DNA of 64,000 bases from Pigmentiphaga sp. NML080357 (GTDB taxonomy: Bacteria; Pseudomonadota; Gammaproteobacteria; Burkholderiales; Burkholderiaceae_B), in contig NZ_NINW01000030.1 in NCBI RefSeq assembly GCF_002188465.1, forward strand, positions 33,284 through 97,283, in the 5' to 3' direction. Position 1 is the stretch's first letter, and the number at the start of each line of letters is the position of its first letter. This document shows, in pieces, positions 1-64,000 of the stretch. Both the position numbers and the translations under genes were made by a program. The notes beneath the pieces were generated by a model that saw only the letters and a list, made by a program, of their open reading frames with translations, was not told the DNA's origin and made no database searches.

Positions 1-1048
1 CCATCAGGCCGCGCCGCTGGGGCGGAGCGATCTGGTTGACGATGCCGGCCGCTCCGATGAACGCCGCGCCGAACCCCAGGCCGGTAATCAGCACCGCCAC
101 CCCCATCAGCCAGGCCTGCGTCAACAGCAGCGAGGCGATGGCGCAAGCCAGGCCGGTGGCGAAAACCATGTTGCCATAGCGGAACGCGGACGAACTGGCC
201 GCGCGCTGGCTGAAGAACTGCGCCGCGCCGGCGCAGGCCGCGAGCAGCGAACTGGCATAGCCGCTGAGCGCATAGTCGTGGATGTGGAGCAGTTTTTCCC
301 CCAGCGAAGGCCCCATTGCCATGAGGGACGAACCGACCCCCCAGACGATGGAGAGCGAAATACAGCTCAACAGCATGAGCTGGGCGACCCGCCGCGCTGG
401 CAAGGCGCGCGGCGCCGCGTGCGCCGCATGGGACGGGGAGGTTTGTGCAGGCGTGGCCGCGCGGCGCAGCGGCTGGCGCCACAGTCCGTAGCCGGCGGCC
501 AGCGTGATCGAGACGATGACCAGGAACGGCGCGACCAGGGGATAGAAACCGCTTTGCAGGGCGAGGCCGCTGAGGATGGGACCGAGGATGGAGCCCAGCG
601 TGAATGCCGCGGTGCCGAACAGCGCCGCCCGCTGCTTGTGTTGCGGGGGTTCGAGGTCGAGCAGGGCGGCGTTGGCCGCCCCCGTCAGCGTGCCGGTTCC
701 CATGCCCGCCAACAGGCGGCCGGCCAGCAGCATGCCCAGGCCCTGGGCGAGCGCGAGCAGGACGGCGCCCATGGCCACCATGCCCAGGGCCGGCAGCATC
801 AGCTTGCGGCGGTCGCGTACGCGATCGGCGAGCCGCCCGCCTATGAGCAGCGCGCTGAGGACGCCGACCACATAGGCGAAGAAGATCGCCGTGGTCGTGA
901 ACGAGGGCAGGTGCAGCCGGGCCTGGTACAGGGGGTAGAGGGGCGTGGGGACGCTGCTGCCCATGACGCCGGTCATGAGCGATATCGTGACGAGCGCGCG
1001 GACCTTCCAGAGGGCGCGCGGCGGGGGCGAGGGCGATGCGGAGTTCAA
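1..1048 (-). CDS. MFS transporter (5' part; gene runs off the left edge)
   Basis: Inner-membrane major facilitator transporter, substrate unknown. The minus-strand reading gives a first hydrophobic segment, then the conserved cytoplasmic loop between helices 2 and 3 (GGRLADRVRDRRK), then a glycine-rich helix (LLAGRLLAGMGTGT). About ten further hydrophobic stretches continue to the window edge, so the C-terminus is missing. The start is uncertain: a TTG at 1048 gives a short polar N-terminus directly before helix 1, whereas an ATG at 1111 adds 21 proline/arginine-rich residues. Neither has a clear ribosome binding site. A drug or metabolite efflux role is typical of such 12-helix proteins but cannot be assigned from sequence. 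Confidence 0.8.
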   Translation of the reverse strand, partial: MNSASPSPPPRALWKVRALVTISLMTGVMGSSVPTPLYPLYQARLHLPSFTTTAIFFAYVVGVLSALLIGGRLADRVRDRRKLMLPALGMVAMGAVLLALAQGLGMLLAGRLLAGMGTGTLTGAANAALLDLEPPQHKQRAALFGTAAFTLGSILGPILSGLALQSGFYPLVAPFLVIVSITLAAGYGLWRQPLRRAATPAQTSPSHAAHAAPRALPARRVAQLMLLSCISLSIVWGVGSSLMAMGPSLGEKLLHIHDYALSGYASSLLAACAGAAQFFSQRAASSSAFRYGNMVFATGLACAIASLLLTQAWLMGVAVLITGLGFGAAFIGAAGIVNQIAPPQRRGLM

Positions 1049-1362
1049 GCGGCTAGGGAGTATCGGCCAGGCGCCGGGCCTCGCGCGACCGGCCGGAATG
1101 TGCGAGCGCATAAGTCTACACGCTTTTGCGAGGCTGATACGGGTTTACCATTAGTCACGCGCGGACCCTCGCGGCGCGCCGCCGCCCGGGCCGCGAGCAA
1201 GAGGTAAGCGGGTTTTGCGGCGGGCGGGGCATCGGTTGATCTGGCTGCCGCCCCACTCCATAATCGGCCGGTGGATGCGGCTCGCGGCGGCGCCTGCGGC
1301 GCCGGCCCGGTCCGCGTCATGAGTACAGGCAGGATCCGATCCATCCCACGCTGGAGCACTCC

Positions 1363-1911
1363 ATGAAGCGCATCGACACCGAACGCCAAACCAAGCTGAA
1401 GAAGCGCCGCGCCGCCCCGCTGGCCACGCCTACCGACCTGAGCGCGGAGGCTACCCGCGAACTGAGCGGCGTGCTCAACGGCATCCTGGCCGACGTGTTC
1501 GCCCTGTATCTCAAGACCAAGAATTTCCATTGGCACATGAGCGGCCCTCATTTCCGCGACTACCACGAACTGCTGGACGAACAATCCGTCGAGCTGTTCG
1601 GCATGACCGACGACATCGCGGAGCGCGTGCGCAAGATCGGCGGGCCGACGATCAAGTCCATCGGGCATATCGCGCGACTGCAGCGCGTGCTCGACAACGA
1701 CGCCGATTTCGTGCAGCCGCTCGACATGCTGGCCGAATTGCGCGAAGACAACAAGGATCTCGCGAGCCACCTGCGCGAGGCGCACAACATCTGCGATACC
1801 CATCGCGACATTGCCACCGCGAGCCTGATCGAGAACTGGATCGACCAGGCCGAGCGGCGGACCTGGTTCCTGTTCGAGGCGAGCCGCAACGCCGACAGCA
1901 CGGGACACTAG
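1363..1911 (+). CDS. dps: Dps-family DNA-binding ferritin-like protein
   Basis: A 182-residue Dps/ferritin-like protein. Members form a 12-subunit shell that oxidises Fe(II) with H2O2 and shields DNA. The ferroxidase signature is visible: KNFHWHMSGPHF followed by FRDYHELLDEQ and a TDDIAERVR helix. The N-terminal 20 residues are rich in Lys and Arg (KRIDTERQTKLKKRR), the usual DNA-binding tail. It stands alone between an MFS gene and a phospholipase-D-like gene. A second Dps paralogue next to oxyR (20430-20972) shares the core but has a different tail, so the genome carries at least two. Family assignment is firm; the specific role is inferred. Confidence 0.93.
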   Translation: MKRIDTERQTKLKKRRAAPLATPTDLSAEATRELSGVLNGILADVFALYLKTKNFHWHMSGPHFRDYHELLDEQSVELFGMTDDIAERVRKIGGPTIKSIGHIARLQRVLDNDADFVQPLDMLAELREDNKDLASHLREAHNICDTHRDIATASLIENWIDQAERRTWFLFEASRNADSTGH

Positions 1912-1917
1912 GTCCGT

Positions 1918-3492
1918 TCAGAGCAGGGGTTCGATCGGCAGCAGCGACAGAAACCGTATCCAGAGGCGTCCCAGCGCCGTGGTGCCCGGTTCGGTGTCAT
2001 GCTCCACGACGCGGCCACCCGAGCGCTCCAGCCAGCGCGGCTTGCCGTCCTTGCCGAGGACCACTTCGTAGGCGCTCGCGGGAATCGCGGCGTCGAATGC
2101 ATCCGCGATGCGGCCTGCGAGCTCGGGACTATCGATGACGAATCCGAGTTCGGTATTCAGGTTGGCCGAGCGGGGGTCGAAATTGAACGAACCGATGAAC
2201 GCCCGCTTGCGGTCGACGCCGAAGGTCTTGGCGTGCAGGCTGGAGCCGGAGCTGCCGAAGAGCGGCCTGCCTTCCGGCGAGCCGCTGTGGCGCGAGGCGC
2301 TGCGCATTTCGTAGAGCCGTATGCCCGCTTCCAGCAGGGCCCGGCGGCGCTTGGCGTAGCCCGAGTGCACGACCGGGACGTCGGTGGCTTCGAGGGCGTT
2401 GGTCAGGATGCGCAGGCGCACGCCTTGCCGTGCCATGGCGGCGAAGGCTTGCGTCCCCTCGGCACCGGGCACGAAGTAGGGCGAGACCAGGTCGACTTCC
2501 TTTTCCGGCGTCCCGATGATGCGGGTGAGCTGGTGCGTGACCAGGGCTTCGGGTGGAGATTTGCCTTGTGCCTTGGCCGGGTCGTCGCTCACCATCCTGG
2601 CCGGCGCCCACTCCAGCGGCAAGGTGCCCGCGGCGAGGTCGCGGATGAAGGGCTGCTCGCGCACGGCACGCACGTAGGCGGCGGCCTGCGGATCGGCTTC
2701 GACCGCGCGCGAGTGCCGAGCCAGCGCTTCCAGCCGTGCTGCGGAAACCGGCGGCAACAGCTGGCTCGCGGGATAGGCCGACGGACTGGCCCAGTACCGG
2801 TCGAAGTCCGACGACACCTCCCCGACGATCTGGCCGATGGCCAGCACGTCCAGGTCCGCGAACAGCACGCCGTCGGTGGCGCCGAAATATTCATCCCCGA
2901 CGTTGCGGCCGCCGACGATGGTGGCCTGGTTGTCGGCGGTGAACGATTTGTTGTGCATGCGCCGGTTCAGGCGCGAAAAGTCGAACAGATAGCCGAGTAC
3001 CTTGGGCCGGCGGATGACGAAAGGATTGAACAGCCGGACCTCGATGTTGGGATGCGCGTCGAGCGCGGCCAGCGTCTCGTCCAGGCCCGAGATGCCATTG
3101 TCGTCCAGCAGCAGGCGTACCCGGACGCCCCGGTCGGCCGCGGCATGCAGGGCTTCGAGCAGCATGGTGCCCGTCATGTCGTTGCGCCAGATGTAATACT
3201 GGACGTCGAGTGTGCGTTCTGCCGCCTGGGCCAACAGCATGCGGGCGGCAAAGGCATCCCGGGCATCCGCAAGGGGGAGCAGCCCGGCGGCCCCCGGACG
3301 GGCCTTGGCCAGGGGCGAGATTGCGCGACCCAGGGTGGTCTGGCGTGCCGCGGCCAGGTCCAGGGCGGACGATGGCGCGCGCTCGGCGAGCGGCGGAAGC
3401 GAGCAGCCGGCCAGCAGAGCCAGGAGCAGGGCCAGTGCCGTGGCCGTCATCCTCGAGCCCGGCGCGTGCGCCCCTCGGTTCGTCGGTGTCAT
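1918..3492 (-). CDS. Phospholipase D-like / cardiolipin synthase-type lipoprotein
   Basis: Predicted exported lipoprotein of the PLD superfamily. A signal peptide with a lipobox (ALLLALLAGCSL) is followed by two HKD catalytic motifs: RRMHNKSFTADN near the middle and SLHAKTFGVDRK in the C-terminal half, the latter followed by GSFNFDPRSANLNTELG. Two HKD motifs are what one active site of this family needs. The fold fits YmdC/ClsC-like cardiolipin synthases or a periplasmic phospholipase. Start chosen at the ATG at 3492; an upstream ATG at 3561 would add 23 residues before the signal peptide, and one at 3450 would begin right at it. It converges on the dps gene with a 6-bp gap. A second PLD-type protein lies in the stress island (54391-55821). 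Confidence 0.88.
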   Translation of the reverse strand: MTPTNRGAHAPGSRMTATALALLLALLAGCSLPPLAERAPSSALDLAAARQTTLGRAISPLAKARPGAAGLLPLADARDAFAARMLLAQAAERTLDVQYYIWRNDMTGTMLLEALHAAADRGVRVRLLLDDNGISGLDETLAALDAHPNIEVRLFNPFVIRRPKVLGYLFDFSRLNRRMHNKSFTADNQATIVGGRNVGDEYFGATDGVLFADLDVLAIGQIVGEVSSDFDRYWASPSAYPASQLLPPVSAARLEALARHSRAVEADPQAAAYVRAVREQPFIRDLAAGTLPLEWAPARMVSDDPAKAQGKSPPEALVTHQLTRIIGTPEKEVDLVSPYFVPGAEGTQAFAAMARQGVRLRILTNALEATDVPVVHSGYAKRRRALLEAGIRLYEMRSASRHSGSPEGRPLFGSSGSSLHAKTFGVDRKRAFIGSFNFDPRSANLNTELGFVIDSPELAGRIADAFDAAIPASAYEVVLGKDGKPRWLERSGGRVVEHDTEPGTTALGRLWIRFLSLLPIEPLL

Positions 3493-3601
3493 GTGGCTTG
3501 CATGGCGCGTGAGATCTTTTGATCGATGCCGCATTGTTGGGCAAGGCGGCAAATATCTCAAATCGCGCCCCGCCGCGTCGACGCGCGGGCGGCATGCGGG
3601 A

Positions 3602-4684
3602 CTAGCGGCGCATGCGCGTCACGGCACGCTGGTATTGCACCGGCCAGGAAGGCTGCGCGGCCTCGAGCTCGGCGGCCGCGCGCAGGGGCCAATAGGGATC
3701 GCGCAGCAGGGCGCGCGCCAGCAGTACGAGGTCGGCGTCGCCCCGTTGCAGGATGGCCTCGGCCTGGCAAGCTTCGGTAATGCCGCCCACCGCCGCCGTG
3801 GCGATGCCGGCGCCATGCCGCACGGCGCTGGCCAGCGGAACCTGGAAGCCGGGCTCTCCGCTGCCTTGCGAACCGGGCAGGATGGCGCCGCTGGAGCAAT
3901 CGACCAGGTCCACGCCCAGCGCCTTGAGCCGCACCGCGAAGGCGATGGACTGCTCCAGGTCCCAGCCGCCGTCCAGCCAGTCGGTGGCCGATATCCGCAC
4001 GAACAAGGGCAGCTCGCGCGGCCAGCTTTCGCGCACGGCGGCGGCCACGCGCAGCGGGGCGCGGATGCGGCCTTCGAAATCGCCGCCGTAGGCGTCGCCT
4101 CGCCGGTTGGCCAGGGGCGAGAGGAACTGGTGCATCAGGTAGCCGTGGCCCATGTGCAGTTCGACGACCTGCATGCCGATCGCGGCACAGCGGCGCGCAG
4201 CGTCCGCGAACGCGTCCACCACGGCGGCGATGTCGGCCTCGGTCATCTCGCGCGGTGACGGGTAGCCCTCTGCAAAGGGTAGCGCGCTCGGCGCCATGAC
4301 CTGCCAGCCGCCTTGTGAGGGCGGTACGGCCGCCTTGCCTTCCCAGGGGCGGCTGGTCGAACCCTTGCGGCCGGCGTGCGCGAGCTGGATGCCCGGGATC
4401 GAGCCCTGGTCGGCGATGAAGCGCACGATGGGGGCCAACGCCTCGGCCTGCGCGTCGTTCCAGATTCCCAGGTCGCCGGGGCTGATGCGTCCATCGCGCG
4501 TGACGGCCGCCGCTTCCAGCAGCACCAGTCCGGCGCCGCCCACCGCCCGGCTGCCCAGATGCACCATGTGCCAGGCGTCGGCCAGGCCGTCCACGCACGA
4601 GTACTGGCACATGGGCGCGACGGCGATGCGGTTGGGAAGGGTGACGCCGCGCAGCGGCAGCGGAGAAAACAGGCGATGACTCAT
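3602..4684 (-). CDS. NADH:flavin oxidoreductase, Old Yellow Enzyme family (YqjM/XenA class)
   Basis: A 360-residue FMN-dependent ene-reductase that would reduce activated C=C bonds with NAD(P)H. Visible signatures: N-terminal VAPMCQYS, carrying the Cys and Tyr that tune FMN in the YqjM class; ELHMGHGYLMHQFLSP, with the His-x-x-His-Gly-Tyr substrate-binding motif; a central FVRISATDWLDGGW strand; and a C-terminal phosphate-binding GGI segment. It begins 8 bp after the stop of the upstream Bug receptor gene and has a GAGAG ribosome site, so the two form an operon. A role in breaking down an unsaturated or aromatic substrate taken up via the receptor is inference. Confidence 0.92.
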   Translation of the reverse strand: MSHRLFSPLPLRGVTLPNRIAVAPMCQYSCVDGLADAWHMVHLGSRAVGGAGLVLLEAAAVTRDGRISPGDLGIWNDAQAEALAPIVRFIADQGSIPGIQLAHAGRKGSTSRPWEGKAAVPPSQGGWQVMAPSALPFAEGYPSPREMTEADIAAVVDAFADAARRCAAIGMQVVELHMGHGYLMHQFLSPLANRRGDAYGGDFEGRIRAPLRVAAAVRESWPRELPLFVRISATDWLDGGWDLEQSIAFAVRLKALGVDLVDCSSGAILPGSQGSGEPGFQVPLASAVRHGAGIATAAVGGITEACQAEAILQRGDADLVLLARALLRDPYWPLRAAAELEAAQPSWPVQYQRAVTRMRR

Positions 4685-4692
4685 GCGGACTC

Positions 4693-5658
4693 TCATTCGA
4701 TGCTGACGTGCGCCTCTCGCACCACCTCGCGCCACTTGGCGGTTTCGCTGGCCATGTAGGCGCCGAAGTCGGCTGGCTTGCCGCCACGGGGCTGCAGTCC
4801 CATGTCGGCGAAGCGGCGCCGCAGTCCTTCGGTGGCCAGGGCGCGGTTGACCGCCTGGTTGACGGTGGCGATGACCGCCTCGGGCGTGCCGCGGGGCGCC
4901 ACCATACCGTACCACGGCGTGACGTCGTAGCCCGGCACGCCTGCCTGTGCCAGGGTGGGTACGCCAGGCAGCACGTCCACCGGCTCCGGGCTGGTCACCC
5001 CTAGTGCGCGCACCTGCCCGGACTGGATACGCGGCAGGGCCGCTCCCACGCCGTCCACCATCACGGCCACGCGGCCGGGTATCAGATCGTTGTAGGCGGG
5101 GGCCGTGCCCTTGTAGGGCACGTGCGCCATTTTCACGCCCGCCTTGTACAGCAGGACTTCGGTCGCCAGGTGCGCCGAACTGCCGGCGCCTGCCGACGCG
5201 TAGGCGATCTGCCCCGGCCGTGCCTTGGCGGCGGCCAGCAGCTCGGACAGCGTGCGGTAGGGCGATTGGGCGCTGGCCAGCAGTACGTGCGGCGCCACTG
5301 CGACCAGCGCCACGGGCGCCAGGTCGCGCAGGTTGTCGTAGGGCAGGTTCTTGTGCAGGCTGGCGTTGACGGCCAGCACGCTGAACGGCGCCATCATGAG
5401 GGTATAGCCGTCGGCCGGCGCCTTGGCCACCGCGTCGGCGCCGATGATGCCGCTGGCGCCGGCGCGGTTCTCCACCACGACCGGCTGGCCGAGCTGGTGG
5501 GCGAGCTCTTCGGCCACCGCGCGGGTCATCAGGTCCAGCGTCGCGCCGGCCGCGAACGGCACGATGACGCGCACGGCGCGTTCCGGGTAGGCCGCCGCGG
5601 CAGGCAGGGCCGCTGCCAGCAGCAAGGTGCCCGACAGTTTTTGCAGCATCGTCGGCAT
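4693..5658 (-). CDS. Bug/TctC-family periplasmic solute receptor
   Basis: A 321-residue extracytoplasmic receptor of the Bug family, strongly expanded in Bordetella and relatives, usually binding carboxylates for tripartite transporters. It has a cleaved signal peptide (LLLAAALPAAAAYPE) followed by the family hallmarks VRVIVPFAAGATLD, GQPVVVENRAGASGIIGA, DGYTLMMA and HVPYKGTAPA. The usual ligand-contacting Asp after the VPFAAG loop is present. The start has a good ribosome site (GAGGAGA). It is the first gene of the operon with the downstream ene-reductase and is transcribed away from the LysR-type regulator in tandem. No tctAB-like membrane genes lie nearby, as is common for this family. Ligand unknown. 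Confidence 0.93.
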   Translation of the reverse strand: MPTMLQKLSGTLLLAAALPAAAAYPERAVRVIVPFAAGATLDLMTRAVAEELAHQLGQPVVVENRAGASGIIGADAVAKAPADGYTLMMAPFSVLAVNASLHKNLPYDNLRDLAPVALVAVAPHVLLASAQSPYRTLSELLAAAKARPGQIAYASAGAGSSAHLATEVLLYKAGVKMAHVPYKGTAPAYNDLIPGRVAVMVDGVGAALPRIQSGQVRALGVTSPEPVDVLPGVPTLAQAGVPGYDVTPWYGMVAPRGTPEAVIATVNQAVNRALATEGLRRRFADMGLQPRGGKPADFGAYMASETAKWREVVREAHVSIE

Positions 5659-5776
5659 GATCGTCTCCTCTCGCCTCGCGAGGACATGGCGCGCGGGTCA
5701 TCGGCGTGTCGTGTTGGGTATGGCGCGAGGCGGCAGTATAGGCAGCGCCGCGCCGCGCGGACCAGCGCCGGCGGGA

Positions 5777-5801
5777 GAAAACAGTGTTTTCGATATGGAA
5801 A
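5777..5801. promoter_or_regulatory. Palindrome upstream of the Bug/ene-reductase operon; candidate LysR site
   Basis: GAAAACA-G-TGTTTTC is a perfect inverted repeat at 5777-5791. It overlaps a second element, TTC-N6-GAA (5789-5800), which fits the T-N11-A form. It lies between the stop of the LysR-type gene and the Bug gene and resembles the palindrome on the other side of the regulator (6743-6759). Binding is inferred. Confidence 0.45.
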
Positions 5802-6716
5802 TTATGAGGACGTCGGATCGTCCCAGCGCGGCTGGCTGAACCACTGCTTGAGGAAATCCAGGAAGGTGCGCACGCGCAGCGGCAGGTTGCGCCGGCTGGG
5901 AAAGACCGCATGGATCTCCAGTTCGGTCGGCCGGTACTGCGGCAGCACGGCTTCGAGCCGGCCCTGCCGCAGGTCATCGGACACCATGTAGGTGGGATGC
6001 ATGGAGATGCCGTGGCCCAGCAGTGCGGCGTGGCGCAGCGGTTCGCCGAAATTGGCGCGGATGGTGCCGCCCACCCGGACCGTCACCTTGCCCTGCGGGC
6101 CCTGGAAGGACCAGACGTTGGTGGGCGACTTCAGCGCATGGACCATGCAATCGTGGCGGGCGAGATCCTCCACCGAGTCGGGGCGGCCGCGCCGGGCCAG
6201 GTACCCCGGTGCGGCCACCAGCACCTGCGGCACCTTGGCGAGCCGGTGCGAGACCTGGCTGGTGTCCTTCAGCGACGAGGCGATGCGCACCGACATGTCC
6301 AGTCCTTCGCCGATCAGGTCGGTGCGGCCGTCGTCCAGGTACATCACCACGCGTATGTCCGGGTGCGCGGCCGAGAACGCGGTGATCACCGGCACCAGAT
6401 GGAAGGCGCCGAACGAGGGCGGGGTGCCGACGCGCAGCATGCCCTTGGGTTCCTTGACCGAGCGCCGCACCGCGGTCTCCACGCCTTCCACGTGTTCGAG
6501 CAGGTCGCGCCCGTTCTCCAGCAGCGCCAGCCCGGACTCGGTCAGGCTCACGCTCTTGGTGGTGCGCTGGAGCAACTGCACGCCGAGCTCCCGCTCGAGC
6601 CAGGCCACATGCTTGGTGACGTTGCCCTTGGCCATGCCCAGCCTCTGGGCGGCGCCGGAAAAGCTGAGGCCTTGTGCGACTTCGATGAACACTTCGATGC
6701 AGCGCAGCTTGTCCAA
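5802..6716 (-). CDS. LysR-type transcriptional regulator of the adjoining catabolic genes
   Basis: A 304-residue LysR-type regulator. The N-terminal winged helix-turn-helix covers residues 1-60 (CIEVFIEVAQGLSFSGAAQRL...VTKHVAWLERELGVQLLQRTTK), followed by a linker helix and a periplasmic-binding-protein-like inducer domain (VGTPPSFGAFHLVPV, LVAAPGYLARRGRP, GHGISMHPTYM). It sits between two catabolic gene groups: the Bug/ene-reductase pair downstream on the same strand, and the divergent operon starting near 6867. LysR regulators normally control a divergent neighbour and themselves from the shared gap, and a matching palindrome is present there. Inducer unknown, probably a pathway intermediate. 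Confidence 0.93.
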   Translation of the reverse strand: MDKLRCIEVFIEVAQGLSFSGAAQRLGMAKGNVTKHVAWLERELGVQLLQRTTKSVSLTESGLALLENGRDLLEHVEGVETAVRRSVKEPKGMLRVGTPPSFGAFHLVPVITAFSAAHPDIRVVMYLDDGRTDLIGEGLDMSVRIASSLKDTSQVSHRLAKVPQVLVAAPGYLARRGRPDSVEDLARHDCMVHALKSPTNVWSFQGPQGKVTVRVGGTIRANFGEPLRHAALLGHGISMHPTYMVSDDLRQGRLEAVLPQYRPTELEIHAVFPSRRNLPLRVRTFLDFLKQWFSQPRWDDPTSS

Positions 6717-6742
6717 CTTGTCTCCTGCGTGGCAATGAATCT

Positions 6743-6759
6743 GTTTCCATTGTGGAAAC
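6743..6759. promoter_or_regulatory. Palindromic LysR-type operator in the divergent promoter region
   Basis: GTTTCCA-TTG-TGGAAAC is a perfect 7-bp inverted repeat with a 3-bp spacer and contains a T-N11-A core (T6745 to A6757). It lies 27 bp upstream of the LysR start, in the gap shared with the plus-strand catabolic operon. Its position and form are typical of a LysR recognition site; binding itself is inferred. Confidence 0.6.
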
Positions 6760-6866
6760 GATAATTTCTCCGTCAGATTCTATCGCGCCCTTGATGGCGC
6801 CGATACACTGCGACCGCATCGCCGATGCCTGTCGGCTCCAAGCGCAACACGTTTCTTTCCGCGAGC

Positions 6867-7301
6867 ATGACGCCTGATACCGCCGCCAGCACGATCGAGC
6901 TCACCCAGTTGCTCAATCGGCTCTTCTTTTCCCTGGACGAGTTCCGCTACGGCCAGGTGCTGCAATGTTTCGAGGCGGATGCGACGTGGGAGCGCCAGGG
7001 GGAAGTCCTGCGCGGTACTGATGCCATGCGCGCGGCGCTCGATCGGCGCCCGTCTACGCAGCGCATCCGCCACGTCGTCTCCAACGTGCTGGTGGAGCAG
7101 TCAGGCGCGGACGCCGCGAGGCTGGTCGCCTATATGACGGCATACCGGTACGACGACGGCGTCCGGCGGGAAGGTCCCGTGCGCTTGGATGGGCCGCCGA
7201 GGCTCTCCGTGGTGAGCGGCCAGGCGCGGCGAAGCGAGGCCGGATGGCGGCTGGCGGAGCTTGCGGTGCGCACCGAGTTCGACTTCGACGCCGCGTCATG
7301 A
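6867..7301 (+). CDS. SnoaL/NTF2-like small protein, first gene of catabolic operon
   Basis: A 144-residue protein with the sequence pattern of the NTF2/SnoaL-like alpha+beta-barrel fold: an N-terminal helix (ELTQLLNRLFFSLDEFRYGQVLQCF), an aromatic strand (ATWERQGEVLRGTDAM), RIRHVVSNVLVEQ and a final amphipathic strand. This fold serves as ketosteroid-isomerase-like enzymes, dehydratases and small subunits of ring-hydroxylating dioxygenases; no catalytic residues can be assigned here. Start set at the ATG at 6867; an in-frame ATG at 6825 would add 14 residues. Its stop overlaps the next gene by ATGA, so translation is probably coupled. Function within the pathway is unknown. Confidence 0.75.
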   Translation: MTPDTAASTIELTQLLNRLFFSLDEFRYGQVLQCFEADATWERQGEVLRGTDAMRAALDRRPSTQRIRHVVSNVLVEQSGADAARLVAYMTAYRYDDGVRREGPVRLDGPPRLSVVSGQARRSEAGWRLAELAVRTEFDFDAAS

Positions 7302-8479
7302 ACGAGCGCGCTTCGCGATCTTTCCCGCCCGGTGCCTTTTGCGCGCATTCGTCGCTGACGCGGGTGGTGTTCCGGCCGGGCGCGGTGGAGGAGGCCGGGG
7401 CCGAGCTGGCACGGCTCGGCGGTCGCCGCCCCTTGCTGCTGGCAGGACGCCGCTCGGGTGCGATGCCGCAGTACGCCTCCTTGTGCAGCGCGCTGGGCGA
7501 AGCCGCCGTGCGAAGCATCGAGGTCCCGCCGCATTCCTCGGTCGAGGCGGTGAAGCAAGTGGCTCGGGACATCGTGCGGCACGACGCCGATTGCCTGGTC
7601 GCGTTCGGCGGCGGCAGCGTCATCGATACCGCCAAGGCGGCGGCGCTGCTCGTTGCCGAAGGCGGCGACCTGGCGCGGCACGCCACCCGTTTCACGCCTC
7701 CGGATACGGTGCACGTGCCGGCGCTGCGGCGGCCCAAGCTGCCCATCCTCGCGGTGCCGCTGACTGCATCGGGCGCGGAGATGACGCCGTCGTTCGGCAT
7801 CGCGAACGGGCCCGGCAAGCTGCTGTTCTGGGACGAACGCTGCGCCAGTCGCGTGGTGCTGCTGGACCCGGCATTGAACGTTGGCGTGCCGGCACGGATC
7901 GCCCTGGATACGGGCATGAACGGCCTGGCGCATTGCCTGGAGGGCCTGTACTCCAGCCAGCGTTCCCCGTTCAGCACGGTGCTGGCGCTGGAAGGACTGG
8001 CGCGTTTCGCCGCGGCGCTCCCCGCCGTGGCCGACCGGCCCGGCGATGTCGCGGCGCGTGGCGACTTGCTGGTCGCCGCCAACCTGGCGGGCATGGTCCT
8101 GGCCTCGGCGCGCAGTTGCCTGCACCACGCGCTGTGCCATGTGCTGGGCAGCCGCTGCGGCGTGCCGCACGGCGCCGTCAACGCGGTGATGCTGCCGCAC
8201 GTGGCGAACTACAACCTGCCGGCAGCGCGGGCAGAGCTGGCCGTGGCGGCCGGCGTACTGGCCGGCGGGGGCGATGCGCGACCGCAAGCCGCTGTCGACG
8301 CGCTGCGGGCGCTGCAGCGGACCGTGGGCGCGCCTTCGCGGCTGCGCGATCTGGGCGTGCCGGCCGAGATGCTGCCCGAAGTGGCGCAGCACGTGCTCGG
8401 GGAGCGAGGCCTGGCCTACAACCCTCGCCGCGTCGCCGGCGCGGACGAATTGCGGAGTTTGCTGGAGGCTGCCTGGTAG
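7298..8479 (+). CDS. Iron-containing alcohol dehydrogenase / maleylacetate reductase-like
   Basis: A 393-residue group III metal-dependent dehydrogenase. An N-terminal dinucleotide-binding domain carries the GGGSVIDTAKAAAL motif. The C-terminal domain supplies metal ligands: DTGMNGLAHCLEG (Asp and His), LHHALCHVLG (His) and VPHGAVNAVMLPHV (His). The same pattern is found in FucO, hydroxyacid-oxoacid transhydrogenase and maleylacetate reductase. Next to a TfdA-type dioxygenase and a FAH-type hydrolase, a maleylacetate-reductase-like step in aromatic breakdown is plausible but not proven. The ATG overlaps the stop of the preceding gene by 4 bp. The next gene follows after about 30 bp. Confidence 0.85.
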   Translation: MNERASRSFPPGAFCAHSSLTRVVFRPGAVEEAGAELARLGGRRPLLLAGRRSGAMPQYASLCSALGEAAVRSIEVPPHSSVEAVKQVARDIVRHDADCLVAFGGGSVIDTAKAAALLVAEGGDLARHATRFTPPDTVHVPALRRPKLPILAVPLTASGAEMTPSFGIANGPGKLLFWDERCASRVVLLDPALNVGVPARIALDTGMNGLAHCLEGLYSSQRSPFSTVLALEGLARFAAALPAVADRPGDVAARGDLLVAANLAGMVLASARSCLHHALCHVLGSRCGVPHGAVNAVMLPHVANYNLPAARAELAVAAGVLAGGGDARPQAAVDALRALQRTVGAPSRLRDLGVPAEMLPEVAQHVLGERGLAYNPRRVAGADELRSLLEAAW

Positions 8480-8512
8480 CGGCTCCGGAAGATCGCACTC
8501 ATGGAGAAAAGA

Positions 8513-9391
8513 ATGATGAAAGCGGTGGAAAGCGGCCAGAGCCTGGGCGCGCGTATCGAGGGTGTGGACCTGTCCCGGCCGCTGGACGACGAACAGTTCC
8601 GGGAGGTCGAGCAATTGCTGGGGCGGTATGGCGTGTTGAGTTTCCCGGAACAGGACCTGACCGCCGCGCAACTGCGGTCTTTCGCGGCCCGGTTCGGCAC
8701 GCTGGAGGTCAATGTGGCCAACAGCTACCAGGAGCCCGGCATGCCGGAGGTCATGATTCTCTCCAACATGGTGGAGAACGGCAGGCCCGTGGGGCTGGCC
8801 GATGCGGGGCAGGACTGGCACACCGACATGTCCTACAGCCGCATGATCGCCTTCGCCAACATCCTGTACGGCATCCGCATTCCCATGCGCGACGGCGAGC
8901 CGCTGGGCTGCACGGAATTCAGCAACATGCACGCCGCCTACGACGAGTTGCCCGAGGACCTCAAGCGGCGCCTGGACGGCATGACGGTGCTGCACGACTT
9001 CAACAAATTCTGGGAAATGATGCGCCGGGAAAAAGGCAGCCAGCGCCCGCCGCTGACCGAGGCGCAGCGGCGCGCCAAACCGCCGGTCTCGCATCCGGTC
9101 TTCCTGACCCACCCCATTACCGGACGCAAGGTGTTGTATGCCAATCCCGGTTATTCCGTCCGTATCAACGAGTTGCCCGAACGAGAGAGCGACGAGATCC
9201 TGGCCTTCCTGTTCGCCCACCAGCTGCAGCTCCGGTTCCGCTACCGCCATCGCTGGGCGGTGAAGGACGTGCTGATGTGGGACAACATGGGCACCATCCA
9301 CAATGCCGTGGCCGACTACGGCCCCCACGAGCATCGCCTGATCAAACGCTGCCAGGTGATGGCCGACCGCTATTTCGGAGAGACCGCATGA
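8513..9391 (+). CDS. TauD/TfdA-family Fe(II)/2-oxoglutarate dioxygenase
   Basis: A roughly 292-residue non-haem iron dioxygenase that couples 2-oxoglutarate decarboxylation to substrate hydroxylation. The facial triad is visible: His-x-Asp in QDWHTDMSYS (about residues 103-105) and the distal His in MGTIHNAVADYGPHEH, followed by the 2-oxoglutarate-binding Arg in HRLIKRCQV. Family members include taurine, alkyl sulfate and 2,4-D dioxygenases; the substrate here is unknown. Start set at 8513 because GGAGA at 8503-8507 is correctly spaced for the tandem ATGs at 8513/8516; the ATG at 8501 lies upstream of that site. The stop overlaps the next start (ATGA). Confidence 0.9.
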   Translation: MMKAVESGQSLGARIEGVDLSRPLDDEQFREVEQLLGRYGVLSFPEQDLTAAQLRSFAARFGTLEVNVANSYQEPGMPEVMILSNMVENGRPVGLADAGQDWHTDMSYSRMIAFANILYGIRIPMRDGEPLGCTEFSNMHAAYDELPEDLKRRLDGMTVLHDFNKFWEMMRREKGSQRPPLTEAQRRAKPPVSHPVFLTHPITGRKVLYANPGYSVRINELPERESDEILAFLFAHQLQLRFRYRHRWAVKDVLMWDNMGTIHNAVADYGPHEHRLIKRCQVMADRYFGETA

Positions 9392-10299
9392 GGCTGGCCA
9401 GCTATCGCGGCGATGGCGGCGCGCCCGCTGTGGGCGTGGTGCGGGGAGGCCGGGTTGCGGACGTCACCGCGTGGGTTGCCGCGCTCGCGCCCAGTGGTGA
9501 GACGCTCGCCTGCCTGGACCGGGCCGGTGCCACGCCAGCCCAGGGCGGCATGTTGCGCCTCCTGCAGGCCGGGCCACAGGGGCTTGAGGCATTGCGCCGC
9601 CATGCCGAGCAGCACCTGCCGGAGAGGGCGCTGGAACAGCTCGAACTGCTGCCGCCGGTGCCGCGGCCAGGGAAGATTGTGGCGGTGGGGCGCAATTACG
9701 CGGACCATGCCAAGGAGACGGGCACCGATCCTTTTGAGCAGCCTCGCATCATTGCCAAGCTGCCGTCCAGTGTCCTTGCGCCCGGGAGCGCCGTGGTACG
9801 GCCCGAGAGCGTGCGCAAGCTCGATTTCGAGGTGGAACTGGCCGTCGTCATCGGCCGCCCGGCCCATCGCGTGGACGAGGCTGCGGCGCTGTCCCACGTG
9901 GCCGGCTACACCGTGCTCGACGACGTGAGCGCGCGGGAATTCCAGTTCGACGTGGCGCCTGCGCAGACCACCTTCGCCAAGAGCATGGATGGGTTCGCGC
10001 CCATGGGGCCATGGCTTGCCACCGCCGATGAAGTGGGCGATCCGCAGTCGCTGACGCTGCGCACCTGGGTCAACGGCGAGCTCCTGCAGGATGCGTCGAC
10101 GGCGGACATGCTGTTCCCGGTCGCTGCGCTGATCGCCTACGTGTCGCGCTACATGACGCTGGAGCCGGGCGACGTGCTGGCCACCGGCACGCCGGCCGGC
10201 GTGGGCGTGTTCCGCCAGCCGCCGCGTTATCTGCAGCCGGGCGACCGGGTGCGGATGGAGATTTCGCGGGTCGGCGTGCTCGAACACGCCGTGGCTTGA
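9388..10299 (+). CDS. Fumarylacetoacetate hydrolase (FAH)-family protein
   Basis: A 303-residue FAH-superfamily enzyme with a short variable N-terminal domain and the catalytic beta-roll domain. Motifs include IVAVGRNYADHAKETG (active-site His), the metal-binding acidic cluster KLDFEVELAVVIGRPA, VLDDVSAREFQ, KSMDGFAPMGPW and the closing GDVLATGTPAGVG. Relatives are acylpyruvases, 2-hydroxyhepta-2,4-diene-1,7-dioate isomerases and oxaloacetate decarboxylases acting on 2-oxo acids late in aromatic catabolism. The start overlaps the dioxygenase stop, so the two are co-translated. With the dioxygenase and reductase it suggests cleavage of a small keto acid at the end of the pathway; the exact reaction is inference. 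Confidence 0.9.
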   Translation: MRLASYRGDGGAPAVGVVRGGRVADVTAWVAALAPSGETLACLDRAGATPAQGGMLRLLQAGPQGLEALRRHAEQHLPERALEQLELLPPVPRPGKIVAVGRNYADHAKETGTDPFEQPRIIAKLPSSVLAPGSAVVRPESVRKLDFEVELAVVIGRPAHRVDEAAALSHVAGYTVLDDVSAREFQFDVAPAQTTFAKSMDGFAPMGPWLATADEVGDPQSLTLRTWVNGELLQDASTADMLFPVAALIAYVSRYMTLEPGDVLATGTPAGVGVFRQPPRYLQPGDRVRMEISRVGVLEHAVA

Positions 10300-10353
10300 T
10301 CCGCGCCGGCTCCGCGGGCGGCGCCGGCGATTGCGACAACCAGGAGGAAACGA

Positions 10354-11322
10354 ATGAAAAGGATATCGATGATGTTGCTGGCCACCGTGCTCGCGGCCGC
10401 CACCGGCGCCGCCGCCGGGGCGTATCCCGACCGGCCCATCCGCATGATCGTCGGGTTCGCCGCCGGCGGGCCGACCGACGTGATCGCCCGGGTGCTGGCG
10501 CAGGAGATGACGCACGTGCTCGGCCAGCCTGTGGTGGTGGAGAACAAGGCCGGCGCCAATTCGCTGATCGCCACGCGCGAGGTCGCCGCCGCGGCGGCGG
10601 ACGGGCATACCGTGCTGTTCGCGTCGCTGTCGCACAACGTCAATTGGCTGCTGCTGGGCGCCAAGGCGGGCTACGATCCGCTCAAGGACTTCACGCCCGT
10701 TTCCAATGCGGCCTCGTTGCCCATGGTGGCCGTCACCGCGTACCAGTCGCCGATCCAGTCGATGAAGCAACTGATCGAGCAGGCGCGGGCCAAGCCGGAC
10801 ACTATCAGCTACGGCTCGGCGGGCAATGGCGGGTCGGCTCACCTGGCGGGCGCGATGCTGGCGACCATGGCCAAGGTGCGCATGATCCACGTGCCGTTCC
10901 GCGGCAACGGCCCCGCGCTGACCGAGGTCATGGCCGGGCGCGTCTCGTTCATGTTCTATCCCATCATCGGCGTGGCCGCCAATGTCCAGGAGAAGCGCCT
11001 GAAAGTGCTGGCGGTGGGGACGCCGCAGGCCGGCGCCGAGTTTCCCGGCGTGCCGAGCATGGCCGACGTCGGTTTTCCCGATTTCCAGGACACCGCGCCT
11101 TGGGTGGGGCTGCTGGCGCCGGCCGGGACGCCCCGGCCGGTCGTGCAGAAGTTGAACCAGGCCATGGTGGAAGCCTTGCAGCGGCCCGAAGTACAGAAGC
11201 GGCTCAAGGAACTGGGGGCGGTGGTCATCGGCGACACACCGGAGGCCTTCGGCAAGTTCCTGGTCCGGGACCAGAAACGCTGGGCCGGGGTGATCAAGGC
11301 CGCCGGCATCACCGCGGAATAG
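10354..11322 (+). CDS. Bug/TctC-family periplasmic solute receptor
   Basis: A 322-residue Bug receptor with signal peptide (LLATVLAAATGAAAGAYPD) and family motifs IRMIVGFAAGGPTDV, GQPVVVENKAGANSLIA, SYGSAGNGGSAHLAGA, HVPFRGNGPAL and APWVGLLAPAGTPRP. The ribosome site is excellent (AGGAGG, 7 bp before the ATG). Lying inside the dioxygenase operon, it most likely binds the substrate of this pathway in the periplasm. It is only distantly similar to the receptor at 4693-5658 under the same regulator, so the two may bind different ligands. No membrane components of a tripartite transporter are present in the cluster. Confidence 0.93.
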   Translation: MKRISMMLLATVLAAATGAAAGAYPDRPIRMIVGFAAGGPTDVIARVLAQEMTHVLGQPVVVENKAGANSLIATREVAAAAADGHTVLFASLSHNVNWLLLGAKAGYDPLKDFTPVSNAASLPMVAVTAYQSPIQSMKQLIEQARAKPDTISYGSAGNGGSAHLAGAMLATMAKVRMIHVPFRGNGPALTEVMAGRVSFMFYPIIGVAANVQEKRLKVLAVGTPQAGAEFPGVPSMADVGFPDFQDTAPWVGLLAPAGTPRPVVQKLNQAMVEALQRPEVQKRLKELGAVVIGDTPEAFGKFLVRDQKRWAGVIKAAGITAE

Positions 11323-11332
11323 GCGCAGCGCC

Positions 11333-12562
11333 ATGACCGGACTCTCGCGCGCGTACAGCATCGAAGACCTGCGCCGCGCGTCGCGTCGCCGTCTGCCCCG
11401 CGGCATCTTCGATTTCTTCGATGGCGGAGCCGAGGACGAACTGACGCTGGTCGACAATTGCGCGGCCTTTAGGCGGGTGAGGCTCGCTCCTCGCGCGCTG
11501 GTCGACGTCTCGGCGGTGGACACGGGCGCGCACGTGCTGGGCGCGCCATCCTGCCTGCCGCTGGCCGTCGCGCCTACCGGCGCCGTCGGGTTCGGCCGCC
11601 GCGGCGGCGACGTCGCCATCGCCCGGGTCGCTGCCCGGGCGGGCGTGCCCTATACGCTGTCGACCTCGGCCACGGCTTCGATCGAGCAGATCGCCGATGC
11701 CGCGCCGGGGCGCCTGTGGTTCCAGGCTTACATCCTGCGTCACCGGCCGCTGCTGGAGTCGCTGATCGCCCGTGCGCGGGCCGCCGACTATGAAGGCCTG
11801 ATGATCACCGTCGACCTGCCGGTGGGCGGCAAGCGCGAGCGCGACTTCCGCAACAGCCTGTCTTTTCCGTTCCGCTATTCCGCGCGCAACCTGCGCGACT
11901 TCGCCAGCCGGCCGGCCTGGGCGCTGGACATGCTGTGCCGCGGCTTGCCCGTGATGGAAAACCTCAAGGAGCTGGAGGCGCCGGGCGCCGATGCCACGCG
12001 ACTGGCCTCGTCCGTGGGCCGCAGCTACGATCCCTCGTTCGACTGGCCGCGCCTCGCGGCGCTGCGCGACCTGTGGCCGCGCAAACTGATCGTCAAGGGC
12101 GTGCTGCGCCCGGACGACGCGGACAGGCTGGCGCGCATGGGCTGCGACGCCGTGGTGGTGTCGAATCATGGCGGCCGCCAGCTGGACGGGGCGGTGGCGA
12201 CGCTCGATGCCCTCCCTGGCGTGGTGCAGGCCGTCGCGGGCCGCATCGAAGTGCTGGTGGACGGCGGCGTGCGCCGCGGCGGCGACATCCTGAAGGCGCT
12301 GGCATTGGGCGCCAACGCCGTGCTGGTGGGGCGGGCCACGCTGTGGGGGGCGATTGCCGGGGGCGAGGAGGGCGCTGTTCGTGCACTCGACATCCTGCGC
12401 GAAGAGTTCCACCGCAGCATGCAGCTTTGCGGCGCGCGCCGCGTGGCGGAAATCGGCCCGGACCTGCTGTTCGGGTCGGCGTCCCGCCTGGCCCTCGTGG
12501 GTGCCCCGGCAGGGCCTGATTCATGCGGCGCGCCACGCACGTATCAAAAAAATACGGTATAG
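11333..12562 (+). CDS. FMN-dependent 2-hydroxyacid dehydrogenase (lactate/mandelate/glycolate oxidase family)
   Basis: A 409-residue flavoprotein that oxidises a 2-hydroxy acid to the 2-oxo acid. Family features: YSIEDLRRASRRRLPRGIFDFFDGGAEDE at the N-terminus, the FMN-binding APTGAVGFGRRGG and STSATASIEQI strands, QAYILRHR, a Lys in LIVKGVL, the catalytic His/Arg motif SNHGGRQLDG (about residue 278) and the phosphate-binding DGGVRRGGD...VGRATLWG. It closes the catabolic operon. The last 15 or so residues (from GPDSCGAP onward) look unrelated to the family and run into the promoter of tRNA-Ala, whose 5' end is 16 bp beyond the stop. L-lactate, mandelate and glycolate are all possible substrates. 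Confidence 0.9.
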   Translation: MTGLSRAYSIEDLRRASRRRLPRGIFDFFDGGAEDELTLVDNCAAFRRVRLAPRALVDVSAVDTGAHVLGAPSCLPLAVAPTGAVGFGRRGGDVAIARVAARAGVPYTLSTSATASIEQIADAAPGRLWFQAYILRHRPLLESLIARARAADYEGLMITVDLPVGGKRERDFRNSLSFPFRYSARNLRDFASRPAWALDMLCRGLPVMENLKELEAPGADATRLASSVGRSYDPSFDWPRLAALRDLWPRKLIVKGVLRPDDADRLARMGCDAVVVSNHGGRQLDGAVATLDALPGVVQAVAGRIEVLVDGGVRRGGDILKALALGANAVLVGRATLWGAIAGGEEGAVRALDILREEFHRSMQLCGARRVAEIGPDLLFGSASRLALVGAPAGPDSCGAPRTYQKNTV

Positions 12563-12577
12563 TTGCGGTCTGCACGT

Positions 12578-12653
<76 letters not shown>

Positions 12654-12670
12654 AGAATTCCTGAAAAAAC

Positions 12671-12704
12671 AAGGCACTACGTCTGGCGATGTAGTGCCTT
12701 GTTT
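12671..12704 (+). terminator. Intrinsic terminator of tRNA-Ala
   Basis: A perfect 10-bp stem, AAGGCACTAC / GTAGTGCCTT, extended by three more pairs around a TGGC loop, followed by GTTT. It lies 18 bp after the tRNA. The same hairpin terminates the residue of the alcohol dehydrogenase pseudogene on the other strand. Confidence 0.7.
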
Positions 12705-12714
12705 GCATTGCGGA

Positions 12715-13059
12715 TCAGGGTTCGGGGCGTGGCCGGGCGCCTTGGGGGCCGGGGCGGCGGTGGCATCGGGCACCAATACGTATTCCGCCTGGGTGCCGTC
12801 GATCAGGTTGCCGAAGCGCCAGCCGGCCGTCGCCTTGTAGCCGTGGCAGCCGCACAGGCCTTGCGGCACCAGGTAGCTGCCGTCCTGCGAGGCCGCGCCA
12901 TCCTGGGCGGCATAGGAATTGAAGTTGGGGCAGATGGCGCCGGCGATCACGCGCTGGCCTTCCCGGTAGCCGGTCACGGCGCTGCCGAGTCACGTCGGGG
13001 ATGGGCTTGTCTGCAATCTCGATGCGCCCGGGCGCGACGAACACGGTGGTTTTCATCAT
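12715..13059 (-). pseudogene. Zinc-dependent alcohol dehydrogenase remnant, internally deleted and truncated
   Basis: Decayed gene for an NAD-dependent zinc alcohol dehydrogenase. The start is intact (MKTTVFVAPGRIEIADKPIPDV). At about 12995 the reading breaks: the following segment, LGSAVTGYREGQRVIAGAI onward (through a CGCHGYKA motif to GTQAEYVLVPDA), lies in the other frame. Comparison with the family says about 45-50 codons, including the first catalytic zinc ligands, are missing at this junction. The C-terminal two thirds (coenzyme-binding domain) is also gone, the sequence ending abruptly near the tRNA-Ala terminator. It cannot make an active enzyme. Two independent deletions beside a tRNA gene suggest past rearrangement here. 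Confidence 0.8.
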
Positions 13060-13354
13060 GGCAGTCAACGCTCGGCCTCCATAAGCGAGGGGTTGGGGAA
13101 CCGTGGTTGCAGCATGCCTGCCCGGGCATTACACAGGAGTTTCGGGCTCGCTGGATTGATCCATGTCATCTGCTTACGTAACCGGCGCGCTCGCGTACCC
13201 CCGGCGACGGCAATATGCTTAGAACCGTTGTTCATAAGATGCGGCCAATTTCGCCTTACTGCCCGCTAATCCGCATAAAATCTACGGTTTACGCCCGACG
13301 GCCGGTCATCGTTTGGTAAACTGGCCCGACTACCTAGACGGAATCCGACAGGCC

Positions 13355-14131
13355 ATGGCCGCTTTCAATACCGAACGCGTCACGAGCGTTCACCACTGGA
13401 ACGATACGCTCTTCAGCTTCAAGACCACTCGCGATCCTGCGCTGCGTTTCCACAATGGCCATTTCGTCATGATCGGCCTTGAAGTCGACGGCAAGCCGCT
13501 GATGCGCGCCTACAGCATCGCCAGCGCCAATTACGAAGAACACCTGGAATTCCTCAGCATCAAGGTGCCCAACGGCCCGCTCACTTCGCGCCTGCAGCAC
13601 TTGAAGGAAGGGGATTCGATCCTGGTCAGCCGCAAGCCGGTCGGCACACTGGTGGCCGACGATCTGCTGCCCGGCAAGAACCTGTACCTGTTCGGCACCG
13701 GCACCGGCCTCGCGCCGTTCATGAGCATCATCAAGGACCCGGACATCTACGAGCGCTTCGAGAAGGTGGTGCTGGTGCACGGCGTGCGCTGGGTCAGCGA
13801 ACTGGCCTACGCGGACTACATCAGCAACGAGTTGCCGAACAACGAATACTTCGGCGAGATGGTGCGCGACAAGCTGATCTACTACCCCACCGTCACGCGC
13901 GAACCCTTCCGCAACCAGGGCCGCATCACCGAGCTGCTGACCAGCGGCAAGCTGGCGGCGGACGTCGGCCTGCCGCCCATCAATCCCGAGCACGATCGCG
14001 CCATGCTGTGCGGCAGCCCGCACATGCTGGCCGACGTCAGCGCGATTCTGGACGGCCTCGGATTCAAGGTCTCGGAACATACCGGACATGCCGGCGATTA
14101 CGTGGTCGAGCGCGCCTTCGTCGAAAAGTGA
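13355..14131 (+). CDS. fpr: Ferredoxin/flavodoxin-NADP(+) reductase
   Basis: A 258-residue FAD flavoprotein exchanging electrons between NADPH and ferredoxin or flavodoxin. FAD-binding motif RAYSIASANYEEHLEF, NADP-binding GTGTGLAPFMSIIKDP, and C-terminal CGSPHMLADVSAIL and GDYVVERAFVEK with the terminal residues of subclass I bacterial reductases. Start set at the ATG at 13355, which gives the usual family length; an ATG at 13313 adds 14 residues that look like leader sequence. It is a single-gene unit with an upstream AT-rich stretch (13270-13280, ATAAAAT) that could be the -10 region. Such genes are often induced by oxidative stress; that is not shown here. Confidence 0.93.
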   Translation: MAAFNTERVTSVHHWNDTLFSFKTTRDPALRFHNGHFVMIGLEVDGKPLMRAYSIASANYEEHLEFLSIKVPNGPLTSRLQHLKEGDSILVSRKPVGTLVADDLLPGKNLYLFGTGTGLAPFMSIIKDPDIYERFEKVVLVHGVRWVSELAYADYISNELPNNEYFGEMVRDKLIYYPTVTREPFRNQGRITELLTSGKLAADVGLPPINPEHDRAMLCGSPHMLADVSAILDGLGFKVSEHTGHAGDYVVERAFVEK

Positions 14132-14153
14132 CCGCATCCGCTCGACCATGACG

Positions 14154-14183
14154 AAACGGGGCCATGTGGGCCCCGTTTTCTTT
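14154..14183 (+). terminator. Intrinsic terminator of fpr
   Basis: The hairpin AACGGGGCC-ATGT-GGCCCCGTT is followed by TTCTTTTC. It sits between the convergent fpr and DUF1857 genes and could serve both, but the T-run favours the plus strand. Confidence 0.8.
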
Positions 14184-14672
14184 TCAGTGCAGCAGTTTTC
14201 CGGATTCGGCCAATTCGCGTATGCGCTGGACCGTATCCATGTCGGCCGCGATGTAGGCCTGCTTGCGCAGCCCGACGACGGTTTCGTCGAGCTCGCTGTG
14301 GCCTTCCTGCAGGTCCAGTTCGTAGATGAAGCGCAGGAACAGCACGCCCGGTTCGGGCTCTTCGATGCGCACCGTTGCTTCGCTGCGCGGCCACATCTCC
14401 GTGGCGGCCGCCAGTATCGTGACCTGCCGCATTGGCGTCAGGGTGACTTCGTCGCGGACCTGGAACGGTCCGAAGTCCAGCACACGCTTGAGCACGGTCT
14501 GGTCGGCCTGCACGGTCTCGTCCTCGATGACGCAGCTCTCCAGTCCCATGACGAATTCCGTGGGCTGGTGGGCGCGTATGAACAGCCCGCGCCAGATCTG
14601 CTCCCGCGTGAGGGGCGTGAGCAGGGGGACGAGCGGGTCGTTGATCTGGATGAGGTGTTCGAATCGAAGCAT
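14184..14672 (-). CDS. SRPBCC-fold protein of the DUF1857 (AtaL-like) family
   Basis: A 162-residue cytoplasmic protein that I place in DUF1857, a START/Bet v1-like (SRPBCC) fold with a hydrophobic cavity. Supporting segments: FEHLIQINDPLVPLLTPLTREQIWRGL at the N-terminus, then an alternating beta-meander (VRDEVTLTPMRQVTIL, VRIEEPEPGVLFLRFIYEL) and a long C-terminal helix (VVGLRKQAYIAADMDTVQRIRELAESG). Members are thought to bind small lipophilic ligands; no reaction is known for bacterial ones. It is a single gene, convergent with fpr, with which it shares a terminator region. Confidence 0.75.
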   Translation of the reverse strand: MLRFEHLIQINDPLVPLLTPLTREQIWRGLFIRAHQPTEFVMGLESCVIEDETVQADQTVLKRVLDFGPFQVRDEVTLTPMRQVTILAAATEMWPRSEATVRIEEPEPGVLFLRFIYELDLQEGHSELDETVVGLRKQAYIAADMDTVQRIRELAESGKLLH

Positions 14673-14751
14673 GGGGAGCGCGGTTCCTCGGCGGTCTACG
14701 CATAGGATACCGCGCCCGGGCGGGATCTCGCCGGCCAGGCGAGGGCGGCTC

Positions 14752-16722
14752 TTAGTCGATCAGCATCGGCAGCACCATCAATTGCTGGCCGTTGACGTGC
14801 ATGCGCCGCTGCAGCGAGTTGATCGCCTGGTTGTGCAGCAGGCGGGTGACGAAGTTCTCGCGCTTGAAGACCAGCTTGCTGGCGAACACGATGGTGTTGG
14901 GATACTCCTGCAGCACTTCGGTGATGAGCTTCTCGAGGGTCTGCACGGCGTCGGTGCCGAATCCCAGCCTGCTGGTGGCGGCCATGCCGTAGCTGTTGCA
15001 GAAGCGTTCGAAGAACTTGAGCGAAGTGGTGGCCTGCAGTTTCATGGCCTCCATGGCTTCCTGCCCGCCGTAGACCTGGGCGTCCACGGTGCGAGCATTG
15101 ATGAAGACGAAGTTCTTGAAGTGATCGGGGAACATGCGCTGCACCCACAGCAGCGCATGCAAGCCGCCGCCGCGGCTGGAGCCGACCAGGAATGCCGCGG
15201 TCGGCGCCTGCGGGTCCAGTGCCGGCGGCGAGCAGTCGGAGCCGAAGGTCTGGTCGGCGAAGATGTCGTCGATTGCCGCGATGCGGCGCCGGGTTTCGCG
15301 ATAATGCGCCCGGATGCCGATGCAGATGAAAATCAGCACGCTGGTGATGAGCAGCGTGGCCCAGCCTCCCTCGAAGAATTTCTCGACGATGGTGACGACC
15401 AGGATGGAACTGGTGATGGCCAGCGCCACCAGGGACAAGGCCAGCCGGCGGCGCCAGTGCTTCTTGTGCACGGGCTTGTGGCGATTGCGGATCCAGTAGT
15501 GCGAAAGCCCGGCCAGCGACAGGCTGAAGGTCAGGAACACGTTGATGGAGTAGAGCACCACCAGCACCGAGACTTCGCCGCCGGTCAGGAGCAGGATGGC
15601 GAAGGCAGCGATGCCCATCAGCAGTATCCCGTTCTCGGTGACCAGCCGGTTCGACAGATATCGGAAACGGTGCGGCATCCACGAGTCCGACGCCATGTTG
15701 GACAGGACCGACGGGCCGCCCAGGAAGCCCGTGTTGGCCGCCACGAACAACAGGCCGGCCTCGAAGGCCAGGACCACGGTCAAGGCCGCGAACAGGTTGC
15801 CGTCATTGAAGCCCATTTCCTGCAGCACATTGCCGAACACGACCGCATTGAGGGTCTGGCCTTCTACCGGCGTCGCGTTCCACAGCAGGTACAGCAGGAT
15901 GATGCCGCCGGCGGTGAAGGCCAGGCTGATGGCCATGAGCAGCATGGTGAGCTTGCCGGTATGGACCACGGGTTCGGCGAGCCGGTCGACGTTGTTGGAG
16001 ACCGCCTCGATCCCGGTATAGGTGCCGCCGCCCAGCGAATAGGCCTTCAGGAATACGGCCAGCACGAAGAACCAGCCGGCCTCCTGCGAGAACTCCCGGA
16101 CTTCCCTCAGCGTGTCCGGGATCAGGAGCGGCAGCCCTTCGGCGTGCGCGAAAATGCCCCAGGCGATCAGGATGGCGTGCGTGACCACGAAGCCGGCGAA
16201 GATGGGCAGCAGGACCTTGATGCTTTCCTTGGCGCCGCGCAGGTTCAGCCAGAGCAGGAGGATCACCATCAGACAGGCGGTCCAGATCTTGAATGATTGC
16301 CAGTCGGCCGGGAGCAGCGAGAACAGCGCGTCCGTGCCGCTGGCTACCGATATGGCGATGGTCAGCACGTAGTCCACGATCAGCGCCGAGCCGGACACCA
16401 GGCCCGCCGAGGGGCCGAGCAGCGCGGTCGATACCCGGTATCCGCCGCCGCCGGTGGGGAACAGCTCGATGACCTGGTTGTAGGCGAGCGCGACGACGAA
16501 TACCGTGATCGCGGTGGCGATGGCCAGGAACAGGGCCAGGTGAGTATGGCTGCCCAGGGCGCGGAACGCTTCTTCGGGACCGTAGGACGAGGACGAGAGC
16601 CCGTCGGCGCCCAGGCCGACCCAGGCCAGGAAGGCCGCCAGCGCGATCGAATGCCGGGTGTCGGGCGACAGCGGGTCGCGGGCCTTGCCCAGCAGGCGTT
16701 CGCGCCATGAGGATGCTTTCAT
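14752..16722 (-). CDS. APC-superfamily permease with C-terminal cytoplasmic domain (KimA-like)
   Basis: A 656-residue inner-membrane protein. Residues 1-450 hold about twelve hydrophobic helices of the amino acid-polyamine-organocation type (GLGADGLSSSSYGPEEAF, FPTGGGGYRVSTALLG, GGGTYTGIEAVSNN). A soluble C-terminal domain of about 180 residues (LVGSSRGGGLHALLWVQRMFP, IVFASKLVFKRENFVTRLLHN) resembles a universal-stress-like regulatory domain. The helix-1 motif and overall length match KimA-type potassium/proton symporters more than simple amino acid permeases, but substrate is not settled. It is divergent from ridA with a 196-bp gap. Confidence 0.82.
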   Translation of the reverse strand: MKASSWRERLLGKARDPLSPDTRHSIALAAFLAWVGLGADGLSSSSYGPEEAFRALGSHTHLALFLAIATAITVFVVALAYNQVIELFPTGGGGYRVSTALLGPSAGLVSGSALIVDYVLTIAISVASGTDALFSLLPADWQSFKIWTACLMVILLLWLNLRGAKESIKVLLPIFAGFVVTHAILIAWGIFAHAEGLPLLIPDTLREVREFSQEAGWFFVLAVFLKAYSLGGGTYTGIEAVSNNVDRLAEPVVHTGKLTMLLMAISLAFTAGGIILLYLLWNATPVEGQTLNAVVFGNVLQEMGFNDGNLFAALTVVLAFEAGLLFVAANTGFLGGPSVLSNMASDSWMPHRFRYLSNRLVTENGILLMGIAAFAILLLTGGEVSVLVVLYSINVFLTFSLSLAGLSHYWIRNRHKPVHKKHWRRRLALSLVALAITSSILVVTIVEKFFEGGWATLLITSVLIFICIGIRAHYRETRRRIAAIDDIFADQTFGSDCSPPALDPQAPTAAFLVGSSRGGGLHALLWVQRMFPDHFKNFVFINARTVDAQVYGGQEAMEAMKLQATTSLKFFERFCNSYGMAATSRLGFGTDAVQTLEKLITEVLQEYPNTIVFASKLVFKRENFVTRLLHNQAINSLQRRMHVNGQQLMVLPMLID

Positions 16723-16918
16723 ACGGAGGGATTCCTGCTGCCTTTCTTGGTTGCGCGGCGCGCAGCGTACGCTTTTGGGACGGATCGCGCATAGAAAGCC
16801 ATTCTAGCAACAAGGAAATTGTTACCCTTGGCGGGGGCGGCAACTATTGCAATCGAATTTCTGATAGCTTTGCACATAGGGTGCCGCTGGCGCCTGTCCC
16901 AGGATTCTCGAGGCAAGC

Positions 16919-17308
16919 ATGAGCAAGCAAATCATCCATACCGATGCCGCGCCCGCGGCCGTCGGCCCGTATTCCCAGGCGGTGGCCGTGCCGGCCGGCG
17001 GCCGGACGGTATACCTGTCCGGGCAGATCGGCCTGGTGCCGGCCACGGGCGAACTCGAAACCGCCAGTTTCGAGGCCCAGGTGCGTCAGGCATTCGCCAA
17101 CATGGAGGCCGTCGTGCGCGAAGCGGGCGGCACGCTCGACCAGGTGGTCAAGCTCACGCTGTTCCTGACCGACCTCTCCAAGTTCGGCACCGCCAACGAA
17201 ATCATGGCCGAGGTCATCCCCCGGCCTTTCCCGGCCCGCTCCACCGTCGGCGTGGCCGCGTTGCCCAAGGGGGCCGAATTCGAGGTCGAGGCGGTACTGG
17301 TCGTCTGA
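16919..17308 (+). CDS. ridA: RidA family enamine/imine deaminase
   Basis: A 129-residue YjgF/YER057c/UK114 protein. RidA trimers hydrolyse reactive 2-aminoacrylate made by PLP enzymes such as threonine dehydratase. Conserved residues are visible: YSQAV near the N-terminus, SGQIGLVPATGEL, the substrate-anchoring Arg in PARSTVGVAALPKGA, and a C-terminal Glu in EFEVEAVLVV. Length matches the family. It lies 14 bp upstream of recG on the same strand, so the two are probably co-transcribed. The partnership is positional; no functional link between imine clearance and fork repair is established. Confidence 0.93.
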   Translation: MSKQIIHTDAAPAAVGPYSQAVAVPAGGRTVYLSGQIGLVPATGELETASFEAQVRQAFANMEAVVREAGGTLDQVVKLTLFLTDLSKFGTANEIMAEVIPRPFPARSTVGVAALPKGAEFEVEAVLVV

Positions 17309-17322
17309 CCCGCCACGGGTGA

Positions 17323-19386
17323 ATGGATTTGCGCGCAGCCGCCCCCGACGAAGCCGAACTGACGCCGCAGCAGCGCAAGATGCGCAAGCTGGGCCTGCGC
17401 GGCGCGGACGACTTCGTCCTGCACCTGCCCATCCGGTATGAGGACGAAACCCGGCTGACGCCCATCAAGCGGCTGCTGCCGGGCATGTGGGCGCAGGTCG
17501 AGGGGGAGGTGACGCGCTGCGAGGTCACCTACCGGCCCCGGCGGCAACTGGTGGCGGCGATCCAGGACGATACCGGGGAGCTGGGGCTGCGCTTTCTCAA
17601 CTTCTACCCCAGCCAACAGAAGCAATTGGCGGTGGGGCGCCGCATCCGCGCGCGGGGCGAAGCCCGGGGCGGCTTTTTCGGCATGGAGATGGTGCACCCT
17701 CGTACCACCGTCGCCGACGAGGATACGCCGCTGCCGGATCGCCTGACCCCGGTCTATCCCACGACCGAAGGCCTGCCCCAGGCCACGTTGCGCAAGGCGA
17801 TCGCCAGCGCGCTGCAGCAGGCGGACCTGCGCGACACGCTGCCGGAGGCGCTGCGCGAGCGCTACGGGTTGATGCCGTTCGAAGAGGCCGTGCGCCTCCT
17901 GCACGCGCCGCCACCCGAGGTGGCGACCCAGTCCCTGGTCGATCGGGCGCATCCGGCCTGGCTGCGCATCAAGTTCGACGAGCTCCTGGCGCAGCAGCTG
18001 TCGCTGGCGCGGGCGCGCGCGGCGCGGTTGGAGAAGCGCGCGCCGCCGCTGGCGCCCTCGACCGCGCCGGACGGGCTGGTCGCCCGCCTGCTCCGTACCC
18101 TGCCGTTCGAACTGACGGGCGCCCAGCAGCGAGTGAGGAATGAGATCGCCGCGGATCTTGCGCGGCCGCATCCCATGCAGCGTCTGCTGCAAGGCGACGT
18201 GGGCAGCGGCAAGACGGTGGTCGCGGCGCTTGCCGCCGCCCAGGCCATCGACAACGGCTTCCAGGCGGCGCTGATGGCACCCACCGAGATCCTGGCCGAG
18301 CAGCATTTCCGCAAGCTCGTGGACTGGCTGGAGCCTTTGTCGGTCAAGGTGGCCTGGCTGACCGGCAGCCTCACGCCCAAGGCGCGCCGCGAGGCGGCAG
18401 CCATGATAGAAAGCGGCGAGGCGCAACTGGCGGTGGGGACGCAGGCGTTGATCCAGCAGCACGTCCAATTCGCCCGGCTGGGCCTGTCCATCGTCGACGA
18501 GCAGCACCGCTTCGGCGTGGGCCAGCGCCTGGCCCTGCGCAACAAGGGGGGCGAGGACGAAGTGTTCCCCCATCAGTTGATGATGTCGGCCACGCCCATC
18601 CCGCGCACCCTGGCGATGACCTTCTTTGCCGACCTGGACGTGTCCGTCATCGATGAGCTGCCCCCAGGGCGGGTGCCGGTCATCACCAAGCTGCTGTCGG
18701 ATACGCGCCGCGACGAAGTCGTCGCGCGCATCCGCGAGGCCGCCCGGATCGGACGCCAGGTGTATTGGGTGTGCCCGCTGGTCGAAGAAAGCGAGACACT
18801 CGAGCTGCAGACCGCGGTCGATACGTTCGAGGCGCTGCGGCACGCGCTGCCTGAATTGCGCGTGGGACTGGTGCACGGGCGGCTGCCCACCGCCGAGAAG
18901 GCGGCGGTCATGCAGGCCTTCAAGCAGGGGGAACTGGACCTGCTGGTCGCCACCACCGTGATCGAAGTCGGCGTGGATGTGCCCAATGCCTCGCTCATGG
19001 TCATCGAGCACGCCGAACGCTTCGGCCTGGCCCAGCTCCACCAGTTGCGGGGCCGGGTGGGGCGCGGGGCGGCCGAGTCGGTCTGTGTGCTGCTGTACCA
19101 GGCTCCGTTGTCGCAGATCGCCAAGGCGCGGCTGCGCACCATGCACGAAACCACCGACGGCTTCGAGATCGCGCGGCGCGACCTCGAGCTGCGCGGTCCC
19201 GGGGAGTTCCTGGGCGTGCGGCAGTCCGGCCTGGCGCTGATGCGTTTCGCCGACCTGGAAAACGATCTCGAGATCGCCGAACAGGCGCACGAGGCCGCGG
19301 CCGATTTGCAGGCCCATGCCCCGGCCGTTGTCTCCGCCCATCTGGCGCGGTGGATGCGCGGAAGGGAAGATTTCCTCAAAGCTTGA
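17323..19386 (+). CDS. recG: ATP-dependent DNA helicase RecG
   Basis: A 687-residue superfamily 2 helicase that remodels stalled replication forks and Holliday junctions. An N-terminal wedge/OB domain (residues 1 to about 230) precedes the two RecA-like lobes. Seen: Walker A GDVGSGKT (about residue 291), APTEILAEQHF, motif II IVDEQHRFGVGQR, motif III MMSATPIPRTLAM, and the RecG/Mfd TRG region including VIEVGVDVPNASLMVIEHAERFGLAQLHQLRGRVGRG. The length is standard. Expression is probably shared with ridA upstream, and oxyR follows after 13 bp. Confidence 0.97.
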   Translation: MDLRAAAPDEAELTPQQRKMRKLGLRGADDFVLHLPIRYEDETRLTPIKRLLPGMWAQVEGEVTRCEVTYRPRRQLVAAIQDDTGELGLRFLNFYPSQQKQLAVGRRIRARGEARGGFFGMEMVHPRTTVADEDTPLPDRLTPVYPTTEGLPQATLRKAIASALQQADLRDTLPEALRERYGLMPFEEAVRLLHAPPPEVATQSLVDRAHPAWLRIKFDELLAQQLSLARARAARLEKRAPPLAPSTAPDGLVARLLRTLPFELTGAQQRVRNEIAADLARPHPMQRLLQGDVGSGKTVVAALAAAQAIDNGFQAALMAPTEILAEQHFRKLVDWLEPLSVKVAWLTGSLTPKARREAAAMIESGEAQLAVGTQALIQQHVQFARLGLSIVDEQHRFGVGQRLALRNKGGEDEVFPHQLMMSATPIPRTLAMTFFADLDVSVIDELPPGRVPVITKLLSDTRRDEVVARIREAARIGRQVYWVCPLVEESETLELQTAVDTFEALRHALPELRVGLVHGRLPTAEKAAVMQAFKQGELDLLVATTVIEVGVDVPNASLMVIEHAERFGLAQLHQLRGRVGRGAAESVCVLLYQAPLSQIAKARLRTMHETTDGFEIARRDLELRGPGEFLGVRQSGLALMRFADLENDLEIAEQAHEAAADLQAHAPAVVSAHLARWMRGREDFLKA

Positions 19387-19399
19387 AGAGAGGCGTGTC

Positions 19400-20344
19400 A
19401 TGACCCTGACAGAATTGAAGTACATCGTGGCGGTGGCTCGCGAACGACATTTCGGCCGTGCCGCCGAGGCCTGTTTCGTCAGCCAGCCCACGCTGTCCGT
19501 GGCCATACGCAAGCTGGAGGACGAATTGGGCGTGACCCTGTTCGAGCGGGGCGGCACCGAGGTGGGCGTCACGCCCATCGGCCAGCGCATCGTCGCGCAG
19601 GCGCAGAAAGTGCTGGAGGAGAGCGCCAACCTGAAGGAGATCGCCAAGCAGGGGCACGACCCCCTGTCGGGCGCGCTGCGGGTCGGCGTGATCTACACCA
19701 TAGGTCCCTATCTGCTGCCGCAACTGGTGCCCAAGCTGATCGAGATCGCGCCGCAGATGCCGCTGCTGCTGCAGGAGTATTTCACCGTACGGCTGCTCGA
19801 GCTGCTGCGCCAGGGCGAGATCGACTGCGCCATCATGGCGTTGCCGCTGCCGGACGCCGGCCTCGCGATCCAGCCGCTGTACGACGAACCGTTCGTCGTG
19901 GCGGTGCCCAAGGGCCATCCGCTCGCCAGCCGCAGCCATGTGAATGCCGAAGAGCTCAAGACGGAAACCATGCTGCTGCTTGGCACCGGCCACTGTTTCC
20001 GTGACCAGGTGCTGGAGGTTTGTCCCGAGCTGTCGCGCTTTTCCGCCACCAACGAGGGCATACAGCGAACCTTCGAGGGATCTTCGCTGGAAACCATACG
20101 GCACATGGTGGCATCGGGCATAGGCATCACGGTGCTGCCGATGTCGTCCGTGCCGGCCGAACCCGACGAACGCGACCTATTGCGGTACATCCCGTTCGAG
20201 GAGCCCGTGCCGGACCGCCGCGTCGTGCTGGCGTGGCGCAAGAGCTTCCCGCGCACGGCCGCGATCGAGACCCTGATCACGGCGATCCAGGCATGCCGGC
20301 TGAACGGCGTGACCATGCTCGACGCCAGCGAGCAGGCCGCATGA
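19400..20344 (+). CDS. oxyR: OxyR, hydrogen peroxide-sensing LysR-type regulator
   Basis: A 314-residue LysR-family activator of peroxide defence. The N-terminal helix-turn-helix covers ELKYIVAVARERHFGRAAEACFVSQPTLSVA in two steps. The regulatory domain carries the two redox cysteines in GHCFRDQVLEVCPE; counting from the ATG at 19400 they fall at residues 199 and 208, the same numbering as the E. coli protein, so the disulphide switch is intact. The start is fixed by an AGAGG site 7 bp upstream. The gene follows recG and precedes a dps gene, an order also seen in Bordetella. Likely targets in this window are that dps and ahpC/ahpF. Confidence 0.96.
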   Translation: MTLTELKYIVAVARERHFGRAAEACFVSQPTLSVAIRKLEDELGVTLFERGGTEVGVTPIGQRIVAQAQKVLEESANLKEIAKQGHDPLSGALRVGVIYTIGPYLLPQLVPKLIEIAPQMPLLLQEYFTVRLLELLRQGEIDCAIMALPLPDAGLAIQPLYDEPFVVAVPKGHPLASRSHVNAEELKTETMLLLGTGHCFRDQVLEVCPELSRFSATNEGIQRTFEGSSLETIRHMVASGIGITVLPMSSVPAEPDERDLLRYIPFEEPVPDRRVVLAWRKSFPRTAAIETLITAIQACRLNGVTMLDASEQAA

Positions 20345-20429
20345 CGGCACTTTGCGCTTGAGATGTTGCGATTCATCCCGATCTAGTATTCTGTGATGTC
20401 GGTTCCGACTTTTGACAAGGGAGTCAACA

Positions 20430-20972
20430 ATGGCGAAGAAAGCAAGTCCCAAGAAAAACGGAAGCAATGCCAGTGCGGGTACCGCCCGCTCGTCCGCCGG
20501 TGCGCCTCGTATCGACATCGGCATCTCGGACAAGGACCGTGCCGCGGTGGCCGGGGGCTTGTCCAAGCTGCTGGCCGATACCTACACGCTGTACCTCATG
20601 ACGCACAACTTCCACTGGAACGTGACGGGGCCGATGTTCAACACCCTGCATGCCATGTTCATGACCCAGTACACGGACCTGTGGAATTCCATCGACGACG
20701 TGGCCGAGCGCATCCGCGCCCTGGGCCATTTCGCGCCGGGTACCTACCGGGAGTTCGCCAAGCTCACGACCATCAGCGAGCCGGCCGACGTGCCGGAGGC
20801 GCTCGAGATGGTGCGCCAGCTGGTGGTGGGGCACGAGGCCGTGGCCAAGACCGCGCGCAACACGCTCAAGGTGGCCGATGCGGCCAATGACGAGCCCACC
20901 GCCGACCTGTTGACCCAGCGTCTGGAGTTCCACGAGAAGACGGCCTGGATGCTGCGAAGCCTGCTGCAGTAA
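20430..20972 (+). CDS. dps: Dps-family DNA starvation/peroxide protection protein
   Basis: A 180-residue Dps protein; start at the ATG at 20430, with AAGGGAG 7 bp upstream. The N-terminal 30 residues are a Lys/Ala/Ser-rich DNA-binding tail ([16 protein letters not shown]). The ferroxidase centre is present: [21 protein letters not shown], then [19 protein letters not shown]. Its place 85 bp after oxyR suggests OxyR control, though no operator is obvious in the short gap. It is the second Dps in the window, and its tail and core differ clearly from the one at 1363-1911, so they are old paralogues and not a recent duplication. Confidence 0.95.
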
Positions 20973-21036
20973 GTCCGTTTGCGCCGCCGGCCGCGGAACG
21001 GGTTCGCAATCGTTCGTCCTGCGGTCCGCCTCCAGG

Positions 21037-21076
21037 AAATCCCTGCATCGCCATGGGCGCGATGCAGGGATTTTTT
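21037..21076 (+). terminator. Intrinsic terminator after dps
   Basis: AAATCCCTGCATCGC pairs with GCGATGCAGGGATTT around a short loop, and the stem runs into TTTTTTCTATTTT on the plus strand. It ends the oxyR-dps unit. Confidence 0.88.
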
Positions 21077-21197
21077 CTATTTTCTTCCCGCGCCGTTCGT
21101 CCGAAAATTATTTGAAGTTTAAAAATTTTAGGCTAAAGTAATTTCGATCAGTCAATGCGCGGCCAGGCGGCCGCGCGCACCGCTGGAGAGACGAACC

Positions 21198-22832
21198 ATG
21201 GAACGCTCGGGACACCTCGATACGTTTGCGCGCGATCATCTTCCCCCTCCCGAGGCGTGGCCGGAGTTCCTGCTCGATCATCCCGCCGTCCGCTATCCCG
21301 CCCGGTTCAATTGCGCCGCCGAGCTGGTGGACGGCGCGGTGGCGGCAGGGCATGGCGAGCGGCCGGCGATCTGGACGCTCGCCGGCGGCAAGCCGGTGGC
21401 CATCAGCTACCGCGAACTGCAAGGGCGGGTCGACCGCCTGGCGCGTGTGCTGACCGAGGACATGGGGCTGGTGCCGGGCAACCGGGTGCTGCTGCGGGGG
21501 CCGAACAACCCCGCCATGGCCACGGCCCTGCTGGCCACCATCAAGGCCGGCCTGGTGGCGGTGCCGACCATGCCGCTGCTGCGCGCGGCCGAGCTCAAGC
21601 CCATACTGGACAAGGCCCAGGTGAGCGCCGCGCTATGCGATGTCCGCCTGCGCGACGAACTCGAGGCTTGCACGCGTCCGGGGCCGTCGCACTGCCCGAC
21701 GCTCGCCCAGGTGCGCTATTTCAATGACGAAGGGCCGGAGTCGCTGGAAAGCCTGGCGCGCGGCAAGACCGTGCCATTCCCGGCCTGCGACACGGCGGCC
21801 GACGACGTCTGCCTGATCGCGTTCACCAGCGGAACCACGGGCAGCCCCAAGGGTTGCATGCATTTCCATCGCGACGTGCTCGCCATGTGCGACCTGTTCC
21901 CGCGTTCCATCCTGGACGTGCGTCCCGACGACATTTTCTGCGGCACGCCGCCGCTGGCCTTCACGTTCGGCCTGGGCGGCATGCTGTGCTTTCCGCTGCG
22001 GGCGGGCGCCTCCACCGTGCTGGCCGAGAAGCTGACTCCTGCCACGCTGCTGGAGACCATCCAAGCCGCCCGGGCCACCATCGTCTTCACCGCGCCGACG
22101 TTCTATCGCCAGATGGCGGCCCTGGCGCCAGGCTATGACGTGTCCAGCCTGCGCCACTCGGTCTCGGCCGGCGAGGCGCTGCCCGACGCCACGCGCCAGC
22201 TGTGGAAGCAGGCGACCGGCGTGGAAATGACCGATGGCATCGGCAGCACCGAAATGATCCACATCTTCATTTCCAGCGCCGGCGCGCAGGTCCGGCGGGG
22301 CGCCATCGGCAAGGTGGTGCCGGGATACGAGGTACGCATCGTCGACGAGGCCATGCGGCCGCTGCCGCCGGGCACGGTGGGGCGGCTGGCGGTGCGCGGC
22401 CCGACCGGCTGCAAGTACCTGGCCGACGAGCGGCAGGCCAATGCCGTCAAGCAGGGCTGGAACCTGACCGGCGACTCGTTCCTGATGGACGAGGACGGCT
22501 ATCTCTATTACCAGGCCCGTACCGACGACATGATCATCTCGGCGGGCTACAACATCGCCGGCCCGGAGGTGGAAAGCGCGCTGCTGCAGCACGAGGCGGT
22601 GGCCGAATGCGGGGTGATCGGCGTGCAGGACGAAGAGCGGGGGCAGGTGGTGACGGCGTTCGTCGTGCTGCGGCCGGGGTTCCCGCCGGGAGACGACCTG
22701 GTCAAGGCCTTGCAGGACCACGTCAAGCGCACCATCGCCCCTTACAAGTACCCGCGCGTCATCCGCTTCGTCGATACCTTGCCTCGCACCGAGACCGGCA
22801 AGCTCAAGCGGTTCGCCCTGCGCACGCTCTAG
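21198..22832 (+). CDS. AMP-forming acyl-CoA ligase (benzoate/2-aminobenzoate-CoA ligase type)
   Basis: A 544-residue ANL-superfamily enzyme that activates a carboxylate via an acyl-adenylate. Motifs: phosphate loop [16 protein letters not shown] (about residues 210-225), GIGSTEM (A5), the TGD segment in [14 protein letters not shown] with the hinge [17 protein letters not shown], and the adenylation Lys in [10 protein letters not shown] near the end. The [11 protein letters not shown] segment resembles benzoate-, 4-hydroxybenzoate- and 2-aminobenzoate-CoA ligases. It is a lone gene preceded by a strikingly AT-rich promoter region (21100-21150). Without pathway neighbours the true acid cannot be named. 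Confidence 0.88.
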
Positions 22833-22883
22833 GGCCTGGCCGGCCCCGGACGGCCGCCGGGAATCCCGGCGGCTTGTTACCAT

Positions 22884-23774
22884 ATGGGGATGAACAGCTC
22901 GCTTCCCCTGACGATATCCCAGCGCCTGGGCCTCTACGCGCGCCTGGTGCGGATCGACAAGCCCATAGGCATACTGCTGCTCGTCTGGCCGACGCTCTGG
23001 GCGCTATGGGCCGCGAGCGAGGGGCGCCCCTCCTGGTATTTCGTCTTCGCTTTCGTGGCGGGTACCGCGCTGATGCGCTCGGCGGGCTGCGCCATCAACG
23101 ATTATTTCGACCGCGACGTCGACCGCCACGTCGAGCGTACCCGCGACCGGGTGCTGACCTCCGGGCTGATCACCGCCAATGAGGCCCTGGGCGTGGCGAT
23201 CGCGCTGGCCCTGGTGTCGCTGCTGCTGATCCTGCCGATGAACCGGCTGGTCTGGGCCTTGTCCGTGGTGGCGGTTTTCCTGGCGGCCACGTATCCCAAA
23301 TTCAAGCGCTTTTTCGCCATCCCGCAGGCCTACCTTGGCATTGCCTTCGGTTTCGGCATCCCGATGGCCTACGCCGCGGTGCTGGAGACCGTGCCCTTGG
23401 AAGGCTGGATCATGCTCGCAGCCAACATTTTCTGGGCCATGGCCTACGACACCGAATACGCCATGGTCGACCGGCCGGACGACCTGAAGCTGGGCTTGCG
23501 CACCTCGGCCATCACCTTTGGCAAATGGGACGTCGCGGCCGTGGGGCTGTGCTATGCCGCGACCCTGGCGCTGCTGGGGGTGGCCGGCGCCAGGCTGGGC
23601 TATGGATGGGCTTACGCGGCCGGCCTGGCCGGGGCCGCGGCCATTGCCGTGCGGCACCTCTGGTGGATACGGGACCGGGATCGGGCGGCGTGTTTCCGCG
23701 CCTTTCTGCACAACACCTGGTTCGGTTTCTCGGTGTTTGCAGGCATTTTCGTGCAGACCACGCTGTTGGGCTAG
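22884..23774 (+). CDS. ubiA: 4-hydroxybenzoate polyprenyltransferase UbiA
   Basis: A 296-residue integral membrane prenyltransferase of ubiquinone biosynthesis, attaching the polyprenyl tail to 4-hydroxybenzoate. The first Mg-diphosphate motif is [18 protein letters not shown] (about residues 72-89) and the second is [21 protein letters not shown], both in loops between hydrophobic helices; eight to nine helices are apparent. Length matches the family. A second ATG two codons in (22890) is also possible. Downstream, yggS and proC follow with short gaps on the same strand. Confidence 0.95.
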
Positions 23775-23791
23775 GACGGACCTTCGCCGCC

Positions 23792-24481
23792 ATGTCGTCC
23801 ATTGCCGACCATCTTCGCGCCGTCCGCGCCCGCATGGAGCGCGCCGCCCTGGCCTGCGGCCGAGATCCCGCGCACGTATCGCTGCTCGCGGTGTCCAAGA
23901 CGTTCCCGCCGGAAGCGGTCCGGGAAGCCTATCGCGCCGGCCAGCGCGCATTCGGGGAAAGCTACGTCCAGGAGGCGGTCGAAAAGCTGGCGGGCCTGGA
24001 AGACCTGCGCGCCGATACCGAGTGGCATTTCATCGGACCCCTGCAGAGCAACAAGGCCAGGCACGTGGCCGCCCATTTCGATTGGGTCCACAGCATAGAC
24101 CGGCTGAAGATCGCCCAGCGCCTGTCGGACCTCAGGCCCGCCGGGGCGGCGGACTTGCAGCTGTGCATACAGGTCAACATCGATGCCCAGCCCACCAAGA
24201 GCGGCGTGGCGCCGGACGAGGCGCTAGAGCTGGCGCTCGCCATCCAGGGGCTGCCGCGCCTCCGCTTGCGGGGCCTGATGTGCATCCCGGCTCCACAGCA
24301 GGACCCTGTCCGGCAACGCGAGGTATTCGCGCGCCTGGCGGACCTGATGCACGAGCTGAACCGGGCCGGGCTGAGGCTCGACACCTTGTCGATGGGCATG
24401 TCCGACGACCTGGAGGCCGCGGTGGCGGCCGGGGCTTCCATCGTGCGGGTCGGTACCGCGATTTTCGGCGCACGCCAATGA
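23792..24481 (+). CDS. yggS: YggS-family pyridoxal phosphate homeostasis protein (PLPBP)
   Basis: A 229-residue protein with the fold of alanine racemase domain 1 that binds PLP without known catalysis and balances vitamin B6 and amino acid pools. Seen: PLP Lys in LLAVSKTFPPEAVREAY, FGESYVQEAVEKL, WHFIGPLQSNKARH, and the phosphate-binding end SMGMSDDLEAAVAAGASIVRVGTAIFG. It sits directly ahead of proC, a pairing conserved across many proteobacteria. The next gene's first possible ATG abuts its stop. Confidence 0.95.
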   Translation: MSSIADHLRAVRARMERAALACGRDPAHVSLLAVSKTFPPEAVREAYRAGQRAFGESYVQEAVEKLAGLEDLRADTEWHFIGPLQSNKARHVAAHFDWVHSIDRLKIAQRLSDLRPAGAADLQLCIQVNIDAQPTKSGVAPDEALELALAIQGLPRLRLRGLMCIPAPQQDPVRQREVFARLADLMHELNRAGLRLDTLSMGMSDDLEAAVAAGASIVRVGTAIFGARQ

Positions 24482-24511
24482 ATGGATGCGCGTAGCACTA
24501 TGGATATTGAT

Positions 24512-25342
24512 ATGAACCAAGAGCTTTCGATCGCATTCATCGGCGGCGGCAATATGGCCGCCGCGCTGATTTCCGGCCTGGCGGGCAAGTTCTGCCCCAT
24601 GGCCAACATCCACGTCGTCGAGGTGAACGAGACTTCGCGCAGGGCGTGGGCAGAACGCGGCGCCACCGTCTCGGCGGCGCCGGATGCCGCGCTGTCGCGC
24701 TGCAAGATCTGGGTCTATGCGGTCAAGCCGCAAGTCATGAAGGAAGTCGTCGCCGCCACCCGGCCGTGGCTGAAGGACAGCCTGGCCATCAGCATTGCCG
24801 CCGGCATCCGCGCGGCCGACCTGGCTCGCTGGCTCGGAACCGAGGCCGACCCGTGGCCGCGCGTGGTGCGCTGCATGCCCAATACTCCGGCGCTGATCGG
24901 GCAGGGCGTCACGGGCTTGGCCGCGCTCGCAGGCGTCGGCGAGCAGGATCGCGCGCAGGCCGAGGCCGTGCTCCAGGCAGTGGGCCAGACCGTCTGGGTC
25001 GCGCGCGAGGACGACCTGGACGGCGTGACGGCCTTGTCGGGCAGCGGCCCGGCCTATGTGTTCCTGTTCATCGAAGCGCTCGTCGAAGGCGGCCGCGCCG
25101 TGGGCCTGGACGAGGAACAATCGCGCAAGCTGGCCCTCGCCACGCTGGCCGGGGCCACCAGCCTGGCCGCGGAGTCCTCCGAGCCCCCATCGGTATTGCG
25201 CGAGCGCGTGACCTCCAAGGGCGGCACCACCGCCGCCGCCCTCGACGTCCTGGCCGAGGCGGGGTTCAGGCAAGCCGTGGTTCGCGCCATGCAGGCCGCC
25301 GCCCGTCGCGCGCAAGAGATGGGCGATGAGTTCGGAAAGTAG
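24512..25342 (+). CDS. proC: Pyrroline-5-carboxylate reductase
   Basis: A 276-residue enzyme for the last step of proline synthesis, reducing pyrroline-5-carboxylate with NAD(P)H. The N-terminal Rossmann motif is IAFIGGGNMAAALISGL, followed by VKPQVMKEV, RCMPNTPALIGQGVTGL and the dimerisation/active-site region ALSGSGPAYVFLFIEALVEGG plus VTSKGGTTAAALDVL. Start set at the ATG at 24512, giving family length; ATGs at 24482 and 24500 would add 6-10 residues, and the first abuts the yggS stop. The 3' end overlaps the next gene by 17 bp. Confidence 0.95.
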   Translation: MNQELSIAFIGGGNMAAALISGLAGKFCPMANIHVVEVNETSRRAWAERGATVSAAPDAALSRCKIWVYAVKPQVMKEVVAATRPWLKDSLAISIAAGIRAADLARWLGTEADPWPRVVRCMPNTPALIGQGVTGLAALAGVGEQDRAQAEAVLQAVGQTVWVAREDDLDGVTALSGSGPAYVFLFIEALVEGGRAVGLDEEQSRKLALATLAGATSLAAESSEPPSVLRERVTSKGGTTAAALDVLAEAGFRQAVVRAMQAAARRAQEMGDEFGK

Positions 25343-26555
25343 TCCCGGCAATGTAAGCTCGGTCGCGCGGCATCCTCCTTTCATTCTTTTCTGGTTCGGC
25401 CGGGTCATGTCGACCCTGTCGTTCCAGATGCTGTCCGTGGCCGTGGGCTGGCAGGTTTACGAGCTCACCGGCAGCGCCTTCGATCTGGGGCTGGTCGGGC
25501 TGGCGCAGTTCGTGCCCATGGTGCTCCTGACCTTCGTCGTCGGCCAGGTGGCGGACCGCTACGACCGGCGCGCCATTGCCAGCGTCTGCATGGTCGTGGA
25601 GTCGCTCGCGGCGGGCGCACTGGCGCTGGGCACGTATCACGGCTGGCTCACGCGCGATGCCATCCTGGCCCTCGTCGCCCTGGGCGGCGCCGCGCGCGCG
25701 TTCGAATCGCCCACCATGGCGGCGCTGGTGCAGGGCGTGGTGCCGCGCCCGCTCATTCCGCAGGCCGCGGCCTGGTCCACCTCGGCCACGCAGACCGCCC
25801 ACATACTGGGGCCGGCGCTGGGCGGGCTGCTCTACGGCCTGGGTTCGATGACGGCCTATGTGGTGGCGTGCGCGTTCTTCTTCGTCGGCGGAGTGCTGGT
25901 GGCGTTCATCCGCGCCGAACGCGCCGCGGCCACGCGCGAGCCCGTCACGTTGAAGTCCGTCTTTTCCGGCATCGCGTTCATCCGCAGCCGGCCGGTGATA
26001 CTGGGCACCTTGTCGCTGGACCTGTTCGCGGTGCTGCTGGGCGGCGCCACCGCGCTGCTGCCGATCTATGCGCGCGACATCCTGCACACCGGGCCGTGGG
26101 GCCTGGGCCTGCTGCGCACCGCGCCCGCCCTGGGGGCGCTCGCCATGTCCATCTTCCTCGCCCATTATCCGATCAAGCGCAACGTCGGCCGCATGCTGTT
26201 CTCGTCCCTGGTCGTCTTCGGCCTGGCCACGATCGTGTTCGGGTTGTCGTCGCATCTGGCATTGTCCATGGCGGCGCTGTTCGTGCTGGGCGCCTCGGAC
26301 GTCGTCAGCGTCGTGATCCGGTTCACGCTGGTCCAGTTGCAGACACCGGCGGAAATGCTGGGCCGGGTGAGCGCGGTGAACTCTTTGTTCGTGGGTACCT
26401 CGAACCAGTTGGGAGAGTTCGAGTCCGGCGTGACGGCCGCGCTGTTCGGCGTGGTGCCGGCCGTGCTGATCGGCGGCGCCGGCACGATCGCGGTCGCGTT
26501 GCTGTGGATGGTATTGTTTCCCCAGCTGCGCCGCTTGAAGTCGCTGGAAGGCTAG
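25326..26555 (+). CDS. MFS transporter (EntS/DHA3-like)
   Basis: A 409-residue inner-membrane transporter with about 12 helices. Features: [34 protein letters not shown] at the N-terminus, the loop 2-3 motif [15 protein letters not shown], and ETSAT-type motifs in helix 5 ([14 protein letters not shown]). This N-terminal pattern matches the DHA3 branch (enterobactin exporter EntS, macrolide pumps). No siderophore genes are nearby, so a specific substrate cannot be given. It overlaps proC by 17 bp, and the gap to edd is 85 bp. Confidence 0.88.
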
Positions 26556-26640
26556 GGCCTGTCCGGGCGCGATACTTGCAGCTCCGCCGCCCGCCCCGCG
26601 GCACGTGCCGCATTCGCCAGGATTCCGGAGGAAGCACGCC

Positions 26641-28515
26641 ATGTCTTTGCATCCCGTAGTACAGGAAGTCACCGAACGCATCGTCGCGCGCGGCGGGGAA
26701 CGGCGCCGCCGGTGGCTGGAGGAGACGCGCGGCCGGGCGGGATCCCGCGTCCAACGCAGCCATCTTTCGTGTACCAATCTCGCCCATGGCTTTGCCGCCA
26801 TGCCCGAGCGTGCCAAGGTGCTGCTGAAGGTCCAGGAACGGCCCAACGTGGCCATCGTGTCGTCCTACAACGACATGCTGTCCGCGCACCAGCCGCTGGG
26901 CGATTTCCCGGCCTGGCTCAAGGAGGCCGCGCTCGAGGTAGGGGCCACGGCGCAGTTCGCGGGCGGCGTGCCGGCCATGTGCGACGGCGTTACCCAGGGC
27001 CAGGCCGGCATGGAGCTGTCGCTGTTCTCGCGTGACGTCATCGCCATGGCCACGGCCGTGGCCTTGTCGCACCAGATGTTCGACGCGGCGCTCTACCTTG
27101 GCATATGCGACAAGATCGTTCCGGGCCTTGTCATGGGGGCGCTGGCCTTCGGCCACCTGCCGGCGGTCTTCGTGCCCGGCGGACCCATGACCACGGGCGT
27201 GGGCAACGACGACAAGGCCAAGGTGCGGCAGCTGTATGCCGAAGGCAAGGTCGGGCGCGACGAACTGCTGGAGGCCGAAAGCCGGGCCTACCATGGCCCG
27301 GGCACCTGTACCTTCTACGGCACCGCCAATTCCAACCAGATGCTGATGGAATTCATGGGCCTGCATTTGCCGGGGACGTCCTTCGTCAATCCCTACACGC
27401 CGCTGCGCGAAGCGCTGACCCGCGAGGCCGCCAGGCAGGCGGTCTCGCTCTGGCACGGCGGCGGGCGCTATACCCCCATATGCGAGGTGCTGGACGAGCG
27501 GGCCTTCGTCAACGGCATCGTAGGCCTGATGGCGACCGGCGGTTCGACCAACCATACCTTGCACCTGGTGGCCATGGCGCGGGCGGCCTGCATCGAGCTG
27601 AACTGGGACGATTTCCAGGCCATCTCCGACGTGGTGCCGCTGCTCGCCCGCGTCTACCCGAACGGCAAGGCCGACGTGAACGGCTTCCGTGACGCCGGCG
27701 GCCTGCAATTCGTCATTCGCCAGCTGCTGGAGGCGGGCCTGCTGCACGAAGACGTCAATACCGTGGTCGGCCCAGGCCTGGCCGCCTATTGCCGCGAACC
27801 CTATCTGCAGGACGGCCGGCTGGCGTGGCGCGACGGCGCGACTGCCTCGGCCGACGAGACCATCGTCCGCCCCATCGACCGCCCGTTCCTGCCCAATGGC
27901 GGCTTGCGGGTGCTGGAAGGCAATATCGGCCGTTCCATCATCAAGACGTCGGCGGTGGACCCCGCCCATTTCGTGGTGGAAGCGCCCGCCATCGTCTTCA
28001 ATGACCAGGATGAGGTGCTCGCGGCCTTCCAGCGCGGGGAGCTGGAGCGCGATTTCGTTGCCGTCGTGCCGTGGCAAGGCCCGGCTGCCAATGGCATGCC
28101 CGAGCTGCACAAGCTGACGCCCACGCTGTCGGTGTTGCAGGGGCGCGGGTTCCGCGTTGCGCTGGTGACCGACGGGCGCATGTCGGGCGCCTCCGGCAAG
28201 GTACCCGCCGCCATTCACGTCACGCCGGAAGCCTTGAAGGGCGGGACCATCGGCAAGGTGCGCACCGGGGACATGGTGCGGGTCGACGCCGCGCGTGGGG
28301 AGTTGGAAGTGCTCGCGGACCTGGCCGCGCGTCCCGCGGCTGAGGTGCCGGACTTGCGGCCGCATCACCGGGGCATAGGCCGCGATTTGTTCGGGAACAT
28401 GCGCAAGTCGGTGAGCGCCGCCGAGCAGGGCGCTTGCACGCTCTTCGCGGACGAGGACGACGCGCCCGGCGAGGTGGCGGCGCCCCGGGCGGCCGCCACC
28501 TCGGACAGGCTTTGA
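26641..28515 (+). CDS. edd: Phosphogluconate dehydratase (Entner-Doudoroff)
   Basis: A 624-residue IlvD/Edd-family iron-sulphur dehydratase that converts 6-phosphogluconate to 2-keto-3-deoxy-6-phosphogluconate. Features of Edd over IlvD: N-terminal [47 protein letters not shown] and [15 protein letters not shown], whose Cys residues with the first CTN Cys can ligate the 4Fe-4S cluster. Later come [27 protein letters not shown] and [18 protein letters not shown]. The start has a strong GGAGGAAG site. No eda aldolase, zwf or gluconate genes lie beside it. If the host is Bordetella, where glycolysis is incomplete, its physiological use is an open point. Confidence 0.93.
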
Positions 28516-28549
28516 GGCGGGGCCCGTTCCCGCCGCGGAACAGGCCGGT

Positions 28550-29842
28550 TCAGCCGCCGGCGAAGAAGGCGAAACGGACCAGGAACAGAATGGCGATCAG
28601 CCAGGCCGCGGGATGGATTTCGCGGACGCGGCCGGTGCACGCCTTGAGCACGACGTAGCTGATGAAGCCGAAGGCCAGGCCGGTGGCGATCGAATAGGTG
28701 AAAGGCATGGCCAGGGCGGTCAGCGCGGCGGGAATTGCCTCGGTGATGTCGTCCCACTTCACGTCGATCAGCTCGCGCATCATCAGTCCGGCCACGTACA
28801 GCAGCGCGGGCGCGGTGGCGTAGGCGGGCACCGAGCCGGCCAGCGGCGAGATGAACAGCGCGGCGAGGAACAGGATGCCCACGACCAGCGCCGTCAGCCC
28901 GGTGCGGCCGCCCGCCTGGACGCCGGAAGCGCTCTCGACATAGGCGGTGGTGCTGCTGGTGCCCAGCAGCGAACCGGCGGTGATGGCGGTGCTGTCGGCC
29001 AGAAGGGCGCGGCCGATGCGATTCTTGCCCTCGACCAGCAGGCCGGCGCGCTTGGCCACGCCCATCAGCGTGCCGGTGGCGTCGAAAACTTCGACCAGCA
29101 CGAACACCAGCACCACGTGCAGGAAGCCCATGTGCAGGGCGCCGATGATGTCCAGCTGCAGGAAGGTGGGCGCGAGGCTCGGCGGGCTGGAGAAGAGGCC
29201 CTGGAAGTTGTTGATGCCCAGCAGCATGCTCAGCACCGTGATGATCAGGATGCCCAGCAGGATCGCGCCGCGGATCTTGAGCGCATCCAGCACGGCGATG
29301 ATGAAAAAGCCGAGTATCGCCAGCAGCGCGCCGGGCTTGTGCAGGTCGCCCAGCGTGATCAGGGTGGCGGGGCTCGCCACGACGATGCCGGAGCTGCTGA
29401 GGGCGATGATGGCCAGGAACAGCCCGATGCCCGCCGCGATGGCGCTGCGCAGGGAGGGGGCGATGCCCGCGATCAGCCACGTTCGCACGCCGGTGACGGT
29501 GAGCAGGATGAAGATCACCCCGGAAATGAAGACCGCGCCGAGCGCCTGTTGCCAGGTGAAGCCGAGGGTCGCCACGACGGTGAACGCGAAGAAGGCGTTC
29601 AGCCCCATGCCGGGAGCCATGCCTATGGGGTAATTGGCGACGAAGGCCATCATCAGCGATCCGATCGCCGCCGCCAGGCAGGTGGCGGCGAAGACGGCGC
29701 CGCGATCCATGCCCGTGGTGGACAGGATCTGCGGGTTGACGAAGATGATGTAGGACATGGTCAGGAACGTGGTGATTCCCGCCAGCAGCTCGGTACGGAC
29801 GTTGGTGCCGTGTTCGTTGAGTTTGAATAGGCGCTCTAGCAT
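28550..29842 (-). CDS. NCS2-family purine/xanthine-type permease (AzgA-like)
   Basis: A 430-residue inner-membrane permease of the nucleobase-cation symporter 2 family, AzgA/GhxP branch (adenine, guanine, hypoxanthine). Landmarks: NEHGTNVRTELLAGITTFLTMSYIIFVNP, PIGMAPGMGLNAFFAF, and the conserved VEVFDATGTLMGVAKRAGLL and GTSSTTAYVESASGV, the last being in the substrate-binding region. About 12-14 hydrophobic segments. It converges on edd. The 291-bp gap to the upstream BON gene shows no purine riboswitch that I can fold. Confidence 0.9.
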   Translation of the reverse strand: MLERLFKLNEHGTNVRTELLAGITTFLTMSYIIFVNPQILSTTGMDRGAVFAATCLAAAIGSLMMAFVANYPIGMAPGMGLNAFFAFTVVATLGFTWQQALGAVFISGVIFILLTVTGVRTWLIAGIAPSLRSAIAAGIGLFLAIIALSSSGIVVASPATLITLGDLHKPGALLAILGFFIIAVLDALKIRGAILLGILIITVLSMLLGINNFQGLFSSPPSLAPTFLQLDIIGALHMGFLHVVLVFVLVEVFDATGTLMGVAKRAGLLVEGKNRIGRALLADSTAITAGSLLGTSSTTAYVESASGVQAGGRTGLTALVVGILFLAALFISPLAGSVPAYATAPALLYVAGLMMRELIDVKWDDITEAIPAALTALAMPFTYSIATGLAFGFISYVVLKACTGRVREIHPAAWLIAILFLVRFAFFAGG

Positions 29843-30133
29843 GGTGGCTTCCAGGTCGGGTGCATGGACGATGGCGGGAAGCCATGCGAAGCGCCCGGCC
29901 CGGAGCCGCGTTTATCGTTGCGGTTCTGCGCGTTCCGGATTGCGGCCCATCGACGGCCTGTTTTCCCCCCAGGCGCATATTAGGGGCGGGGCCGCAAAAT
30001 GAAAAGCCAAGTCTGGCCTCATTTCCCGCAGCAAGGCGGTGCCGCGTGCCCTGGCCGGCCGAAGTCTGTCGTTCGAGTCTTCCAGCGGGCCGATGCGCCC
30101 GCCGGCCGGCGCGGGCGCGCCTCGTGCCCGGGC

Positions 30134-30475
30134 TCAGCGCTGCTGGCCCTGCTGTTTGAGCTGGACGTTGTTCTTGACGTCCTGCACGCCGTCGATGCCG
30201 CGCGCAACGCGAACCGCGGAGTCGATCTGCGCCTCGTCGTCGGCCGTGCCGGCCAACTGCACGACGCCGTTCACCGTCGTGACCTTGATGCTCAGGGACT
30301 GGGTGGCCTGTTCCTTCAGCAGTGCCGCCTTGACCTTGGTGGTGATCATCGCGTCGCTGGCGTATTCGCCCGCCGACCGCTCGGGAGACGGGCTGGCGGA
30401 TTCGGCCATGACCATCGGGGAAGCCGCGGCAAAGGCGGCGACCATGGCGGCGATCATCAGTTTGCGTGTGGTCAT
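30134..30475 (-). CDS. Exported BON-domain protein
   Basis: A 113-residue protein with a cleavable signal peptide (KLMIAAMVAAFAAASPMVMAES) and one BON domain (YASDAMITTKVKAALLKEQATQSLSIKVTTVNGVVQLAGTAD in pieces, then AVRVARGIDGVQDVKNNVQL). BON domains bind phospholipid and are found in OsmY-like periplasmic proteins induced by osmotic or envelope stress. Start fixed by AGGAGAG 5 bp before the ATG at 30475. It stands alone. Confidence 0.9.
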   Translation of the reverse strand: MTTRKLMIAAMVAAFAAASPMVMAESASPSPERSAGEYASDAMITTKVKAALLKEQATQSLSIKVTTVNGVVQLAGTADDEAQIDSAVRVARGIDGVQDVKNNVQLKQQGQQR

Positions 30476-30748
30476 CGATCTCTCCTGGAATCGGCCGACC
30501 CGGCAATGCCGGTGCCGGAGAGCGGCGAGCCGCTTCCCGGCGTGGCCGGACCATCCCAACATACGAGGGCGCTTCGGCGGGTGTCAAAGCGGCGTGTGAA
30601 TATTTGTAAGCGCGCACGTCCGCGCCTGGCCGCGTTCCGGGCGCCTGCGTGCAAGCCGTCACGTTTGCAAGGGATGCGTGGCACATGTAACGGGTATCCG
30701 CGCCACAACTGCCGGCGCGCCTACAATGGGCGTTCTTCTGGAAATCCC

Positions 30749-31606
30749 ATGTTCAGCTATCGCCACGCCTTTCATGCCGGCAACCATGCCGACGTGCTCA
30801 AACACCTCGTCCTGGTGCAATTGCTGCGCTATTTCGCGCAGAAGGATACGCCCTACTGGTACATCGACACCCACGCGGGGGCGGGCGCCTATGCGCTCGA
30901 CGGCGATTGGGCGGACAAGACCGCCGAATCCGGGACCGGCATCGCGCGCCTGTGGACGCGCGCCGACCTGCCGGCCGCCGTGGCCGAGTACGTGGAGGAG
31001 GTGGAGGCCTTCAACGGCGACGAGTTCCTGCGCAGCTATCCCGGCTCTCCGTTCCTGGCGGCGCAGGCGATGCGCGAGCGCGACCGGCTGCGCCTGTTCG
31101 AGCTGCATCCCACCGAGATCGACGTCTTGCGCCGCAATGTCGGGCAACTGGGCAGGGACGTCGGCCGCCACACCATGGTCTATGCGGCGGACGGTTTCGA
31201 GGGCGTAAAGGCGCTGCTGCCGCCGCCTACTCGCCGCGGCATCGTCCTGATCGATCCTTCGTACGAAGACAAGCGCGACTACGCGCGCGTCGTCCAGTGC
31301 CTGGAGGAAGGGCTCAAGCGGTTCGCCACGGGCTGCTATGCGATCTGGTATCCGCTCGTCCAGCGGCGCGAGGCGCAGCAACTGCCCGCCAGGCTCGCCC
31401 GCGTGCCGGCGCGCGCGTGGCTCGATGTCACCCTGACGGTGCGCAAGCCCACGGGGGACGGGCTGGGCCTGCACGGCAGCGGCATGTTCGTGGTCAATCC
31501 GCCGTGGTTGCTGGAGCCGGCCTTGAAGGAAGTCATGCCGTGGCTCACCGACGTGCTGGCGCAGGATGCCGGCGCCCGGTTCTCGCTCGAGAGCCGGCAG
31601 GCCTAG
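30749..31606 (+). CDS. rlmJ: 23S rRNA (adenine-2030-N6)-methyltransferase RlmJ
   Basis: A 285-residue SAM-dependent methyltransferase acting on A2030 of 23S rRNA. The family opening MFSYRHAFHAGNHADVLKH is exact, then YIDTHAGAGAYAL (SAM loop), RLFELHPTEIDVL, the catalytic motif IVLIDPSYEDKRDY, and GCYAIWYPLVQRRE and GSGMFVVNPPWLLE. Motif IV reads DPSY here, where E. coli RlmJ has DPPY. It is a single gene convergent with a Bug receptor, with only 10 bp between stops. Confidence 0.94.
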   Translation: MFSYRHAFHAGNHADVLKHLVLVQLLRYFAQKDTPYWYIDTHAGAGAYALDGDWADKTAESGTGIARLWTRADLPAAVAEYVEEVEAFNGDEFLRSYPGSPFLAAQAMRERDRLRLFELHPTEIDVLRRNVGQLGRDVGRHTMVYAADGFEGVKALLPPPTRRGIVLIDPSYEDKRDYARVVQCLEEGLKRFATGCYAIWYPLVQRREAQQLPARLARVPARAWLDVTLTVRKPTGDGLGLHGSGMFVVNPPWLLEPALKEVMPWLTDVLAQDAGARFSLESRQA

Positions 31607-31616
31607 GCGGCTGGAG

Positions 31617-32609
31617 TCATTCCCCCCGGATGTTGTTGCGCCGGATGACGTCGCCCCACAGCGCGATCTCGCTGGCCACATACGCGGCGAAATCGCCGCT
31701 GTTCTTGTAGTCGATCTGGACGCCGGTCTTGCGCATGACCTCCACGACCGACGGATCTTCCAGCGCCTTGCGGCTTGCTTCGTCGAGCCGCTGCACGACC
31801 GCGGGCAGGGTGCCGGCCGGTGCGAAGATGCCGGCCCAGGTGGCCGAAACGACCGAAGGGTAGCCTTTTTCGGCGAAGGTGGGCACCTCCGGCAGCGCGA
31901 AATGGCGGGCCTTTGCCGCCACGGCCAGGGCGCGCGTCTTGCCCGCCCGCAGATTGGGCAGCGATACCGCGACGGTGTCGAACATCATGGTGATGTTGCC
32001 GGCCAGCAGGTCCAGCGACGCCGGGGCGCCGCCCCGGTAGGGCACGTGGACCAGATCGACCTTCGCCGCCTGCTTGAAGAGTTCGCCGGCCAGGTGCAGG
32101 GAAGTGCCGTTGCCGGCCGAGCCGAACGTCAGCTTGCCCGGCTCGCGCTGCGCCTGCGCGACCAGGTCCTCGACCGAGCGGATGGCGGACGAGGACTGGA
32201 CCGCGAGGACATTGGGCACGGAACCCCAATGGGAGACGGGTACGAAGTCCTTGACCGCGTCGTAGGAAAGCTGGGAATACAACGAAGGATTGACGCCATG
32301 CGTTGCCGAGGTCCCCACCAGCAGGGTATAGCCCGTGGGGGATGCCTTGGCCACCTGGGCCGCGCCGATGTTGCCGCCGGCTCCCGGCTTGTTCTCGATC
32401 ACCACCGGTTGGCCGACTTCGCGGCTCAGGGCCGCGCCGACCGCGCGCGCCATCTGGTCGATGGCGCCGCCGGCGGCGAACGGCACGACCATCTGTATCG
32501 GCCGGCTGGGATAGTCCTGGGCGGCCGCCTGGAGCGGCCAACTGCCGAGCGCGGAGGCGGCCACGGCGAGGGCGCCGGCCGTCCGCCGGTGGCGGATGAG
32601 AAAAGCCAT
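31617..32609 (-). CDS. Bug/TctC-family periplasmic solute receptor
   Basis: A 330-residue Bug receptor with signal peptide (GALAVAASALGSWPLQAAAQDYP) and motifs IQMVVPFAAGGAIDQ, GQPVVIENKPGAGGNIGA, LTFGSAGNGTSLHLAGE and HVPYRGGAPASLDLLAGN. The ribosome site is AGGAGACATC before the ATG at 32609. It follows the carboxymuconolactone-decarboxylase-like gene by 40 bp on the same strand, so they form an operon divergent from a GntR-type regulator. The ligand is presumably the compound processed by that enzyme; identity unknown. Confidence 0.93.
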   Translation of the reverse strand: MAFLIRHRRTAGALAVAASALGSWPLQAAAQDYPSRPIQMVVPFAAGGAIDQMARAVGAALSREVGQPVVIENKPGAGGNIGAAQVAKASPTGYTLLVGTSATHGVNPSLYSQLSYDAVKDFVPVSHWGSVPNVLAVQSSSAIRSVEDLVAQAQREPGKLTFGSAGNGTSLHLAGELFKQAAKVDLVHVPYRGGAPASLDLLAGNITMMFDTVAVSLPNLRAGKTRALAVAAKARHFALPEVPTFAEKGYPSVVSATWAGIFAPAGTLPAVVQRLDEASRKALEDPSVVEVMRKTGVQIDYKNSGDFAAYVASEIALWGDVIRRNNIRGE

Positions 32610-32649
32610 GATGTCTCCTGGTGTTTTTATCGTCGGCCGGGATAGCGCG

Positions 32650-33105
32650 TCAGCCCTTGGCCTGGGTGTCCTGCCTGGCCTCGTGTTCGGCGATGTTGGC
32701 GAGCAGCTCGGCGCCGCGATTGGCCGCCGATAGGCCCCGGAACAGGAAGCACAGGCTGACCACCGCCTGCATTTCTTCCCAGGTAGCGCCGGCGCGGCGC
32801 GCGGCGATGCCATGCAGGACCGCCGCATCGCTCATGTCCATCAGCAGCATGCCGAACAGCATCAACTGCGCCGTCTTCACGTCGAAGCACTTCGGATACA
32901 TCGCGTGCTCGCGCATCTTCTCCTGCAGGTCCACGAGGGCCGGGTCGAGCGCCCCGGTGACCGAGAGGCGAGCCTCGATGCGCGGGGGGACGAAGCCGAT
33001 CAGTTCTTGATAGATGGCTGCGCGATCTTCCAGCGAGCGTTCGGAATCGGCGTACTCGCCGATACGGGCCTTGACGACCGCACGGTCGATGCGTTTGGGT
33101 AGCAT
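32650..33105 (-). CDS. Carboxymuconolactone decarboxylase (CMD/AhpD-like) family protein
   Basis: A 151-residue all-helical CMD-family protein. The core helix pair reads DAAVLHGIAARRAGATWEEMQAVVSLCFLFRGL. The family His is present, but there is no Cys-x-x-Cys pair as in peroxidatic AhpD, so a redox role is unlikely and a decarboxylase or other lyase role is more plausible. First gene of an operon with a Bug receptor, divergent from a GntR-family regulator across a 96-bp AT-rich promoter region. The substrate is unknown. Confidence 0.82.
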   Translation of the reverse strand: MLPKRIDRAVVKARIGEYADSERSLEDRAAIYQELIGFVPPRIEARLSVTGALDPALVDLQEKMREHAMYPKCFDVKTAQLMLFGMLLMDMSDAAVLHGIAARRAGATWEEMQAVVSLCFLFRGLSAANRGAELLANIAEHEARQDTQAKG

Positions 33106-33121
33106 AGGGAATCTCCGGTTG

Positions 33122-33180
33122 TCGATTTTCGTTTATATTTATTTAAATCGATTTTACAGTCAATATCGATTTTTAATCGT
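33122..33180. promoter_or_regulatory. Repeated TCGATTTT elements between divergent genes; candidate GntR operator
   Basis: TCGATTTT occurs at 33122-33129, 33148-33155 and 33166-33173, with a partial fourth copy (ATCGTTTT) at 33176-33183. The stretch is very AT-rich against its surroundings. It fills the gap between the CMD operon and the GntR-family gene, where the regulator would be expected to bind. Function is inferred. Confidence 0.45.
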
Positions 33181-33201
33181 TTTGGCCCCAGCAGGCCTGC
33201 C

Positions 33202-33918
33202 ATGAGCACATCCCTGACCTCGCAACTGACCCAATCCCTGCGCGACGAACTGTTGAACGGCACGTTCAAGCCGGGGCAGCAGTTGCGGCTGAATCATCTC
33301 AGCCAGCGGTTCAACGTGAGCCTGAGCCCGCTGCGCGAGGCGCTTTCCCGGCTGACGGCAGAAGGGCTGGTCATCGCCCACGACCAGCGGGGCTACCAAG
33401 TGGCACCTGTGTCCGTGCGCAACCACAAGGAGATCACGGACCTGCGGACCATGCTGGAGCCTCATGCGCTGATGATCTCGATGGCGCAGGGAGGAGAGGA
33501 CTGGGAAGTCGCCGTGCTCGCCGCGCACCATCGCCTGCAACAGGTGGAAAAGCGTGCCGCCTCGGATCCCGAGGCCTTGCTGGAGTGGGAGGTCCGCCAC
33601 CGCGAATTCCACATGACACTGATCAGCGGCGGCCAGATGCCCGTGCTGGCCCAGTTCTGCGAAAAGCTGCTGGCCTTCTCCGACCGCTACCGCCGCATCT
33701 TCCTGCGGCAGCGGCCGCTCGACCGCGACATTCCCGACGAGCACGAAGCCATCCTGGCCGCCACGCTGGGACGGGAAGAAGAGCGCGCGGGCGCTTTGCT
33801 CAGGCAGCACATCGAGCGCACGGCCGCCAACATCGCGATCCTGCTCGAACAATGGGAGTCGGGCGTCCGCGATCCGGCCGGGCCCCTCGCCCGCAGGGAC
33901 GGCATCGCCGCCGAGTGA
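33202..33918 (+). CDS. GntR-family (FadR subfamily) transcriptional regulator
   Basis: A 238-residue regulator. The N-terminal winged helix (SLRDELLNGTFKPGQQLRLNHLSQRFNVSLSPLREALSRLTAEGLV) is typical of GntR proteins. The C-terminal all-helical FCD domain has the metal/ligand residues spread through LRTMLEPHAL, REFHMTLI and DEHEAILAATLGREEERAGALLRQHIERT. FCD proteins usually sense small organic acids. It is divergent from the CMD-like enzyme and Bug receptor, which it probably represses. Confidence 0.93.
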   Translation: MSTSLTSQLTQSLRDELLNGTFKPGQQLRLNHLSQRFNVSLSPLREALSRLTAEGLVIAHDQRGYQVAPVSVRNHKEITDLRTMLEPHALMISMAQGGEDWEVAVLAAHHRLQQVEKRAASDPEALLEWEVRHREFHMTLISGGQMPVLAQFCEKLLAFSDRYRRIFLRQRPLDRDIPDEHEAILAATLGREEERAGALLRQHIERTAANIAILLEQWESGVRDPAGPLARRDGIAAE

Positions 33919-33921
33919 ACG

Positions 33922-33954
33922 AAGAAAAGGGCCTGCGGGTCGCCCCGCAGGCCC
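33922..33954 (-). terminator. Intrinsic terminator of ahpF
   Basis: Read on the minus strand, GGGCCTGCGGG-CGA-CCCGCAGGCCC is followed by TTTTCTTC. It lies 25 bp beyond the ahpF stop and just after the convergent GntR gene. Confidence 0.8.
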
Positions 33955-33978
33955 TCGAACCGCCAACCCAGCATGGAC

Positions 33979-35568
33979 TCAGGCGGGTACTGCAACCGCT
34001 TCCGGCACTTCGGTTTCCACCGAGGAGCGGATCAGGTAGTCGAAGGCGCTGAGCGCGGCCTTCGAGCCTTCGCCCGTGGCAATGATGATCTGCTTGTACG
34101 GCACGGTCGTCACGTCGCCCGCGGCGAACACGCCGGGCACCGAGGTCTGGCCCTTGGCATCGACCTCGATCTCGCCGTGCTTGCTCAGCGCCACGGTGCC
34201 CTTGAGCCATTCGGTGTTCGGCACCAGGCCGATCTGCACGAAGACGCCTTCGAGCTCGACGTGCTGCAGTTCGCCCGATTGCCTGTCCTTGTACGTCAGG
34301 CCGTTGACCTTCTTGCCGTCGCCGGTGATCTCGGTCGTTTGCGCCTGCGTGATCACCTTGACGTTGGGCAGGCTGTTCAGCTTGCGCTGCAGCACCGCGT
34401 CGGCGCGCAGTTCAGGGGCGAATTCGAGCAGAGTGACGTGCTCGACCAGGCCGGCCAGGTCGATCGCCGCTTCCACGCCCGAGTTGCCCCCGCCGATGAC
34501 GGCCACGCGCTTGCCCTTGAACAGAGGGCCGTCGCAGTGCGGGCAGTATGCCACGCCGTGGTTGCGGTACTCGCGCTCGCCCGGCACGTTCACCTCGCGC
34601 CACCGGGCGCCGGTGGCGAGGATGACCGCGCGGCTCTTGAGCACGGCGCCGTTGGCCAGCTTGACCTCGATCTGCCTGGTGCCCGGCACCAGCGCTTCGG
34701 CACGCTGCGCATTCATGATGTCGACGTCGTACGCTCTGACGTGTTCCTCCAGGGCGGCGGCGAACTTGGGTCCTTCGGTCTCCTTGACGGAGATGAAGTT
34801 CTCGATCGCCAGCGTATCGAGCACCTGTCCGCCGAAGCGTTCGGCGACCACGCCCGTACGTATGCCCTTGCGCGCCGCGTAGATGGCCGCGGCCGCGCCG
34901 GCCGGACCGCCGCCGACGATCAGCACGTCGTACGGTTCGCGGGCGTTGAGTTTCTCGGCATCGCGTTGGCTGGCGTTGCTATCGAGCTTGGCGAGGAATT
35001 CCTCCACGCCCATGCGGCCCTGGCCGAACACTTCGCCGTTCAGGAATATCGTGGGCACGGCCATGACCTGGCGCTTTTCCACTTCGTCCTGGAACAGGGC
35101 GCCATCGATGGTGACCTGGCGGATGCGCGGATTCAGCAGCGACATCACGTTCAGCGCCTGCACGACCTCGGGGCAGTTCTGGCAGGACAACGACACGTAG
35201 GTCTCGAACGAGAAATCGCCGTCCAGGTTCTTGATCTGCTCGATCACGTCGGGGTCGAGCTTGATCGGATGGCCGCCGACCTGGAGCAGCGCCAGGACGA
35301 GCGACGTGAATTCGTGGCCCAGGGGAATGGCGGCAAAGCGGATGCCGATATTTTCGCCGGGGCGGTTGATGGTGAACGAGGGCTTGCGCTCGTCGTCGTC
35401 GCGTCGCTCGATCAGCGTGATGCGATCCGACAGGCCCGCAATCTCCGTCAGGAGTTCGGCGAGCTCACGCGATTTCTCGCCATCGTCGAGGGACGCGACG
35501 ATCTCGATCGGCTGCGTGATCTTTTCCAAATAGGCTTGCAACTGGTTCTTGAGATTGGCGTCCAACAT
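33979..35568 (-). CDS. ahpF: Alkyl hydroperoxide reductase subunit F
   Basis: A 529-residue FAD/NADH disulphide reductase that recycles AhpC. The N-terminal tandem thioredoxin-fold domain carries the Cys pair SCQNC at residues 129 and 132, as in E. coli. FAD-binding GGGPAG near residue 219, the active disulphide CPHC at 342/345, and NADH-binding GGGNSG near 358. A C-terminal FAD motif is VFAAGDVT. Downstream of ahpC by 156 bp on the same strand with its own ribosome site (AGGGAG). Likely OxyR-regulated with ahpC; no clear operator is seen in the intergenic gap. Confidence 0.97.
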
Positions 35569-35724
35569 ATTCGCTCCCTTCGCTCCGTGTCTTGTGTTTT
35601 CGGATGGAGCCCGGGCCGCTTGTGGCGTCCCGGGCGGTACTGCTTGATACGGGTTATTGCTTGACTGCGATGTCCCCTTGCCCGATGGCGCCCCGGGTAG
35701 GGGCGGCCATCGTCGGGCGGGGCC

Positions 35725-36288
35725 TTAGATCTTGCCGACCAGGTCCAGCGAAGGAGCCAGCGTCTTTTCGCCTTCCTTCCACTTGGCGGGGCACACTTCG
35801 CCCGGGTGGTTGGCCACGTAGATGGCGGCCTTGACCTTGCGCAGCAGTTCCTTGGCGTCGCGGCCGATGCCTTCGGCAGTGACTTCCACGGCCTGGATCA
35901 CGCCCTGCGGATCGATGATGAAGGTACCGCGGTCAGCCAGGCCCTGGCCTTCACGCAGCACTTGGAAGTTGGTGGCCAGTTCCCAGGTGGGGTCGCCGAT
36001 CATCGTGTACTTGATCTTGCCGATGGCGGGCGAGGTGTCGTGCCAGGCCTTGTGCGAGAAGTGCGTGTCGGTCGAGACCGAGTACACCTCGACACCCAGC
36101 TTCTGGAATTCGGCGTAGTTGTCAGCCAGGTCTTCCAGCTCGGTCGGGCACACGAAGGTGAAGTCGGCGGGATAGAACACCACCACGGCCCACTTGCCCT
36201 TCAGGGTCTGGTCGGTAACTTCGACGAACTTGCCATCCTTGAAGGCGGTCGCTTTGAAAGGCTTGACCGGAGTATTGACTAGAGACAT
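35725..36288 (-). CDS. ahpC: Alkyl hydroperoxide reductase subunit C (2-Cys peroxiredoxin)
   Basis: A 187-residue AhpC-type peroxiredoxin reducing H2O2 and organic peroxides. Peroxidatic Cys47 in [10 protein letters not shown] and resolving Cys166 in GEVCPAKW fall at the standard positions when translation starts at the ATG at 36288, which has a GAGAGGAAA site; an upstream ATG at 36357 would add 23 atypical residues. The GTFIIDP motif and C-terminal helix needed for decamer/redox switching are present. It is upstream of ahpF in the same orientation. The promoter region contains palindromes that could bind OxyR. Confidence 0.97.
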
Positions 36289-36317
36289 TGCAGTTTCCTC
36301 TCTTGCTGGGTTGAAAA

Positions 36318-36382
36318 GACGTATATGAATGGTATACGTCACAGGATAATTGATCAAATTGATTGATTTTATATGGTCAATC
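36318..36382 (-). promoter_or_regulatory. AT-rich ahpC promoter region with two inverted repeats
   Basis: GACGTATA-N7-TATACGTC (36318-36340) is a perfect 8-bp inverted repeat 30 bp upstream of the ahpC start. A second, GATTGA-N10-TCAATC, lies at 36361-36382, with TTGATCAA between them. OxyR sites are long, AT-rich dyads of this general kind, so OxyR control of ahpC is the obvious reading. The consensus tetrads are not exact and binding is unproven. Confidence 0.5.
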
Positions 36383-36574
36383 GCTAATATCTATCGAACA
36401 TCGTAGAGGCCGGATGCTTCGAGATCGTGTCCGTTCATGCTGTTCTGCCGCAGCGACCCTGGGCGCCTCTTCGGCGATCGGCCTTCCGTGCAGGGCCGGT
36501 TTGCCTCGCCAGACAAGAATATGGGGCCGCGCGGGCTTCCTACAAGCGATGTTGCAGTTGGAGGCAGCAGGGGT

Positions 36575-37267
36575 TCAGCGCAGCGCGGGCATGCGGCGGG
36601 CCAGCGGGCCGGCCGCCTCCAGCATGCGCTCGAGCCATTGGGTGACCGCGTCGTCGCCGGCCAGGACGGGAAAGTCGCTGACGCAACGCGCCCACTGGAA
36701 ACCGCCGAAGACGATGTAGTCGGCATAGGCCGGCGCATCGCCGCAGACGAAGGGCTGGTTCTTCAGCAGCAGGCGCAGCGGCGCGAGGCTGGCCCGGAAC
36801 GCCTCGACCGCGCTTTCGCGTTCCGCGCAGACGGCGGCAACCGGCATGCCGAAGCGTTGTTCGCGGCTGCGGTGGAAGTACTCGAGGTCGCATTCGTGCA
36901 AGGTCGAGGGAATGTCCACCAGCACCAGTCGGGAAAGGCCGGGCAACTGGACGGAGTCGGCCCAGCTGTTGACGAAGCGCGCCAGCGCCTGGGCTTCGCG
37001 TCCGCCGAACAGCGAGGGAGCATCGGGATAGGCGGACTCCAGGTAGACGGCGATGTGCCAGGAGTCGGGCACGACGTGCTCGCCGTCGACCAGCACCGGG
37101 ACGCGGCCCTGCCCCGAAAAGGCGATCGCGTCCTTCTCGGTGAAGCGCCACGGCACCATCTCCGCATCCAGCCCTTTATGGGCGAGGGCCAGCCGGGATC
37201 GCCAGCAATAAGGACTGAAGCGGAATTCCGGATTGGCGCCGGCAAGGTCGTAGAGCTGTCTGGCCAT
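36575..37267 (-). CDS. Glutathione S-transferase family protein
   Basis: A 230-residue GST-fold protein. The N-terminal thioredoxin-like domain shows FSPYCWRSRLALAHKGLD, the cis-proline VPVLVDGEHVVPDSWHIAVYLE stretch (in pieces) and the SxxI-type glutathione-contact motif replaced by DSWHI. The C-terminal helical domain has NQPFVCGDAPAYADYIVFGGFQW, the N-capping box motif. The DSW variation resembles beta-etherase/maleylpyruvate-isomerase-like and fungal Ure2-like groups. Start at ATG 37267. No operon partners; the substrate is unknown. Confidence 0.88.
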   Translation of the reverse strand: MARQLYDLAGANPEFRFSPYCWRSRLALAHKGLDAEMVPWRFTEKDAIAFSGQGRVPVLVDGEHVVPDSWHIAVYLESAYPDAPSLFGGREAQALARFVNSWADSVQLPGLSRLVLVDIPSTLHECDLEYFHRSREQRFGMPVAAVCAERESAVEAFRASLAPLRLLLKNQPFVCGDAPAYADYIVFGGFQWARCVSDFPVLAGDDAVTQWLERMLEAAGPLARRMPALR

Positions 37268-37393
37268 CGTCGTCTGTTCTCGTGTCGCGCGGGTTGAGCG
37301 CCGGATGCGGCGGCGCTCCCAACTATACCGCCACCCGGCAAGGCACGGCGCTTGCTGGCACACGGGGTCCGACCAGCAAGCAGCGAGAACATC

Positions 37394-37639
37394 ATGGCTT
37401 CGAAAAAACAGGATGAGCGATTGCGCCCTTCCAACGAGCAGGGCGTGGGGCAGCTCGCGTCGTTGCCCGAAAGCAAGGGAGCGTCCAAGGACACCCCACC
37501 GTCCCGGCGCGCGGAGCACAAACCCGCGACCCAGTATGACGGATCCCCCCAAGCCGATCCCCGCCAGGACAAGCCCGGCCTCAGCGCGCCGCAGGACGAC
37601 ACGCCGTGGACCCTGGAAAAGCGCGAGGGTCCGAAGTGA
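37394..37639 (+). CDS. Small hydrophilic protein of unknown function
   Basis: An 81-residue, highly charged and proline-rich protein (ASKKQDERLRPSNEQG at the start, DDTPWTLEKREGPK at the end). There is no signal peptide, membrane segment or Cys. The low-complexity, hydrophilic makeup suggests an intrinsically disordered stress-type protein, but no family is recognised. It precedes the DUF4142 gene by 60 bp on the same strand. An upstream ATG at 37352 would add 14 residues. It could be a real gene or an over-call, though its codon pattern fits its neighbours. Confidence 0.55.
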   Translation: MASKKQDERLRPSNEQGVGQLASLPESKGASKDTPPSRRAEHKPATQYDGSPQADPRQDKPGLSAPQDDTPWTLEKREGPK

Positions 37640-37699
37640 ACCGCCTGTCTGGGTACGGGACTTGCTGAGGTCCCCGCGCCTTCATTACTGGAGATTGAC

Positions 37700-38239
37700 A
37701 TGCATAAGTTGCAGACCGCCGCAGTGGCTATCGCGCTGGCGTTCGGCGCCGGCACGGTCGCCGCCGCCGACCTCGCCCGCAAGGATGCGCGCTTTCTACA
37801 AGACGCCGCCGAAAGCGGACAGCTCGAAATCAGCGCCAGCCAGATCGCCGAGCGCAATGCCTCGCACCCCGATGTGAAGGCCTTCGCCAAGATGATGGTG
37901 GACGATCACACGAAGGTGGACGGCGAGCTGAAGACTCTGGCAAGCAGCAAGAACGTCCAGCTTCCCACCGAGCCTACCCGGAAGGTACGGTCGGCGCTGA
38001 GCGACCTGCAGAAGAAGACCGGCGCGGACTTCGACAAGGAGTATGCCGACGACATCGCGGTCGACGCCCACGAGGACGCGGTCGAGTTGTTCGAAAAGGC
38101 CGCCAAGGATGCGGAGGACGCGGACGTGAAGGCCTTTGCGGCCAAGACGCTGCCCAGCCTTCAGCAGCACCTGGCCAAGGGCAAGGAGTTGCAGAGCCTG
38201 GTCAAGTCCAGCCGCGAAAACGCGCAAATGAAGCGATAG
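37700..38239 (+). CDS. Exported DUF4142 protein
   Basis: A 179-residue periplasmic protein with signal peptide (KLQTAAVAIALAFGAGTVAAAD) and a DUF4142 ferritin-like helical bundle: RFLQDAAESGQLEISASQIAERNASHPDVKAFAKMMVDDHTKV in the first half (given here in outline), then DDIAVDAHEDAVELFEKAAK. His and acidic residues lie at positions like those of di-iron four-helix proteins, but metal binding is unproven. Related genes are often stress-induced. A good GGAG ribosome site precedes the ATG. Function unknown. Confidence 0.85.
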   Translation: MHKLQTAAVAIALAFGAGTVAAADLARKDARFLQDAAESGQLEISASQIAERNASHPDVKAFAKMMVDDHTKVDGELKTLASSKNVQLPTEPTRKVRSALSDLQKKTGADFDKEYADDIAVDAHEDAVELFEKAAKDAEDADVKAFAAKTLPSLQQHLAKGKELQSLVKSSRENAQMKR

Positions 38240-38276
38240 CCGAGGAGCGCGGCGGCACGGCTGTCGCGCAAGGAAA

Positions 38277-38316
38277 CGCAACGGCCGCCTGCCGCGACGC
38301 GGAGGCGGCCGTTGCG
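38277..38316. terminator. Hairpin between convergent DUF4142 and cstA-ybdD units
   Basis: CGCAACGGCCGCCT pairs with AGGCGGCCGTTGCG around a 12-nt loop. Read on the minus strand it runs into TTTCCTT. It most likely ends the cstA operon and may also stop transcription from DUF4142. Confidence 0.65.
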
Positions 38317-38329
38317 CAATGAACAGGCC

Positions 38330-38542
38330 CTAGCAGCAGCCGATGCGTTTCTTGCCGCCGTATCGCGCATCCTGCCTTTCGCGGAAGAATGCTTCGTAGC
38401 TCATGGGTTCCTGATCCGGATGAGCGCGCCGCATGTGCCGCAGGTAGGTCTCGTAGTCGGGTACGCCCACCATCAGCCGCAGCGTCTGGCCCAGGTAGCG
38501 GCCGGCGGCGGACGCCGTGCCGGTCATGCCGGAGAAAAGCAT
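38330..38542 (-). CDS. YbdD/YjiX-family small protein (CstA partner)
   Basis: A 70-residue protein of the YbdD/YjiX family (DUF466): GRYLGQTLRLMVGVPDYETY, LRHMRRAHPDQEPMSYEAFF and the C-terminal KKRIGCC. It follows cstA by 14 bp. These tiny proteins are nearly always paired with a CstA/BtsT pyruvate or peptide transporter and in E. coli are needed for its activity. The start at 38542 has a GGAGAAAA region just upstream. Easily missed by length filters. Confidence 0.9.
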   Translation of the reverse strand: MLFSGMTGTASAAGRYLGQTLRLMVGVPDYETYLRHMRRAHPDQEPMSYEAFFRERQDARYGGKKRIGCC

Positions 38543-38556
38543 GGCCCGCGCCTCCT

Positions 38557-40641
38557 TCAATGCGCGGCCGCGGCGGCGTCGGCCGGCAGCGGTTCGAACG
38601 GCGTTTCGCGGGCCGTGGCTTCGCGGGCGGCGCGGGCGCGCCGGACCGAGAGGATGCCATAGACCATGATGCTCACCACGACCAGCATGAACACCCCGCA
38701 CAGCGCGGCGTCGACATAGTCGTTGAACACCACGCGGCGCATTTCGTCGAGCGACTTCGCGGGCGCCAGTATCGTGCCTTCGGCGATCGCCGCGTTAAAG
38801 CGCGATGCATGCGACAGGAAGCTGACCTTGGGGTCCGGATGGAACAGCTTCTGCCATCCGGCCGTCAGCGTGCAGGCCAGCAGCCACAGGGTCGGCAGCA
38901 CGGTAACCCACGCGTAGCGGTCGCGCTTCATCTTGAACAGCACCACCGTGCCCAGCGTCAGCGCCACGGCCGCCAGCATCTGGTTGGCGATGCCGAACAG
39001 CGGCCAGAGCGTGTTGATGCCGCCCAGCGGGTCGACCACGCCCTGATACAGGAAGTAGCCCCAGGCTGCCACGCACAGGCCGGTGGCGATCAGGTTGGCC
39101 GGCAGCGATTCGGTACGCTTGAGGGCGGGCACGAAGGTGCCGAGCAGGTCCTGCAACATGAAGCGGCCCGCGCGGGTGCCGGCGTCCACCGCCGTCAGGA
39201 TGAACAAGGCCTCGAACAGAATGGCGAAGTGGTACCAGAACGCCATCATGGCCGGGCCGCCTATGGCCTGGTGCAGGATGTGCGCCATGCCTACCGCCAG
39301 CGTGGGCGCGCCGCCCGCGCGCGAGATGATCGTGCTTTCCCCCACGTCCTTGGCGGTCTGCACCAGGTCGGCGGGCGTGATGACGAAGCCCCAGCCGGAG
39401 ACGACCTGGGCTACCTGCTCGGGCGTGGTGCCGATGACGGCGGCGGGGCTGTTCATGGCGTAGTAGATGCCCGGCTCGATCACGCATGCCGCGACCAGGG
39501 CCATGATGGCCACGAACGATTCCATCAGCATGCCGCCGTAGCCGATGTAGCGGGCCTGGGTCTCGTTCTCGATTAGCTTGGGCGTAGTGCCCGAGGCGAT
39601 CAGCGCATGAAAGCCCGAGACCGCGCCGCAGGCGATGGTGATGAAAAGAAAGGGGAAGAGATTGCCCGACCAGACCGGGCCCGAGCCGTCCACGAACTGC
39701 GTCATCGCCGGCATCTTCAGCTCGGGCGCCACCACCACGATGCCTATGGCCAGGCCCATGATGGTGCCTATCTTCAGGAAGGTCGACAGGTAGTCGCGCG
39801 GCGCGAGCAGCAGCCAGACCGGCAGGACCGAGGCGACGAAGCCGTAGCCGATCAGGATCCAGGTCAGGGCCTTGCCGTCGAAGTCGAAGAGGGCCGACAG
39901 GGTCGCGCTTTCCGCCACGTCCTGTCCGAAGGTAATGGCTGCCATCAGCAGGATGAAGCCGATCACGGAGACTTCGCCGATGCGGCCCGGGCGGATGAAG
40001 CGCAGATACACGCCCATGAGCAGCGCGATGGGGATCGTCGCGGCCACCGTGAAGGTTCCCCACGGCGAATGCGTGAGCGCCTTCACCACGATCAGCGCGA
40101 GCACGGCCAGGATGATGACCATGATCATGAACGCGCCGAACAGCGCGATGACGCCGGGCACGGTGCCCAGCTCGGACTTGATCAGGTCGCCCAGCGACCG
40201 GCCGTCGCGGCGCATGGAAATGAACAGCACGACGAAATCCTGAACCGCGCCCGCGAACACCACGCCGGCCAGGATCCAGAGCATGCCGGGCAGGTAGCCC
40301 ATCTGGGCGGCCAGGACCGGACCGACCAGCGGGCCGGCGCCGGCGATCGCGGCAAAATGATGGCCGAAGAGCACGTGCTTGTTGGTGGGCACGTAGTCCA
40401 GTCCGTCGTTGTATTTCCAGGCCGGCGTCATCCGGCTGCCGTCGAGCCTGAAGACCTTGTCGGCGATGAACCGGCTGTAATAGCGGTAGGCGATCAAGTA
40501 GACGCATATGGCGGCGATCACCACCCACAGCGCGTTGACGGTCTCGCCGCGCGCCAGGGCCACGGTGCCGAGCGCGAAGGCGCCCAGGACCGCGACCCCT
40601 ACCCAGGCCAGGTGATGGCCCAGTCCCTTGCTCTCTTGCAT
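38557..40641 (-). CDS. cstA: Carbon starvation protein CstA / pyruvate transporter family
   Basis: A 694-residue inner-membrane protein with about 16-18 helices. The family N-terminus is present: YRYYSRFIADKVFRLD, then TPAWKYNDGLDYVPTNKHVLFGHHFAAIAGAGPLVGPVLAAQMGYLP (in outline). BtsT/CstA proteins carry pyruvate, with peptides reported for CstA. The start at 40641 has GAGGAG 6 bp upstream; longer readings to 40818 include non-conserved sequence. It is divergent from a Cache-sensor kinase/NarL regulator pair that probably controls it, and it is followed by its small YbdD-like partner. Confidence 0.94.
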   Translation of the reverse strand: MQESKGLGHHLAWVGVAVLGAFALGTVALARGETVNALWVVIAAICVYLIAYRYYSRFIADKVFRLDGSRMTPAWKYNDGLDYVPTNKHVLFGHHFAAIAGAGPLVGPVLAAQMGYLPGMLWILAGVVFAGAVQDFVVLFISMRRDGRSLGDLIKSELGTVPGVIALFGAFMIMVIILAVLALIVVKALTHSPWGTFTVAATIPIALLMGVYLRFIRPGRIGEVSVIGFILLMAAITFGQDVAESATLSALFDFDGKALTWILIGYGFVASVLPVWLLLAPRDYLSTFLKIGTIMGLAIGIVVVAPELKMPAMTQFVDGSGPVWSGNLFPFLFITIACGAVSGFHALIASGTTPKLIENETQARYIGYGGMLMESFVAIMALVAACVIEPGIYYAMNSPAAVIGTTPEQVAQVVSGWGFVITPADLVQTAKDVGESTIISRAGGAPTLAVGMAHILHQAIGGPAMMAFWYHFAILFEALFILTAVDAGTRAGRFMLQDLLGTFVPALKRTESLPANLIATGLCVAAWGYFLYQGVVDPLGGINTLWPLFGIANQMLAAVALTLGTVVLFKMKRDRYAWVTVLPTLWLLACTLTAGWQKLFHPDPKVSFLSHASRFNAAIAEGTILAPAKSLDEMRRVVFNDYVDAALCGVFMLVVVSIMVYGILSVRRARAAREATARETPFEPLPADAAAAAH

Positions 40642-40810
40642 GAGTGCTCCTCGTACATGCTGCACCGATGGCGCCGAAGGCCGGCCGCGGCCGCATGGTG
40701 TCTGCGTCGTTATGGGATGAGTTGTCGTGACGGGCATGCGCGCCCGTTCCGCGCCATGGCGGCGCGGGCGGTAGTATTTCGTTTTTGCCTTGCGGCGAAC
40801 AAGCGCAGCA

Positions 40811-40841
40811 CTACGCAAAACCGCTGCGTAGAATTACGTAG
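40811..40841. promoter_or_regulatory. Inverted repeat in the cstA / two-component promoter region
   Basis: CTACGCA-N7-TGCGTAG (40811-40831) is a perfect 7-bp inverted repeat, followed by a third similar half-site TACGTAG at 40835-40841. It lies about 100 bp upstream of the kinase start and 170 bp upstream of cstA. NarL-type regulators bind such short dyads, so it is a candidate site for the adjacent response regulator. Confidence 0.5.
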
Positions 40842-40937
40842 CTTCGTTCCGCGAACCCTTTGATCATGCGGCCGATCGCGGCGTGCTATCGTTCCAGAGT
40901 GTTACTGCTGCATTGCAGCATCCCACCCCTTTTTGCC

Positions 40938-42344
40938 ATGAAACTGCGTCTGAAGATCCTGCTGCTCGGCGCCGTTCCGCTGCTGCTGGCACTGGCCGCC
41001 ATCATGGGCGGCATTTACGTCCAGGGCATGGAGCTGGCCAAGCGCGAGAAAGCGCTGGTCGAGCAGGCCCTCCTCAGCAGCAAGGAAAGCGAGCTGCGGC
41101 ACTACGTGAGCCTTGCGTACAGCGCCATCGAGCCGCTGCTCGCCCAGGGCGACGATCCGGCCACGCGCCAGCGCGCGCTGGCCTTGCTGGCGAGCATGGA
41201 GTTCGGCCAGGACGGCTATTTTTTCGTCTATGACCTCAACGGCCGCAACCTGATGCATCCGCGGCAACCCGAGCTGGTCGGCCGCGAGCTCTGGGACATG
41301 CGCGACGCCAAGGGCGACCTCGTCATCCAGCAATTGCTCGCCACCGCGCGGCGGGGTGGGCGGGAAGGGCACACCATCCGGTATCTCTGGGAAAAGCCGT
41401 CGTTGCATCAAAGCGTGGAAAAACTCGGTTACGTCGCCGTCGTCGAGCCCTGGGGCTGGATGCTGGGCACCGGCATCTATCTCGACGACGTGGCTCAGAC
41501 CCTGGCCGATATCGACGCCGCGGCGCAGAACAACGTGCGAAACATGTTCGGATGGATCGCGGGCATCGCCGCGCTCGGGACGCTGCTTGTAGCGTTGTGG
41601 GGGCTCGCGCTGAACATCCGCGATCATCGCGAGGCCGATGCCAAACTGCGGCGCATGGCCCGGCAGCTCGTACATTCGCAAGAGGAAGAGCGCGCGCGCC
41701 TGTCGCGCGAGCTGCATGACGGCATCAGCCAGGTGCTGGTCTCGATCAAGCTCTTGCTCGAGGCGGCGCGCGAACGGGTCGCATCCCTGCGGGGCGCCGA
41801 CCCGGACGCCCTGGCAATGGCGCAAAAACCCATGGACGGCGCGCTCGAACGGCTGAACGGAGCGGTGGGCGAGATCCGGCGCATTTCGCACAACCTGCGT
41901 CCCACGCTGCTCGACGACCTGGGGTTGCCCGCCGCGCTCGAGCACCTGGGACGGGAATTCAGCGCCCAGCGCCAGGCCGCCGGGGAGCCCCTGCAGGTCG
42001 TGCAACGGACCACCGGCAAGCCGGTGCGCCTGCCCAGCGCCGGCGCCACCGCGCTGTTCCGCATTACCCAGGAAGCCTTGACCAATATCCAGCGCCACGC
42101 CGGTGCCACCCGCGTGGACCTGGACCTGGCGTATTCCGAAGAGGGCGTGAGCCTGTCCGTTGCCGACAACGGCGTGGGCTTCGATCACGCCGCGGTCCAG
42201 CTGGATCCGTTGCGCGGCATCGGTCTGCGCAACATGCACGAACGCATGGCGTCGCTGGCGGGCCACGTGGCCATCCGTTCCGATCGCGGCGGCACGATCG
42301 TGCAGGCCTGGCTGCCGTTGCAAGCCGAAGGAGCGGCGACATGA
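40938..42344 (+). CDS. Cache-domain sensor histidine kinase (HisKA_3 type)
   Basis: A 468-residue membrane kinase. TM1 covers about residues 7-29; a periplasmic single-Cache domain follows (GQDGYFFVYDLNGRNLMHP, HTIRYLWEKP, YVAVVEPWGWMLGTGIYLDD); TM2 about 204-226; then the HisKA_3 dimerisation box with phospho-His260 in ERARLSRELHDGISQ; and a GHKL ATPase domain (TQEALTNIQRHAG, VADNGVGFD, GIGLRNMHERM). Cache domains of this form often bind small carboxylates such as acetate or pyruvate. Start at ATG 40938. The stop overlaps the regulator start by ATGA. Divergent from cstA, so sensing a carbon source is likely. Confidence 0.93.
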   Translation: MKLRLKILLLGAVPLLLALAAIMGGIYVQGMELAKREKALVEQALLSSKESELRHYVSLAYSAIEPLLAQGDDPATRQRALALLASMEFGQDGYFFVYDLNGRNLMHPRQPELVGRELWDMRDAKGDLVIQQLLATARRGGREGHTIRYLWEKPSLHQSVEKLGYVAVVEPWGWMLGTGIYLDDVAQTLADIDAAAQNNVRNMFGWIAGIAALGTLLVALWGLALNIRDHREADAKLRRMARQLVHSQEEERARLSRELHDGISQVLVSIKLLLEAARERVASLRGADPDALAMAQKPMDGALERLNGAVGEIRRISHNLRPTLLDDLGLPAALEHLGREFSAQRQAAGEPLQVVQRTTGKPVRLPSAGATALFRITQEALTNIQRHAGATRVDLDLAYSEEGVSLSVADNGVGFDHAAVQLDPLRGIGLRNMHERMASLAGHVAIRSDRGGTIVQAWLPLQAEGAAT

Positions 42345-42991
42345 CTGCATCTTCGCCCATGCTCACGCGGCTCCTGCTGGTCGACGACCATCCGCTCGTG
42401 CGCGACGGCCTGCGCCTGCGGTTGGAGACCGTCGCCCATCTGCGCGTGGTGGGCGAAGCCTGCAGCGCCGAACAGGCGCTGCAGGTGCTGGCCGCGCTCG
42501 AGACACAGCAGGACGCCTTGCCGCACCTGATCCTGATGGACCTGAACATGCGCGGAGTGGGCGGGCTCGAACTGACCGCGCTGCTGCACGACCGCTATCC
42601 GCAGATCGCGGTGCTGGTGCTCTCCATGCACGACAACGCCGAATACATCGTGCAGGCGGTAAGGGCCGGCGCGCGCGGCTACCTGTTGAAAGACGAGCCG
42701 GCGCAGGAAATCCTGGCCGCGATCGACGCCGTCATGGCCGGCCGCACCTACTTCAGCGCGGTCGCCGCGGGCCGCCTGGCGCAGGCCAGCGCCCCGGCGG
42801 TGCTGTTGACCCAGCGCGAGCGCGAGATCCTGCGACACATTGCCGAGGGGCACGCCAACAAGCAGATTGCCCAGGCCTTGAACCTGTCGGTGCGCACGAT
42901 CGAGACGCATCGCCTCAACATCAAGCGCAAGCTGGGCATAGAAGGACAGGCCGAACTGATCAAGTTCGCGGTCGAGAACCGGGGAATTTGA
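42341..42991 (+). CDS. NarL/FixJ-family response regulator
   Basis: A 216-residue response regulator partnered with the upstream kinase. The receiver domain has the acidic pair Asp15/Asp16 (LLVDDHPLVRDGL), phospho-acceptor Asp67 (LILMDLNM) and a conserved Lys in YLLKDE. The C-terminal LuxR-type helix-turn-helix is LTQREREILRHIAEGHANKQIAQALNLSVRTIETH in sequence. Translational coupling by the 4-bp overlap ensures matched amounts. The layout recalls MxtR/ErdR and similar systems that control cstA and acetate metabolism in pseudomonads; equivalence is inference. Confidence 0.94.
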   Translation: MTASSPMLTRLLLVDDHPLVRDGLRLRLETVAHLRVVGEACSAEQALQVLAALETQQDALPHLILMDLNMRGVGGLELTALLHDRYPQIAVLVLSMHDNAEYIVQAVRAGARGYLLKDEPAQEILAAIDAVMAGRTYFSAVAAGRLAQASAPAVLLTQREREILRHIAEGHANKQIAQALNLSVRTIETHRLNIKRKLGIEGQAELIKFAVENRGI

Positions 42992-42997
42992 GGGATA

Positions 42998-43552
42998 TCA
43001 GAACAGCGCGGGCTGGCGGGCGGCAGCCCGCGGGGCCAGCTCCACCCCTTCGTGTTCCAGCAGCCATACCTTGCGATGCAGCCCGCCGCCGTAGCCGGTC
43101 AGGCTGGCATTGGCGCCGATGACGCGATGGCAGGGCACGACGATGCTGACGGGATTGGCGCCATTGGCCAGCCCGACCGCACGCACGGCCTTGGGACGGC
43201 CGATGCGTCCGGCAAGTTCGGAGTAGCTGAGGGTCCGGCCCAGGGGAATACGCCGGAGTTCGGCCCAGACCTCGCGCTGGAAGGGCGTTCCGGCCGTCGC
43301 CACCTCGAGCTCGTCGATGGCGGATAGCTCGCCGCCGATGTAGGCGTCGAGCCGCCGCCGCGCCTGGCTGGCGCTGCCGCGTTCGCGCAAGACGTAGCCG
43401 TTCTTGCCGTAGTGCAGGCCCAGGAGCTGGTGCATGCGCGGCTGGTAGTCGTCCCAGTCGACGGCGCGCAGCCGGTCTTCGGCGTCGGTCAGGATAAGCA
43501 TGTCTCCCACCGGGGTGGGAGTGCGTTCCACGAATAGCGTGAGGATGTCCAT
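42998..43552 (-). CDS. ogt: Methylated-DNA-protein-cysteine S-methyltransferase
   Basis: A 184-residue suicide repair protein removing alkyl groups from O6-alkylguanine. The acceptor is Cys141 in VSIVVPCHRVIG; upstream are TPFQREVWAELRRIPLGRTLSYSELA (DNA-binding helix-turn-helix, in outline) and the arginine finger RPKAVRAVG. The C-terminal segment is GGLHRKVWLLEHEG. It lacks the Ada N-terminal zinc domain, so it is an Ogt-type enzyme. Start at the ATG at 43552. It converges on the response-regulator gene, with 6 bp between stops. Confidence 0.94.
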   Translation of the reverse strand: MDILTLFVERTPTPVGDMLILTDAEDRLRAVDWDDYQPRMHQLLGLHYGKNGYVLRERGSASQARRRLDAYIGGELSAIDELEVATAGTPFQREVWAELRRIPLGRTLSYSELAGRIGRPKAVRAVGLANGANPVSIVVPCHRVIGANASLTGYGGGLHRKVWLLEHEGVELAPRAAARQPALF

Positions 43553-43610
43553 GGGCGGGCGTGGGCGGTTGCACTGGCCCGGAAAGTGTAGCGCCGTGCC
43601 CGGGATGGCG

Positions 43611-43988
43611 TCAGCGCGCGGCCCGCAGCAGTGCTTCGCGCAGTACCCGTGCGTGATTGTGTTCGGGATCCTTGGCGCCGTAGAGCAGGGTGATCGGCCG
43701 GTGGCCGGCGTCCTCCAGCAGCGCCGCGAGCGCCTGCCGCTGGACGTCCTGCCGCAGTTCTTCGGCGTAGCGTTTGTGGAACTCCGCCCAGCGCTCGGGG
43801 CGATGGCCGAACCACTGCCGCAATGCCGTGCTCGGGGCCAGGTCCTTGGGCCAGGCATCGTAGGCCAGGTCTTCGCGGCGGACGCCCCGCGGCCACAGCC
43901 GGTCCACCAGCACCCGATAGCGGCCCGGCGCGACGCTGGAGTGGTCGTAGACGCGGTGCAGTTCGATGTTCGGTTTTTCCATGAGCAA
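43611..43988 (-). CDS. DUF488 family protein (YeaO-like)
   Basis: A 125-residue DUF488 protein. Signatures: HRVYDHSSVAPGRYRVLVDRLWPRGVRREDLAYDAWPKDLAPS in sequence, FGHRPERWAEFHKRYAEEL and TLLYGAKDPEHNHARVLREAL. Members are widespread and small; suggested roles are nucleic-acid related but unproven. An ATG at 43982 is an alternative start. It lies 58 bp upstream of ogt on the same strand and may be co-transcribed. No enzymatic motif can be assigned. Confidence 0.88.
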   Translation of the reverse strand: MLMEKPNIELHRVYDHSSVAPGRYRVLVDRLWPRGVRREDLAYDAWPKDLAPSTALRQWFGHRPERWAEFHKRYAEELRQDVQRQALAALLEDAGHRPITLLYGAKDPEHNHARVLREALLRAAR

Positions 43989-44153
43989 TGGACTCGTCAG
44001 GCCAGGCGTCTGTCGCGCCTCGGCGTTTCAGCATAGACCCAAGGCCGTCCGCCTCGCAAAGGCCGTCCGGGGCATGGGCATTCCGGCGCGCCATCTTGCC
44101 CTTTCGTGGCAGCCGGCTGATAATGAATGCAACAAATTGATAATAAAGAAACC

Positions 44154-46001
44154 ATGCGTATCAAAACGGGGCGGCATTGCGATTTTTCAAATAACGCGGG
44201 TACTTGCGGGGGGACGCGCCGCCGGCTCGTGGCAGGCGGTGTCGCGGGCGTGGCGCTGGCCATGCTGGCGGCCTGCGGCGGCGATGGCGCCGTCGCGCCC
44301 GCCGAGGACCCCTTGCGGGCGTACCGCGAACAAGCCGTGGATTGGCAGGCCTGCGATCCGGAAACGCTGGGCGGGGAGTCTCCGGCCTACCTGGCTCTGA
44401 AGGAGCGCCTGAGCTGCGCGACGATACGGGTTCCCCTCGATTACGCGGAACCGGGCCGTGGCGATGCCGTCGTGGCCGTGACGCGCGTGGCGGCCGGTAC
44501 GCCGGCGCAGCGCCAGGGAGCCATCCTGGTCAACCCGGGCGGCCCCGGAGGCGACGGCCTGGCGTGGTCGCTGTTCCTCGGCGCCTCGTGGTCGTTCGCC
44601 AGCGACTCTTCCACGACGGGCCAGCAATTGCGGGTCATTCCCCAGCGCTACGACCTCATCGGCTTCTCGCCGCGGGGCGTGGGCGCGAGCAGCCGGCTGT
44701 ACTGCGGCACCAATGGGACGCTAATGCCCGAACGGCACAGCTCCGACCGCAGCGAGGCCAATATCGCCGCCATGGTGTTCAATGCCCGCGCGACGGCAGA
44801 CGCCTGCATCCGCAATCCGCTCGCCCGGTACATCAATACCGACAGCACCGTGCGGGACATGGACCTGATCCGCGAGCTGCTGGGCGATGCCAAGCTCAAC
44901 TATGTCGGCATTTCGTACGGAACCTGGCTCGGCGCATGGTACGCGTCCCTGTTTCCGGAGCGGGTCGGCCGCATGGTGCTCGACAGTTCGATGGACGTGA
45001 CCGGGGCCATCGACGTCAACGTGGTGCTGCAGCCCACCTCCATCCAGCGCGTCCTCGACAGCTTCATTCCCGCCTATGCCGTCCGCCATCCCGATCGCTT
45101 CGCGCTAGGCGGCGATCCGGCGGCGATTGCCGGCGTCTACCGGGAACTCTCCGAGCCCCTGCGCGTGGCGTTCGACCGGGAGGTCAGGATGCACGCGATC
45201 GTCAACCTCACCGCCCGGGTTGCAAAGGGCGCGCAACTCATCGCCGCCGCGCGCGGCCTGAACCAGATCGTCCGCGACGATCCGGACAACGCGCGCAATC
45301 CGGCCGTGCTCGAGGACAAACTGATGGACTACCCGTTCGCCCCCGATTCCTTTGGGGACGACAACGACATTCGCGGGTTGGCGCTTTCCATGGTCAGGCC
45401 GTACATCGAGGCGTACGAGCCGGCCGGCCGCCAGGTGGAGATCGGCTCGGCGGATTCGGTGTTCCAGGCCGTCGTGTGCAACGACACGGCAACGCGTACG
45501 GATCTGCAGTATTGGGTGGATCTGGGCAACCAGATGGCGCGCAGCCATCCGTATGCGGGCGGTACCGTCACGCGGAACCCGTGCGTGACATGGGGCGGGC
45601 CGGCGGTCAGCAAGCCGCCTTTGTCCCGGGCGGCAGCGGCGTCGCCCATCCTGATGCTGCAAAGCGAATTCGACGCCTTGACCGCAACCGAAGGGGCATT
45701 GCGCACGTTCGATCAACTGCCCCAGGCGCACATGGTCATGGTCGGCAATCACTACACCCATGGCGTGCTGACCGAGGGCATGGAATGCGTCGACGCGGTC
45801 GTCGGGCGCTACTTCGCCGACGGCGTGGTGCCGGGCCGCCGCAGTGACTGCGAAGGCCCGGCCCTGCCGGGCGAGGACTCCGTCGAAGCCCGCCGCGTGG
45901 CGCCGGCCCTTGCCAGGGAGCAGCCGGGCGTGGCCGCGCTGGCGCGCGAGGAACTGCGAAGGCGGCTGGACGCCATTGCGGTCCGCGGGCAGGGGTTCTG
46001 A
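44154..46001 (+). CDS. Exported alpha/beta-hydrolase, TAP-like (tripeptidyl aminopeptidase family), lipoprotein
   Basis: A 615-residue secreted S33-type hydrolase. The N-terminus has a lipobox (ALAMLAACGG), so it is probably anchored to the outer membrane. The first half holds the alpha/beta-hydrolase core: ILVNPGGPGGDGLAW (oxyanion loop), YDLIGFSPRGVGAS and the nucleophile elbow VGISYGTWLGAWYASL. The C-terminal TAP-like domain carries ILMLQSEFDALTATEG (catalytic Asp region) and MVMVGNHYTHGVL (catalytic His). Substrate could be peptides or esters. A further ATG at 44127 is possible. Confidence 0.88.
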   Translation: MRIKTGRHCDFSNNAGTCGGTRRRLVAGGVAGVALAMLAACGGDGAVAPAEDPLRAYREQAVDWQACDPETLGGESPAYLALKERLSCATIRVPLDYAEPGRGDAVVAVTRVAAGTPAQRQGAILVNPGGPGGDGLAWSLFLGASWSFASDSSTTGQQLRVIPQRYDLIGFSPRGVGASSRLYCGTNGTLMPERHSSDRSEANIAAMVFNARATADACIRNPLARYINTDSTVRDMDLIRELLGDAKLNYVGISYGTWLGAWYASLFPERVGRMVLDSSMDVTGAIDVNVVLQPTSIQRVLDSFIPAYAVRHPDRFALGGDPAAIAGVYRELSEPLRVAFDREVRMHAIVNLTARVAKGAQLIAAARGLNQIVRDDPDNARNPAVLEDKLMDYPFAPDSFGDDNDIRGLALSMVRPYIEAYEPAGRQVEIGSADSVFQAVVCNDTATRTDLQYWVDLGNQMARSHPYAGGTVTRNPCVTWGGPAVSKPPLSRAAAASPILMLQSEFDALTATEGALRTFDQLPQAHMVMVGNHYTHGVLTEGMECVDAVVGRYFADGVVPGRRSDCEGPALPGEDSVEARRVAPALAREQPGVAALAREELRRRLDAIAVRGQGF

Positions 46002-46029
46002 TCGCCGGCACGTTCGGCATCGAGGCGCT

Positions 46030-46377
46030 TCACTTGTTGCAGGGAAACGCCTCGCCCAGCGCATTCACGAGAATGACCACGGCGGGGAGCCCGTGGTCCT
46101 GTGGACGGTCGGCCAGCCGTTGCCGGAATATCTCGACGGTGCGGCCGGTGGAGACGTTGCCGGGCGCGCAAAAGGGCAGCGGCGTTTTGGTAGCCATGGA
46201 TTGGATACGCATGCCGTCAATCGCCCCCATCACGAAGGCGGAGCACCCCAGCGAGGCCTGGCCATTGGCCCCCGGTGCGCACTGTTCGTTCCAGAACGTC
46301 CCGGTCCAGGGTTCGGCGGCATGGGCGGGCCGGACCGCCAGCGCGGCCAGCAACAGCAAGGGGGCGGCGATTTTCAT
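46030..46377 (-). CDS. Small exported Rap1a/Tai-like protein
   Basis: A 115-residue periplasmic protein with signal peptide (APLLLLAALAVRPAHAAEP). The mature part is LGCSAFVMGAIDGMRIQ, PLPFCAPGNVSTG and AFPC in order, with several Cys residues. This pattern matches the Rap1a/Tai domain found in type VI secretion immunity proteins and in many orphan exported proteins. No T6SS effector lies beside it, so an immunity role is not supported here. Start at ATG 46377; one at 46386 is alternative. Confidence 0.65.
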   Translation of the reverse strand: MKIAAPLLLLAALAVRPAHAAEPWTGTFWNEQCAPGANGQASLGCSAFVMGAIDGMRIQSMATKTPLPFCAPGNVSTGRTVEIFRQRLADRPQDHGLPAVVILVNALGEAFPCNK

Positions 46378-46447
46378 GGCAATCATCGGTAGGGCGCAGG
46401 CTACGCGCAGCCGAGCGCAGTTGAATCCGGGAGGGGGCGCGCGGCCC

Positions 46448-46771
46448 TCATTTGGCGCAGTTTGCGCGAGCCTGGTCGACATCGATCTTCCGCGTCTCCA
46501 TGACGCGCACGAGTTGCAAGGTCGCGGTCAAGCAGGCATTGGCCGCTGGCGCCGCGGTGCGCGGCCCGGCGTTCGGCCCGCCAGGCAGCGAGGGCAGGGA
46601 CGGCGCTGCCGGCGCCGCGCGCTCCGCTGACTGCGCACGCGCTTCGCAGTAGGCGCCCTTCAGGTCGGCGTCGCTCATGGCTTTCAGTTCATCGTCGGTG
46701 CGCGGCATGCACGAGGCCATGGCATTGTGCGCGGCAAGCGCGCCGGCGGCGAGGAGGGCGAGTCTCAGCAT
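46448..46771 (-). CDS. Small exported protein of unknown function
   Basis: A 107-residue protein with signal peptide (LRLALLAAGALAAHNAMASC) followed by a DDELKAMSDADLKGAYCEAR helix, a proline/alanine-rich linker and a C-terminal helix (CLTATLQLVRVMETRKI). Four Cys residues in the mature part suggest two disulphides. I do not recognise a family. It is upstream of the Rap1a-like gene on the same strand with a 70-bp gap; both are small, exported and Cys-containing, so a shared role in the envelope is possible. Confidence 0.6.
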   Translation of the reverse strand: MLRLALLAAGALAAHNAMASCMPRTDDELKAMSDADLKGAYCEARAQSAERAAPAAPSLPSLPGGPNAGPRTAAPAANACLTATLQLVRVMETRKIDVDQARANCAK

Positions 46772-46901
46772 GGCGGTCCTGTATGGAAAAGGGGGGTACG
46801 CGATCCTGGACGGGTCCGGCGCGAGCCCGGACGGCGTGGCAATCGCCGATAGTATAAAAGTCATCCACCAACCAACCGTACTCTTGCAAGTGCCGGAAAA
46901 C

Positions 46902-47321
46902 ATGCTTATTCGTTCGTACCGACCCGCCGATGAAGCGGCCATTATCGCCCTGTGGCAGGCCTGTGGCCTGACGCGGCCTTGGAACGATCCCAGGAAGGAC
47001 ATCGAGCGCAAGCTCACCGCGCAGCCCGAGTTGTTCCTCGTCGGGGAGTCCGGGGGGGCGCCCATCGCGTCCGCCATGGTGGGTTTCGACGGTCACCGCG
47101 GCTGGGTGTATTACCTCGCGGTGCATCCCGGCCACCAGCGATGCGGCCACGGCCGTCGCTTGATGGCGCATGCGGAACAGCTCCTGATCGAACGCGGATG
47201 CCCGAAGATCAACCTGTTGGTGCGCACGGCCAACGGCCAGGTCATCGATTTCTACCGGGCGCTGGGGTACGCGCAGGACGACGTGGTGAGCCTGGGCAAG
47301 CGGCTGATCCCCGATATCTGA
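46902..47321 (+). CDS. GNAT-family N-acetyltransferase (YpeA-like)
   Basis: A 139-residue acetyltransferase. The order of motifs fits YpeA: IRSYRPADEAAIIALWQACGL, RPWNDPRKDIERKL, the acetyl-CoA loop VHPGHQRCGHGRRLM, and INLLVRTANGQVIDFYRALGY. Family members transfer acetyl to small amines or protein N-termini; the substrate of YpeA is unknown. Start at the ATG at 46902. It is divergent from the preceding small exported gene. Confidence 0.9.
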   Translation: MLIRSYRPADEAAIIALWQACGLTRPWNDPRKDIERKLTAQPELFLVGESGGAPIASAMVGFDGHRGWVYYLAVHPGHQRCGHGRRLMAHAEQLLIERGCPKINLLVRTANGQVIDFYRALGYAQDDVVSLGKRLIPDI

Positions 47322-47536
47322 GTCGGCGTTGCGGGGGCGGTCGTGGGGAACTGCTAAAACGCGGTACCAGGAGGTATCGATATCCTGAGGGCCGCCATCG
47401 TCCGCCAGCGAACGCATTTCGTTGCGAATCCGGCGCCCGATTTTCACCCTATTGTCACCTGGGCTTTCTAGGCTTGCACCGCCGCACGTTTGTCGTGCCC
47501 GGCCTGTCGCATCCTTTACTTTTCCACCGCCCACCC

Positions 47537-47701
47537 ATGCCCATACCGATCTCTGCGCGAGCCTTCGCCGTGGCGCTTGCCATCGCTACATTCCTGACCG
47601 CCTGCGGCAGCGATGACGATTCATCGCCGCCTTCCTCCGGTCCGGGAACTGAGCAGCCGCCTACCACGCCATCGAAACCCGACCTGCGCTGCGCGCCGTA
47701 A
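47537..47701 (+). CDS. Small lipoprotein
   Basis: A 54-residue predicted lipoprotein. A signal peptide with lipobox (AIATFLTACGS) is followed by a Ser/Pro/Thr-rich, disordered tail (PPSSGPGTEQPPTTP) ending in Cys. No domain is recognised. It lies 40 bp upstream of the Tat-exported phospholipase C gene on the same strand and may be transcribed with it. Confidence 0.6.
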   Translation: MPIPISARAFAVALAIATFLTACGSDDDSSPPSSGPGTEQPPTTPSKPDLRCAP

Positions 47702-47741
47702 TGGCTGCACAACGCTTCCCACGACTCACGCACGGACATCC

Positions 47742-49979
47742 ATGACTTCCCGCCGCCGATTTCTGCAAGCCACCGCGGGCACCGGCCTCGCCGCCGCCGT
47801 ACTCGCCACCTTCCCGCCCAGCATCCGCAAGGCGCTGGCCATCCCCGCCAACAACAAGACCGGCACCATCCGGGACGTCGAGCACGTCGTGATCCTGATG
47901 CAGGAGAACCGGTCGTTCGATCATTACTTCGGCACGCTCAAGGGCGTGCGCGGTTTCGGCGATCGCTTCACCATTCCCATGATCAACGGCCGCAAGGTCT
48001 GGCAGCAGGAGCGCAGCAACGGCGCGCTGCTCACGCCTTATCACCTGGACGGGACAGCCAACAACGCGCAGCGCGTCAGCGGCACCCCGCACGACTGGGG
48101 CGACAGCCAGCTTGCCTGGGACGACGGCCGCATGAGCCAATGGGCGCGCCACAAGACCAATACGTCCATGGGCTATTTCAAGGAACAGGAAATCCCCTTC
48201 CAGTTTGCCCTGGCCAATGCGTTCACCCTCTGCGACGCCTATCATTGCTCGATGCACACGGGCACCGATGCCAACCGGTCGTTCCATCTCACCGGCACCA
48301 ACGGGCCTACCGCGCAGAACGTGGCCTTCGTCACGAACGAGTGGGACGCCATTCCCGGCACGCCGGGCTCGGAGGCGATCGGCTATACCTGGAAGACCTA
48401 TGCCGAACGCCTGGAAGATGCCGGCATCAGCTGGATCTGCTACCAGAACATGCCCGACGAGTGGGGCGACAACATGCTGGGCGCCTTCCGCCAGTTCCGC
48501 GCCGCCAACCTGGCGTCGGGCTTCCCCGTGTCGAGCGGCGGCGCGCCCAATGCCCCGTATTCCGACACGGGCCAGAGCCTGCCCTACCATGCGTACGATC
48601 CCGCCACGGACAATGCCCGCAACCCGTTGTACAAGGGCATCGCCAATACCCTGCCGGGCACCACGCCGGATTCCTACCTGGACGCCTTCCGCCGCGACAT
48701 CCGCGAAGGCCGCCTGCCGCAGGTTTCCTGGATCAATGCGCCGTCCATCTATTGCGAACACCCCGGGCCGTCCAGTCCCGTGCAGGGCGCCTGGTTCCTC
48801 CAGGAGGTGCTGGATGCGCTTACCGCGGTGCCGGAGGTCTGGAGCAAGACGGTGCTGCTGGTCAACTTCGACGAGAACGACGGCTACTTCGACCACGTGC
48901 CGTCGCCGTCGCCGCCGTCGCGCAATGCCGACCTCTCCCTGGCGGGCAAGACCACGCTGCCGGAGGCGAGCCTGGCCTCCGAGTATTACACGCAGCCCGC
49001 GCCGGCGGGCAGCACCCGCCAGCCCGCTCCGGACGGCCGCGTCTTCGGCCCCGGGCCGCGCGTGCCGATGTACGTGATCTCGCCGTGGAGCCGTGGCGGC
49101 TGGGTCAATTCGCAGGTGTTCGACCACACTTCGGTGCTGCGCTTCCTGGAAGCGCGCTTCGGCGTGGAAGAGCCCCACATCAGCCCGTTCCGCCGCGCGG
49201 TCTGCGGCGACCTGACCAGCGCCTTCAACTTCGCCACGCCCAACGACGAAGCATTGCCTGCGCTGGGCGGCCGCAACACGCGCGCGGCCGCGGACCAGCT
49301 GCGTTCCAGCCAGCAGGCGCTGCCCGCCATGCCCTTGCCCGCCGACCTGCAGATGCCGATCCAGGCGAGCGGCACGCGCCCGTCGCGGGCCTTGCCGTAC
49401 GAGCTGCATACCAGCGCGCGCTGCGGACCGGACGGCCAGGTGAAGCTGCTGTTCTCGAATACCGGCAAGCAGGGAGCGGTGTTCCACGTCTATGACCGCC
49501 ATCACCTGGACCGGATCCCGCGCCGGTATACGGTGGAAGCGGGCAAGATGCTGGACGACACCTGGAACGCGGGGCTGGACAACCTGGGCCGCTATGACCT
49601 GTGGGTACTGGGCCCCAACGGCTACCATCGCCACTTCATCGGCGACACCGCGCGTATCGCTGATACCGGCGTGCAGCCCGAAATCCGCGTCTGCTACGAC
49701 ATCGCCAATGGGAACGTCTACGCGGAACTGATAAACGGCGGCACCAAGCCCTGCATCTTCACGGTCGAGGCCAGGGCCTACCGCGAGGACGGACCGTGGA
49801 CCGTCACGGTGGCGCCCGGCGCCCAGGAGTCCCTGCACTGGGAGTTGGCCGGCAGCGGTCGCTGGTATGACTTCGAAGTCAGCTGCAGCGCCGACGCGGC
49901 CTTCCGCCGACGCTTTGCCGGCCGCGTCGAAACGGGCGAGCATTCGGTGAGCGACCCGGCGATGGGCGAGCAGGACTGA
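47742..49979 (+). CDS. plcN: Tat-exported non-haemolytic-type phospholipase C (phosphocholine-preferring family)
   Basis: A 745-residue phospholipase C of the PlcH/PlcN (phosphoesterase family PF04185) type. It starts with a Tat signal, SRRRFLQATAG, followed by a hydrophobic stretch and an AxA-like cleavage region. Catalytic segments include HVVILMQENRSFDHYFGTL, HCSMHTGTDANR and LLVNFDENDGYFDHVPSP. Two C-terminal DUF756 repeats follow (YELHTSARCGPDGQVKLLFSN, then IRVCYDIANGNVYAELINGG). Export via Tat implies folding and metal loading in the cytoplasm. PlcN versus PlcH cannot be separated by sequence here. Confidence 0.9.
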   Translation: MTSRRRFLQATAGTGLAAAVLATFPPSIRKALAIPANNKTGTIRDVEHVVILMQENRSFDHYFGTLKGVRGFGDRFTIPMINGRKVWQQERSNGALLTPYHLDGTANNAQRVSGTPHDWGDSQLAWDDGRMSQWARHKTNTSMGYFKEQEIPFQFALANAFTLCDAYHCSMHTGTDANRSFHLTGTNGPTAQNVAFVTNEWDAIPGTPGSEAIGYTWKTYAERLEDAGISWICYQNMPDEWGDNMLGAFRQFRAANLASGFPVSSGGAPNAPYSDTGQSLPYHAYDPATDNARNPLYKGIANTLPGTTPDSYLDAFRRDIREGRLPQVSWINAPSIYCEHPGPSSPVQGAWFLQEVLDALTAVPEVWSKTVLLVNFDENDGYFDHVPSPSPPSRNADLSLAGKTTLPEASLASEYYTQPAPAGSTRQPAPDGRVFGPGPRVPMYVISPWSRGGWVNSQVFDHTSVLRFLEARFGVEEPHISPFRRAVCGDLTSAFNFATPNDEALPALGGRNTRAAADQLRSSQQALPAMPLPADLQMPIQASGTRPSRALPYELHTSARCGPDGQVKLLFSNTGKQGAVFHVYDRHHLDRIPRRYTVEAGKMLDDTWNAGLDNLGRYDLWVLGPNGYHRHFIGDTARIADTGVQPEIRVCYDIANGNVYAELINGGTKPCIFTVEARAYREDGPWTVTVAPGAQESLHWELAGSGRWYDFEVSCSADAAFRRRFAGRVETGEHSVSDPAMGEQD

Positions 49980-49992
49980 GCCGTCCACGGAC

Positions 49993-50032
49993 GAAAAAAA
50001 TCCCCAGGACGGCCTAGGCTTTCCTGGGGATT
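49993..50032 (-). terminator. Intrinsic terminator read on the minus strand
   Basis: On the minus strand, AATCCCCAGGA-N12-TCCTGGGGATT is followed by TTTTTTCG. The T-run exists only in that direction, so it ends a leftward transcript, such as the tRNA-like element at 50056-50139, and not phospholipase C. Confidence 0.8.
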
Positions 50033-50055
50033 CTGGCGCCAGACGTGGCGGTGTA

Positions 50056-50139
50056 TGGTGGTGGAACACGGAACCGAACCCGCGCCCGCATATGAGGTTC
50101 GTTAGCAAAGCACTGTTCTTGAGGGTGCCCGCCTGCACC
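50056..50139 (-). pseudogene. Degenerate tRNA-like element ending in CCA
   Basis: Read leftward, an 84-nt segment ends in TTCCACC-ACCA. A 5' GGTGCAG can pair with TTCCACC at six of seven positions. GCAC/GTGC can form a D-stem. CGCGG/CCGTG form a T-stem, but around an 8-nt loop (GTTCGGTT) instead of 7. The anticodon arm does not pair well. It is followed by a leftward terminator, as a tRNA gene would be. Possibly a mutated tRNA copy or an attachment-site remnant of the adjoining island/prophage. Low certainty. Confidence 0.35.
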
Positions 50140-50220
50140 AAGTGGCCGTTTTGCTACGTGAAAAGTCTCGGCTGGGTCGGCGTCGGGTTGCGATAGTCCG
50201 AGCAGCCTCGGGGAAATCGT

Positions 50221-50240
50221 CGTCTGGGCGCGCCCAGACG
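50221..50240. repeat. Perfect 20-bp palindrome
   Basis: CGTCTGGGCG is followed immediately by its inverse complement CGCCCAGACG. Short outer arms (GGAAA and TTTCC) extend the symmetry imperfectly to 50212-50247. It lies between the tRNA-like element and the island promoter. It could be a recombinase or regulator site, or a terminator without a T-run. Confidence 0.6.
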
Positions 50241-50443
50241 AGTTTCCGCCAAGGAACATGCGGACGAGCAAGGGCGGCTGCGGGCGCTCGGCTACAACGT
50301 GAGGATCGGTGTTTGATGTGCGGCCGTGGGCGGCGCCCGCAAGGTCCCGATCAACCCACCGTCCCCTGCGCCGGACCGGCCCGCCCTGGCATACCGTCCT
50401 TGAAGATTTGAGTCACATCAATCGGCCAGCAGGTCGCTGGATG

Positions 50444-50495
50444 TTGACTCTTGACTTTCGGCATGTTTGGCGCAATATCTTGCAAAGTCTTGCAA
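50444..50495 (+). promoter_or_regulatory. Candidate promoter/operator of the stress island operon
   Basis: TTGACT (50451-50456) and CAATAT (50473-50478) are spaced 16 bp, a plausible sigma-70 pair; a second TTGACT begins at 50444. Just downstream, TCTTGCAA occurs twice with 10-bp period (50478-50485 and 50488-50495), a good layout for a bound regulator such as the first gene's HTH protein. I see no clear sigma-32 promoter. Confidence 0.45.
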
Positions 50496-50543
50496 GAATT
50501 TCCTCGAGCGAGGCCGCGTGACGACGGAACTTGTGGGGGTGGT

Positions 50544-50825
50544 ATGACAGCGCGCCAGCAGGCGATTTTCACACTCGACGAGCTGGCTGCCTACTTGAAA
50601 GTCGGCAAGCGGACGCTTTACCGGCTCGCCTCGCACGGGGAGATTCCGGCCTTCAAGGTCGGCGGGACGTGGCGGTTTCGTCAAAGTGAAATCGATCGAT
50701 GGATCAATGATCAGATCCAAGCAGGCAGAAAGAAGGAGGTGATACGCACAGATGAGCAGCCGAAGTCAGCGGAACACTCCGTTTCGTCTGGGCGCGCTGT
50801 CCGTCGCCGCAGGCAAACGGAGTGA
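50544..50825 (+). CDS. Helix-turn-helix regulator of the island (excisionase/MerR-like HTH_17)
   Basis: A 93-residue DNA-binding protein: FTLDELAAYLKVGKRTLYRLASHGEIPAFKVGGTWRFR in sequence is a classic excisionase-type winged helix, and the C-terminal 35 residues are charged. Homologues are the first gene of many TLPQC/LHR islands. Start at the ATG at 50544 after a GGGGGTGG stretch; upstream ATGs lack a site. It lies 35 bp ahead of hsp20. Whether it represses or activates the operon is unknown; tandem TCTTGCAA repeats upstream could be its target. Confidence 0.88.
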   Translation: MTARQQAIFTLDELAAYLKVGKRTLYRLASHGEIPAFKVGGTWRFRQSEIDRWINDQIQAGRKKEVIRTDEQPKSAEHSVSSGRAVRRRRQTE

Positions 50826-50860
50826 GCGAGAGTCTTCAATTTTTCTTCTGGAGGTGTGAC

Positions 50861-51430
50861 ATGGACATTGGTTTCAAGAAATTGGCTCCCTGGAACTGGT
50901 TCAAGAAGGAGCAGGAAGAACAACAGAGCACTGCCTCGCTGCCGGTGCAGCGCAATGACCTGCCGGTGGCGGGTGGGCCCGTCAGTCCCATCCTGCAATT
51001 GCATCGCGAGATCGACCGCCTGTTCGACGACGCGTTTCGAGGCTTCGGTTTCCCGACGCTGGCCATGCCACGCTGGCCGTCGGACTGGCCGGGCATGCTG
51101 AAGCCGGCGCTGGACATCCAGGAGACCGACAAGCAGTACAAGATCGCCCTGGAAGTACCCGGCGTCGAGGAAAAAGACATCCAGATCACGCTCGACAACG
51201 ACGTGCTGCTGGTGCGCGGTGAAAAGCGTCAGGAGCAGGAAACGAAAGACGGCGGTTTCCACCGGGTGGAGCGCTCCTACGGCAGCTTTCAGCGCGCTCT
51301 GAACCTGCCGGCCGATGCCAACCAGGACACGATCAAGGCCGCTTTCAAGAACGGCGTGCTCACGATCACGATGGAAAAGCGCGAGGCCAGTACGCCCAAG
51401 CAGGGGCGCTCGATCCCGATCAACGGCTGA
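50861..51430 (+). CDS. hsp20: Small heat shock protein Hsp20 of the island
   Basis: A 189-residue alpha-crystallin-type holdase that binds unfolding proteins without ATP. The N-terminal arm includes APWNWFKKEQEEQQ and a DRLFDDAFRGFGFP helix. The alpha-crystallin domain runs from PALDIQETDKQYKIALEVPGV through VLLVRGEKRQE to the GVLTITMEKRE strand. The C-terminal I-x-I type motif (SIPING) needed for oligomer assembly is present. A GGAGGTG ribosome site precedes the ATG at 50861. It would hand substrates to the downstream ClpK disaggregase. Confidence 0.95.
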   Translation: MDIGFKKLAPWNWFKKEQEEQQSTASLPVQRNDLPVAGGPVSPILQLHREIDRLFDDAFRGFGFPTLAMPRWPSDWPGMLKPALDIQETDKQYKIALEVPGVEEKDIQITLDNDVLLVRGEKRQEQETKDGGFHRVERSYGSFQRALNLPADANQDTIKAAFKNGVLTITMEKREASTPKQGRSIPING

Positions 51431-51523
51431 CGCGGGGCAGCGCGTTTTTCTCAAAAACCACAAAGAGATGAGGCACCGTGATCGGCGGTGCCTCGCCCAG
51501 TTAACCCTCTCAGGAGCATCAGC

Positions 51524-54373
51524 ATGGCCAGAAAACAATGCCAAGTCTGCGGCCAGCCCGCCACGGTGCGGGTGGAAGCCAATCTCAATGGTCGCCACAG
51601 CACCATGCTGTTGTGTGACGATCACTATCGCCAACTGGTGCGCCAGCAAAAGCGCACCGTCTCACCGCTGGAAGCCTTGTTCGGCTCGCGCAGCGGGCTG
51701 TTCGAAGACTTCCTTGGCAGCGACTTCTTCCGCATCGGTGACGACGCACCGTCCATGGCGGCCGATACCGACGAGGTCGTCGATGCCTCGTTCGGCGAAC
51801 CCGCCCCGGCCGGTACGGGCACCGCGCGCCGTCGCGGCAGTGGGCTCGCCAGCCGTATCAGCGAACAGTCCGAGGCCCTATTGCAGGAGGCCGCCCGACA
51901 CGCTGCAGAGTTCGGGCGCGCCGAAGTCGATACCGAACACCTGCTGCTGGCGCTATCCGACAGCGACGTGGTCAAGACCATCCTGGGGCAGTTCAGGATC
52001 AAGGTCGATGACCTCAAGCGACAGATCGAATCCGAAGCCAAGCGCGGCGACAAGCCGTCCGAGGGCGAGATCGGCGTGTCGCCCCGGGTCAAGGACGCGC
52101 TCAGCCGTGCTTTCGTGGCCTCCAACGAACTCGGCCACTCTTATGTCGGGCCGGAGCATTTCCTGATCGGGCTGGCCGAGGAAGGCGAAGGTTTGGCGGC
52201 CAACCTGCTGCGCCGTTACGGCCTCACGCCGCAAGCGCTGCGCCAGCAGGTAAGCAAGGTGGTCGGCAAAGGTGCCGAGGATGGCCGCGCCGAGACGCCG
52301 ACCAACACGCCCGAGCTGGATAAATACTCGCGAGACCTCACCAAAATGGCGCGCGAGGGCAAGCTCGATCCGGTTATCGGCCGCGCGCAGGAGATCGAGA
52401 CCACCATCGAGGTGCTGGCCCGGCGCAAGAAAAACAATCCGGTGCTGATCGGCGAGCCCGGCGTCGGCAAGACCGCCATCGTCGAAGGGCTGGCGCAGCG
52501 CATGGTGGCCGGCGAAGTGCCTGAGACGCTGCGTGACAAGCGCCTGGTCGAACTCAACATCAATGCCATGGTGGCCGGCGCCAAGTACCGCGGCGAGTTC
52601 GAGGAGCGCGTGCAGAAGGTACTCAAGGAAGTGACCGAGCACCAGGGGGAGCTGATTCTCTTCATCGACGAGGTGCACACCATCGTCGGTGCCGGCCAGG
52701 GTGGCGGCGAAGGCGGGCTGGACGTGGCCAACGTGTTCAAGCCGATGATGGCGCGCGGCGAACTGAACCTGATCGGCGCCACCACGCTCAACGAGTATCA
52801 GAAGTACATCGAGAAGGACGCCGCGCTGGAGCGTCGCTTCCAGCCGGTGATGGTGCCCGAGCCGACGGTAGCGCAGACCATGATGATCCTGCGCGGCCTG
52901 CGCGACACCTTCGAGGCGCACCACAAGGTCAGCATCACCGAGGATGCGATCATCGCCGCCGCCGAGTTGTCGGACCGCTACATCACCGCGCGCTTTTTGC
53001 CTGACAAGGCCATCGACCTGCTCGACCAGGCGGCCGCACGCGTGAAGCTGTCGGCCACGGCCCGCCCGGTGGCGGTGCAAGAGCTGGAGTCCGAACTGCA
53101 CCAGCTGCGGCGTGAGCAGGACTATGTGGCCTCGCGCAAGCAGTACGACAAGGCCGCCGAGCTGGGCAAGCGCATCGAGGCCAAGGAGACTGAACTCAAG
53201 AAGCTCGTCGAGGAATGGGAACGCGAGCGCGCCTCGGGCAGCGCCGAAGTCAAGGCCGAGCATGTCGCGCAGATCGTCTCGCGCCTGACCGGCATTCCGG
53301 TCAACGAGCTGACGGTGGAAGAACGCGAGAAACTGTTGCACCTGGAGCAGCGGCTGCACGAGCGCCTGGTAGGCCAGGACGAAGCGGTGCGCGCGGTAGC
53401 CGATGCCGTGCGTCTGTCGCGGGCGGGGCTGCGCGAGGGCAGCAAGCCGGTTGCTACTTTCCTGTTCCTCGGACCGACCGGCGTGGGCAAGACCGAGCTC
53501 GCCAAGGCGCTGGCCGAGTCGATCTATGGCGATGAAGGTGCGCTGCTGCGCATCGACATGTCCGAGTACGGTGAACGCCATACCGTGGCACGCCTGGTGG
53601 GCGCGCCTCCGGGCTATGTGGGCTATGACGAGGGGGGGCAGCTCACCGAGAAAGTGCGGCGCAAACCCTACAGCGTGTTGTTGCTCGATGAGATCGAAAA
53701 AGCGCACCCCGACGTCTACAACATCCTGCTGCAGGTATTCGACGACGGGCGGCTCACCGACGGCAAGGGCCGGGTGGTGGATTTCACCAATACCATCATC
53801 ATCGCCACCTCGAACTTGGGCTCGGACATCATCCAGCGTCGGCTGAAGGCCCGTGGCGCCGCCGGCGAGGAATACGAGAAGACCAAGTCCGAGGTGATGG
53901 ACGTGCTGCGCGGACACTTCCGCCCCGAGTTCCTCAACCGCATCGACGAGATCATCGTCTTCCATGCGCTGGGCAAGGAGGAGATCCGCCATATCGTCGG
54001 CCTGCAGCTCGATCGTGTGGCCCGCAACGCCGCCAGCCAGGGCGTGACGTTGACCTTCGACCAGACCTTGATCGACCACTTCGCGGAGGAAGGCTACAAA
54101 CCCGAGTTCGGCGCGCGCGAGCTCAAGCGGCTGATCCGCAGCGAGCTGGAAACCGCGCTGGCGCGCGAGATGCTGGGTGGCGGTATCGGCAAGGGCGATC
54201 ACGCCAGCGCCCGCTGGGACGACAAGGCCGAGCGGGTGGTTTTCGAGCGCAAGGAGCCACCAGTGAAGCCGGTCGAGCCTGAAAAGCCTGATGCCGCGAA
54301 AGTGGCAGAGGCGCCGTCGAGCGACGAAAGCAAGGCGACGCGCAAGAAAAAGCCGGCGGGCGGCGAATCTTGA
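51524..54373 (+). CDS. clpK: ClpK (ClpG) stand-alone AAA+ disaggregase
   Basis: A 949-residue Hsp100-family ATPase, the exact length class of ClpK/ClpG. The N-terminal zinc-binding motif (Cys6, Cys9, Cys31, His34) is the feature that separates ClpG from ClpB/ClpC and helps it bind aggregates. A Clp N-domain follows, then AAA1 with Walker A GEPGVGKT (about residue 310) and a coiled-coil M-domain ([20 protein letters not shown] region). AAA2 has Walker A GPTGVGKT (about residue 650) and the D2-small domain. The charged tail ends [13 protein letters not shown]. ClpK confers extreme heat tolerance and needs no DnaK. It follows hsp20 by 93 bp. Confidence 0.96.
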
Positions 54374-54390
54374 GTCATGGGGAGGCTGTC

Positions 54391-55821
54391 GTGTCCGACC
54401 CCAACGGGCTGACATGGGCAGCCAGCCTCGTGTCGCTGGCGGTCGCTATCCCCACAGCGGGGCACGCGGTCATCTACAAGCGTGACCCGCGCTCGGCCAC
54501 GCTGTGGGTGCTGCTGATCGCGTTGTTGCCGCTGGGCGGTTCGCTGCTGTATGGGCTGTTCGGCATCAACCGTTACCAGCGGCGGGCGCGGCGGCTGTTT
54601 CCGGGGGCAGATCCTGCTGTTCGGCAGGACCTCGCGCCTACGATGCCCCAGGCCGTATCGGCGCCGTTTGCCGGCCTGGCGCACCTGGTGGGACGTGCCA
54701 CCGGCCAGTCGCTGACCAGCGGCAACCGCATCGAGCCGCTTGTCGATGGCGAGCAGGCCTACCCGGCCATGCTCGCCGCCATCGAATCGGCGCGGTACAG
54801 CGTCGCGCTGGCTTCGTACATCTTCGACAGCCAAGGCATCGGGGCGCAGTTCGTCGATGCGCTGCGCCGGGCTCATGAGCGCGGCGTGCAAGTGCGGGTG
54901 CTGATCGACGACGTCTATGCCCGCTGGAGGCCCCGCAGCGCCTACCGCGCCTTGCAACGCGCCGGCGTTCCGGCGGCGACGTTCAACCCGACGTTGATTC
55001 CCGCGCGCCTGCATGCCGCGCATCTGCGCAATCACCGCAAGCTGCTGGTGATCGATGGCGAGACGGGTTTCACCGGCGGCATGAACATCTTCAGCCCGTA
55101 TTGGCGGCCCGATGCGCCGGAGCAGGCCTGTCACGATTTGCACTTTCGTCTGCGCGGGCCGGTGGTTGCGCATCTGATGCGGTGCTTCACCGACGATTGG
55201 TGCGATACCACGGGCGAGCGGCTCAACGAGGGTTTCTGGGGCGAACCGCCCGCAACGGCTGATGAGCAAGGAACCTCTTGGGCGCGCGGCATCGAGGCCG
55301 GTCCCGATGAGGCCCTGGACCGGCTGCGCTGGACCTTCATGGGCGCTTTGAGCGCGGCGAAGCATTCGGTGCGCATCTGGACACCTTACTTCGTGCCCGA
55401 TCAGCCGATGATCGCGGCGCTGAGCACGGCCGCGTTGCGCGGCGTGCGCGTCGAGGTGCTGACGCCCGCAAACGGCGACCATCCCACGGTGCAATGGGCC
55501 GCGCGCGCCCACTACTGGCAGGTGCTGGAGCACGGTGTACGCATCTTCGAACGGCCTGGCCCGTTCGACCACAGCAAGCTGATGCTGATAGACGGCCAGT
55601 GGTGCTGCCTGGGTTCGGCCAATTGGGATGCGCGCAGCCTGCGCCTCAACTTCGAGTTCAATGTGGAGGTGTACGACACCGCGCTGTCTACGCGGCTGGA
55701 ATCCCTTTTTGATGCCGCCCGTGATGCATCGAACGAGATATCGGCCATGGCGTTGCGCGCCCGCCCGCTGGCCATCCGCTTGCGCGACGGGGTGGCCCGT
55801 CTGTTCACCCCCATTCTCTAG
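54391..55821 (+). CDS. cls: Cardiolipin synthase-like phospholipase D-family membrane protein
   Basis: A 476-residue protein with two N-terminal hydrophobic segments (LTWAASLVSLAVAIPTAGHAV and ATLWVLLIALLPLGGSLLYGLFG, in outline) and two HKD motifs: HLRNHRKLLVIDGE in the first PLD domain and FDHSKLMLIDGQW in the second, followed by GSANWDARSLRLNFE. This is the layout of bacterial cardiolipin synthases. A GTG start at 54391 with GGGAGG 6 bp upstream is preferred; an in-frame TTG at 54370 would overlap clpK's stop. Its presence suggests membrane lipid remodelling as part of heat tolerance. Confidence 0.88.
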   Translation: MSDPNGLTWAASLVSLAVAIPTAGHAVIYKRDPRSATLWVLLIALLPLGGSLLYGLFGINRYQRRARRLFPGADPAVRQDLAPTMPQAVSAPFAGLAHLVGRATGQSLTSGNRIEPLVDGEQAYPAMLAAIESARYSVALASYIFDSQGIGAQFVDALRRAHERGVQVRVLIDDVYARWRPRSAYRALQRAGVPAATFNPTLIPARLHAAHLRNHRKLLVIDGETGFTGGMNIFSPYWRPDAPEQACHDLHFRLRGPVVAHLMRCFTDDWCDTTGERLNEGFWGEPPATADEQGTSWARGIEAGPDEALDRLRWTFMGALSAAKHSVRIWTPYFVPDQPMIAALSTAALRGVRVEVLTPANGDHPTVQWAARAHYWQVLEHGVRIFERPGPFDHSKLMLIDGQWCCLGSANWDARSLRLNFEFNVEVYDTALSTRLESLFDAARDASNEISAMALRARPLAIRLRDGVARLFTPIL

Positions 55822-55848
55822 CGGCACGACTTGCGAGGAACATTGCCC

Positions 55849-57732
55849 ATGGAAAAGAAAGATCAATGGAACATTGGCTACTGGATCGTCGCCGGCCTGT
55901 TGCTGCTGACGCTGCAGAACTACTGGCAGGCGGCCAAGACCGTCGAGCCCGTGCCCTACAGCGAATTCGAGAAGGCGCTGGCCGAGGGGCGCGTCGCCGA
56001 AGTGCTGGTGTCGGACCGCACGGTCACCGGGCGCCTGAAATCGCCGGACAGCCGGGGCAAGACCACCATCGTGGCCACTCGCGTCGAACCCGACCTGGCC
56101 GAGCGGCTGTCCAAGTACGACGTGCCTTACGCGCGGGTGGTGGAAAGCACCTGGCTGCGTGATGTGCTCTCCTGGATTCTGCCGGCGGTGGCCTTCTTCG
56201 GCGTCTGGTTCTTCCTGTTCCGCCGCTTCGCCGAGAAGCAGGGCATGGGTGGCTTCCTGAGCATCGGCAAGAGCCGTGCCAAGGTATTCATGGAGAAGAA
56301 CACTGGCGTGACCTTTGCCGATGTCGCTGGCGTCGATGAAGCCAAGGCGGAGTTGGTTGAGATCGTCGATTTCCTGAAAAACCCGCAGGATTACGGCCGC
56401 CTCGGCGCGCGCATCCCGAAAGGTGTGTTGCTGGTTGGCCCGCCCGGCACGGGCAAGACCCTGCTGGCCAAGGCCGTCGCGGGCGAGGCCGGGGTACCGT
56501 TCTTTTCCATCTCAGGCTCGGAGTTCGTCGAGATGTTCGTCGGCGTGGGTGCAGCGCGCGTGCGCGACCTGTTCGAGCAGGCCCGCGGGCAGGCGCCGGC
56601 CATCATCTTCATCGACGAGCTCGATGCGCTGGGCCGCGCGCGCGGCGTCGGCGGCCCCATCGGCGGCCACGACGAGCGCGAGCAGACCCTCAACCAGCTG
56701 CTCACGGAGATGGACGGCTTCGACAGCTCGGTCGGGCTGATCATCCTCGCCGCCACCAACCGCCCCGAAATCCTCGACCAGGCGCTGCTGCGCGCCGGTC
56801 GCTTCGACCGTCAGGTGCTGGTGGACCGGCCCGACAAGAAAGGACGGCTGGACATCCTGAAAGTCCACGTCAAGAAGGTGACGCTGGCTCAGGATATCGA
56901 TCTCGAACAGGTGGCTGCGCTGACCACGGGCTTTTCGGGTGCAGACCTCGCGAACCTGGTCAACGAGGCCGCGCTGGCCGCGACCCGGCGCAAAGCGTCC
57001 GCCGTGGAGTTGCAGGATTTCACCGCCGCCATCGAGCGCATCGTGGCGGGCCTGGAGAAGAAGAACCGAGTGCTCAATCCCAAGGAGCGGGAAACCGTGG
57101 CCTATCACGAGATGGGCCATGCGCTGGTGGCGCTGGCGCTGCCCGGCACCGACCCCGTGCACAAGATCTCAATCATCCCGCGCGGCATCGGCGCGCTGGG
57201 CTACACGCTGCAACGCCCCACCGAAGACCGCTTCCTGATGACGCGCGCCGATCTGGAACACAAGATCGCCGTGCTGCTGGGCGGTCGTGCGGCCGAGAAG
57301 CTCGTGTTCGGCGAGCTGTCCACCGGGGCTGCCGATGACCTCGCACGGGCCACCGACATTGCCCGCGACATGATCACCCGCTTTGGCATGGACGAAGGAC
57401 TGGGCTACATCGCCTTCGAGGCGCAGCGGCCCCGCTTTCTCGATACACCGGAACTGGCCCAAGGCGGCTGCCGGGTGGCCGAATCGACCCAGGCGCGCAT
57501 CGATCAGGCCATCCGCGACATCGTGATGGGCGTGTTTGATCGTGCATACCGAATTCTCGAAATTAACCGAGAAGTGCTGGAGCGGTGCGCGCGCGAACTG
57601 CTCGCACGGGAAACGCTGGATGAATACAGCATCCGGCAACTGACGCAAGGGCTACAGCTCGAATCCCCATGTCACAGCGGCCCAACTGCCGGAGCCATTA
57701 CTTCCTCTGTGTCCCAAGGAGCCACCTCATGA
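55849..57732 (+). CDS. ftsH: FtsH-type membrane AAA+ zinc metalloprotease of the island
   Basis: A 627-residue membrane-anchored protease. TM1 about residues 10-26, a periplasmic region, TM2 about 106-124. The AAA domain has Walker A GPPGTGKT (about 198-205), Walker [13 protein letters not shown] and the second region of homology ([18 protein letters not shown]). The M41 protease domain has the zinc motif [12 protein letters not shown] (about residue 420) and a third-ligand acidic region further on ([16 protein letters not shown]). It is distinct from the housekeeping ftsH normally beside rlmE. A GAGGAA site precedes the ATG. It overlaps trx by 4 bp. Confidence 0.95.
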
Positions 57733-58169
57733 GTGACAGCATTCATATCGTCTGCCCACACTGCCAATCCATCAATCGCGTGCCAGCCAACAAGTTGGCA
57801 GAGAAGCCCAATTGCGGGCGGTGCCAGCACCCGCTGTTCACCGGAGAACCCATTGATCTGACCACAGCGACCTTCGCCCGTCATCTGGAGCGCAGTGACC
57901 TGCCGCTGCTGGTTGACTTTTGGGCGCCGTGGTGCGGACCGTGCAAGATGATGGCGCCGCAGTTCGAGCAGGCAGCCTCCCTGCTTGAACCCAAGGTGAG
58001 GTTGGCCAAGGTAAATACCGAGGCCGAGCCTCACCTGGCCGCCCAGTTCGGTATTCGCAGCATTCCAACCCTGATTTTGTTCCGAGGGGGACATGAGGTT
58101 GCACGTCAGGCGGGCGCCACGGGCGCGCAGGACATTATGCGCTGGGTGGCTTCGCAATTGCCCCGATGA
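57729..58169 (+). CDS. trx: Thioredoxin with N-terminal zinc ribbon (TrxC-like)
   Basis: A 146-residue Trx2-type protein. The N-terminus carries a four-Cys zinc ribbon ([19 protein letters not shown]... NCGRC), and the thioredoxin domain has the active site [14 protein letters not shown] and the cis-Pro [11 protein letters not shown]. Zinc-ribbon thioredoxins double as redox-sensitive chaperones. The start overlaps the ftsH stop (ATGA), so translation is coupled. This gene is a constant member of LHR/TLPQC islands. Confidence 0.95.
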
Positions 58170-58244
58170 TTCAGGTGCAATCGAGTCGTCTTCTCGGACT
58201 CCCCGTTCCATTAACGTTTCATTGAAAGAGAGAGCGCAACGCTT

Positions 58245-58715
58245 ATGCATAAAGAATCTGGCCACACGGCCCTTGACAAGATGCGCTCCCAGTGGCGGTT
58301 GATGACGGTTTACGAGCGCTTCGAGCAGGTCGTTGCCATCACGCTTTCGGGCGTCATCGCGTTGGTAATTGTGATTGCGCTGATTCAGTTGATTCGGCTG
58401 GTGTTCACACTGCTCGTCATGGATGCGCTGAATCCACTGGATCATAAGGTTTTCCAGCTGGTGTTCGGTGCCACCATGACGCTGCTGATCGCCATGGAAT
58501 TCAAGCATTCGATCGTCAAAGTGGCTCTGCGCAAGGAAAGCATCATCCAGGTCAAGACCGTCATTCTGATCGCGATCCTGGCACTGGCCCGCAAGTTCAT
58601 CATCCTAGAACCCGACGTTGATCCTGCCAAAGTGGCCGCGCTGGCGGGGACGGTACTGGCCTTGGGTCTGATCTATTGGCTCATGCGTGAACGCGATGAC
58701 CGCAAGAGCGAGTAA
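58245..58715 (+). CDS. psiE: PsiE-family phosphate-starvation-inducible membrane protein
   Basis: A 156-residue inner-membrane protein with about four helices: VVAITLSGVIALVIVIALIQ, RLVFTLLVMDAL, VFGATMTLLIAMEF and a C-terminal VAALAGTVLALGLIYWLM. The signature FKHSIVKVALRKESIIQVKTVILIAILALARKFIILE (in outline) is PsiE-specific. Biochemical function is unknown, but psiE is part of the heat-resistance loci core. The GAAAGAGAG region upstream of 58245 is a moderate ribosome site. A 75-bp gap separates it from trx. Confidence 0.92.
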   Translation: MHKESGHTALDKMRSQWRLMTVYERFEQVVAITLSGVIALVIVIALIQLIRLVFTLLVMDALNPLDHKVFQLVFGATMTLLIAMEFKHSIVKVALRKESIIQVKTVILIAILALARKFIILEPDVDPAKVAALAGTVLALGLIYWLMRERDDRKSE

Positions 58716-58722
58716 TGGAGGC

Positions 58723-59688
58723 ATGACCCCCTATGGTCTAGTCGGCCGACACGATGCCAGGTCGAGGCACCGCTGGCTCAATCGCTTTCAAACCGCGCTG
58801 CTGGTTTTGACCCTGGTGGGGATCGCAGCTGCCGCTGGCAGTCTGCTGTTCGGCGAGATTGGCCTTTGGCTGGCACTGGCAACATGCGCATTGACCCTGC
58901 TGATCGAACCTGTCGCCGCCTCCGCGATGACCTTGCGTCTGTATGGCGCCCGTCCCTTGCGCCCTGATGAAGCCCCCGCAATCTGGTCGTTGCTGCGAGC
59001 GCTCGCAGCTCGCGCAGGATTGCCGAACACGCCGGTTCCGTACTATGTGCCCAGCGACATCGTCAATGCCTTTGCCACCGGCTCCAGGCGCCTTGCCTCC
59101 ATTGCCCTCACCGATGGCCTGTTCCGCAGCCTGAGTATGCGCGAACTGCAAGCCGTGCTGGCGCATGAAGTCGCGCACATCGCTCAAGAAGATCTTCGTG
59201 TCATGGGCTTGGCCGATTCGATCAGCCGGCTCACGAACCTGCTGGCGTTGTTGGGTCAGGTCGCGCTCCTGATCAGCATGCCAGCCTTGCTGGTCGGTGC
59301 AGCAGAAATTAACTGGATTGGCTTACTGTTGTTGGCCGCTTCGCCGCAACTGGCACTGCTCGCACAGTTGGGTCTGTCACGTGTGCGAGAGTTCGATGCC
59401 GACCGGATGGCAGTAGAGCTGACGGGAGATCCGCACGGGCTCGCCTCGGCGCTGGCGAAGATCGAGCGGGTGAGCCGCTCGTGGCGAGCCTGGTTGTTGC
59501 CCGGCTGGGGGAATCCCGAACCGTCCTGGTTGCGCACGCATCCGGCGACAGAGGATCGTATCGCGCGCCTGATGGCGTTGGCGCCTCAGCCATCGCAGGC
59601 CCTGCCGTTCCAAACGGAATATCTCGCGCCAAGGTCGTTCGCCCCGATGCGCCCGCCACGCCGGGGCCTGAGCGGCCTTTGGCGCTAA
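58723..59688 (+). CDS. M48-family membrane metalloprotease (HtpX-like)
   Basis: A 321-residue zinc protease. Two N-terminal hydrophobic helices (TALLVLTLVGIAAAAGSLLF, LWLALATCALTLLIEPVAA) and two more after the active site. The zinc motif is LAHEVAHIAQED, and the third ligand Glu is in SRVREFDADRMAVEL, as in HtpX. Start at the ATG at 58723 with AATGGAGG just upstream; it begins 7 bp after the psiE stop. HtpX-type proteases degrade misfolded membrane proteins, complementary to FtsH. Related M48 genes occur in several heat-resistance islands. Confidence 0.9.
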   Translation: MTPYGLVGRHDARSRHRWLNRFQTALLVLTLVGIAAAAGSLLFGEIGLWLALATCALTLLIEPVAASAMTLRLYGARPLRPDEAPAIWSLLRALAARAGLPNTPVPYYVPSDIVNAFATGSRRLASIALTDGLFRSLSMRELQAVLAHEVAHIAQEDLRVMGLADSISRLTNLLALLGQVALLISMPALLVGAAEINWIGLLLLAASPQLALLAQLGLSRVREFDADRMAVELTGDPHGLASALAKIERVSRSWRAWLLPGWGNPEPSWLRTHPATEDRIARLMALAPQPSQALPFQTEYLAPRSFAPMRPPRRGLSGLWR

Positions 59689-59711
59689 ATCACTCGAAAG
59701 GAACCCCCGCC

Positions 59712-60866
59712 ATGGCTTACCACGATCCTTACCCACAACGCCCAGCTCCGGATCATTTCGTCCGGCGGTGGCTCTTCATCACTGCGTGCGTTGCCGCACT
59801 CATGCTGTTCTGGCAGTTCCTGCCCGCCATCGAGGCCTGGTTCAGCCCGCGCCAAGCCGCTGAGCGCACCGTCACGCCGCGTGGCGATCTGGCCGCTGAC
59901 GAACAGGCCACCATCGAACTGTTCGAGAAATCCCGGGCATCGGTGGTCTACATCACGACGTCCCAACTGGTACGAGATGTCTGGACGCGCAACGTCTTTT
60001 CCGTGCCGCGCGGGACGGGTTCGGGTTTCATCTGGGATGACGCCGGTCATGTCGTTACCAACTTTCATGTGATTCAGGGGGCGTCGGAGGCCACTGTCAA
60101 ACTGGCCGACGGCCGCGATTACCAAGCCGCGCTGGTCGGCGTGAGTCCGGCCCACGATATCGCGGTGCTCAAAATCGGCGTCGGTTTCCAGCGCCCGCCC
60201 GCCGTTCCGGTCGGCACCAGCGCAGACCTCAAGGTGGGACAAAAGGTGTTCGCCATCGGCAACCCCTTCGGCCTGGATTGGACACTCACCAACGGCATCG
60301 TGTCCGCGCTCGATCGATCGCTGCCCGGGGAATCTGGCGGAGTGACCATCGAACACCTGATTCAAACCGATGCCGCCATCAACCCCGGCAACTCGGGTGG
60401 GCCGTTGCTCGATTCGGCCGGCCGCCTGATCGGCATCAACACAGCGATCTACAGCCCTTCCGGTGCATCGGCTGGGATCGGCTTCGCCGTGCCGGTGGAC
60501 ACGGTCATGCGTGTGGTGCCACAACTCATCAAGACCGGCAAATACATCCGTCCGGCGCTTGGGATCGAGGTAGACGAGCAGCTCAACCGCCGATTGCAGG
60601 CACTGACCAGTACCCAAGGCGTGTTTGTGCTCCGTGTCGCCCCTGGCTCAGCGGCGCAAAAGGCGGGGCTGAGCGGTATCACCGTTGGCCCCGAAGGCAT
60701 CGTGCCGGGAGACCGTATCACAGGCATAGACGGCGCTCCCGTCGACGATGTCGCCAAACTGCTCGCACGGCTTGACGACCGAAAGGTAGGAGATGTTGTG
60801 GTCTTGTCAGTTGAGCGGGCCGGTAAACCACGGGAAGTGCGAGTGGAGTTGCAACCTGGCGCCTGA
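59712..60866 (+). CDS. degP: DegS-like membrane-anchored trypsin-like serine protease with one PDZ domain
   Basis: A 384-residue HtrA-family protease. A single N-terminal membrane segment (WLFITACVAALMLFWQFL) anchors it to the periplasmic face. The triad is visible: His in VVTNFHVIQGAS (about residue 119), Asp in SPAHDIAVLK (about 149) and Ser in NPGNSGGPLLD (about 228). One PDZ domain follows (GVFVLRVAPGSAAQKAGL...GDRITGIDGAPVDD). One PDZ and a retained anchor make it closer to DegS/HtrA2 than to two-PDZ DegP, although island copies are usually called degP. It is the last gene of the operon. Confidence 0.93.
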   Translation: MAYHDPYPQRPAPDHFVRRWLFITACVAALMLFWQFLPAIEAWFSPRQAAERTVTPRGDLAADEQATIELFEKSRASVVYITTSQLVRDVWTRNVFSVPRGTGSGFIWDDAGHVVTNFHVIQGASEATVKLADGRDYQAALVGVSPAHDIAVLKIGVGFQRPPAVPVGTSADLKVGQKVFAIGNPFGLDWTLTNGIVSALDRSLPGESGGVTIEHLIQTDAAINPGNSGGPLLDSAGRLIGINTAIYSPSGASAGIGFAVPVDTVMRVVPQLIKTGKYIRPALGIEVDEQLNRRLQALTSTQGVFVLRVAPGSAAQKAGLSGITVGPEGIVPGDRITGIDGAPVDDVAKLLARLDDRKVGDVVVLSVERAGKPREVRVELQPGA

Positions 60867-60947
60867 TCTGGAGTTGAGGACTTCTGGGGATCGGCAAAGA
60901 ATAGCGATGGGATGCATGAAGTATTCGCGCCGCAGAAACTCGATGCC

Positions 60948-61415
60948 CTACACTTTGGTGTCCAGTAAGGAAATTTCAGCCTCTCGTCGCGCGAAGAGTC
61001 CCGGCAGCACTTTGCCGCCACCATAGACCCATCGACGCAGCTCTGTTGCGGCTGCACCCCAGTCTCGTTGGTTGATCCGCCGTCGCAGCGTCGAGGTCTG
61101 CAGCCGCCCCGCCCCGAGGTTGAACGTGAAGTCCACGATGGCAGCGAGCCTGCTCTCTGGCTCTGTGGCCAGCACCGGGCAGTAGCGCAGCGTCGCGGCG
61201 AGTGCCGATTGCAGGTCGCGCGCCAGATAGACCTCAGCTTCTGCCTCCGTGATCGGCGAATGCTTGGGATCGCAGAGATGGCCGTACCCAATCGTCCAGA
61301 ACCCTGCTGGGCAGATATAGGGAACGGCAGTGATCTCGATTCCGCGCTTCACCTTACGCTCGAATCCCTCAAAGCGCTTGGCCAGTTCGATGGCCGCCTT
61401 CGGCACCTCGATCAC
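60948..61415 (-). CDS. Phage lysozyme (endolysin), glycoside hydrolase family 24
   Basis: A 155-residue muramidase. The catalytic Glu lies in AKRFEGFERK (about residue 16), followed by CPAGFWTIGYGHL, where the family Asp position is Cys, as in many phage lysozymes of this branch, and the Thr is retained. The C-terminal domain has IVDFTFNLGAGRLQTSTLRRRIN and RRWVYGGGKVLPGLFARREAE, typical of T4-type lysozymes. No signal peptide or SAR anchor, so it needs the holin encoded upstream. The start overlaps the holin stop by 4 bp. Confidence 0.93.
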   Translation of the reverse strand: MIEVPKAAIELAKRFEGFERKVKRGIEITAVPYICPAGFWTIGYGHLCDPKHSPITEAEAEVYLARDLQSALAATLRYCPVLATEPESRLAAIVDFTFNLGAGRLQTSTLRRRINQRDWGAAATELRRWVYGGGKVLPGLFARREAEISLLDTKV

Positions 61416-61888
61416 GGCCGCACCCGGTCAAATACGCGCCCGAGGAACCAGAAGTTCAGCACCCCGGCCCAGAGGGCTTGGTCTGCCTCCGTCCAGGCAT
61501 ACAGGATGGCAACGCCCCAGCCTGTGCCACCTGTCACAGCGGCGGCGACTGTTGCTGTTTTGGTCGCACAGTACAGCGCCATGAACCAGTAGGTGATGAC
61601 CGGGCGGACGCTGGAGCTCAGCGCATCGGCCCAGCGCACACCGGTTTTCTCGCCCTGAGTGCGAACGGCTTCGCGCAAGGTTTCGATGGCTCCGACGTTC
61701 CATGCCGCGTCGGCACCCGCGCCGATTTCCGACATTCGCTGCGCGCCGCGCAGCTTCTCGAACTCCAGCGCCTTGTCCTGCATCGCCAGTTCGTGGCCAC
61801 GCTCTCCCTTGCGGTCAAGCCATTTGAGGATTTCAGGTGCAAGACGGAAGGCCCCGCCGAGCAATCCTCCGAGCAGGGTCTCGATCAT
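61412..61888 (-). CDS. Phage 3TM-type holin
   Basis: A 158-residue protein starting IETLLGGLLGGAFRLAPEILKWLDRKGERGHEL (in outline), a charged coiled stretch and then hydrophobic segments VITYWFMALYCATKTATVAAAV and WAGVLNFWFLGRVF. This pattern is found in tailed phages of Pseudomonas and Burkholderia directly before lysozyme genes, annotated as 3TM-type holin. It would form membrane lesions that release the lysozyme. Overlaps both neighbours by 4 bp. Confidence 0.85.
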   Translation of the reverse strand: MIETLLGGLLGGAFRLAPEILKWLDRKGERGHELAMQDKALEFEKLRGAQRMSEIGAGADAAWNVGAIETLREAVRTQGEKTGVRWADALSSSVRPVITYWFMALYCATKTATVAAAVTGGTGWGVAILYAWTEADQALWAGVLNFWFLGRVFDRVRP

Positions 61889-62184
61889 TGCGAGCCTCCC
61901 ATGAGCTTGAACTTGATCGCGGCGCCGACCAACAGCGCGGCCAGCAGGCCAGTGGTCAGCACCTTCACGAAGGTCTGCCAGGCGGTGCGACGGGCGTCGC
62001 GCCAGGCATCAAGGAGGTCGCGCAGCTCGCGGATGTCGCGGGCGGCACTGCCGTTCTCCAGGCCCAGGTGGGCGAGGCAGCGCTCGGCACCGCGTTCGGC
62101 GGCGCAGTCGAGCAGTTCCTCGAAGTCCTCGCGGCGCAGCAGGACCATGTTCTCGACGAGGGCGGGTTTGGCGTCTTCGGTCAT
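61885..62184 (-). CDS. DUF6127-family phage protein
   Basis: A 99-residue protein: MVLLRREDFEELLDCAAERGAERCLAHLGLEN, a helical linker ARDIRELRDLLDAWRDARR and one C-terminal membrane segment (VLTTGLLAALLVGAAIKF), in order. This matches DUF6127, a family found next to lysis genes. A single membrane anchor and cytoplasmic helical part suggest a lysis accessory or spanin-like role, unproven. Start at ATG 62184; a leftward terminator separates it from the tail gene upstream. Confidence 0.8.
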   Translation of the reverse strand: MTEDAKPALVENMVLLRREDFEELLDCAAERGAERCLAHLGLENGSAARDIRELRDLLDAWRDARRTAWQTFVKVLTTGLLAALLVGAAIKFKLMGGSQ

Positions 62185-62200
62185 AGGTGGTCTCCAGAAA

Positions 62201-62227
62201 CGAAAAACCCGCCACGTGGGCGGGTTC
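62201..62227 (-). terminator. Intrinsic terminator inside the prophage late region
   Basis: Leftward reading: AACCCGCC-CACG-TGGCGGGTT followed by TTTCGTTTC. It lies between the DUF2793 gene and the lysis cassette, so part of the late transcript may end here and lysis genes may have separate control. Confidence 0.75.
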
Positions 62228-62251
62228 GAGATAGTGGGGTGGGGATGCGGT

Positions 62252-62605
62252 TCAGATGGGCAGGCCGGCGCTCCAGCCGGTGGGCTTGTAGACGGCGAGC
62301 ACGTCCTCGTCCTCGATGAAGCAGGTCCAGCCGATCTTCGGGACGTAGAAGAACCACGCACCCTCAAGGCGCACTGCAATCTGCCCGGCCTTTCCGGCCC
62401 ACGCGCCTGTGGGACTGGATGCCACGATGTAGCGCTCGCCGTTCGCTGGAGCGGTCGGCGGGCTTGCCAAGGTGCGCGACTTCACCGACAACTGCAGCAC
62501 CGCATCGAGCAGTTTCAGGTTGGCATCCATTCCGGTGTTCCATCCCGACTCGCGGGCGCTCCAGCCGTAGTTCATGCCCAGGTTCGGGCCGATCAGTGCT
62601 GCCAT
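62252..62605 (-). CDS. DUF2793 phage tail/fibre-associated protein
   Basis: A 117-residue protein with PNLGMNYGWSARESGWNTGMDANLKLLDAVLQLSVKSRT in outline, then SPPTAPANGERYIVASSPTGAW and AVRLEGAWFFYVPKIGW: the DUF2793 pattern. Such modules occur after tail-tip genes and are thought to be part of the tail fibre or host-contact device. Start at the ATG at 62605 with GGAGAATGAA directly upstream; an earlier ATG at 62647 would overlap the tail gene's 3' end. It is followed by a terminator. Confidence 0.82.
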   Translation of the reverse strand: MAALIGPNLGMNYGWSARESGWNTGMDANLKLLDAVLQLSVKSRTLASPPTAPANGERYIVASSPTGAWAGKAGQIAVRLEGAWFFYVPKIGWTCFIEDEDVLAVYKPTGWSAGLPI

Positions 62606-62606
62606 T

Positions 62607-64000
62607 TCATTCTCCGTAGGTGGCCCCGTAGAACATGCCGTAGCCACGGCACTCGGGGATGTCGATCTGCTGGGCCTGCCAGCTGGTGTACCCGTCGCGC
62701 ACCGCCTCGACCTTGACGGTCAGTTTTTCGTTCGGTCGGTTCAGGCCGCTTTCGGCGACTTCGGTGGCCATTGGATAGGTCCAGTTCGTGCCGGTCACTC
62801 CCGTTTCTACGTGCTTGAGCGTGCCGGCCTCGCCATAGATCCGCACGGTGTACGTCGTGCCTGGCTCCGGCCCGATATTGGTTTCTCCCTGCGTCACCAG
62901 ATAGGAGGTCTGCAGTACCCGGCTGCGGTGTGCCCAGCTGACCGTCAGTTCCCCTGTGATGTGACTCACGGTGTAGTCAAGGTTGTTGACCCTGAACCTG
63001 CCGGGTGGATAAGGCCTGATCTGCCGCTTGGCAAAGGTGTATCTGATCGAGGCGGCCGAGGCTTCCGCCAAGCGCCCCATCCCGGTCGCGGGCAGCACCT
63101 TGGCTTGCACCGTCTCGCCGCTCAGATACTGGGCCGTGGTGTAAAACTGCCCACCTTCGACGAAGTACAGCCGGGTGCCGGCCGCGTGTTTCGCGGGTAC
63201 CGTATCCAGCACGCCGCGATCCACCGACACGGTGCCGGCCGCGACATCGATTGCCCTGACCGCAACCAGTTCTCCGCCGAGCTGCGCGTAGGTGTCCAGC
63301 GCCACTAAATCCAGATCGACGCTGTAGAGGACATTCAGCACGGTTTCGGTTTGCCCGATGTCGTTCGCCAGCACGCACGACGGGACGAAGTCGCCGACAC
63401 CGATCATCTCGAAAGCCGCCGAGCCCTGCCGGGTCAGTACCGTGTAGTTGATGGCTGCATTCGAGGGCCGCACGACGGAGACAGACAGGAATCCGCCGTC
63501 CGGATCAATCTCGGCCTGTGCGGCGGCAGACTCGCCGGTGAGCTCGCGCACGAGGGTCCAGTACGGCAGTTCGCTCACCGACACGAAATTCGCCGCGATC
63601 GGCGCTTGCCGGGGATCGGCCCAGCCGCTCTCGGCGGGTGCGAGATAAACGGCATCAGGCAGGCCGAACACATCCTCGACACAGGTGATCCGCACCCGGC
63701 CGTCGGCCAGCGTCCCGTAGCTGATCTGCGCGACCCTAAGGATCAATTGCTCGATCCGCAGCTCGGGCCAGGAGAATCTGAACACGTCGCCGATGTTGAG
63801 GCTGGCGGCCGTGCGGTTGGCCACCAGCGTGACCTTCGCCAGAGTGGACGAAAGCTGACGTAGATCCCGCATCGCGAGGCGTGCGGCTAAGGCGCCGTTG
63901 GCCACGCCCTCGTAGCTGACCTTGGCATCCTTGATTTCCCCCAGGGACCGTTCAATGCCGGCGATGTCCTGCACCGAGATCGACACACTCTTGTCGGTCG
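62607..64000 (-). CDS. Phage tail-tip protein, C-terminal part (5' end outside window)
   Basis: At least 464 residues, open to the right edge. The visible part contains a beta-rich baseplate-hub-like region (LPYWTLVRELTGESAAAQAEI, VVRPSNAAINYTVLTR) and fibronectin-like C-terminal strands (VSHITGELTVSWAHRSRV, PGTTYTVRIYGEAGTLKHVE). It resembles the tail-tip/host-specificity proteins of long-tailed phages (lambda J or GTA TIM-barrel-type). Its stop is 1 bp before the DUF2793 start. The reading frame has no interruption, so it looks intact as far as visible. Confidence 0.82.
   Translation of the reverse strand, partial: TDKSVSISVQDIAGIERSLGEIKDAKVSYEGVANGALAARLAMRDLRQLSSTLAKVTLVANRTAASLNIGDVFRFSWPELRIEQLILRVAQISYGTLADGRVRITCVEDVFGLPDAVYLAPAESGWADPRQAPIAANFVSVSELPYWTLVRELTGESAAAQAEIDPDGGFLSVSVVRPSNAAINYTVLTRQGSAAFEMIGVGDFVPSCVLANDIGQTETVLNVLYSVDLDLVALDTYAQLGGELVAVRAIDVAAGTVSVDRGVLDTVPAKHAAGTRLYFVEGGQFYTTAQYLSGETVQAKVLPATGMGRLAEASAASIRYTFAKRQIRPYPPGRFRVNNLDYTVSHITGELTVSWAHRSRVLQTSYLVTQGETNIGPEPGTTYTVRIYGEAGTLKHVETGVTGTNWTYPMATEVAESGLNRPNEKLTVKVEAVRDGYTSWQAQQIDIPECRGYGMFYGATYGE

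What the first reader, a model, noticed from the sequence alone, without database searches (positions are those of the whole stretch)
50400..60900. Compact LHR/TLPQC heat-resistance island with a cardiolipin synthase and FtsH but no yfdX/hdeD/kefB
Nine co-directional genes combine a holdase (Hsp20), a stand-alone disaggregase (ClpK), three proteases of different type and location (FtsH, M48, DegS-like), a zinc-ribbon thioredoxin, a lipid-synthesis enzyme and PsiE. Known loci (LHR in Enterobacteriaceae, TLPQC in Pseudomonas) share this core. Here the set is reduced to one copy of each function and includes membrane lipid remodelling. A minimal version in a Bordetella-like host is useful for defining which genes are needed.
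Basis: partly seen in the sequence, partly recalled or inferred. Interest (0 to 1): 0.85.

Follow-up and report, generated by a model that had tools for sequence, protein, structure and literature searches.

The report
Heat-resistance island riding a prophage
A nine-gene block that is predicted to protect a bacterium from heat sits beside the lysis and tail genes of what is likely a decayed bacterial virus, in a slot where related viruses carry anti-virus defence genes, so such viruses have likely helped to spread heat resistance between bacteria.

Summary
The nine co-directional genes are real. [quoted passage not shown] also LHR or TLPQC). Cardiolipin synthase and FtsH are published parts of it, and the same contiguous nine genes occur in 12 of 54 loci, so compactness is not the news.

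The surroundings are. Right of degP lie endolysin, holin-position and tail genes of an AcaML1-like temperate phage. The block 50,196-63,998, island plus phage genes, is 97.5-98.3% identical in two Cupriavidus genomes. In C. gilardii it lies inside a 64-kb complete-looking prophage that ends at the tmRNA gene (ssrA), the published AcaML1 site. In this Pigmentiphaga genome the island likely lies between tmRNA and its neighbour gene (contig join inferred); a same-genus genome shows the empty site. The prophage here lacks head and replication genes.

The tLST fills a cargo slot between phage end and endolysin. Of 20 such slots found in 399 Burkholderiales genomes, 3 hold a tLST, 13 restriction or other defence genes, 4 are unresolved. 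An endolysin or its scar, or a cut-off PLD-like gene, remains beside many other tLSTs. Heat resistance and phage transfer were not tested.

The parts
50056..50089 (-). att-like left border of the element: degenerate copy of the tmRNA 3' end
   Evidence: almost the same as the copy that flanks the G010 element; against the tmRNA end itself the similarity is weak (3 of 1178 background segments score as high; no BLAST match at E 0.01). Homology with same-genus genomes stops at 50,030-50,064
50196..50314 (+). 3' remnant of a PLD-like gene of the phage's restriction cluster
   Evidence: matches the last 119 bp of the 479-aa gene in C. cauae; the PLD-like match of that gene is weak
50544..50825 (+). 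HTH regulator (orf1/dna)
   Evidence: phrog_66 1e-14 on the longer ORF; 90% to the E. coli tLST protein
50861..51430 (+). small heat-shock protein Hsp20
   Evidence: PF00011 1.4e-28; 95% to the E. coli tLST protein
51524..54373 (+). ClpK disaggregase (ORF opens at 51,488)
   Evidence: NF033606 2157.6 bits, cut-off 1900; 97% to E. coli tLST ClpK
54391..55821 (+). cardiolipin synthase
   Evidence: TIGR04265 299 bits, cut-off 290; 95%
55849..57732 (+). FtsH protease; last 22 residues differ from the E. coli form
   Evidence: TIGR01241 778 bits; 98% over 605 residues; tail
57729..58169 (+). zinc-ribbon thioredoxin, overlaps the ftsH stop
   Evidence: PF00085, PF21352; NF008229 over its cut-off
58245..58715 (+). 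PsiE-family protein
   Evidence: PF06146 7.8e-29
58687..59688 (+). M48 protease (HtpX-like)
   Evidence: PF01435 2.9e-31
59712..60866 (+). S1C serine protease (DegP/HtrA type)
   Evidence: PF13365 and PDZ; 87% to E. coli tLST DegP
60948..61415 (-). phage endolysin
   Evidence: phrog_7 1.3e-45; AcaML1 lysozyme region 78.8% DNA
61412..61888 (-). holin-position phage protein, phrog_6637 (function unknown in PHROGs)
   Evidence: 2e-58; AcaML1 gp63 lies in the matching place
61885..62361 (-). phage protein, phrog_10540 over its last 95 residues
   Evidence: 6.2e-44
62252..62647 (-). phage tail-fibre-like protein
   Evidence: phrog_5363 7.1e-50, phrog_35360 7.7e-34
62607..63986 (-). phage tail protein; the gene runs on past the contig end (828-aa ORF in C. 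cauae)
   Evidence: phrog_1101 1.7e-150, profile 357-814 of 1405; ORF

Best explanation
The nine genes are a compact transmissible locus of stress tolerance that lies beside phage lysis and tail genes, likely as cargo of a decayed AcaML1-like prophage inserted at the tmRNA gene, and that is predicted to keep cells alive in heat by holding, disaggregating and degrading damaged proteins. Predicted by family and not tested here: Hsp20 holds unfolding proteins, ClpK pulls them out of aggregates, FtsH, the M48 and the DegP-type protease remove the rest at the membrane and in the periplasm, Cls and PsiE act on the membrane, thioredoxin keeps thiols reduced. The island converges with the phage late genes, so it would be expressed in the lysogen without the lytic programme (inferred). 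The phage carries it where its relatives carry restriction and defence systems: between its end and the endolysin. Here the prophage has lost head, terminase, replication and large-recombinase genes, so the island is likely fixed in this strain.
For: Island identity. Phage genes at the right. One block, island plus phage genes, matches C. cauae (98.3%) and C. gilardii (97.5%) over 50,196-63,998, 94.5-100% per kb, while host DNA beside tmRNA is about 69-82% against C. cauae. C. gilardii: tmRNA at one end, a 19-bp exact tmRNA 3' copy at the other, 64.0 kb, with head, portal, terminase, primase-type and recombinase genes and the tLST inside. AcaML1 is an inducible temperate phage in ssrA (PMC3826726, passages). 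G000: tmRNA at C2:197592-198013; the 1,620 bp that start at the base after its CCA end are 98.8% identical to C. gilardii and 99.6% to G010; then phage tail DNA, 96% to C. gilardii. Empty site: in G007, 76 bp separate tmRNA from sequence homologous to the window's left flank, a phospholipase C-type gene. Slot: AcaML1 has dcm-mcrBC there, the second prophage of G000 hsdMSR; in G014 contig C12 the PLD-like gene adjoins the endolysin without a tLST. Slot survey: 3 tLST, 13 defence or restriction, 4 unresolved, of 20. The 5 tLST genomes among 399 have endolysin (3) or an endolysin scar (2) beside degP.
Against: The contig ends inside the phage. The join from C13 to C2 across about 0.6 kb of collapsed repeat is inferred; four contig ends meet there (C13, C36, C2, C22), and the other pairing would put the tLST on the fuller prophage after a rearrangement. 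The left att-like copy resembles the tmRNA end only weakly. The element has no large recombinase and no head genes in the parts seen. No beta/gamma-type ClpK among the three IMG/VR hits nor in 50,697 phage records (all matches below 60% identity); only a cut-off tLST degP beside endolysin in 2 of 80 viral contigs looked at. 14 of 31 loci with degP and sequence beyond it show no endolysin trace, E. coli among them. No induction, particle, expression or heat data.
Confidence: 0.82

Rival explanations
1. The tLST is an ordinary genomic island that happens to lie beside an unrelated prophage; phage genes and island arrived separately.
For: tLSTs are known on plasmids, ICEs and beside transposons. 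14 of 31 loci have no endolysin trace at degP.
Against: Island and phage genes share junctions in several genera; identity is even over both; in C. gilardii the tLST is inside a tmRNA-bounded prophage; G014 has one prophage with and one without the tLST in this slot.
Confidence: 0.07
2. The element at ssrA is a phage satellite or degenerate island that borrowed lysis and tail genes and moves with helper phages; it never was a full phage with tLST.
For: In G000 and G010 only tail/lysis or lysis genes, a small recombinase gene and TacAT-like genes remain beside the tLST; G000 has a second, fuller AcaML1-like prophage.
Against: C. gilardii and G014 carry the same arrangement with head, terminase and replication genes. 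No satellite-type replication or capsid-size gene was seen; none was searched for by model.
Confidence: 0.1
3. The compact form is a streamlined minimal heat-resistance set kept by selection, made by loss of the envelope module and kefB.
For: kefB scars in five loci show loss of kefB there; the nine-gene set recurs in 12 of 54 loci.
Against: In 17 checked loci without the envelope module ftsH runs into trx over 63-69 nt in several unlike forms, which fits a module gained later in the other lineage as well as a loss. No phenotype data.
Confidence: 0.3

Closest known systems
tLSTa / TLPQC-1 (P. aeruginosa SG17M and Betaproteobacteria; PMC8290217, PMC5347186)
   Same: dna-hsp20-clpK-cls-ftsH-trx-psiE-M48-degP; the review says that SG17M tLSTa lacks the envelope module and that related beta/gamma sequences lack it too
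   Different: kefB is absent here; the carrier is an AcaML1-like prophage remnant at ssrA, not an ICE at tRNA-Gly or a plasmid as described
tLST2/LHR-type island on E. coli plasmid pKL53-L
   Same: 95.4% DNA identity over dna to ftsH; a remnant of the same PLD-like gene upstream
   Different: adds sHsp20-GI, yfdX1, yfdX2, hdeD, orf11 and kefB, stands beside a Tn7-like set and IS elements, no endolysin trace
Acidithiobacillus phage AcaML1 (JX507079)
   Same: lysis-gene homology, ssrA as integration site (PMC3826726 passages), cargo next to endolysin
   Different: AcaML1 carries dcm-mcrBC, no tLST; the element here has lost most phage genes
[quoted passage not shown] coli (Kamal 2021; title only, in a reference list)
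   Same: a heat-tolerance island on a phage-derived replicon
   Different: phage-plasmid of another phage type; the paper is not held, so no details were compared

Membership tests
tLST (LHR/TLPQC) | core dna-hsp20-clpK (clpG) in this order | tested here: met
   named as the core in PMC8290217
tLST (LHR/TLPQC) | homeostasis module with cls and ftsH (tLSTa, tLST2, TLPQC-1) | tested here: met
tLST (LHR/TLPQC) | second small heat-shock protein and envelope module yfdX1, yfdX2, hdeD (variable between variants) | tested here: not met
   variants without the envelope module are published
tLST (LHR/TLPQC) | oxidative module trx, kefB, orf14 (psiE), orf15 (M48), degP | tested here: inconclusive
   all but kefB present
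tLST (LHR/TLPQC) | raises survival in heat | not testable with these tools
   needs deletion and killing curves
AcaML1-like prophage | homologous endolysin, holin-position and tail genes in the same order | tested here: met
AcaML1-like prophage | integration at ssrA (tmRNA) | tested here: inconclusive
   phage DNA begins at the base after the tmRNA CCA end on contig C2 and G007 shows the empty site, but the join from C2 to the window contig is inferred
AcaML1-like prophage | large recombinase (gp3), head, terminase and primase genes | tested here: not met
   not found on the window or the C2 stretch; present in C. gilardii. So the element here is filed as a remnant, not as an intact member
AcaML1-like prophage | inducible, forms particles | not testable with these tools
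   needs an induction experiment

The most novel reading that the evidence does not exclude
AcaML1-like temperate phages were the original vehicle of the tLST: the island settled in their defence-cargo slot between a restriction-cluster gene and the endolysin, and the plasmid and ICE versions in Enterobacteriaceae and other bacteria are escaped phage cargo that still shows the cut-off PLD-like gene at one end or an endolysin scar at the other. Heat tolerance would then be a lysogenic-conversion trait interchangeable with anti-phage defence.
Probability: 0.4. Interest if true: 0.82.

Novelty: new variant of a known kind. Interest (0 to 1): 0.62.

Why it matters
The review of this island says that current data do not reliably show its origin (passage). 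A phage vehicle with a fixed slot gives a concrete route for its spread and sequence scars to trace it by. It also puts a stress-survival island in the same cargo position as restriction, DISARM, Hma and Mza systems, which suggests that these phages pay their hosts in either currency. Both points can be tested by excision and particle assays.

Tried and rejected
Considered and dropped: (1) cls and ftsH as an unusual addition: both are published parts. (2) A compact form private to this host: 12 of 54 loci have it. (3) The left genes of the C. cauae element as phage recombinases, my first guess from the AcaML1 gene order: Pfam shows HsdR, YgjP-like and weakly PLD-like proteins. (4) A tyrosine integrase: no Phage_integrase match inside the prophage coordinates of the two Cupriavidus genomes; AcaML1-type gp2/gp3 recombinase genes are there. 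(5) A sigma-70 promoter before the island: the strict scan of 50,200-61,100 found one site, on the other strand, below the shuffle mean. (6) A structured RNA in 49,500-61,000: no Rfam match up to E 0.1. (7) Phage records with this ClpK: all matches below 60% identity. (8) IMG/VR ClpK: one alphaproteobacterial-type cluster (L162, 72%) and two 55% hits, not used.

Rows dropped before counts: of the 80 loci, L078-L105 (28 loci, ClpK 70-73%, other gene order) were left out, which cover the window, L007 and L026-L077 (54 in all). The one search list was itself capped at 80 of 551 confirmed. The endolysin count uses the 31 of the 54 with degP and at least 200 bp beyond it. In one search a loose threshold flagged kefB in five loci; one search showed scars. 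Of 376 confirmed viral contigs 80 were returned; two of the 80 had no recognisable endolysin. In one search two further genomes (G300, G252) have a ClpK relative below the cut-off and were not counted.
Full report
What is in the window. The region 50,544-60,866 holds nine + strand genes: HTH regulator, Hsp20, ClpK, Cls, FtsH, thioredoxin, PsiE, M48 protease, DegP-type protease. ClpK passes the NCBIfam model NF033606 with 2157.6 bits against a cut-off of 1900. Compared gene by gene with the tLST on E. coli plasmid pKL53-L, the first five proteins are 90-98% identical and the last four 67-87%. At DNA level 95.4% identity runs over 7.35 kb. Matches occur in 1334 of 72,556 plasmid records and in 149 of 5426 E. 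coli genomes; no record covers 80% of the query.

Compactness. Of 54 loci (window, L007, L026-L077), 12 have exactly these nine genes in a row, 3 have the nine with a 3.1-3.2-kb insert between trx and psiE, 19 have at least one of sHsp20-GI, yfdX1, yfdX2, hdeD, orf11 or kefB, and 20 lack these extras but are incomplete, some cut by contig ends. In two other loci, L193 and L194, the stretch between trx and psiE carries a PAS-GGDEF-EAL gene. Five loci keep kefB scars. In the 17 checked loci without the envelope module ftsH leads into trx over 63-69 nt; in the 4 checked with it FtsH ends in a short tail and about 4.4 kb follow before trx. The review PMC8290217 (abstract and passages seen) already names cls and FtsH as parts and says that sequences near tLSTa lack the envelope module. 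So this part of the finding is a kefB-less, tLSTa-like variant of a known kind.

The right flank is a phage. Downstream of degP, on the - strand, lie an endolysin, a holin-position protein (phrog_6637), a phrog_10540 protein, a tail-fibre-like and a tail protein. The closest phage record is Acidithiobacillus phage AcaML1, 78.8% DNA over 1.09 kb. PMC3826726 (passages seen) describes AcaML1 as an inducible temperate phage integrated in the tmRNA gene; its text says 72 kb, its table 59,363 bp with 10-bp repeats.

Island and phage genes match as one piece. The block 50,196-63,998 matches Cupriavidus cauae (98.3%) and C. gilardii (97.5%) without a break. Identity per kb is 94.5-100% over island and phage genes alike. 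Host DNA beside tmRNA is only about 69-82% identical between this genome and C. cauae. Pigmentiphaga and Cupriavidus are of different families.

In C. gilardii the prophage looks complete. On one contig it runs from a 19-bp exact copy of the tmRNA 3' end to the tmRNA gene itself, 64.0 kb; a further 21-bp copy with one mismatch lies 4 kb outside. In order it carries weak hsdM- and hsdS-like matches, HsdR, YgjP-like and PLD-like genes, the nine-gene tLST, endolysin, tail genes, major capsid, protease, portal, terminase, methylases, a partial primase match, a regulator, gp4-gp3-gp2 genes and a GNAT gene. A second near-complete case is Burkholderiaceae bacterium PBA (G014 contig C15), with a kefB-bearing tLST in the same place; its tmRNA end was not resolved. 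C. cauae has a 37.7-kb version with an internal gap of about 16 kb.

The site in this genome. The intact tmRNA lies on contig C2:197592-198013. The 1,620 bp that start at the base after its CCA end are 98.8% identical to the C. gilardii prophage end and 99.6% to Pigmentiphaga G010. They hold a TacA-like antitoxin gene, a GNAT gene and a gp2-type gene. Then phage tail DNA follows, 96% to C. gilardii, up to the contig end. The window's contig ends about 0.6 kb away in C. gilardii coordinates. Four contig ends of G000 meet at this collapsed repeat: C13 (window) and C36 on one side, C2 and C22 on the other. I pair C13 with C2, and C36 with C22, because C. gilardii has the first combination on one contig, because C. 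cauae C6 has the second on one contig (hsdM and hsdR 94-99%, recombinase matches at the same identities as C22), and because in G007 the tmRNA 3' end is 76 bp from sequence homologous to the window's left flank, which ends in a phospholipase C-type gene. This pairing is an inference. On it the element is about 21 kb and lacks head, terminase, replication and large-recombinase genes in the parts seen. Its left border, 50,056-50,089, is nearly the same as the copy at the G010 element, but resembles the tmRNA end itself only weakly: 3 of 1178 background segments score as high. In G010 the element is about 14 kb, also beside tmRNA, with the other form of the distal genes.

The slot. In AcaML1 the stretch between endolysin and phage end holds dcm, mcrBC and IS elements. 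The second prophage of G000 (contig C36) holds a type I system hsdMSR there. In G014 contig C12 the PLD-like gene adjoins the endolysin, with no tLST between them. I then searched 399 Burkholderiales genomes with the phrog_6637 protein: 14 genomes, 20 places. In the slots of these 20 (18 fetched, plus G000 C13 and C36) there is a tLST in 3 (G000 C13; G389; G327, this one with yfdX and hdeD), restriction or other defence proteins in 13 (C36, L189-L192, L195, L198-L202, L204, L206: type I, type III, McrB-like, DISARM, Hma, Mza, and methylase/helicase sets of weaker standing in L192, L201 and L204; L190 and L191 lie in one genome and are alike), and 4 are unresolved (L196, L203, L205; L197 is cut by the contig end). 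Not every slot protein was scanned: 30 were given to PADLOC. Among the same 399 genomes ClpK passes the cut-off in 4. With G327, whose contig stops in ftsH, 5 genomes have a tLST; these 5 have endolysin DNA beside degP, 3 near-complete and 2 as a scar of 28 and 41 residues.

Scars elsewhere. Among 31 loci with degP and at least 200 bp beyond it, the window included, 9 have a near-complete endolysin and 6 a 41-residue endolysin fragment about 30 bp after degP; two more have a weak, frame-broken form; 14 have none. A PLD-like gene or its 3' remnant lies upstream of the island in 18 of 54, with E. coli, Pantoea, Citrobacter, Enterobacter and Kluyvera among them. In E. coli pKL53-L this stretch is 95-96% identical DNA to that of C. 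cauae. That these islands left a phage is an inference; a restriction cluster that met the tLST before the phage did would leave the same upstream remnant.

Viral collections. No ClpK of this type appeared in IMG/VR or among phage records. Of 80 viral contigs returned with the phrog_6637 protein, 78 have a recognisable endolysin; 15 of these end within 100 bp of it, and 2 show tLST degP directly beyond it before they end. That virus callers trim prophages at the endolysin and so hide the cargo is my inference.

Function. I saw no heat or expression data for this strain. The mechanism is taken from the protein families and from the review passages. Island and phage late genes converge, so separate expression in the lysogen is likely but untested.

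Literature. The rows listed (titles and starts of abstracts) show no paper that describes a tLST inside an AcaML1-like prophage; the library is open-access PMC only. PMC5347186 (passages and section 9 part 1) lists C. gilardii CR3 as a TLPQC-1 carrier and says that chromosomal islands lie in larger mobile elements, data not shown, some in an ICE at tRNA-Gly. PMC8290217 says that tLSTs are flanked by transposases or phage-derived genes. A tLST on a P1-derived plasmid is known to me by title only. So phage-derived surroundings were noted before; the ssrA prophage, the slot and the scars are what is added.

Noticed in passing
L151:8454-9232 (G000 contig C2, 0.4 kb past the tmRNA): TacA-like antitoxin gene plus GNAT gene at the tmRNA end of the prophage, in a 1.6-kb stretch 98.8-99.6% identical in three genomes of two families.
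   Followed up: partly
L193:5149-7803, L194:5166-7973; inserts in L033, L042, L059: A PAS-GGDEF-EAL gene sits between trx and psiE where other islands have kefB (checked in L193 and L194), with a repeated piece of the trx end; the window lacks it.
   Followed up: partly
L026, L027, L032, L041, L072, between trx and psiE: Short kefB fragments remain, so kefB was deleted in this group.
   Followed up: yes
L107:16618-19116 (G010): A second set of gp2-gp3-gp4 type genes lies directly beyond the att-like copy, which suggests tandem prophages at ssrA.
   Followed up: partly
G000 contigs C22 and C36: A second, fuller AcaML1-like prophage with hsdMSR cargo and a differently arranged recombinase pair; a tRNA-Phe lies on its C22 flank.
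   Followed up: partly
L078-L105; L162 (IMG/VR): An alphaproteobacterial ClpK cluster, 70-73% identical, with another gene order, one copy on a contig called viral.
   Followed up: no
L196, L203, L205 (slots next to endolysin): Slot genes that match no defence model strongly; possible other cargo.
   Followed up: no
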